Below are positions 1 to 25,432 of a DNA stretch of 25,432 bases, piece after piece. This stretch comes from a virus. Positions within the stretch are counted from its first letter, which is position 1. Each line of letters opens with the position of its first letter. The position numbers and the translations under genes are program-made. The notes beneath the pieces were generated by a model. It was given only the letters and a program-made list of their open reading frames with translations. It was not told where the DNA came from and did no database searches. The DNA is taken from the IMG/VR virus record IMGVR_UViG_3300017755_002896, positions 1 to 25,432 of that record; one strand, written 5' to 3'.

Positions 1-498
1 ATGTCCGATTCTATTCCAGCATTTGAGTATACTTCTTTTAGATATTTCAATGTTGCTGGATTTCATATTTCCGGGAGGATTACAGATCCTAAGTGGAAAG
101 AGAAACTTAATATTGTTCCTATGTTTCTGTCTCGTATTTTATATAATGATGGCAAGGTAGACATTTATGGAACAGATTATAAAACTCCGGATAAAACTTG
201 TATCCGAGATTATGTTCACCCAGAAGATATCATATCAGCACACATGTTAGCACTTGACGGAGATATATCGGGGGTCTATAATCTTGGTTCTGGCATGGGG
301 TATTCTGTTTGGAACGTAGTCGAAAACTTTGTCTCTGTGACTGGTAGAGAATTAGATGTAATACATAAACCACGAAGGAAAGGTGACCCTGCAATATTAA
401 TTGCCAATTCAGATAGATTTAGACAAATCTCAGGGTGGGAACCCACATACTCTCTTAGAGATATGGTTGCCACTGCATGGAAGGCGTATGGTACATGA
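1..498 (+). CDS. galE: UDP-glucose 4-epimerase-like NAD-dependent epimerase, C-terminal half (5' truncated by window)
   Basis: This is an extended short-chain dehydrogenase of the GalE type, which interconverts UDP-Glc/UDP-Gal (or the GlcNAc/GalNAc forms). The C-terminal GalE landmarks are in order: RYFNVAG (residues 14-20), IYGTDYKTPDKTCIRDYVHP (55-74), YNLGSGMGYSVWNVVE (92-107), RRKGDP (124-129) and SGWEPTYSLRDMV (143-155). The Rossmann GxxGxxG motif and the catalytic Ser/Tyr/Lys would lie upstream, outside the window, so the ATG at position 1 is probably internal. The expected full length is about 330 residues. It overlaps the next gene by 4 nt (ATGA). UDP-Gal or UDP-GalNAc from this enzyme would feed the galactosyl-type transferases further downstream. 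The family call is firm. The exact sugar substrate is not known. Confidence 0.9.
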   Translation: MSDSIPAFEYTSFRYFNVAGFHISGRITDPKWKEKLNIVPMFLSRILYNDGKVDIYGTDYKTPDKTCIRDYVHPEDIISAHMLALDGDISGVYNLGSGMGYSVWNVVENFVSVTGRELDVIHKPRRKGDPAILIANSDRFRQISGWEPTYSLRDMVATAWKAYGT

Positions 499-1598
499 AA
501 ATGAAACGTGATTACATCAAAAAGGCGTATGGTTCAGAACCAAGTTGGGATAAAGATATTCCACTAGAAGAGGTTGATGCGGGAGATGTTCTATCTTCAA
601 TCAATTGGTATGTCACTACATCAGATAAGAGAAACTATAAAAAATGGACTCTTGAGTGGATGAAGGACAAGAGAAGTTCTTGGACAGATGAAGATATTGA
701 TTTTGCAAAAAGATCTTCTCTAAAAGAATTTAGATCATACGGTCACTACTGTAGGATGCTCTCCCGTGGTTTCCCACACATCAACCAACTTACCGATGTT
801 GTTGAAAGTTATATTACCAAACTAATTACTCTTGGCAAGACCAAGAAAGAGTCCCGTGCAGATAAGGTTGTGATCTCTCCACAAGAGAGAATGAAAAATC
901 AAGTCACGGAACTCGCAGGAGAGATGATGGGTCTATGTGACTCGGTAAATGAATCTCTTATGAACAAGACGGATGACTACAAAAAGATTAACATCTACAA
1001 GTGGTTGGGTCAAAAAAATGTTGGTTATCGCCAAGCAGAAATGCTTTCTTTAGTGTTCGCTCCTGCACTAGCAGAACTGGATGAACTTTTGAATGGCAAA
1101 GACGAACAACTGATGGAGGGTTATTCTTATCTTGGTAAAAGACAACAGAAGCAACTTTATAAATTCATGGATGGTCTTGTTTCTGATTGTATGAGATATC
1201 ATGCGGATAACAAGACAACTCGAAAGAAGAAAAAGATTGATCCGAAGAAGGTTGTTTCTAAGGTACAATATGAAAAGTCTTCAAAGGAGTTTGGAATCAA
1301 AAGTGTCGATCCTGTCGATATATTAGATTCTTCAAAAGTCGTAGTTTATAGTACCAAGTACAACACTTTGAGTGTATACTATGCATGTGTAGGACAGACT
1401 CTCTCGATCAAAGGAACTACTATTCATAACTTTGATGAGGATAGGTCCGAATCTCGAACGATTAAGAAACCAAAGGATCTTATTAAAACAATTAAGAACC
1501 AGAGTACACTTAATAAGGTTTGGAACTCTCAGCATAGTATGATCAAGAGTCCAAACGGAAGACTAAACGCAAACACAGTAATTTTGAAAGTTTTTTAA
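495..1598 (+). CDS. Conserved-looking hypothetical phage protein
   Basis: I do not recognise this protein. I place the start at 495, where ATG overlaps the epimerase stop (ATGA) and a GGAAGG sits about 10 nt upstream (479-484). An in-frame ATG at 477 is the alternative. The product has about 367 residues and no signal peptide or membrane segment. The first two thirds are charged and probably helical. A basic patch (TTRKKKKIDPKK) follows near residue 243. The last 100 residues look beta-rich and end in a Lys/Arg/Asn-rich stretch. It lies directly upstream of rnh in a replication block, so a role in nucleic-acid metabolism is possible, but no motif supports a specific function. Confidence 0.75.
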   Translation: MKMKRDYIKKAYGSEPSWDKDIPLEEVDAGDVLSSINWYVTTSDKRNYKKWTLEWMKDKRSSWTDEDIDFAKRSSLKEFRSYGHYCRMLSRGFPHINQLTDVVESYITKLITLGKTKKESRADKVVISPQERMKNQVTELAGEMMGLCDSVNESLMNKTDDYKKINIYKWLGQKNVGYRQAEMLSLVFAPALAELDELLNGKDEQLMEGYSYLGKRQQKQLYKFMDGLVSDCMRYHADNKTTRKKKKIDPKKVVSKVQYEKSSKEFGIKSVDPVDILDSSKVVVYSTKYNTLSVYYACVGQTLSIKGTTIHNFDEDRSESRTIKKPKDLIKTIKNQSTLNKVWNSQHSMIKSPNGRLNANTVILKVF

Positions 1599-2477
1599 AT
1601 GATTCTCCTCGATACGAACCAGTTGTTTCTCGCCTCCTATTTTGTACACCGAAAACTCCACGAAGAAGTAGATGAACATATGCTCAGGCATTTGTTTCTA
1701 AAAACTATTCGCATGTACCGAAAACAATTCAAGGATGAGTACGGAGAAGTAGTTCTCTGTCTTGAATCTTCTGATTGTTGGAGGAAAGAAGTTTTTCCAA
1801 ACTACAAGGCAAATAGAAAGAAGAAAGTTAAGGATGATTCTCATGACTGGAATCAGGTCTTTGGATTGTTTGAACAATATCTTTCTGAGATCAGTGAAGT
1901 GTTTCCTTACATGCAACTTCGCGTACCACACACAGAAGCAGATGATATCATTGCCGTAGTGTGTCAGCAGTTCCATTGTGATGAAAAGATTATGATACTG
2001 TCTAATGATAAGGACTTTATGCAACTGCAAAGATATCCTTCAATTAAACAGTATAGTCCCATCAAGAAGGAATTGCTTGAGTGTAGAAATCCTAAAGATT
2101 TTCTACTAGAACATATTCTAAAGGGAGATACATCAGATGGTATTCCTAATATTCTATCTGACGGAGATACGTTTATTGTCGATGGCAAGAGACAGAAACC
2201 AGTTGGAAAGAAGCGAATGATGCAAATGATTTCTGATGGTAAACTTTCACAAATGGAAAATTGGAAACGTAACCAAACACTGGTTGACTTTACTTGTATT
2301 CCTGATACAATACGAGATGAAATCATTAGGACATATAAGAATGAAAAAAGTATTCGAGAAAATCAAAGACAAGAAATCAAGATCCGTCCGGGTCAGGGAC
2401 TGTTTAGTAATGCATCAAATTTCCTCTTGGAGAAGAAGTTGAATAATTTACTGGATCTGGCAGGCGATTTTGTATGA
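1599..2477 (+). CDS. rnh: T4 RNase H-type 5'-3' exonuclease (FEN-1 family)
   Basis: T4 RNase H removes RNA primers and flaps from lagging-strand fragments. The 292-residue length is close to T4 Rnh (about 305). The metal-binding acidic motifs of the PIN/FEN fold are visible: LLDTNQLF (3-10), the helical-arch basic stretch WRKEVFPNYKANRKKK (61-76), HTEADDIIAVV (111-121), MILSNDKDFMQL (132-143) and GDTSDGIPN (176-184). The last is the helix-hairpin-helix region with its conserved Asp. The ATG follows the upstream TAA immediately with no clear Shine-Dalgarno, so translation is probably coupled. The gene overlaps the next ORF by 4 nt. Placement beside 45/44/62 fits a lagging-strand role. Confidence 0.93.
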   Translation: MILLDTNQLFLASYFVHRKLHEEVDEHMLRHLFLKTIRMYRKQFKDEYGEVVLCLESSDCWRKEVFPNYKANRKKKVKDDSHDWNQVFGLFEQYLSEISEVFPYMQLRVPHTEADDIIAVVCQQFHCDEKIMILSNDKDFMQLQRYPSIKQYSPIKKELLECRNPKDFLLEHILKGDTSDGIPNILSDGDTFIVDGKRQKPVGKKRMMQMISDGKLSQMENWKRNQTLVDFTCIPDTIRDEIIRTYKNEKSIRENQRQEIKIRPGQGLFSNASNFLLEKKLNNLLDLAGDFV

Positions 2478-2677
2478 AAAAGAAGAAGAAGAAGGATCGT
2501 CCCCCTGTTGGTGAAGGTCGTTTCGATGACCACGACTATCATGGATATTACAAGTCCGCAAGAAAAAGTGAAAAGCGGAATCGAAGGCATAACGCAAAGA
2601 ACAATGTTAGAGACATTGCCAAAGGGGGATTGACCCCAGAGGAATATGAGGATTACTATCACAATGACAACAACTGA
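2474..2677 (+). CDS. Small basic protein between rnh and gene 45
   Basis: This 67-residue protein has an N-terminal poly-Lys run (MKKKKKKDRP) and Arg/Lys/His-rich middle, then an acidic Glu/Asp/Tyr-rich tail (LTPEEYEDYYHNDNN). Its start overlaps the rnh stop (ATGA), which supports real, coupled translation. I recognise no family. The charge distribution suggests nucleic-acid or polymerase binding. In T4 the gene beside 45 is rpbA, encoding an RNA-polymerase-binding protein, but I see no sequence resemblance, so any parallel is positional only. Confidence 0.65.
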   Translation: MKKKKKKDRPPVGEGRFDDHDYHGYYKSARKSEKRNRRHNAKNNVRDIAKGGLTPEEYEDYYHNDNN

Positions 2678-3365
2678 AATGACAACTAAAATGAAACTAT
2701 CAAAACAATCAATCGACATTCTAAAAAACTTCAATGGAGTAAATGCAAATCTCCATATCGTTCCCGGTAGGGATCAAGTTACTGTTTCTCCCATGAAGAA
2801 TATCATGGTCGAAGCAACATTTGAGGAAGATTTTCCCTCTGAGTTTGCTATCTGGGATCTAAGTAAGTTCCTCGGAACAATTTCTTTGTTCGAGGATCCC
2901 GAACTAGAATTCCACGACAAGCATGTAACCATCTCTAGTGGTTCTACTGACGTTGTGTATCACTATGCAGAACCGAAACTCGTTAAGGGTTGTAGACCCG
3001 ACCGAGAATTTAATATGCCAGAAACCGTTGTTCACTTCGATCTCTCAAACAGAGAATTTATTGAACTTCAACGTGCGTCTGCTGTTCTCCGTCTCCCTGA
3101 TCTTTGTATTACGGACAATGATGGATCTATTGATCTCATCTCGATGGACAAGAATGATGTAACCAGTAACCGTTACTCTATCACCGTTTCGGAAGAATCA
3201 CCTGATGCTTCTTTCAAGATGTATCTTAAGAGTGAATATCTTAAGTTGCTTCCCGGTGATTACTCGGTCGCTATCTCAGACAAGGTTGTGAGTCGTTTCA
3301 CAAATAACGATATCAATCTTACTTATTACATTGCTCTTGACTCGGACTCCGTATACAATGGTTGA
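2664..3365 (+). CDS. 45: DNA polymerase sliding clamp (gp45)
   Basis: This is the trimeric ring that tethers gp43 to DNA and, in T4, also activates late transcription. The region beginning MKLSKQSIDILKNF (ATG 2691) aligns with the T4 gp45 start MKLSKDTTALLKNF. The following pattern FAIWDLSKFLGTISLFEDPE matches T4 VAIYDLNGFLGILSLVNDDA, and the C-terminal YIALDSDSVYNG matches the T4 ending YVIALEADSTHDF. Three starts are possible: 2664 (GAGGA at 2648-2652, 11 nt upstream; chosen), 2679 and 2691 (best by homology but lacking a Shine-Dalgarno). The protein is 224-233 residues, against 228 in T4. It is followed by gene 44 as in T4. Confidence 0.93.
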   Translation: MTTTEMTTKMKLSKQSIDILKNFNGVNANLHIVPGRDQVTVSPMKNIMVEATFEEDFPSEFAIWDLSKFLGTISLFEDPELEFHDKHVTISSGSTDVVYHYAEPKLVKGCRPDREFNMPETVVHFDLSNREFIELQRASAVLRLPDLCITDNDGSIDLISMDKNDVTSNRYSITVSEESPDASFKMYLKSEYLKLLPGDYSVAISDKVVSRFTNNDINLTYYIALDSDSVYNG

Positions 3366-3369
3366 AACT

Positions 3370-4308
3370 ATGACAGAAGAATTCTTGTGGGTCGAAAAGT
3401 ATCGCCCCCAGACAATTGAAGATTGCGTTCTACCTGAAGAACTAAAAAAGTCCTTCATGGAAATCGTCGAGAGTGGGGAGATGCAGAATCTCCTCCTCTC
3501 TGGCGGTCCCGGTTGTGGTAAGACCACCGTTGCACGAGCATTGTGTGATGAACTTGATTGTGATCATATCGTAATCAACTGTTCAGAAGACGGAAATATT
3601 GATACACTTCGTACAAAGATCCGAAACTTTGCCAGTACAATCTCTCTATCCGAACGGAAGAAAGTTGTGATCCTAGATGAGTTTGATTATTCAAATGCTC
3701 AGTCTACACAACCAGCACTTCGTGGTTTTATTGAAGAGTTCTCGAAGAACTGTCGGTTTGTTCTGACTTGTAATTACAAGAACAGGATTATCGAACCACT
3801 TCATTCACGATGTACATGTATCGACTTCCGTTTTGGTGCGAATGAGAAGAAGCAGTTGATGCCTTCCTTCCTAACTCGCATTGAGTTTATTCTAAATGCT
3901 GAGAGTGTTGGTTACGACCAGAGAGTTATTGCCAAGTTGATCACTCGCTATGCTCCAGACTGGAGACGTATTATCAATGAATGTCAACGCTATGCAGTCG
4001 GAGGCGATATTGATGTGGGTGTTCTCTCCGAGTCGGGCGATGTCAAGGTCGTAGAATTGATGAAATATCTTAAAGACAAGGATTTCACTAGTGTTCGCAA
4101 GTGGGTCTCTACCAATATCCACAATGACCAGAGTCTGATTTTCCGGAAGATCTATGACTGTCTCTATGAAAAGATGCAACCTCAGTCTATTCCGAGTGCA
4201 GTTTTGATTCTTGCGGATTACCAATACAAGGCAGCATTTGTTGCTGATGCCGAGATTAATCTCACCGCATGTCTTACAAATATCATGATGGAGTGTGATT
4301 TAAAATGA
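3370..4308 (+). CDS. 44: Clamp loader large subunit (gp44), AAA+ ATPase
   Basis: The gp44/62 complex opens the gp45 ring and loads it at primer-templates. From ATG 3370 the protein has 312 residues (T4 gp44 has 319). Visible motifs are FLWVEKYRPQTIEDCVLP (5-22, the RFC box at the N terminus), Walker A GGPGCGKTT (45-53), Walker B VVILDEFD (99-106), sensor 1 LTCN (132-135) and the SRC arginine-finger motif HSRC (145-148). I prefer 3370 over ATG 3358, which would overlap gene 45, because the RFC-type N terminus begins there. The stop overlaps the next gene by 4 nt. Unlike T4, the next gene is not 62 but an FkbM methyltransferase. Confidence 0.95.
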   Translation: MTEEFLWVEKYRPQTIEDCVLPEELKKSFMEIVESGEMQNLLLSGGPGCGKTTVARALCDELDCDHIVINCSEDGNIDTLRTKIRNFASTISLSERKKVVILDEFDYSNAQSTQPALRGFIEEFSKNCRFVLTCNYKNRIIEPLHSRCTCIDFRFGANEKKQLMPSFLTRIEFILNAESVGYDQRVIAKLITRYAPDWRRIINECQRYAVGGDIDVGVLSESGDVKVVELMKYLKDKDFTSVRKWVSTNIHNDQSLIFRKIYDCLYEKMQPQSIPSAVLILADYQYKAAFVADAEINLTACLTNIMMECDLK

Positions 4309-4937
4309 CCCATTCCCAGTTTGGACAAGATGATCAAATTATAAAACTTTTCGGTGAAAAAAGTGATGGTTATTTTCTAGACATTGGGGCACATACCAAC
4401 GGAGAAGATACAATCTTGTTGGAAAACATGGGGTGGTCAGGAATTTGTGTTGAACCACTTGATGAATTGTTTTCACAATTAGAGAAAACCAGAAATTGTG
4501 TATGTAAGAATATTTGCGTTGGTGACAGAAACGAACAGGTTGATTTTTCTGCAAACGAAGGATATACTTGTGCTTTGAGTGGAGTAGTAGAATATTACGA
4601 CCAAAAGCACAAAGAAAGAATTAAGAGAGAAATAAAGATGAAGGGTGGTTCTTCTTCAATAGTCAAGAAAGAAATGAAAACATTAAATACACTATTGCAT
4701 GAAGAAAATGCACCAAACCATATTGAATTGTTAAAGATCGATGTGGAGGGTGGTGAGTATGCTGTTCTCTCTGGTATTGATTTTTCTAAGTATACTTTTG
4801 ACTTAATCACACTGGAGGCAAACTATCAAGAAGAAATAGATCGTTGTTCTTCGCTGCTGTGGAACAAGGGATATACTGCGTTCCTTAAGGTTGGTGCGGA
4901 TGTCTTTTTCAAAAGGAGAGATAATGAATCTGGGTGA
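4305..4937 (+). CDS. FkbM-family SAM-dependent methyltransferase inserted between genes 44 and 62
   Basis: This 210-residue Rossmann methyltransferase carries SAM-binding motif I FLDIGAHTNGEDT (24-36), the acidic loop VEPLDELF (49-56) and the family-typical LLKIDVEGGEY (142-152) followed by LITLEANY. FkbM enzymes commonly O-methylate sugars or polyketides, so the protein probably belongs functionally with the glycan genes downstream. It overlaps gene 44 by 4 nt (ATGA) and gene 62 by 14 nt, so it is knitted into the clamp-loader operon rather than dropped into a gap. Its base composition looks more AT-rich than gp44 by eye. The substrate is unknown. Confidence 0.87.
   Translation: MTHSQFGQDDQIIKLFGEKSDGYFLDIGAHTNGEDTILLENMGWSGICVEPLDELFSQLEKTRNCVCKNICVGDRNEQVDFSANEGYTCALSGVVEYYDQKHKERIKREIKMKGGSSSIVKKEMKTLNTLLHEENAPNHIELLKIDVEGGEYAVLSGIDFSKYTFDLITLEANYQEEIDRCSSLLWNKGYTAFLKVGADVFFKRRDNESG
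4914..4918 (+). promoter_or_regulatory. Shine-Dalgarno deciding the gene 62 start
   Basis: AGGAG lies 5 nt before ATG 4924, inside the end of the FkbM gene. It selects MNLGEVLNS as the gp62 N terminus over the in-frame upstream ATGs at 4891 and 4900. Confidence 0.8.
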
Positions 4938-5301
4938 AGTTCTTAATTCAGTCAACTACAACAAAGAGGATATATTCCAAGATCTGCCCGATGTGACAGA
5001 GAAGGAATATGTTCCCTTTGTTGTCAATAAATGTTTGTCGTATTTTCCCGACACGATCATACAGGCAAACAACATGAATATGCATCATGGTATTGATCCT
5101 AAGATGCAGTACCATTATTTGAAGAATTCTATCAGGAAGAGGAAGAGATTTTCCAAGTGGAACAAGGCGACAACTCCGGAGTGTCTGGATCTTGTCAAGA
5201 AACACTATGGATATTCTAACCAGAAAGCAGAGGATGCACTTAGAATCCTCACTCACAAGCAGTTAGAACACCTCGAAACCCTACATAAAGGAGAATCATA
5301 A
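4924..5301 (+). CDS. 62: Clamp loader small subunit (gp62)
   Basis: gp62 is the single non-ATPase subunit of the T4-type clamp loader. The call rests on position (44 - x - 62 - regA) and on the short, basic, helical character with conserved-looking blocks: VPFVVNKCLSYFPDTI near residues 31-46, DPKMQYHYLKNSIRKRKRFS (59-78) and the C-terminal ALRILTHKQLEHL. At 125 residues it is shorter than T4 gp62 (187), as in other marine T4-like phages. It has its own strong AGGAG. In T4, 44 and 62 are translationally coupled, which sets subunit stoichiometry. Here the coupling passes through FkbM instead. Confidence 0.88.
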   Translation: MNLGEVLNSVNYNKEDIFQDLPDVTEKEYVPFVVNKCLSYFPDTIIQANNMNMHHGIDPKMQYHYLKNSIRKRKRFSKWNKATTPECLDLVKKHYGYSNQKAEDALRILTHKQLEHLETLHKGES

Positions 5302-5329
5302 TGATTTAGTTTTAATAAGGTGAAAACAT

Positions 5330-5734
5330 ATGGGCGAGAAAATAGAAGTAGAAGATCTCATCGAGGTGACTTTGAACTCAGATGAAGACTTCTTAAAGGT
5401 GAAAGAAACACTAACAAGAATTGGTGTCGCTTCACGCAAAGATAAAAAGTTGTATCAGTCTTGTCACATTCTCCACAAACGAGGAAAGTATTACATTGTA
5501 CACTTCAAAGAATTGTTCTCTCTTGATGGTCTGAGATCGGATTTTGACGAAGAGGACATGGGAAGACGAAATGCAATTGTTGGTTTGTTGGGTGAGTGGA
5601 GATTGATTAATATTGTTGATGTGAGTAAATGTTCAGAACCGATTTCCCCGATAAGTAAAATTAAGATTATCAAATACTCAGAAAGGGATGATTGGGAATT
5701 GTGTCCTAAATACCATATAGGAAAGTCGAGATAA
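5330..5734 (+). CDS. regA: RegA translational repressor
   Basis: RegA binds ribosome-binding regions of T4 early mRNAs (including 44, 45 and its own) and blocks translation. This 134-residue protein aligns with T4 RegA (122 residues) over nearly all its length: FLKVKETLTRIG (21-32), LYQSCHILHK (41-50), KYYIVHFKE (53-61), DEEDMGRRNAI (73-83) and the C-terminal WELCPKYHIGK (122-132, T4 WKLVPKYTIG). It has about eight extra N-terminal residues compared with T4. The start has AAGGTG upstream (5314-5319) and lies after a 28-nt spacer. In T4 the next gene is 43. Here 17.6 kb of glycan and fibre genes intervene. Confidence 0.96.
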   Translation: MGEKIEVEDLIEVTLNSDEDFLKVKETLTRIGVASRKDKKLYQSCHILHKRGKYYIVHFKELFSLDGLRSDFDEEDMGRRNAIVGLLGEWRLINIVDVSKCSEPISPISKIKIIKYSERDDWELCPKYHIGKSR

Positions 5735-5747
5735 CTTTGTTATGAAA
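5733..5747 (+). promoter_or_regulatory. Candidate RegA operator over the start codon of the first glycan gene
   Basis: The 15 bases AACTTTGTTATGAAA contain the GT25 start codon (5742). They match 12 of 15 positions of the T4 RegA selection consensus as I remember it (AAAAUUGUUAUGUAA), including the full UUGUUAUG core around the AUG. No good Shine-Dalgarno is nearby: AGGAA at 5719-5723 is about 18 nt away. It sits immediately after regA, overlapping its stop. The match is suggestive only, since the region is AT-rich. Confidence 0.4.
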
Positions 5748-6404
5748 ATTAAACTTTATGATGTTCCAGTGAAGTGGATCAATGTTGATACCGCTACCAA
5801 AAATGCAAAACTAATGGAAGAATTGTTCGAGCGATTGGGTATGAAAAATACTCAACGCTTTTCTGCTATAACCAATGTTCCCCCACACGAAGGTGTTCGT
5901 GAAGGAGAAGAACATTATAGAAACTGTGCGGAGTCTCACTTCCATATTCTTCAAGAGGCGATTGATACTAACAATTTCCCAATTTTAATTTTAGAAGATG
6001 ATGTTGAAATAGAAGACGGTGTTCAAGTTGACTCGGAACTAGAAATACCAGATGATGCTGATGCAATTTATTGCGGAACGTCACATGGAGATGGAAACTA
6101 CGAAGCAATTGACTATGGTAGAGGATTTAATAAAATTCAAAGAGTCTTCGCTACTCATGCCATCATGTATATGAATAAAGAAATTGCTGAAGCAGTTATT
6201 AGAACAGGGAAGTCGTGGATATATCAGAAAGATACTCCCTTTGATGTTGGATTCGCATACGAGGTCCAACCTAAATTTAATGTGTATGCTCCATACGCTC
6301 CATTTTTCTACCAAGCGGATGCGAAAAATACAGGTAATCAGTGGGAACAAATAACAAGAACTCCGCTTAACAAGAAAAAGAAATTTTCGGTATTTACACT
6401 ATGA
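5742..6404 (+). CDS. Glycosyltransferase family 25-like enzyme
   Basis: This 220-residue protein has the GT25 (LPS/lgtB-type and procollagen galactosyltransferase) layout. It opens with VKWINVDTATKNAKLMEEL (residues 10-28, the family's INLxxxxxR-type opening), continues with RFSAIT (39-44) and ESHFHILQEA (64-73, the usual SH...W region), and has the metal-binding acidic motif ILILEDDVEI (81-90). It is the first gene of the sugar block and starts 7 nt after the regA stop under a possible RegA site. GT25 includes enzymes that galactosylate bacterial surface glycans and hydroxylysine of collagen, which is notable given the collagen-like fibre downstream. The donor is probably UDP-Gal or UDP-Glc. 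The acceptor is unknown. Confidence 0.78.
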   Translation: MKIKLYDVPVKWINVDTATKNAKLMEELFERLGMKNTQRFSAITNVPPHEGVREGEEHYRNCAESHFHILQEAIDTNNFPILILEDDVEIEDGVQVDSELEIPDDADAIYCGTSHGDGNYEAIDYGRGFNKIQRVFATHAIMYMNKEIAEAVIRTGKSWIYQKDTPFDVGFAYEVQPKFNVYAPYAPFFYQADAKNTGNQWEQITRTPLNKKKKFSVFTL

Positions 6405-7207
6405 ACACTGTTAGTTTTAATCTACTAGGAAACTATGGTCGCTTAGGTAACTGTATGTTTCAATATGCATCGACTCTTGGTATAGCGAGAAAGTTAAATG
6501 CATGTCCCACTGCAAATGTAACAGCAACGGGATTGATGACTCAATGTTTTAAATTGGGTTCCGTGGCGAACACAATTGTCACACAAACACCATACCTCTA
6601 TCAAGAGAATACCTTTTCTTTCGATGAAAATCTCTTTGAAATTTCTTTGGATGGCAATATGGAAATCCGAGGGTATTTTCAAACTCCCAAATACTTCAAC
6701 CATGTCGAAGATGAAATCAAAGGTGATTTTCAATTTGTAGATCCGATTATTGATTGGGCAATTACCAAAATTCCGAAAGACGAGAAGACGGTATCTGTTC
6801 ATGTCCGCAGAGGAGACTATGTGAATATCTCGAAATATCACCACAATCAAACGATTTCATATTACGAAGAGGCAATAGAACATTTCAATGATCATCGACC
6901 CATTGTCTTTTCTGATGATATCGAGTGGTGTAAGATTCACTTATCCCATCTCCCAAACAACCCAGTGTTTATTGAAGATAATAAATATGATATAAATCTA
7001 GAAGCACGAAAAAAATCAGATGTAAGTGGTTACGTTGATATGTGTGCTATGGGGATGTGTGATGCACACATAATTACTAATAGCAGTTTTAGTTGGTGGG
7101 GTGCTTATCTTGGTGGTGGTACAACGGTTGCCCCAAAAACATGGTTTGGTCCAGAAGGACCACAAGATTGGCATGATGTATACAAAAAAGAATGGATTAT
7201 AGTATGA
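6401..7207 (+). CDS. GT11 alpha-1,2-fucosyltransferase
   Basis: GT11 enzymes transfer L-fucose from GDP-Fuc in alpha-1,2 linkage to galactose, making the H-type determinant in animals and bacterial mimics. The family motifs are all present in the 268 residues: GRLGNCMFQYA (13-23), the GDP-fucose-binding HVRRGDY (134-140), IVFSDDIEWCK (168-178) and IITNSSFSWWGAYL (224-237). The motif order and length match bacterial FutC/WbsJ-type enzymes. It overlaps the GT25 gene by 4 nt (ATGA). No GDP-fucose synthesis gene is in the window, so the donor must come from the host or from phage genes elsewhere. Confidence 0.94.
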   Translation: MNTVSFNLLGNYGRLGNCMFQYASTLGIARKLNACPTANVTATGLMTQCFKLGSVANTIVTQTPYLYQENTFSFDENLFEISLDGNMEIRGYFQTPKYFNHVEDEIKGDFQFVDPIIDWAITKIPKDEKTVSVHVRRGDYVNISKYHHNQTISYYEEAIEHFNDHRPIVFSDDIEWCKIHLSHLPNNPVFIEDNKYDINLEARKKSDVSGYVDMCAMGMCDAHIITNSSFSWWGAYLGGGTTVAPKTWFGPEGPQDWHDVYKKEWIIV

Positions 7208-8007
7208 GAAAAAATAAGTACGGTGTTTTTTATACTTGTTACACAGAAAACAAAGCAGTAGAGTATTCTCTGCAAGAATTATTCAAAGTCTATCCAGATA
7301 TTCCTGTGTATTTGGTTTCTGATGGCGGATCCAACTTTGATTACTTAAAAGAGATGTTTCCAGACAACAATATAAATACTTTATTGGAACATGATAGTCG
7401 AGGAAAACTAAATCTAATTCAAGAACACAACTACCTAGAAGAAGATAATCTGAAGGCATCTGTAGATAGTATCACTACCTTTTTAGATAGAGTAGAGAGA
7501 GCGATTGAGTATTGTGATTGCGATTTTCTCTTAGTCTTGGAACCTGACGTATTAGTTAGAGGTGAGTTTTCCATTCCGGAAGGTGTCAAACTATTAGGAT
7601 CAAGAATAAATAATGGATTGAGTAAACAATTAGGACAGTATTTAGAAACTTTTGATAAGGGAATTCCCGTCAGTGAGTGGGGAGTAACTCCTGCTTTATT
7701 CTGTTCAAATTCTTTCTTAGAAGCATTTGACATTATCAAGAATGATGATACAATAGTACCAATGATGTGTAAGTTAGAGAGACGAGTTCCTTTCTATGAT
7801 GTATTATTTGCCGTCTTGTTTGGATTGATTGGAATTGAGGAAACAATTAATCCTGAAATAGTTGAGTGTCTCAGAAATGCAAATTGGAGATCAACTCAAC
7901 ATCCTCTTGTTCACCAGTATAGAGAATATTATCCCCTCAGCACAGAGGGGTACAACAGCACGAATGGTCAGAGAGATCATTTAATAACACAATCTAAAGG
8001 AGTTTGA
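7204..8007 (+). CDS. Putative GT-A fold glycosyltransferase, family not recognised
   Basis: From ATG 7204, which overlaps the GT11 stop as ATGA, the protein has 267 residues. The N terminus YGVFYTCYTENKAVEYSLQE (6-25) and VYLVSDGG (35-42) resemble the nucleotide-binding opening of GT-A enzymes. DFLLVLEPDVLVRG (107-120) looks like a DxD-type metal site in which the first Asp is replaced by Glu (EPD). No transmembrane segment is evident. Context between GT11 and the UDP-sugar dehydrogenase supports a sugar transferase. I cannot assign a CAZy family or substrate. Confidence 0.65.
   Translation: MRKNKYGVFYTCYTENKAVEYSLQELFKVYPDIPVYLVSDGGSNFDYLKEMFPDNNINTLLEHDSRGKLNLIQEHNYLEEDNLKASVDSITTFLDRVERAIEYCDCDFLLVLEPDVLVRGEFSIPEGVKLLGSRINNGLSKQLGQYLETFDKGIPVSEWGVTPALFCSNSFLEAFDIIKNDDTIVPMMCKLERRVPFYDVLFAVLFGLIGIEETINPEIVECLRNANWRSTQHPLVHQYREYYPLSTEGYNSTNGQRDHLITQSKGV
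7996..8002 (+). promoter_or_regulatory. Strong Shine-Dalgarno for the UDP-sugar dehydrogenase
   Basis: AAAGGAG lies 6 nt before ATG 8009. It is one of the few strong ribosome-binding sites inside the sugar block, where most starts rely on stop-start overlap. Confidence 0.7.
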
Positions 8008-8008
8008 A

Positions 8009-9280
8009 ATGAATGTTGGTTTTATGGGTTTGGGTAAGTTGGGTCTTCCTTGTGCATTAGCGATTGAGGAAAAAGGACACTATGTGTGTGGTTATGATGT
8101 TGATGATGGTGTAAAAACTATTTTGGAAAGTAAAAAACTTCCTTATCGTGAAGAGGGTGCGCCCGAAAAGTTGGAAAACCATAATATTGATTTCACAGAT
8201 ATCGATGAGATGGTGAAAAAAAGTGATATTATTTTTGTACCAATTCAAACACCACACGAAAAACAATACGAAGGAACAACTCGTCTTCCAGATGAAAGGG
8301 TAGACTTTAACTATGATTGGTTAAAGTCAGGTCTAAAGACTCTATCTGATTCAATTGATTCCAATGGTGAGGACAAAATTGTTGTTATTATTTCTACAGT
8401 TCTTCCCGGAACCGTGCGAAAGGAAATTAAACCATTCCTCAGCGACCACATTAAGTTGTGTTACAACCCGTTCTTTATTGCAATGGGAACCACTATTAAT
8501 GATTTTATCAATCCAGAATTCGTATTGCTTGGTGTCGATGATAAGGAAGCAGTAGAAACGGTCAAAGATTTTTACGCTACCATCCATGATCGTCCAGTGT
8601 ATGAATGTTCCATCGAAGAAGCAGAGATGATCAAGGTTTCATATAACACATATATCACAATGAAGATTAATCTTGCCAATGTTATTATGGAAGCGGCACA
8701 TAAACTTGATAATGTCAACTGTGACAATGTGATGAAGGGCATGTTCCTTGCTAACGAAAGACTTATTAGCACGAAGTATCTTCTTGGTGGAATGGGTGAT
8801 GGGGGCGGATGTCATCCAAGAGATAATATTGCACTGTCGTGGATGGCAAGAGAATTGGATCTTAGTCACGACTGGTATGAAAGTATGATGATTTGTCGAG
8901 AAAAACAGACAGAGTGGTTAGGGGATCTTCTTCTCGACAAGGCAAAAGAAACTGGACTCGAACCAATTATTCTTGGTAAATGTTTCAAGAAAGAAACAAA
9001 TCTCACAGTTGGTAGTCCATCAATTCTCATGAAGAACATCATCAATGAACAGGGTGTTGACGTTCTAATGTACGATCCTTGGATTGATGATTGCGATCCT
9101 CCACTTACAGAAAAAGCAGTGTTCTTTATTGGAACCAATCATGACAAGTTTACTGAATATGTTTTCCCAGAAGGATCAGTTGTAATTGATCCTTGGAGAA
9201 TGATGCCAGAGCAAAATGGAGTAGAACTTATTCGTATTGGAGACACTTCGACTTCTGTGTCAAATATTGAGGTTTCTTGA
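8009..9280 (+). CDS. UDP-glucose/GDP-mannose-type 6-dehydrogenase
   Basis: These enzymes oxidise the C6 hydroxyl of a nucleotide sugar to a uronate with two NAD+. The 423-residue protein has the N-terminal NAD motif GFMGLGKLGLP (4-14), STVLPGT (129-135) and the central dimerisation helix with catalytic Lys and Asn, EAEMIKVSYN (204-213). The active-site Cys lies in GGGCHPRD (265-272), where the usual KD is RD. The C-terminal UDP-binding-like domain contains LGKCFKKETNLTVGSPS. Spacing of K209, N213, C268 and D272 matches the Streptococcus enzyme (K204, N208, C260, D264). The substrate (UDP-Glc, UDP-HexNAc or GDP-Man) cannot be read from sequence. Its NAD+ demand may relate to the nearby NAD synthetase. 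Confidence 0.9.
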   Translation: MNVGFMGLGKLGLPCALAIEEKGHYVCGYDVDDGVKTILESKKLPYREEGAPEKLENHNIDFTDIDEMVKKSDIIFVPIQTPHEKQYEGTTRLPDERVDFNYDWLKSGLKTLSDSIDSNGEDKIVVIISTVLPGTVRKEIKPFLSDHIKLCYNPFFIAMGTTINDFINPEFVLLGVDDKEAVETVKDFYATIHDRPVYECSIEEAEMIKVSYNTYITMKINLANVIMEAAHKLDNVNCDNVMKGMFLANERLISTKYLLGGMGDGGGCHPRDNIALSWMARELDLSHDWYESMMICREKQTEWLGDLLLDKAKETGLEPIILGKCFKKETNLTVGSPSILMKNIINEQGVDVLMYDPWIDDCDPPLTEKAVFFIGTNHDKFTEYVFPEGSVVIDPWRMMPEQNGVELIRIGDTSTSVSNIEVS

Positions 9281-10053
9281 TGAATATGACAATTGATGAT
9301 GTAAAGAGTTATTGGAATAACCAACCCTGTAATGTCAAACACTCGGATAAAGAAGTTGGTACTTTTGAATATTTTGAAGAAGTTTCAGCAAAGAGATATA
9401 CTGCTGAACCTCATATTTCAGAGTTTGCCAAATTTAATGATTGTGAAGGCAAAGACGTATTGGAAATTGGTTGCGGTATAGGAACAGATGGTGTCGAATT
9501 TTTGAAGTCTGGTGCAAACTATACAGCGACAGAACTTTCAGAAAAAAGTGCGGATATCGCCAGAAAAAGATTTGATGTTTATGGTTATGATGTAGACGTT
9601 CATGTAGGCAATTCAGAAAATTTATGCGACTTTCTCCCCGAAAAGCAATATGATGTTATTTACTCGTTTGGTGTTATTCACCACACTCCAAACCCCGACA
9701 AAGTATTTTCTAAAATTAAAAAATACCTCAAGGACGATGGTGTGTTAAGAATTATGTTGTATGCAAAAGACTCTTGGAAAGGTTACATGATTGATGAAGG
9801 ATTGGACCAACCCGAAGCACAATATGGGTGTCCGATTGCAAACATGTATACGAAAGAAGAGGTAGTAAATCTTCTATCAGACTATGATGTTACTTCTATT
9901 AAACAGGATCATATTTTTACATACAAAATTGCTGAGTATAAACAAGGACTTTTTGTAAAAGAACCGTGGTTTGAAAGTATGAATGACAAAGTATTCTCTG
10001 CCATGAAAAAACATCTTGGGTGGCATCTACTTATAGAGGCAAAATTAAAGTGA
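9277..10053 (+). CDS. Class I SAM-dependent methyltransferase (Methyltransf_11/25-like)
   Basis: This 258-residue protein has motif I VLEIGCGIGTD (61-71), acidic TATELSEK (83-90) and post-motif YDVIYSFGVIHHTPNP (125-140), as in UbiE-like small-molecule methyltransferases. A FEYFEEV segment precedes the fold (30-36). ATGATG at 9277-9282 offers two adjacent starts, the first overlapping the dehydrogenase stop. It is located among sugar genes, so methylation of a nucleotide sugar or finished glycan is the likely role. It is unrelated in sequence to the FkbM enzyme at 4305, so the locus carries two different methyltransferases. Confidence 0.85.
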   Translation: MMNMTIDDVKSYWNNQPCNVKHSDKEVGTFEYFEEVSAKRYTAEPHISEFAKFNDCEGKDVLEIGCGIGTDGVEFLKSGANYTATELSEKSADIARKRFDVYGYDVDVHVGNSENLCDFLPEKQYDVIYSFGVIHHTPNPDKVFSKIKKYLKDDGVLRIMLYAKDSWKGYMIDEGLDQPEAQYGCPIANMYTKEEVVNLLSDYDVTSIKQDHIFTYKIAEYKQGLFVKEPWFESMNDKVFSAMKKHLGWHLLIEAKLK

Positions 10054-10835
10054 ATGATATTTCAAAATGGATTAAAAACTATTGTGAGCAGTACGGAATC
10101 AAGAGTTTAATCATTGGGGTATCGGGTGGAATTGACTCCGCTCTTACCTCAACACTATGTGCTTTGACAGACCTTGAAACAATTCTTCTTACCATGCCTA
10201 TTCACCAGTCACCTGATCAACATCTTCGTGGGTTGCGTCATATTGACTGGTTAAAAGATAATCACTCAAATGTTTCCCATAGAGATATTGATCTTACTTC
10301 TCTCTATGACACTTTCGTTTCTGGATTGGAAGATGATGAAAAGGATACGCTTGCTTTAGCAAACACAAGAGCAAGACTTCGCATGACTACGCTGTATCAG
10401 ATTGCACAAGTACATGGTGGTATCGTAGTTGGAACAGGAAACAAGGTAGAAGACTTTGGTGTTGGATTCTTTACCAAGTACGGAGATGGTGGAGTTGACA
10501 TTTCACCGATTGCAGATCTTACTAAAACAGAAGTTCGTGAGATGGCAAAAGAACTTGGTGTTTGTGAAGAAATTCTAGTTGCTCCACCAACTGATGGGTT
10601 GTGGGATGATGGTAGAACTGATGAAGATCAGATTGGTGCCACTTATGAGGAACTGGAATGGGCAATGGATTATTCTGACGTATCCCGACCGAAAGAATTT
10701 CTCCGTATGTTTGGAGTGAATACAGATGGATCTAATATAACAGACAGACAAAAAGAAGTTGTAGAAATTTACAACAGATTACACAATCAAAACAGACACA
10801 AAATGATTCCAATTCCAGTGTACAAGAAAGGTTAA
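10050..10835 (+). CDS. nadE: NH3-dependent NAD+ synthetase-like enzyme
   Basis: NadE amidates nicotinic-acid adenine dinucleotide to NAD+ using ATP and ammonia. From GTG 10050, which overlaps the previous stop as GTGA, the protein has 261 residues, the size of bacterial NH3-dependent NadE. Motifs: P-loop IIGVSGGIDSAL (21-32), ANTRARLRM (104-112), GTGNKVEDFGVGFFTKYGDG (128-147), VDISPIADLTKTEVRE (149-164), APPTDGLWDDGRTDEDQIG (178-196, NadE P2 loop) and the C-terminal HKMIPIP (250-256). It has no glutaminase domain. An in-frame GTG at 10020 is a less likely start. It sits between sugar methyltransferase and carbamoyltransferase genes, an unusual place for a cofactor gene. Either it replenishes NAD+ or it has been recruited to amidate a sugar acid. 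Confidence 0.88.
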   Translation: MNDISKWIKNYCEQYGIKSLIIGVSGGIDSALTSTLCALTDLETILLTMPIHQSPDQHLRGLRHIDWLKDNHSNVSHRDIDLTSLYDTFVSGLEDDEKDTLALANTRARLRMTTLYQIAQVHGGIVVGTGNKVEDFGVGFFTKYGDGGVDISPIADLTKTEVREMAKELGVCEEILVAPPTDGLWDDGRTDEDQIGATYEELEWAMDYSDVSRPKEFLRMFGVNTDGSNITDRQKEVVEIYNRLHNQNRHKMIPIPVYKKG

Positions 10836-10836
10836 T

Positions 10837-12435
10837 ATGAAAAACGTAGTCAGTATATTTGCAGGACATGACTCTAATGTGACATTCTATAATTCAAAGA
10901 CAGGTTCTTATCATGTCATTGAGTTAGAACGCTTAGTAAAAAAAAGATATTTCAGACTTCATGTTGATAATACTCCAGATGAAATAGTAGATATTCTTAC
11001 GCAGTGTCAAGAGATTGCTGAAAAGTATTGGGGTATTGAAAATGATTACTCTGCCGTGCTTATTGTTACCGATGGGTGGTTGGAACCTGAACTACTCGAA
11101 CGAGTTTTCAATACAGACCATGTTTGGAGATATGCTCAACACCATCACGCTCACGCCGCCGGTGCTTTCTATATGTCACCATTCGATGAGTCTTTAATCA
11201 TATCGTATGATGGGGGAGGAGATGACGGTCATTTCAATATTTACACAGGTGGACAAAATGGAGTTCAACTGGTTGAGAGTGTTGAGTCTGACTTTGGTGG
11301 GGGTTATCTTCTATGTGGGTCCACGATAAGAGAAATTACTGAGAAGTCAAGAAACCCGCTGGCAATAGCAGGAAAGTTAATGGGTCTTTGTGCTTATGGA
11401 TCACCCAAAGAAGAGTGGGTACAGTCTTTTTCTAATATTTTCTTTGATCGAAACTATAAGAAATTATCTGAAGAAACTAACTTAAATTTTAAAAACGCAG
11501 ATGCCCCTTGGAATAATCCATTAGACAACTGGTCATATGAAGGTGAACCTGCCTATGATATCGCTGCAACTGCACAAGAAGCATTTAAAAGATCTTTCTT
11601 TGATGTCATCGATAAGTATATGAAACAATTTCCAGATCTTCCTGTTTGTATAACAGGGGGCGCTGGTCTTAATGTTCTAGTCAACGAGGAAATGAAACGA
11701 CGATATGATAGAGAAATTTATATTCCACCGAATCCCAATGATTGTGGTTTGTCTGTTGGTAATTTGTTTCTCTATACAAGACCATCTAAGAGTGTCGATG
11801 TAACATATAACGGACTGCCACTATTAGACAGAGATAAGTTAGACGAATATGTTGTAGAACGAGAAGCAAGAAAAACGACAACAGCAGAAATAGCGTCTCT
11901 AATTAAAGATGGTAAAATTATTGGTCTCGTTTATGGAGACTCTGAAGTTGGTCCCCGTGCATTAGGAAACAGATCAATCGTGTGTGATCCATCTATACTT
12001 GACATGAAAGATATACTAAACTCTAAAGTAAAGTTTAGAGAGTGGTATAGACCATTCGCTCCTTTCTGCAAAAAAGAAGATGCTTCCACTTACTTCGACT
12101 CTCCTACTTTCGATAATCTAGAGTATATGAGTTATGCACCTCTTGTGAAGGAGGAGTATAAAGAAAAACTTCCATCTGTCACACACGTTGACGGTTCCTC
12201 CCGACTACAAACAGTGACTGAGGAATCACATAAGGGATTCTATGATCTACTTACAGAGTTCGGCAAACTATCAGACACTAATGTCCTCATAAATACATCT
12301 TTTAATATTAGAGGATATCCAATTCTCTCTACAATCGAAGATGCATTACATGTCCTAGATAATACTGAGATAGATTATGTTGTAGTCGAAGACTATATTT
12401 TTAGTAAGAATGTTTTTAGCAAAGGATTGGAATGA
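10837..12435 (+). CDS. NodU/CmcH/TobZ-family O-carbamoyltransferase
   Basis: The family transfers a carbamoyl group from carbamoyl phosphate via carbamoyl-adenylate to a hydroxyl, for example on Nod-factor sugars or tobramycin. The 532-residue protein has both domains. The N-terminal Kae1-like ASKHA domain has FAGHDSN (8-14), metal-binding HHHAHAAGAF (102-111), SYDGGGDDG (123-131) and CITGGAGLNV (271-280). The C-terminal YrdC-like part has YGDSEVGPRALGNRSI (366-381), KFREWYRPFAPF (399-410), HVDGSSRLQTV (450-460) and NTSFNIRGYPI (486-496). It is complete. It starts 1 nt after nadE and overlaps the next gene by 4 nt. It probably carbamoylates a sugar in the glycan made by this cluster. Confidence 0.94.
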   Translation: MKNVVSIFAGHDSNVTFYNSKTGSYHVIELERLVKKRYFRLHVDNTPDEIVDILTQCQEIAEKYWGIENDYSAVLIVTDGWLEPELLERVFNTDHVWRYAQHHHAHAAGAFYMSPFDESLIISYDGGGDDGHFNIYTGGQNGVQLVESVESDFGGGYLLCGSTIREITEKSRNPLAIAGKLMGLCAYGSPKEEWVQSFSNIFFDRNYKKLSEETNLNFKNADAPWNNPLDNWSYEGEPAYDIAATAQEAFKRSFFDVIDKYMKQFPDLPVCITGGAGLNVLVNEEMKRRYDREIYIPPNPNDCGLSVGNLFLYTRPSKSVDVTYNGLPLLDRDKLDEYVVEREARKTTTAEIASLIKDGKIIGLVYGDSEVGPRALGNRSIVCDPSILDMKDILNSKVKFREWYRPFAPFCKKEDASTYFDSPTFDNLEYMSYAPLVKEEYKEKLPSVTHVDGSSRLQTVTEESHKGFYDLLTEFGKLSDTNVLINTSFNIRGYPILSTIEDALHVLDNTEIDYVVVEDYIFSKNVFSKGLE

Positions 12436-13265
12436 GTGTAACCTTATATTATGTTGTCGGTGGTAACGACTGTCACTATGAAAATCTAAGACTATCTGTT
12501 AACAGTGTGAGAAAACTAACAGACACCCCGATCAAAATTTTTGATTTTTCAAACAAATGGGATCATGACTTCACGAACTTAGAAGTCGTTGATATTTCAG
12601 ACGAGATAAACTTCTCCAAAAGAAAAATTGGATATCAATTCTGGAGGCAGAAGTATGTTCGTGCGTTGGACATTGACACCGATTATGGAATGTATGTTGA
12701 TACAGATACCGTAATGGTCAATGACAACCTAGATCAACTTTGTGGGTTTATTGGGGATGAGATTGGATCCGCGAGACATTGGTGGGTTCCTAACTTTGAA
12801 CATTTTAGAGCAAAGGGTGTTCCTCCACAAAACGTCTCAAACTACGAGGCAGTTCGCAAGCACTTAAAAATCGATGACCTTGATCCGTTTTATGCCGGGG
12901 GAGTTTTCCTTTTCAGAAACAATGACACAAACACAAAGTTAATGCAGAAAGTTATTGATGTTTATGATGAGATTTATACCGAAGACTCAGAGTACATTAG
13001 TGGAATAACAGACGAAGTTTTCTTTAGTGGAGTATGTCGAGATGTTATTGATCTTGGAGGTGCTTTAAACCATTGTTGTATGGGTGATGAACACATGGAC
13101 CTTGATATCGTAAATGGTACGTTTGTTGGTAAAAATAAATACGAACCAGTTCCTAAACCTATTACATTTTTTCACTGTGATATCAGTAGGAGAGATCCGT
13201 CAGAAAATTACACCGGAGAAATGCAAGATAGAATAAGGGAACTCTACGATGGTTGCCTTTCATAA
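12432..13265 (+). CDS. GT8/GT32-like GT-A glycosyltransferase
   Basis: This 277-residue retaining-type GT-A enzyme (by resemblance) has the N terminus LYYVVGGNDCHYENLRLSVN (5-24), the metal-binding DxD in YVDTDTVMV (88-96), the acceptor-site-like FYAGGVFLF (153-161), DEVFFS (194-199) and a C-terminal FFHCD (246-250). The last corresponds to the conserved H that coordinates the metal in GT8-like enzymes. It starts at ATGA over the carbamoyltransferase stop and overlaps the next gene by 17 nt. The donor is unknown; UDP-Glc or UDP-Gal is common in the family. Confidence 0.75.
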   Translation: MSVTLYYVVGGNDCHYENLRLSVNSVRKLTDTPIKIFDFSNKWDHDFTNLEVVDISDEINFSKRKIGYQFWRQKYVRALDIDTDYGMYVDTDTVMVNDNLDQLCGFIGDEIGSARHWWVPNFEHFRAKGVPPQNVSNYEAVRKHLKIDDLDPFYAGGVFLFRNNDTNTKLMQKVIDVYDEIYTEDSEYISGITDEVFFSGVCRDVIDLGGALNHCCMGDEHMDLDIVNGTFVGKNKYEPVPKPITFFHCDISRRDPSENYTGEMQDRIRELYDGCLS

Positions 13266-14046
13266 TTTCATAGATCATTCTATAGTACAACAGGGGGATC
13301 ATTTTCCCGACCCACCGGAACTTGATGTTCTGGTGGACTGTTCTACTATTAAAGATGATGGTTTTAATAAAGAAACTACAATTGGTTGGATTGTCGAAAG
13401 TCCTGCCATATTAGAAGCATATGCACCGGGATTCCAGCGTGTGTTAAAAGAACGATTGGAAAGTGGTACATGTAATTTCAAAAAGTTGTACACATATGAT
13501 CCATCCTACAAGGGACTTCCTAATGTGTTCATGCTTGATTATTGTCCTGCGTCAACTTGGATCGAAGAAGAAAATAGAAAGATACACCCCAAATCAAAAT
13601 TGGTTTCTTTTATTTCTTCCAGTAAAACTATGACTCCAATGCAAAGAGATAGGACAGAACTACTAAGAAGATTTATACACGACAATAATGTAGATGTGTA
13701 CGGAAGAAACGTAAATCCAATAGAAAAGAAGTCTGACGCACTACGAGACTACTGCTTTTCCTTTGCCGTTGAAAATTGTTGTTCGTCTGGATACTGGACA
13801 GAAAAAATCTTAGATTGTTTTATTACAGGGACAGTTCCAATTTACATAGGGGATCCTGATATTCATAAGGTCTTTGATCTTCGGGGTGTTATAAAATTTA
13901 ACCCAAATGAAGATTTTAACTTGTCTTTTGAGAGATATTATGATATGATGCCCTATGTACAAAAGAACTACGAAACCGCAATACACATCAAGAATGAATT
14001 TAGACATCAAATTCCAATCTTGATTGAGGATTACTTACATGATTGA
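13249..14046 (+). CDS. GT10-like (alpha-1,3-fucosyltransferase-type) glycosyltransferase
   Basis: GT10 enzymes transfer fucose alpha-1,3/1,4 to GlcNAc in Lewis-type structures. The C-terminal donor-binding signature is present: YCFSFAVENCCSSGYWTEKI (168-187) followed by DCFITGTVPIYIGDP (189-203). This corresponds to the family pattern of FxxxxEN, YxTEKI and G-x-VP-x-Y-x-G. The N-terminal half (1-130) is not recognisable and is shorter than in many GT10 enzymes, so an exostosin-like GT-B relative is the alternative. The start is supported by AAGGGA at 13235-13240, 8 nt upstream, and the gene overlaps the previous one by 17 nt. The product has 265 residues. Confidence 0.74.
   Translation: MVAFHNFIDHSIVQQGDHFPDPPELDVLVDCSTIKDDGFNKETTIGWIVESPAILEAYAPGFQRVLKERLESGTCNFKKLYTYDPSYKGLPNVFMLDYCPASTWIEEENRKIHPKSKLVSFISSSKTMTPMQRDRTELLRRFIHDNNVDVYGRNVNPIEKKSDALRDYCFSFAVENCCSSGYWTEKILDCFITGTVPIYIGDPDIHKVFDLRGVIKFNPNEDFNLSFERYYDMMPYVQKNYETAIHIKNEFRHQIPILIEDYLHD
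14026..14030 (+). promoter_or_regulatory. Shine-Dalgarno selecting ATG 14039
   Basis: GAGGA, 8 nt before ATG 14039 and inside the end of the GT10-like gene, favours this start over the in-frame TTG at 14024. Confidence 0.6.
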
Positions 14047-15010
14047 TCTCCCCCTTACTTTTATAATACCATACAAAAAAGATTGCGATGATAGGCAGAG
14101 AAATCTTTCCGTTGTTGTTCGGTATCTCTTGCACAACTACAACTCGAATGTAATTGTGCTGGAAGCAGACCAAGAAAAAACAATTGATAAGATTTTACCA
14201 GAGGATGATCGTCTTACTTGTATGTTCGAGTATTTACCAGAGGGTGCAGTTTTTCATCGAACAAAATATCTAAATATGATGCTCGATCAGGTCACAACGC
14301 CACTTGTGGCAAATTATGATGTGGATGTTATGTTTGATCCGAGTACAATAGACAAAGCATGTTGTTTGATTCTAAATAATAAAGCAGACGTTGTTTATCC
14401 TTTTGGTGAACTAAAACAAGATCAACTAAGATTATTTCTTCCTTCCACGTTCGACGAAAATTATATGATTAATCGTAAGTTATACGAACATCCTCGTCTT
14501 CTTCTTGATGGCATGAGAGAATACTTTGATGGCGAACTTCCAGTTGTTGATAACCCACATGAAAATTTAAAAAATGTTCAACGTAATAAAAATGAAGATT
14601 CTTTTTTTATGTCAGAACACGATTACCAACCGAAATGTGATTTCCCAAATCATGGCATTGGTGGTTGGACAACCCTTGCGGGACACTGTATAATTTTTAG
14701 AACAAAAACTTATTTCGATGGATTCATGGAAAACGAAGAGTTTATAGGATGGGGACCAGAAGACGCAGAGCGACTAAAAAGATTCCGTATGCTTGGGTAC
14801 AATGTCGTACACCTCGAAGGGAACCTCGTATTTCATTTAGAACATAGAAATCCTCTAGTATCAACAGAATTTAATCCGAACGCCAATAAAAATGAATTGC
14901 TGTGGCGAAATACATTTGATCCATGTAACACACAAGAAGAATATGAAAAAATATACTCGTCATATGATTACTACAACAAGTATAGTCACAAAGAAAAGGA
15001 ACTAGCGTGA
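14039..15010 (+). CDS. GT2-like glycosyltransferase with galactosyltransferase-type C-terminal motif
   Basis: This 323-residue GT-A enzyme resembles the capsule/GT2_2 group (Pfam Glyco_tranf_2_2 and Glyco_transf_7C, from memory). It opens LTFIIPYKKD (6-15) and RQRNLSVVVRYLL (19-31), has the DxD in ANYDVDVMFD (91-100), and carries FIGWGPEDAERLKR (235-248), the GWGxED motif that contacts acceptor and donor in beta-1,4-galactosyl- and GalNAc-transferases, then FHLEHR (265-270). It overlaps the previous gene by 8 nt and the next by 4 (GTGA). A beta-linked Gal, GalNAc or GlcA transfer would be typical of the family. The exact sugar is not determined. Confidence 0.8.
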   Translation: MIDLPLTFIIPYKKDCDDRQRNLSVVVRYLLHNYNSNVIVLEADQEKTIDKILPEDDRLTCMFEYLPEGAVFHRTKYLNMMLDQVTTPLVANYDVDVMFDPSTIDKACCLILNNKADVVYPFGELKQDQLRLFLPSTFDENYMINRKLYEHPRLLLDGMREYFDGELPVVDNPHENLKNVQRNKNEDSFFMSEHDYQPKCDFPNHGIGGWTTLAGHCIIFRTKTYFDGFMENEEFIGWGPEDAERLKRFRMLGYNVVHLEGNLVFHLEHRNPLVSTEFNPNANKNELLWRNTFDPCNTQEEYEKIYSSYDYYNKYSHKEKELA

Positions 15011-15957
15011 AAAAGAAAATAGCAATAATTGGACCGGGCATCATGCCCATCCCACCGGACGGGTGGGGAGCAGTTGAAATATTAGTCTGGAGACACAAGT
15101 GTTCTTTAGAGAAGTTAGGTCATGAAGTTACCATATACAACACAAAAGATCTACACGCTGTTGCAAATCATATCAATGCATCTGATTATGATTTTGTACA
15201 CAACCAGTATGATGAGTTTGCAGGGTTCCTATCACAAGCATTACAAGTTCCTTTCTGTACGACCACACACTTTGGTTATATCATGAGAGAACATCTCTGG
15301 GGTCATGGGTATGCTCATAGCGTTTTCCCACAAACTCTAATGAGTCCATCCATTCTTGCACTTTCTGAAGGTATCAAAGACATGTATCTTTCCAAAGGAT
15401 ATACTGGTAAAATTGATTACTTAAGAAATGGGGCAGAGGTTGGTGAATTTAAGTTCAAGGAAAACGGTAACGGTAAGGCAGTTGTTGTTGGTAAGATTGA
15501 AGACAGGAAACGACAAAGAGATATTGCGGTTGCTTGTGGTGGGAAAGCAAATGTTGATTTTGTTGGTCCATCAATTGATCCACAATACAAAGACACAGAA
15601 ACATGCAAGCACATTGGTCACTGGTCTAAACCCGAGTTATATGAAAATCTTTCAGACTATTCAACACTTGTTCTTTTCAGCGATGGCGAAGCAGCACCTC
15701 TTGTAGTTCCCGAGGCACTTGCAGCAGGATTGAGTGTTGTTGTGAGTGAGTGTGCTTCTGCTAATATTGATAGAGAACTTCCTTTTGTTACTGTTGTTCC
15801 TGATGATGTTATTCAAGAGAATCTTCCCGATGTGATTAATGAGTCTTGCGAAAACAATCATCAATACAGAAAAGACATTAGGAAGTTAGCAGAAGATCAT
15901 TACGATTGGGATGTGATCATGGAAGAGTATGTTGAGAAGATTGGAGTAACGATATGA
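15007..15957 (+). CDS. GT4-family (GT-B fold) glycosyltransferase
   Basis: The start is GTG 15007, overlapping the previous stop (GTGA). The 316-residue protein opens with the GT4 pattern KIAIIGPGIMPIPPDGWGAV (4-23). Its second Rossmann domain begins near AVVVGKIEDRKRQRD (158-172), and it contains the donor-binding EX7E motif in SDGEAAPLVVPEALAAG (225-241; E228 and E236). No membrane anchor is seen. GT4 enzymes are retaining transferases using UDP-, GDP- or ADP-sugars. The length is slightly short for the family, with an abbreviated N-terminal domain. Substrate unknown. Confidence 0.85.
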   Translation: MKKKIAIIGPGIMPIPPDGWGAVEILVWRHKCSLEKLGHEVTIYNTKDLHAVANHINASDYDFVHNQYDEFAGFLSQALQVPFCTTTHFGYIMREHLWGHGYAHSVFPQTLMSPSILALSEGIKDMYLSKGYTGKIDYLRNGAEVGEFKFKENGNGKAVVVGKIEDRKRQRDIAVACGGKANVDFVGPSIDPQYKDTETCKHIGHWSKPELYENLSDYSTLVLFSDGEAAPLVVPEALAAGLSVVVSECASANIDRELPFVTVVPDDVIQENLPDVINESCENNHQYRKDIRKLAEDHYDWDVIMEEYVEKIGVTI

Positions 15958-16637
15958 TTGGTTGGTTAGTAATTGGCACTGCTAAGTATTTTGAACTTGG
16001 CGTAAACTGTCTTCAAAGTATTAAAGATAATTACAAAGGTGAACACGAATCACAATATTTTCTTTTCACTGATAGGGCACATGAACTATCAGATGAACTG
16101 GATTGGATCACTACGATTGATATCAATCATATTCCTTTCCCTTATATTTCAATGGCAAGATATGCTCACTTTATAGACAGACAGCATCTTTTCTCTGATT
16201 GTGATTATTTGTACTACAGAGATGCCGATAGTTTGTTTGTTGATGTCGGTGATGAGATTCTGAGCAAGAGGACAACCGTTCTCCATCCAAGTTACTACAT
16301 GAACGAACCCGACACGCACCCATATGATAGAAATCCAAATTGCAACGCATATATTCCTTTTGGTAGTGGTAAGCAGTATTACCAAAACTGTTTTCAGGGT
16401 GGAGAAAAAGAAGAATTTTTAAAGATGTCATTACTCCTCCGTGATAGGACACAAGAAGATCTTTCAAATAATATCATTCCTCTCTGGCACGACGAAAGTC
16501 ACATGAATAAATACATGAGTGACAACCCCCCGACCCTTGTGTTGGATTCCGGTTATGCATTCCCAGAAGGATGGGATCTTCCTTTTGAACAAAAGATCCT
16601 TAGTACAGACAAAAATAATATTGAAATTAGGAAATAA
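15954..16637 (+). CDS. GT6-family (ABO histo-blood-group type) alpha-1,3-Gal/GalNAc transferase
   Basis: GT6 enzymes add alpha-1,3-Gal or GalNAc to galactose, usually of an H (Fuc-alpha-1,2-Gal) acceptor. The 227-residue soluble protein has metal-binding YYRDADSLF (87-95), VLHPSYY (109-115), PYDRNPNCNAYIP (123-135, like human GTA PFERRPQSQAYIP), YYQNCFQGG (142-150) and WHDESHMNKY (178-187). The last differs from human GTA WHDESHLNKY at one residue and includes the catalytic Glu. Positions equivalent to ABO specificity residues 266 and 268 are Gln144 and Cys146. It keeps the vertebrate-type DxD, whereas many bacterial GT6 have NxN. It lacks the vertebrate membrane anchor and stem. It overlaps the GT4 stop (ATGA). 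Confidence 0.93.
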   Translation: MIGWLVIGTAKYFELGVNCLQSIKDNYKGEHESQYFLFTDRAHELSDELDWITTIDINHIPFPYISMARYAHFIDRQHLFSDCDYLYYRDADSLFVDVGDEILSKRTTVLHPSYYMNEPDTHPYDRNPNCNAYIPFGSGKQYYQNCFQGGEKEEFLKMSLLLRDRTQEDLSNNIIPLWHDESHMNKYMSDNPPTLVLDSGYAFPEGWDLPFEQKILSTDKNNIEIRK

Positions 16638-16638
16638 A

Positions 16639-18012
16639 ATGAGTAGACCAACTGTTACTTTGTGTATGATTGTGAAGGATGAAGAACATATCATCCATGA
16701 ATGTCTTGATTCGATGATACCTTATATTGATCGATACGACATCACCGACACCGGATCCACCGATAGAACTAAAGAAATAATTCGTGAATGGGGTAAGAAG
16801 AACAACATTCCCGGTGAAGTATATGATGCACCTTGGCAGGGTTTCGGTAAGTCAAGATCTGTTTCTCTTCGTAATGCGGACAAGGGCGGTGCAGATTACT
16901 CTTGGGTTATTGATGCTGATGATCAAGTCATGGGTAAGTTTGTCTATCCCCAAGAATTCGGAGATCATGCTGCGTATACATTGAAAATTAACAGAGGAGA
17001 TTTTGAGTGGTGGAGAAATCAAATCTTCAAGAACAATATGGGATGGGAGTATGTTGGAGTTATTCATGAATATGCAAACTGTCCAGATTTAGAGAAAAGC
17101 GGTTTACCTGTTGCTAGACTTCAGGGAAATTATGCCATTGATGCTCGAACGCTAGGAAATCGAACCAAAGAATTTGATGTTGAATTGGAAGAAGGACAAG
17201 AGGAAGAACCCGGAAAGGAAGCATGGAGAAAGAAATATCTTCATGATGCCGAAACTCTCTTAGACTGCCTAACAAATCCCGATAACGAAAACTACGAACC
17301 AGACAACCACCGTTATCTTTTTTACCTAGCACAATCATACTTTGATGGTGGAGATTTTACTAAAGCGAAAGAGTGGTATGAGAAACGAGCAGAAAAAGGT
17401 GGCTGGGAAGAAGAACAATGGTACTCTGTTCTTCGTGTTGCTATGTGCATGACAAACCTTGGTGAAAAATGGCAGGACACACAAGATGTATTTCTTCAGT
17501 CGTATAACATACGACCAACGCGAGTAGAGTCTTTGTTTAATCTTGCAAGAATTCATCGATTAAATGGTAATCCTAAACTTGGATATCTCTTCGCTAAGAT
17601 GGGATGTCAAATACCACTTCCTCCCAATGATGTTCTTTTTGTTGCAAAAGACATCTATGATTGGCAAATCTGGGACGAGTTAGCGTCAACTGCTTGGTAT
17701 ACTGGTGACATGCAGGCGGGTCTTGCTGCATCGAACAAACTTCTTACGGATAAACTGTACCCAGAAGAACATCATGAAAGAATTTTAAACAACTGGAAAC
17801 AGTACGTTGCTTGGCAGGAACAGCAAGAAAAAGAACAAAAAGCAGCACAGGCAGAGCAAATGAAGCAAAATATCCTCAAGGAAGAATTGGATCGTCAAGA
17901 AACTCTCAAAAGAAAAGAAAATTCAAAAAATCGGGAACAACAAAAGAAGATAAATAAGAGGAGACAGAAGCAAAAATTAGCGAGTAAGTCTCGTAAAGCA
18001 TCGAGGAGATGA
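16639..18012 (+). CDS. GT2-family glycosyltransferase with TPR region and basic coiled-coil tail
   Basis: The start at 16639 (AGGAAA at 16629-16634) gives 457 residues; an upstream in-frame ATG at 16519 lies inside the GT6 gene. The catalytic domain is GT2: TLCMIVKDEEHIIHECL (7-23), DTGSTDRT (37-44), FGKSRS (69-74) and WVIDADD (89-95). The TPR-like helical repeats run roughly 222-320 (HRYLFYLAQSYFDGGDFTKA, then ESLFNLARIHRLNGNPKLGY). The last 65 residues are Gln/Glu/Lys-rich and end strongly basic (NKRRQKQK...SRKASRR). Such GT2-TPR proteins are common next to tail-fibre genes in large marine phages. The TPR and tail suggest protein-protein contact, possibly with a protein acceptor. It ends 3 nt before the structural genes. 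Confidence 0.85.
   Translation: MSRPTVTLCMIVKDEEHIIHECLDSMIPYIDRYDITDTGSTDRTKEIIREWGKKNNIPGEVYDAPWQGFGKSRSVSLRNADKGGADYSWVIDADDQVMGKFVYPQEFGDHAAYTLKINRGDFEWWRNQIFKNNMGWEYVGVIHEYANCPDLEKSGLPVARLQGNYAIDARTLGNRTKEFDVELEEGQEEEPGKEAWRKKYLHDAETLLDCLTNPDNENYEPDNHRYLFYLAQSYFDGGDFTKAKEWYEKRAEKGGWEEEQWYSVLRVAMCMTNLGEKWQDTQDVFLQSYNIRPTRVESLFNLARIHRLNGNPKLGYLFAKMGCQIPLPPNDVLFVAKDIYDWQIWDELASTAWYTGDMQAGLAASNKLLTDKLYPEEHHERILNNWKQYVAWQEQQEKEQKAAQAEQMKQNILKEELDRQETLKRKENSKNREQQKKINKRRQKQKLASKSRKASRR
18004..18008 (+). promoter_or_regulatory. Shine-Dalgarno at the sugar/structural gene boundary
   Basis: AGGAG lies 7 nt before ATG 18016 and within the last codons of the GT2-TPR gene. It gives the structural genes an independent, strong ribosome entry point. 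Confidence 0.7.
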
Positions 18013-18015
18013 TAT

Positions 18016-18450
18016 ATGGCATCCGGTAGATATGATATAACTGCGGAACAAGGAGTTACTTTTAAACTTCACCTTCGCTATAAAGACCACCAAAATGTAA
18101 ATGTAGATCTTGATCCAGATCTTGGTTGGACAGGAAGAATGCAAGTTAGAAGATCGGGTGTAGACTCTGATTTAATTTTACATGTAACAACAACAGGAGT
18201 AACTGGTGGAGGATCTACTGGTGAATTTACTGCTGGATCAGGGGTGACCGGAAACGGTGGCATAACAATGAATGCATCTGCAACAGGTGGAACGGGTCAT
18301 AGTGGCGGAGTCCTTATTGGCATTGACGCAGAAAGTATGTCTAATGTTCCAAAGGGAAACCACTTTTATGATCTTGAAATCGTAAAAGGTGATACTGTTA
18401 CACGATTGATCGAAGGAAGATTTTCAGTAGACAGAGAAATCACTAGATGA
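18016..18450 (+). CDS. Small baseplate/tail-fibre-associated protein (BppU-N-like), hypothetical
   Basis: This 144-residue protein begins ASGRYDITAEQGVTFKLHLR (2-21), a pattern seen at the N terminus of phage tail and baseplate proteins with a beta-sandwich (my comparison is to BppU-like N-terminal domains). A Gly/Thr/Ser-rich middle (TTGVTGGGSTGEFTAGSGVT, 59-78) suggests an extended segment, and the C terminus (FYDLEIVKGDTVTRLIEGRF) is beta-like. It has a strong Shine-Dalgarno and overlaps the fibre gene by 4 nt, so it is probably made together with the fibre, perhaps as its adaptor. The exact role is not established. Confidence 0.7.
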   Translation: MASGRYDITAEQGVTFKLHLRYKDHQNVNVDLDPDLGWTGRMQVRRSGVDSDLILHVTTTGVTGGGSTGEFTAGSGVTGNGGITMNASATGGTGHSGGVLIGIDAESMSNVPKGNHFYDLEIVKGDTVTRLIEGRFSVDREITR

Positions 18451-21400
18451 CTAATAAAATAACAATTTCCAGAGATGATCTACCAAAAAAGGTAGAAGTA
18501 ACTGCAATACCGAACAATATTACAGTTACGGATTCAAGTGCCAAGACTAATATTGTTGAGGTTGCTCAGGGAATTGTTGCAGGAGGTGGTGAGGGTCCAG
18601 CAGGACCACAAGGAGATCCCGGAACCGATGGAACCGATGGAACCACTGGAACAACAGGCAATACTGGTGCAACTGGTGCAACTGGTGCAACTGGTAAAAC
18701 TGGTGCTGATGGAACTACAGGAACCACCGGTAACACCGGTAACACTGGAACCAGCATAACGTCAGCGACTCTTTCCCCCGCAGTAAATGGCGGTCAAACT
18801 TTAGCATTTATACTCGAAACTGTTAATGGAGTTACAACAGGAATAACCGCTGGGTTTATTCTTTCTGGTGGTGGTACTGGTGCAACTGGTGCAACGGGAC
18901 TCCCTGTTGGGGTTCGATATCAGGTAACTACCACCACCGGCGAGGTTTCAACTAGCGGAGATCCCGGTAAGGTATTCTTTAAAGATGACCTTTCACTCGT
19001 AAAAATTACTAGTAGGGATATTGACAACAGTGATACCTCCATCATCACAAACCTTAATCAAAATTCTTTCTTCATTTTCACCAATGATGACTATAGTAAA
19101 GAAAGAATATTTAGAACTAATATAAATGCATTTCAAAGTCCCGGTGGTTCCCAAAGCGTATTCTCGTATACCAATATTACATACGTCAAACAAGCAGGAG
19201 GTGTTTTTGCTGATGATGAATTTGTGACTGTTATGCGGTTTACCGCCGGAGGCACGGGTGGAGATGGTGATGGTATTACTAATCCAAGACTCATTGGCGA
19301 TAATCTTGTCATTGATCAATTCATAACCCAAAGTGGTGTCACGGGTGCATCTTATGATCTAGGATCCGTAGTGGGTTCGGCGGGTTCAACCGGAAAGACT
19401 GGTGCTGGTGTAACTGGTGCAAGTCTAACTTCTGTTGTAAATGGCGGACAGACTTTAACATTCGTAGTTGAAACTATGGATGGATTTACCATAGGATTAA
19501 CTGCTGGCACTATACCACAAGGTGGCGGCACTGGTGCGACTGGTGCGACCGGAGCAACGGGTATTGCAGGAGTCACTGCTGGATTGAAATTCTATCCAAA
19601 TGCTGGTGGTTCTACCGTTGGAATTGATCCTACCGCAGTAATTCATATTGCTGGTATATCGTCAGACGGCGGTGCTACTTTTGGTGGTAATGTTAGAATA
19701 CTATCAGACAAAAATATTATTCTTAACTCCACTGCCAGCATCAGAAATCCAGATTCAGTTCCCATGATAGTGGATCTTAAACCCGGCGGGGAAACGGGAC
19801 AAGTCGCAATCGGTGATGTTAATGACGCAGGCAATGGTGTGCAAATCGTACTCAATGATGGTGAGAATAATATACAACTAATTTCTGATGACATTCAGAT
19901 ACTAAAACAATTATCACACAACACTGATCCTGACACAAAAATAACATTCCAGACAAACGAAGTCGGAATGTCCGCAGGTGGAGCAAACAATATTAGATTG
20001 AGTTCCACGGTCACACAGATAGGAACTCCCCTTCATGCTGTAGAGGGTGTATCTGCTGATAAAGGAATTACTTTCCCCGACTACACACACCAGACTACTG
20101 CTTTCACTGGAGCAACTGCGTATAAAGCAGGCGATGGAATAACACTCGATGTTGCAGGTGGAACTTTCTCAATTGATCCCACTGGTATTTTTGTTGAAAA
20201 GGTTTTTGATTTTGACGGCAACAATGATACAGGGATGGACATCAGTGTTGATAATACTATTTCTTTCTTGGCGGGCGGTTCCAATAGATTAGATATCACT
20301 AATCTAGACACTGTTTTTAATAGTGGAATCACTATCAGCGGAGGTGTTGGTATCGATGGAGATATTCTTTTCGCTGGTGCTGATTCTAATAGGATTAAGG
20401 TCAACGATACCACCGCACTCTTATTAGATCCAGAGAATGGTCTTGTTCGAGTCCTTACTTTCGGTCTACAAATACCCGACAGACTACAACACACAGACGA
20501 CACCGATACTTTCCTTGGGTTTAAGACAAATGCAATTAATCTTAGTGCCGGTGGAGTTGTAGGAGTTACATTAGATGCATCTAGCATGTCAATCGGTGTA
20601 GGTACTTCTATTACTGGTGGAATGACTTTGGATGGTGTACTTAATCTACCCACCGGAGATTCAGACAACCCAGCGACCAGTATCAAGATTCCCACTGGCG
20701 GAAAAATTGTTAACCACCAGACAGACCCAGCATCGGTGTCACTTGCGACTAACACAGTTACACTGCAATCAAAAGGAACTGGATCTCCGGGCAGAGTGAC
20801 GGTAGACAACAACAAGGTATTCATAGACAATGTTGTTCTGAAAACAGAGGAAGGTATCTCTATGGATGATGCTGGACTCACCTTCCCACTAGGTACGCAT
20901 CAAATCGCTGCTGCGTATGGTGTTGGTGGCGGCGGCATTGGTTTCCACAGTTACTTTGATGGTGGAACTGGTACTACTCAGGTGGTCCAAGGTAGCAATA
21001 CCAAACCCGGCAGATTTAAGTTTTCTTTCGGTGGTAACGGGAACGACAACGGGAGAGGTCAAACGGCAGCGACCGGTGATGCCCCCGGTTGGGCGAATGC
21101 GACCGCCGAACCATCGACCTATCCGTACTATTTCCATGTGAACGAATTCGCTGCTTCTCCTGTTGTGGGCGAAGAAGGTATCGGAAATCACATACCCAAA
21201 CTCATGAATCTTTTGTATGGTGCTAGTGGTGCCACTGTACAAATTGGAGCAGGTCAGGGTGGAACTCATCTAGTTTCAATCGTTAAAATAACTCAACAGC
21301 AACCTGCTCATGTACACACAGGGTTCGCTAACTCGGATAAACCCCTTCCACATGAAGCATGGTTCGGTGTTAAATCAGGTGCTGGTGATTTCTCTGGGGA

Positions 21401-21905
21401 TCTTGGGCAGGGTCCAAACCACACTGTACCCATCGTGCGAATCGATGAATCTGGTCCGGGAGTAAGAAGTAACTTCGATGGTAGATCTGGTGGTACTGGT
21501 GGTATCCAAGATGGTGACTTGTTCTACATTGATATCTTCCCAATCTTTGGTGGTGGCGACGGTGGCGGTGGTGGTCTGTCTGAAGTTGTCGGTTCATATG
21601 ATGGACACATTGAATTCCCAAACAATGACACATATCACTTAGACTCAAGATTAATAAGAACCAGAACAATTAGTGAATTCTTTGCTAAGGTTGAACAAGG
21701 TGTGACCGGCGCAACTGCCGAATTGCATGGAGGTGGGACTTTAATTGCTGGTATTTCTCTTGGTGTAACGGGACACATAGCAGATAGTCTAAATGAACCA
21801 GAAATAAATCAAGGCGGAACATTGGAAATTAGAGTGAGCGGCGTAACCACCGGTTATCTGCATAAAGACTTTACATTCTCTGTTGGTTATGTACAGGGAG
21901 AATAA
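18447..21905 (+). CDS. Large tail fibre with collagen-like Gly-X-Thr repeats
   Basis: This 1152-residue protein is almost free of Cys and rich in Gly, Thr and Asp. Layout: short N-terminal domain (1-49); an 18-triplet collagen-like G-X-Y run (50-103), mostly with Thr at Y; two copies of a 45-residue NGGQT beta module that end in short GAT triplets (108-151 and 326-372); a shaft of repeated H-x-T-D-x-D-T / SAGG modules (487-781); two TFPxxTHQ motifs (542-549 and 812-819); a Gly-rich hinge (1035-1043); and a separate C-terminal beta domain (1044-1152). It is presumably the trimeric host-recognition fibre. It starts at ATGA over the adaptor gene and follows the sugar block without a break. The Thr residues are potential glycosylation sites. 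Confidence 0.88.
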   Translation: MTNKITISRDDLPKKVEVTAIPNNITVTDSSAKTNIVEVAQGIVAGGGEGPAGPQGDPGTDGTDGTTGTTGNTGATGATGATGKTGADGTTGTTGNTGNTGTSITSATLSPAVNGGQTLAFILETVNGVTTGITAGFILSGGGTGATGATGLPVGVRYQVTTTTGEVSTSGDPGKVFFKDDLSLVKITSRDIDNSDTSIITNLNQNSFFIFTNDDYSKERIFRTNINAFQSPGGSQSVFSYTNITYVKQAGGVFADDEFVTVMRFTAGGTGGDGDGITNPRLIGDNLVIDQFITQSGVTGASYDLGSVVGSAGSTGKTGAGVTGASLTSVVNGGQTLTFVVETMDGFTIGLTAGTIPQGGGTGATGATGATGIAGVTAGLKFYPNAGGSTVGIDPTAVIHIAGISSDGGATFGGNVRILSDKNIILNSTASIRNPDSVPMIVDLKPGGETGQVAIGDVNDAGNGVQIVLNDGENNIQLISDDIQILKQLSHNTDPDTKITFQTNEVGMSAGGANNIRLSSTVTQIGTPLHAVEGVSADKGITFPDYTHQTTAFTGATAYKAGDGITLDVAGGTFSIDPTGIFVEKVFDFDGNNDTGMDISVDNTISFLAGGSNRLDITNLDTVFNSGITISGGVGIDGDILFAGADSNRIKVNDTTALLLDPENGLVRVLTFGLQIPDRLQHTDDTDTFLGFKTNAINLSAGGVVGVTLDASSMSIGVGTSITGGMTLDGVLNLPTGDSDNPATSIKIPTGGKIVNHQTDPASVSLATNTVTLQSKGTGSPGRVTVDNNKVFIDNVVLKTEEGISMDDAGLTFPLGTHQIAAAYGVGGGGIGFHSYFDGGTGTTQVVQGSNTKPGRFKFSFGGNGNDNGRGQTAATGDAPGWANATAEPSTYPYYFHVNEFAASPVVGEEGIGNHIPKLMNLLYGASGATVQIGAGQGGTHLVSIVKITQQQPAHVHTGFANSDKPLPHEAWFGVKSGAGDFSGDLGQGPNHTVPIVRIDESGPGVRSNFDGRSGGTGGIQDGDLFYIDIFPIFGGGDGGGGGLSEVVGSYDGHIEFPNNDTYHLDSRLIRTRTISEFFAKVEQGVTGATAELHGGGTLIAGISLGVTGHIADSLNEPEINQGGTLEIRVSGVTTGYLHKDFTFSVGYVQGE
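18594..18755 (+). repeat. Collagen-like Gly-X-Y repeat with imperfect 9-bp DNA repeats
   Basis: Eighteen consecutive Gly-X-Y triplets occupy fibre residues 50-103. About two thirds have Thr at Y, and only the first few contain Pro. At DNA level a 9-bp unit (ACTGGTGCA) is tandemly repeated three times at 18663-18689, with degenerate copies either side, so length change by slippage is plausible. Confidence 0.9.
18768..18899 (+). repeat. NGGQT module, copy 1
   Basis: Fibre residues 108-151 contain NGGQTLAFILETVNG followed by GITAGFILSGGGTGATGATG. The same module recurs at 19422-19562, so this is an internal duplication within the fibre. Confidence 0.8.
19422..19562 (+). repeat. NGGQT module, copy 2
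   Basis: Fibre residues 326-372 contain NGGQTLTFVVETMDG then LTAGTIPQGGGTGATGATG, clearly homologous to copy 1 and again flanked on both sides by Gly-X-Thr/Gly triplets (GSTGKTGAGVTG before it). Confidence 0.8.
19905..20789 (+). repeat. Degenerate fibre-shaft repeats (about 95 residues, four copies)
   Basis: A motif with H, TD, DT, a hydrophobic F/I, TN and SAGG recurs at fibre residues 487 (LSHNTDPDTKITFQTNEVGM), 584 (more divergent, FDGNNDTGMDISVDN), 678 (LQHTDDTDTFLGFKTNAINL) and about 755 (NHQTDPASVSLATNTVTL). The spacing is roughly 97, 94 and 77 residues. These look like repeated beta-structured shaft segments, as seen in marine T4-like phage fibres. Confidence 0.7.
21895..21900 (+). 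promoter_or_regulatory. Shine-Dalgarno for the LamG-like gene
   Basis: AGGGAG lies 7 nt before ATG 21908 and inside the last codons of the fibre gene. Confidence 0.65.
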
Positions 21906-21907
21906 CT

Positions 21908-23314
21908 ATGAGTGATAAAAATTTTAGTGTGTTCCCGAACATTGTTCGTCAAGGATTGTTTTTCTGGGTCGATACCAATTATGACGCATCTGCTTGCACG
22001 GGCGATGTGGGTTCTGGTCATACTTGGGTAAACTTGGTTGGAACAACCTTTGTAAATCAAAGTGGTGAAATTAGAAATCATAATATGATATACGCCGGTG
22101 ATGCTAGTGATCGAACGATCACTGGTGCTGAATTTGATGGTATCCCTACACATGGTTATTCTTTTGGTGGGGGTGGATCTGCGGATCAGAATTTTAGATC
22201 AGGAACTACGGGGACTGTTAATAATCTAACAGACTTCACAATAGAAATTTGGTCAAAACTAAAAGGACCGCTCGGCGTAAGTTGTGGCATGATTGCCGGT
22301 CAGGTTGATGTTTCTTCTACAAGCAGAAATGATACTGTTTTTGGTGTGCGTTATGCTCAAAGTAGTGGTCCTGCAAAATATCCCGATGGTGATGATGTTT
22401 CAAATATTATTATAGTGGGATTGGGAGACGGAAGTGCAGTACCCGGAACCCAAGAAGTAATACAATATGAATCAGCGGGCGAAGTCCAAAGCAACGAATG
22501 GCAACAAATTGTATATACATCCGGTGGACTTGACGTAGAATGTGGATCAATGGGATTCAGTGAACCAAGCACCTATTGGGGATTAACACATGGTGGTAAA
22601 CTTTTTATTGACGGAGTGCAGGATGTGCCAAGTGGGAAAAAAGCATATGGGTGTGCCGCACTCAGTACAAAAGATCTCGAAAATGTTGCTGCCGATTTAA
22701 GAATTGGTGTCGGGGAATTAAGTGGATCAGATGCAGGAAAAAACTGGCATGGAGAGATTGGTTGTGTTAGAATCTATGACCGGTCGTTGAGTCAGGAAGA
22801 AATTGTACAAAACTATATCGGAACACACAGAAGATTTCCTGCTCCAATCCCCCAGAATATTCCGTATTATGATCGTAGCATCCAAAGACCCTTTGGCGAT
22901 TTGATGGCATTTACTGAGGGAACATTGTCCTCATGGGTTGAAAATAACGGGTGGTGGAATGTTGATGATGGTGATGGTTGGACTTTCAATCATGCTGCCG
23001 GAGAATTTGTAAGATCATCATCGGTTCTTCGAGTTGATGATGATGCGGGAATAGGACAAATAAGAGTTGCTCTCGAACTGAACAATTATGATAGCGTCGA
23101 TGCTTTTTATGCACTATACCCAAAATCGTTCTGCCGAGCGATTATAGGTAACAACTATTACTATTTACCGGTACAAGAGAGTCCGGCGAACGGAAGACAG
23201 TTTTTCTGGGAACCAGTTAATAGTCTGAACTGGACAAAAGAAAACATTAGAGATAACGGTAATTTTGGATGGAACCCAAATACATCAATACGAATTGAAA
23301 TATGGTCAGGATAA
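21908..23314 (+). CDS. LamG/ConA-like domain virion or fibre-tip protein
   Basis: This 468-residue protein has a concanavalin-A-like (Laminin_G_3) domain over about residues 10-305. The opening is NIVRQGLFFWVDTNYDASAC (11-30) with TWVNLVG (39-45), the core strands TDFTIEIWSK (108-117) and EWQQIVYT (197-204), the tip loop LFIDGVQ (232-238) and the closing strand GEIGCVRIYDRSLSQEEIVQ (282-301). A second, unrecognised C-terminal domain (about 311-468) is Trp/Asn-rich, with several FW or WW aromatic pairs. No signal peptide is seen. Such domains bind carbohydrate or protein surfaces. Placed 2 nt after the fibre gene, it is probably a receptor-binding or fibre-decorating protein. Confidence 0.8.
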   Translation: MSDKNFSVFPNIVRQGLFFWVDTNYDASACTGDVGSGHTWVNLVGTTFVNQSGEIRNHNMIYAGDASDRTITGAEFDGIPTHGYSFGGGGSADQNFRSGTTGTVNNLTDFTIEIWSKLKGPLGVSCGMIAGQVDVSSTSRNDTVFGVRYAQSSGPAKYPDGDDVSNIIIVGLGDGSAVPGTQEVIQYESAGEVQSNEWQQIVYTSGGLDVECGSMGFSEPSTYWGLTHGGKLFIDGVQDVPSGKKAYGCAALSTKDLENVAADLRIGVGELSGSDAGKNWHGEIGCVRIYDRSLSQEEIVQNYIGTHRRFPAPIPQNIPYYDRSIQRPFGDLMAFTEGTLSSWVENNGWWNVDDGDGWTFNHAAGEFVRSSSVLRVDDDAGIGQIRVALELNNYDSVDAFYALYPKSFCRAIIGNNYYYLPVQESPANGRQFFWEPVNSLNWTKENIRDNGNFGWNPNTSIRIEIWSG

Positions 23315-23338
23315 CACTTCATCTTGGTCAACAAAAAA

Positions 23339-23348
23339 CCTAATTAGG
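23339..23348 (+). promoter_or_regulatory. Perfect 10-bp palindrome overlapping the dUTPase ribosome-binding site
   Basis: CCTAATTAGG lies in the longest non-coding gap of the window (23315-23356), and its right end overlaps the AGGAG used by dut. It could be a small operator where the nucleotide-metabolism genes resume, or chance. I see no convincing -10/-35 pair or terminator hairpin in the gap. Confidence 0.3.
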
Positions 23349-23350
23349 AG
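23346..23350 (+). promoter_or_regulatory. Shine-Dalgarno supporting a TTG start for dUTPase
   Basis: AGGAG lies 6 nt before TTG 23357. The in-frame ATG at 23372 is 21 nt away and would remove the first beta strand of the dUTPase fold. Confidence 0.7.
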
Positions 23351-23356
23351 ATTGAA

Positions 23357-23794
23357 TTGAATTTTTATAAAATGACTACACAAGCAGTCGCACCCAAAAA
23401 AGCGACTGCTGGTTCCGCTTGTTATGATTTATATTCTTGCGTTGGTCCTGATGGACTGACGATCAACCCCGGAGCAAGAATGGCAATACCCACCGGTATT
23501 GTTTTAGAAATTCCTGAGCATCATGTTGTAAAGGTATTTGCAAGATCTGGGTTATCATATAAAAAAGGAATAACATTGGCAAATTGTGTCGGGATTATCG
23601 ATCACGACTACAGAGAAGAATTATATGTTTTGCTAAGAAACGATAGTTTAGAATCATATAAAATAGAACACGGAGAACGCATCGCACAAATGTTATTAGA
23701 AAAGATTTTAAACTATGAACTACTTGAAATTGACGCAAGACCTGCTATACTAGAGACTCGGGATGGCGGCATGGGCAGCACCGGTAAAAAATGA
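23357..23794 (+). CDS. dut: Trimeric dUTP pyrophosphatase (dUTPase)
   Basis: This enzyme hydrolyses dUTP to dUMP and PPi, keeping uracil out of DNA and feeding dTMP synthesis. The 145-residue length and all five motifs of the trimeric family are visible: I AGSACYDLYS (18-27), II ARSGLSYKKGI (62-72), III NCVGIIDHDYREELYVLLRN (76-95), IV HGERIAQMLLE (105-115) and V RDGGMGSTGK (135-144). The start is TTG 23357 with AGGAG upstream. In motif V the usual Phe of GGFGSTG, which stacks on the uracil, is Met. T4 itself uses an unrelated dCTPase-dUTPase (gp56). The gene reopens the DNA-metabolism block ahead of gene 43. Confidence 0.94.
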   Translation: MNFYKMTTQAVAPKKATAGSACYDLYSCVGPDGLTINPGARMAIPTGIVLEIPEHHVVKVFARSGLSYKKGITLANCVGIIDHDYREELYVLLRNDSLESYKIEHGERIAQMLLEKILNYELLEIDARPAILETRDGGMGSTGKK

Positions 23795-23803
23795 AAGGTA
23801 TCA

Positions 23804-24196
23804 ATGACACGCGACGAACTACTAGAGTTTCATGAACAACTCTGCAATGAAGGCAGAGATCTAATGAATTTAAAGAATAGAGATTATGCTGGCAATCATG
23901 GAACAGAACCATTTGCTAATTTTACTAGATGTGAGGCGATGGGTATATGTGACACTGAACATGGGTTTATGGTTCGCATCACCGACAAGATGAGTCGTTT
24001 GTCGTCATTCCTTGACTCCGGTAAGATGCATGTTGAAGATGAGAGTTTCAAGGATACAATTATTGATGTAATTAATTACATGGTTCTCCTTGCAGCATAT
24101 ACCAAGGAGAAGGATGATAATCAAGACGTAAGTAAAACTTCACCCGAGGACTGGTCGATTCAAACTGAACGAGGTCTCTATTGCAAGGATACCTGA
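23804..24196 (+). CDS. Nucleotide modification associated domain 1 (DUF1599)-like protein
   Basis: This 130-residue helical protein has the DUF1599/Nmad1 pattern: LKNRDYAG (23-30), EPFANFTRCE (35-44), FMVRITDKMSRLSSFL (55-70) and EDESFKDTIIDVINYMVLL (78-96). The acidic helix pairs resemble MazG-type all-alpha NTP pyrophosphatases, so binding or hydrolysis of a (modified) nucleotide is likely. The domain is known from phages, often near DNA-modification genes. The start has AAAGG 5 nt upstream (23794-23798), and the gene lies directly between dut and DNA polymerase. I see no base-hydroxymethylating or base-glucosylating gene in the window. Confidence 0.8.
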   Translation: MTRDELLEFHEQLCNEGRDLMNLKNRDYAGNHGTEPFANFTRCEAMGICDTEHGFMVRITDKMSRLSSFLDSGKMHVEDESFKDTIIDVINYMVLLAAYTKEKDDNQDVSKTSPEDWSIQTERGLYCKDT

Positions 24197-24197
24197 T

Positions 24198-25432
24198 ATG
24201 GGTTTCTACACTAATGTTTCGCTGAGAGGGAACAAAGTTCTCTATCGCGGATTCCGAAAAGGTGAGCGGGTACAGGAGAGTGTGGACTACAATCCCACTC
24301 TCTTTGTCCCGTCCACAGAACCAACTAAATTTAAAACACTAGATGGTAATTGGGTCGAACCATTCCGTCCGGGGTCAATCCGAGATTGTCGAGATTTCAT
24401 TAAACAGTACGAAGGCGTTTCTGGTTTTGAGATCTATGGCAACAGCGATTATGTCTATCAATTCATTGGCGACCTTTTCAAAGAGGAAGTTGAGTATGAC
24501 CCTTCGCTTGTTCGGATTGCTTACCTAGATATTGAGACGACATGTGAAAGAGGTTTCCCTGATGTTTCTAATCCAATTGAGCAAGTTACTGTTATTACCA
24601 TTCGTGTATGTGGCGAAACTCATGTTTTTGGTCTTGGGGATTATACTATTGATGATACTGATGCCCATTGTCACCATTTTACTGATGAGTCAGATCTTCT
24701 TCGACAGTTTACACAAATTTGGAAAGACCTTGACCCAGACATCGTAACTGGATGGAACGTCAAGTTCTTCGACATTGCATATCTTTATTCTAGAATGCGT
24801 GAACTTATCGGAGAGAAAGAAGCAAACAAACTTTCTCCGTGGGGTTATGTTCGTGAACACACTGTCCGAACCCTACACGGTGAGAAACTCGCTTTTGATT
24901 TGACAGGTATTGCTACTCTAGATTATCTTGATCTGTATCAGACTTTCACTTATACCAATCAAGAATCATACAAACTAGATCACATCGCCTCAGTTGAACT
25001 TGGTGAAAGTAAGTTGTCGTATGATGAATACGATAGTATTTCAGATTTCTACAAGAAGGACTTTCCTAAGTTTGTTCAGTACAACTATCAAGATACTATA
25101 CTAATCGAGAAACTCGAAGAGAAGATGAAACTTTTGGAACTCGCTCTTGCCTTGGCATACACTGCAAAGGTGAATCTTGTTGATGTCTTCTCTCAGGTTC
25201 GTACATGGGACCAGATCATTTACCATCATCTGCGATCTGAAGGAACCGTTATCCCACTGAAGAAGCACGGTTCTAAGAGTGAACAATATGCCGGTGCGTA
25301 TGTTAAAGAACCAATTACAGGGATGCATGACTGGGTTCTGTCCTTTGACTTGAACAGTCTATATCCCCACCTCATCATGCAATACAATATCAGTCCCGAA
25401 ACGAAAGTTGATCCGGGCGAGGATTCGTTTGG
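24198..25432 (+). CDS. 43: DNA polymerase (gp43), family B, N-terminal part (3' truncated by window)
   Basis: The first 411 residues of the T4-type replicative polymerase are present, and the frame stays open to the right edge. The 3'-5' exonuclease motifs are intact: Exo I LDIET (110-114; D111 and E113, beside T4 D112/E114), Exo II TGWNVKFFDIAYL (184-196) and Exo III YNYQD (295-299, T4 YNIID). Polymerase motif A begins at FDLNSLYPHLIMQYNIS (383-399; catalytic D384, T4 D408). The start ATG 24198 has AAGGAT upstream (24185-24190) and follows the Nmad1 gene by 1 nt. In T4, gene 43 directly follows regA. Here it lies about 18.5 kb downstream of regA. No split or intein is seen in the visible part. 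Confidence 0.96.
   Translation, partial: MGFYTNVSLRGNKVLYRGFRKGERVQESVDYNPTLFVPSTEPTKFKTLDGNWVEPFRPGSIRDCRDFIKQYEGVSGFEIYGNSDYVYQFIGDLFKEEVEYDPSLVRIAYLDIETTCERGFPDVSNPIEQVTVITIRVCGETHVFGLGDYTIDDTDAHCHHFTDESDLLRQFTQIWKDLDPDIVTGWNVKFFDIAYLYSRMRELIGEKEANKLSPWGYVREHTVRTLHGEKLAFDLTGIATLDYLDLYQTFTYTNQESYKLDHIASVELGESKLSYDEYDSISDFYKKDFPKFVQYNYQDTILIEKLEEKMKLLELALALAYTAKVNLVDVFSQVRTWDQIIYHHLRSEGTVIPLKKHGSKSEQYAGAYVKEPITGMHDWVLSFDLNSLYPHLIMQYNISPETKVDPGEDSF

What the first reader, a model, noticed from the sequence alone, without database searches (positions are those of the whole stretch)
16639..21905. Possible self-glycosylation system: glycosyltransferase array feeding a Gly-X-Thr collagen-like tail fibre
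The sugar block runs without a break into a fibre gene whose collagen-like segment has Thr at most Y positions. Gly-X-Thr collagens in other organisms are O-glycosylated on Thr (Bacillus BclA exosporium filaments, vent-worm cuticle collagen). The last sugar gene is a GT2 with a TPR region and a basic tail, features suited to docking on a protein acceptor. The first is GT25-like, a family that includes collagen galactosyltransferases. A decorated fibre could show variable glycans to the host or hide from surface or antiphage proteins.
Basis: inference. Interest (0 to 1): 0.78.

Follow-up and report, generated by a model that had tools for sequence, protein, structure and literature searches.

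The report
Phage enzyme likely sugar-coats collagen fibre
An uncultured T4-like phage carries, directly before its collagen-like fibre gene, an enzyme of the type that bacteria use to put sugars on threonines of their own collagen-like proteins, at the end of a swappable row of sugar genes, so this phage group may coat its own virion fibres with changeable sugars.

Summary
ORF 16639-18012 is a GT2 domain plus TPR helices with a basic tail. It is the last gene of a sugar block and is followed, after one unmentioned 144-aa gene, by a 1152-aa fibre with a true collagen segment (Thr at 16 of 25 Y positions). The enzyme's nearest solved or tested relatives (SunS/ThuS, GmaR; by architecture and gene order SgtA) put sugars on proteins. 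C. difficile SgtA sits beside collagen-like BclA3 and puts GlcNAc on its threonines. Of 80 bacterial homologues, 49 have a collagen-like gene within 8 kb, mostly next door. In relatives this gene stays fixed beside virion genes while the sugar genes upstream change. No cassette protein looks like a flippase or polymerase. Against a strict pairing: several relatives keep the enzyme although their collagen has almost no Thr, or have no adjacent fibre; Thr at Y is common in unglycosylated bacterial collagens; most GXT phage collagens have no such enzyme nearby. Acceptor and glycan are unproven. A cultured phage, Tunturi 5, has the same enzyme close to a collagen tail fibre, so it can be tested.

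The parts
16639..18012 (+). GT2-TPR protein glycosyltransferase, 457 aa (GT-A domain, TPR helices, basic tail); proposed enzyme that links the first sugar to the fibre
   Evidence: Pfam GT2 and TPR; AF2 pLDDT 89.4; SunS/ThuS best folds, Z 20-21.5; GmaR best PDB sequence hit 3.8e-16; last sugar gene in relatives
18447..21905 (+). Fibre protein, 1152 aa, with collagen segment at residues 47-103 and short Gly-X-Thr runs; proposed acceptor
   Evidence: PF01391 29.4 bits; Y = Thr in 16 of 25 triplets
18585..18749 (+). Collagen (Gly-X-Thr) segment of the fibre as matched by Pfam
18016..18450 (+). 144-aa protein of phrog_1084, function unknown; conserved Gly/Thr-rich loop; possible fibre adaptor or alternative acceptor
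   Evidence: divergence tracks GT2-TPR beyond phage background
21908..23314 (+). LamG-like virion protein, 468 aa
   Evidence: PF13385 weak, phrog_8510 virion structural protein
5742..6404 (+). GT25-like glycosyltransferase, conserved left end of the cassette
   Evidence: PF01755 24.2 bits; fold nearest R655 and COLGALT1; in 9 of 11 complete cassettes
6401..7207 (+). GT11 fucosyltransferase-like, cassette core
   Evidence: PF01531 99.6 bits; 8 of 11 cassettes
13249..14046 (+). GT10 fucosyltransferase-like, cassette core
   Evidence: PF00852 38.1 bits; 7 of 11 cassettes
14024..15010 (+). GT7-like galactosyltransferase (GWGPED motif), variable part
   Evidence: PF02709 19.8 bits, below cut-off; motif conserved in 3 phages
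15007..15957 (+). GT4-type glycosyltransferase, variable part
   Evidence: PF00534 29.1 bits
15954..16637 (+). GT6 glycosyltransferase (ABO transferase family), variable part
   Evidence: PF03414 99.7 bits; profile matches GT6/ABO structures at 1e-52 to 1e-42
7192..13265 (+). Variable sugar genes: unknown (7192), nucleotide-sugar dehydrogenase (8009), methyltransferase (9277), NadE (10020), NodU-like carbamoyltransferase (10837), unknown (12432)
   Evidence: none found in 11 other complete cassettes

Best explanation
This is a phage-encoded O-glycosylation locus for the virion's own fibre. In the host cytoplasm the GT2-TPR enzyme (16639-18012) holds the fibre chain with its TPR domain and puts a first sugar, most likely GlcNAc, on Thr (or Ser) residues of the Gly-X-Thr collagen segment. 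The soluble upstream enzymes then lengthen that sugar one step at a time: a core of GT25-, GT11- and GT10-type enzymes plus a variable set, here GT6, GT7-like, GT4 and modifying enzymes. The finished fibre is built into the virion. The acceptor end of the system is kept while the glycan-making genes are exchanged between phages. Shown here: gene anatomy, the protein-GT family, the family-wide link to collagen genes, the fixed-end/variable-middle layout, and the lack of multi-membrane proteins. Inferred: donor, acceptor sites, glycan structure and benefit.
For: (1) Nearest known relatives act on polypeptides: SunS/ThuS folds over GT and TPR parts (E about 1e-14; Z 20-21.5); GmaR by sequence (3.8e-16), which glycosylates flagellin (PMC9638930). 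(2) SgtA has the same GT-A plus TPR layout, lies just upstream of bclA3 and adds beta-O-GlcNAc to Thr of its collagen-like peptides in vitro (PMC7157674). (3) 49 of 80 bacterial homologues have a collagen-like gene within 8 kb, 43 of them within 1 kb, 41 with at least 30% Thr at Y. In 30 genomes 20 were seen against at most 1.5 expected, nominal P about 1e-22, not corrected for relatedness. (4) In 23 relatives a collagen with 29-93% Thr at Y lies within 4 kb of the enzyme. (5) L030 reduces the cassette to regA, GT25, GT10, GT2-TPR, GXT collagen. (6) Phages L227 and L260, found by a GXT DNA pattern and not by the enzyme, have the enzyme (303 and 430 bits) beside GXT collagen. (7) 0 of 334 cassette ORFs have 3 or more hydrophobic (TM-like) segments.
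Against: The enzyme is kept beside collagens with almost no Thr at Y (L077, L138, L143, L149) and in records whose only collagen found is charged and 12-13 kb away (L119, L140, L116), or with fibres lacking collagen (L024, L026, L028). Thr at Y is usual in bacterial collagens, most of them unglycosylated (PMC8968730). Only 3 of 120 GXT phage loci have a strong GT2-TPR match in the fragment. Gene adjacency in phages may be linkage only. No biochemical or virion data exist. A direct comparison with the SgtA sequence was not made.
Confidence: 0.6

Rival explanations
1. The GT2-TPR enzyme does glycosylate a virion protein, but not specifically the GXT segment: its acceptor is another Ser/Thr-rich virion protein, such as the 144-aa phrog_1084 protein or non-collagen parts of the fibre.
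For: Retained where Thr-collagen is missing; phrog_1084 is the direct neighbour in many such phages and carries a conserved Gly/Thr-rich loop; the two proteins diverge together beyond phage background (partial r 0.56-0.76).
Against: phrog_1084 is not found beside the enzyme in L023, L024, L026, L028, L077, L102, L138 and L143; the bacterial homologues sit beside collagen genes.
Confidence: 0.17
2. The block changes the host surface: the sugar genes alter LPS O-chains to block superinfection, and lie beside fibre genes because both belong to a host-recognition island.
For: This is the published reading of glycosyltransferases beside tail fibres in related pelagimyophages (PMC7029224). The cassette is hypervariable, as O-antigen loci are. 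TarS and RmlT, wall-polymer enzymes, are weaker fold matches.
Against: The fixed gene belongs to a protein-acceptor family; no flippase-, polymerase- or ligase-like membrane protein in 334 cassette ORFs, though the host could supply these; the collagen link recurs in bacteria and in other phages.
Confidence: 0.17
3. The glycosyltransferases decorate modified bases of the phage DNA.
For: The block lies among replication genes, beside dUTPase and a DUF1599 protein; phage enzymes that build glycans on DNA are known (a reference cited in PMC12619734).
Against: No thymidylate synthase/dCMP hydroxymethylase family member in ten large relatives, though these records are incomplete; the fixed enzyme is of the protein-acceptor type.
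Confidence: 0.03
4. Chance neighbours: the GXT composition is only what bacterial-type collagen needs for stability, and the sugar genes are unrelated cargo.
For: Thr at Y is common without glycosylation; most GXT phage collagens lack the enzyme nearby.
Against: The link of this family to collagen genes is far above chance and found in several phyla.
Confidence: 0.03

Closest known systems
SgtA-BclA3 of Clostridioides difficile (spore collagen-like glycoprotein)
   Same: GT-A plus TPR enzyme gene immediately upstream of a collagen-like gene with Thr-rich triplets; adds GlcNAc to Thr (PMC7157674)
   Different: Spore protein, not a virion; only the first sugar is explained there; the phage adds a whole exchangeable cassette and a longer basic tail. 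Sequences were not compared directly.
GmaR of Listeria and SunS/ThuS
   Same: GT2 domain plus TPR-like helices acting on a polypeptide; best PDB sequence and fold matches
   Different: Acceptors are flagellin (GmaR) and small bacteriocin peptides, S-linked (SunS/ThuS); GmaR also has an antirepressor part.
Mycobacteriophage virion glycosylation
   Same: Phage virion proteins carry glycans that act as a shield (reported in PMC12619734; original paper not held)
   Different: Capsid and tail tube, not a collagen fibre; no exchangeable multi-gene cassette tied to the acceptor gene was described in what I read.
Chlorovirus PBCV-1 and mimivirus glycosylation
   Same: Virus-coded cytoplasmic glycosylation of the major capsid protein; mimivirus has collagens and collagen-modifying GTs (PMC9614988, PMC9546862). 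The phage GT25-like model matches mimivirus R655 best.
   Different: Eukaryotic viruses; N-glycans (PBCV-1) or hydroxylysine-linked sugars (mimivirus L230/R699).
Pelagimyophage host recognition cluster
   Same: T4-like marine phages with glycosyltransferases and collagen-bearing structural genes in a variable island (PMC7029224)
   Different: That island lies between VrlC and gp14, this one between regA and gp43; read there as host O-chain modification.

Membership tests
SgtA/GmaR-type GT2-TPR protein glycosyltransferases | N-terminal GT2 (GT-A) domain with DxD metal motif | tested here: met
   PF00535 38.9 bits; D92-A93-D94 invariant in homologues
SgtA/GmaR-type GT2-TPR protein glycosyltransferases | C-terminal TPR helical domain | tested here: met
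   Helix pairs 195-371 in the model; single TPR models below cut-off; full-length SunS/ThuS match
SgtA/GmaR-type GT2-TPR protein glycosyltransferases | Gene beside its protein acceptor (collagen-like for SgtA) | tested here: met
   One 144-aa gene between enzyme and collagen fibre; 49 of 80 bacterial homologues near collagen
SgtA/GmaR-type GT2-TPR protein glycosyltransferases | Transfers GlcNAc to Ser/Thr of a protein | not testable with these tools
   Needs an enzyme assay
SgtA/GmaR-type GT2-TPR protein glycosyltransferases | Direct sequence kinship with C. difficile SgtA | not tested
   SgtA sequence not obtained; only its published domain layout was used
Bacterial-type collagen-like proteins | Gly-X-Y repeats above the Pfam collagen cut-off | tested here: met
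   PF01391 29.4 against 27.2 bits; 19-triplet main run
GT25, collagen galactosyltransferase branch | GT25 sequence and fold | tested here: met
   PF01755 only just above cut-off; best folds R655 and COLGALT1, then bacterial beta-1,4-galactosyltransferases
GT25, collagen galactosyltransferase branch | Acts on hydroxylysine of collagen | not testable with these tools
   Acceptor not deducible; the main GXT segment has one Lys; a hydroxylase was not searched for
GT6 (ABO transferase family) | GT6 sequence with DxD | tested here: met
   Profile E 1e-52 to 1e-42 to GT6/ABO structures; DxD aligned in all four phage homologues
O-antigen/LPS assembly locus | Flippase, polymerase or ligase with many membrane segments | tested here: not met
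   0 of 334 cassette ORFs with 3 or more hydrophobic segments; host enzymes could still supply them
DNA-glycosylating phage | dCMP hydroxymethylase/thymidylate synthase family gene | tested here: inconclusive
   None in ten large relatives, but these records are incomplete and the window itself is a fragment
Virus-coded virion glycosylation | Glycan present on a virion protein | not testable with these tools
   Needs virion glycoproteomics

The most novel reading that the evidence does not exclude
A family of T4-like phages coats its collagen fibres with blood-group-like glycans: GlcNAc on Thr (GT2-TPR), galactose (GT7-like or GT25-like), fucose (GT11, GT10) and a terminal alpha-Gal/GalNAc (GT6). 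It swaps the upstream cassette between phages while keeping the enzyme that starts the chain, a form of antigenic variation on the virion of a bacterial virus. The set GT11, GT7-like, GT6, GT2-TPR recurs in two other phages (L006, L012), L012 with a nearby GalE-like gene.
Probability: 0.2. Interest if true: 0.85.

Novelty: new variant of a known kind. Interest (0 to 1): 0.68.

Why it matters
Phage glycosyltransferases beside tail fibres are usually read as tools to change the host surface. Here the fixed gene belongs to a family that modifies proteins and accompanies collagen-like genes across bacteria, which offers a different, testable reading: phages that glycosylate their own receptor-contact fibres with exchangeable sugars. 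It would also give a general rule (GT2-TPR beside a collagen-like gene means glycosylated collagen) for many uncharacterised bacterial surface proteins. A cultured phage with the same pairing, Tunturi 5, makes it testable now.

Tried and rejected
Close relatives in sequenced phage isolates: none for the fibre or the 144-aa protein; ten distant ones for the enzyme. Apparent cases of GXT collagen without the enzyme (L088, L145) were an effect of flank length: whole records show the enzyme beside the collagen. Apparent cases of the enzyme without collagen were only partly resolved the same way. Thymidylate synthase search for the DNA-glycan rival: nothing in ten records. T4-type late promoter TATAAATA: 43 sites with up to one mismatch against 39 expected, so nothing can be said on timing. 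PDB profile search for the GT7-like protein: no hit, so its identity rests on a sub-threshold Pfam match and a motif seen by eye. GmaR's glycosyltransferase part does not appear in the fold lists, which shows nothing either way. Literature searches for phage collagen glycosylation found no paper on it.
Full report
What was checked. The window is a whole 25,432-base IMG/VR virus record. Around the finding it carries T4-type replication genes: RNase H, gp45, gp44, gp62 and regA on the left, dUTPase, a DUF1599 protein and gp43 on the right. The nearest gp43 genes in sequenced phages are those of Synechococcus T4-like phages at 51% identity, so this is a lineage without a close cultured member. 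Between regA and dUTPase lie 13 mostly sugar-related genes (5742-18012) and three genes for a 144-aa protein, the collagen fibre and a LamG-like protein.

The GT2-TPR gene starts at 16639 and the fibre ends at 21905. One gene (18016-18450, phrog_1084) lies between them and was not mentioned. The collagen segment passes Pfam's cut-off, and Thr is at Y in 16 of 25 triplets, above even the bacterial average of 31.6%. But Thr at Y is usual in bacterial collagens, and most of these are not glycosylated (PMC8968730). The GXT segment alone is therefore weak evidence.

What the enzyme is. A 24-sequence alignment gave a confident model (pLDDT 89.4): a GT-A domain, TPR-like helices and a long basic helix. 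Foldseek ranks SunS and ThuS first over most of the chain (E about 1e-14); VIA-align gives Z 21.5 with 269 residues at 3.0 A for SunS. By sequence the best PDB relative is GmaR (3.8e-16). All three put sugars on polypeptides (GmaR: PMC9638930; SunS/ThuS: entry titles and general knowledge). TarS and RmlT, which act on wall polymers, come lower. The paper on SgtA (PMC7157674) describes the same layout, GT-A domain plus four TPRs, a gene immediately upstream of bclA3, and in vitro transfer of beta-O-GlcNAc to Thr in collagen-like peptides. I did not compare the SgtA sequence itself.

A family-wide link to collagen. Of 80 bacterial loci that encode relatives of the phage enzyme, 49 have a collagen-like ORF of at least 8 triplets within 8 kb, 43 within 1 kb, and 41 with at least 30% Thr at Y. 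They come from Streptomyces, Streptococcus, Acinetobacter, Psychrobacter, Bacillus, Clostridium and others. As a control I counted Pfam collagen matches in 30 of these genomes. Treating every match as a separate locus, 1.5 of 30 enzyme loci would lie near one by chance; 20 of 30 do. Related genomes are not independent, so the P value is nominal, but the effect is very large and spans phyla.

The same link in phages. In the T4-like relatives the enzyme is the last sugar gene and usually abuts virion genes. In 23 loci a collagen with 29-93% Thr at Y lies within 4 kb. Of 18 large records 17 have the enzyme and 16 a collagen. Other phages repeat the pairing: L227 and L260, found through a GXT DNA pattern and not through the enzyme, and the cultured Acidobacteriota jumbo phage Tunturi 5, where gp35 is a 33%-identical homologue and gp29, a tail fibre with a 28-triplet collagen run, lies about 4 kb away. 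The Tunturi paper lists gp35 only as a glycosyltransferase (PMC11924767).

Fixed end, changing middle. In 11 complete cassettes between regA and the enzyme, GT2-TPR is present in all (by construction), GT25-like in 9, GT11 in 8 and GT10 in 7, while the window's dehydrogenase, NadE, carbamoyltransferase, methyltransferase and two unknown genes occur in none. L030 has only GT25, GT10 and GT2-TPR between regA and a collagen of 36 triplets with 89% Thr at Y. None of 334 cassette ORFs shows 3 or more hydrophobic segments, as expected if a protein is glycosylated stepwise in the cytoplasm and not as expected for a full O-antigen assembly locus.

The GT25 point. Pfam supports GT25 only just. The model of the conserved family (pLDDT 87.3) matches mimivirus R655 and human COLGALT1 best, ahead of bacterial beta-1,4-galactosyltransferases. 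I read this enzyme as a chain-extender (inference).

What speaks against a strict GXT pairing. L077, L138, L143 and L149 have the enzyme directly before charged collagens with 0-2% Thr at Y. L119, L140 and L116 have only a charged collagen 12-13 kb away. L024, L026 and L028 have fibres without collagen. Conversely only 3 of 120 GXT phage loci carry a strong enzyme match and 18 any match, in fragments averaging 8.8 kb. So the enzyme may accept Ser/Thr in other parts of virion proteins, or the 144-aa protein, which carries a conserved Gly/Thr-rich loop and whose divergence follows the enzyme beyond phage background (partial r 0.56-0.76; close linkage could also cause this).

Rivals. Host surface modification is the published reading of similar gene islands (PMC7029224). 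It explains variability but not the protein-acceptor family or the recurrent collagen link. DNA glycosylation is disfavoured by the absence of a hydroxymethylase family gene in ten large relatives, which are incomplete records.

Verdict. A protein O-glycosyltransferase is likely (I would say 0.8); the adjacent fibre as its main acceptor is more likely than not; the whole cassette building one glycan on it is plausible but unproven. The components are known kinds; the combination of a collagen-fibre glycosyltransferase with an exchangeable cassette in a phage appears to be a new variant. I found no paper describing it in the library searched.

Noticed in passing
15954-16637, 14024-15010, 13249-14046, 6401-7207, 1-498: GT6 (ABO family), GT7-like, GT10, GT11 and a GalE-like C-terminal part together resemble a blood-group/Lewis-type pathway; GT11, GT7-like and GT6 recur in L006 and L012.
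   Followed up: partly
4305-4937: A FkbM-type methyltransferase is inserted between clamp-loader genes gp44 and gp62.
   Followed up: no
10020-12435: An NAD synthase (NadE) and a NodU-like carbamoyltransferase sit inside the sugar block; L033, from another phage, has NadE (55%) beside the nucleotide-sugar dehydrogenase (67%), so this pair may move together.
   Followed up: no
L097, L100, L105, L110, L116, L119, L140: A subgroup has GT2-TPR, the phrog_1084 protein and dUTPase in a row with no fibre gene between.
   Followed up: partly
L350 15896-17671, L352 16544-18205, L143 5820-7004: A second kind of collagen protein with charged triplets (KGD, ERG) occurs in these phages, perhaps stabilised by charge instead of Thr.
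   Followed up: partly
L002 (IMGVR_UViG_3300020438_003221): A second IMG/VR record is 99-100% identical to the window over the shared genes: the same virus assembled again.
   Followed up: yes
L361 8004-9107 (Tunturi_5 gp35, gp29): Cultured phage with a GT2-TPR homologue about 4 kb from a collagen tail fibre gene.
   Followed up: partly
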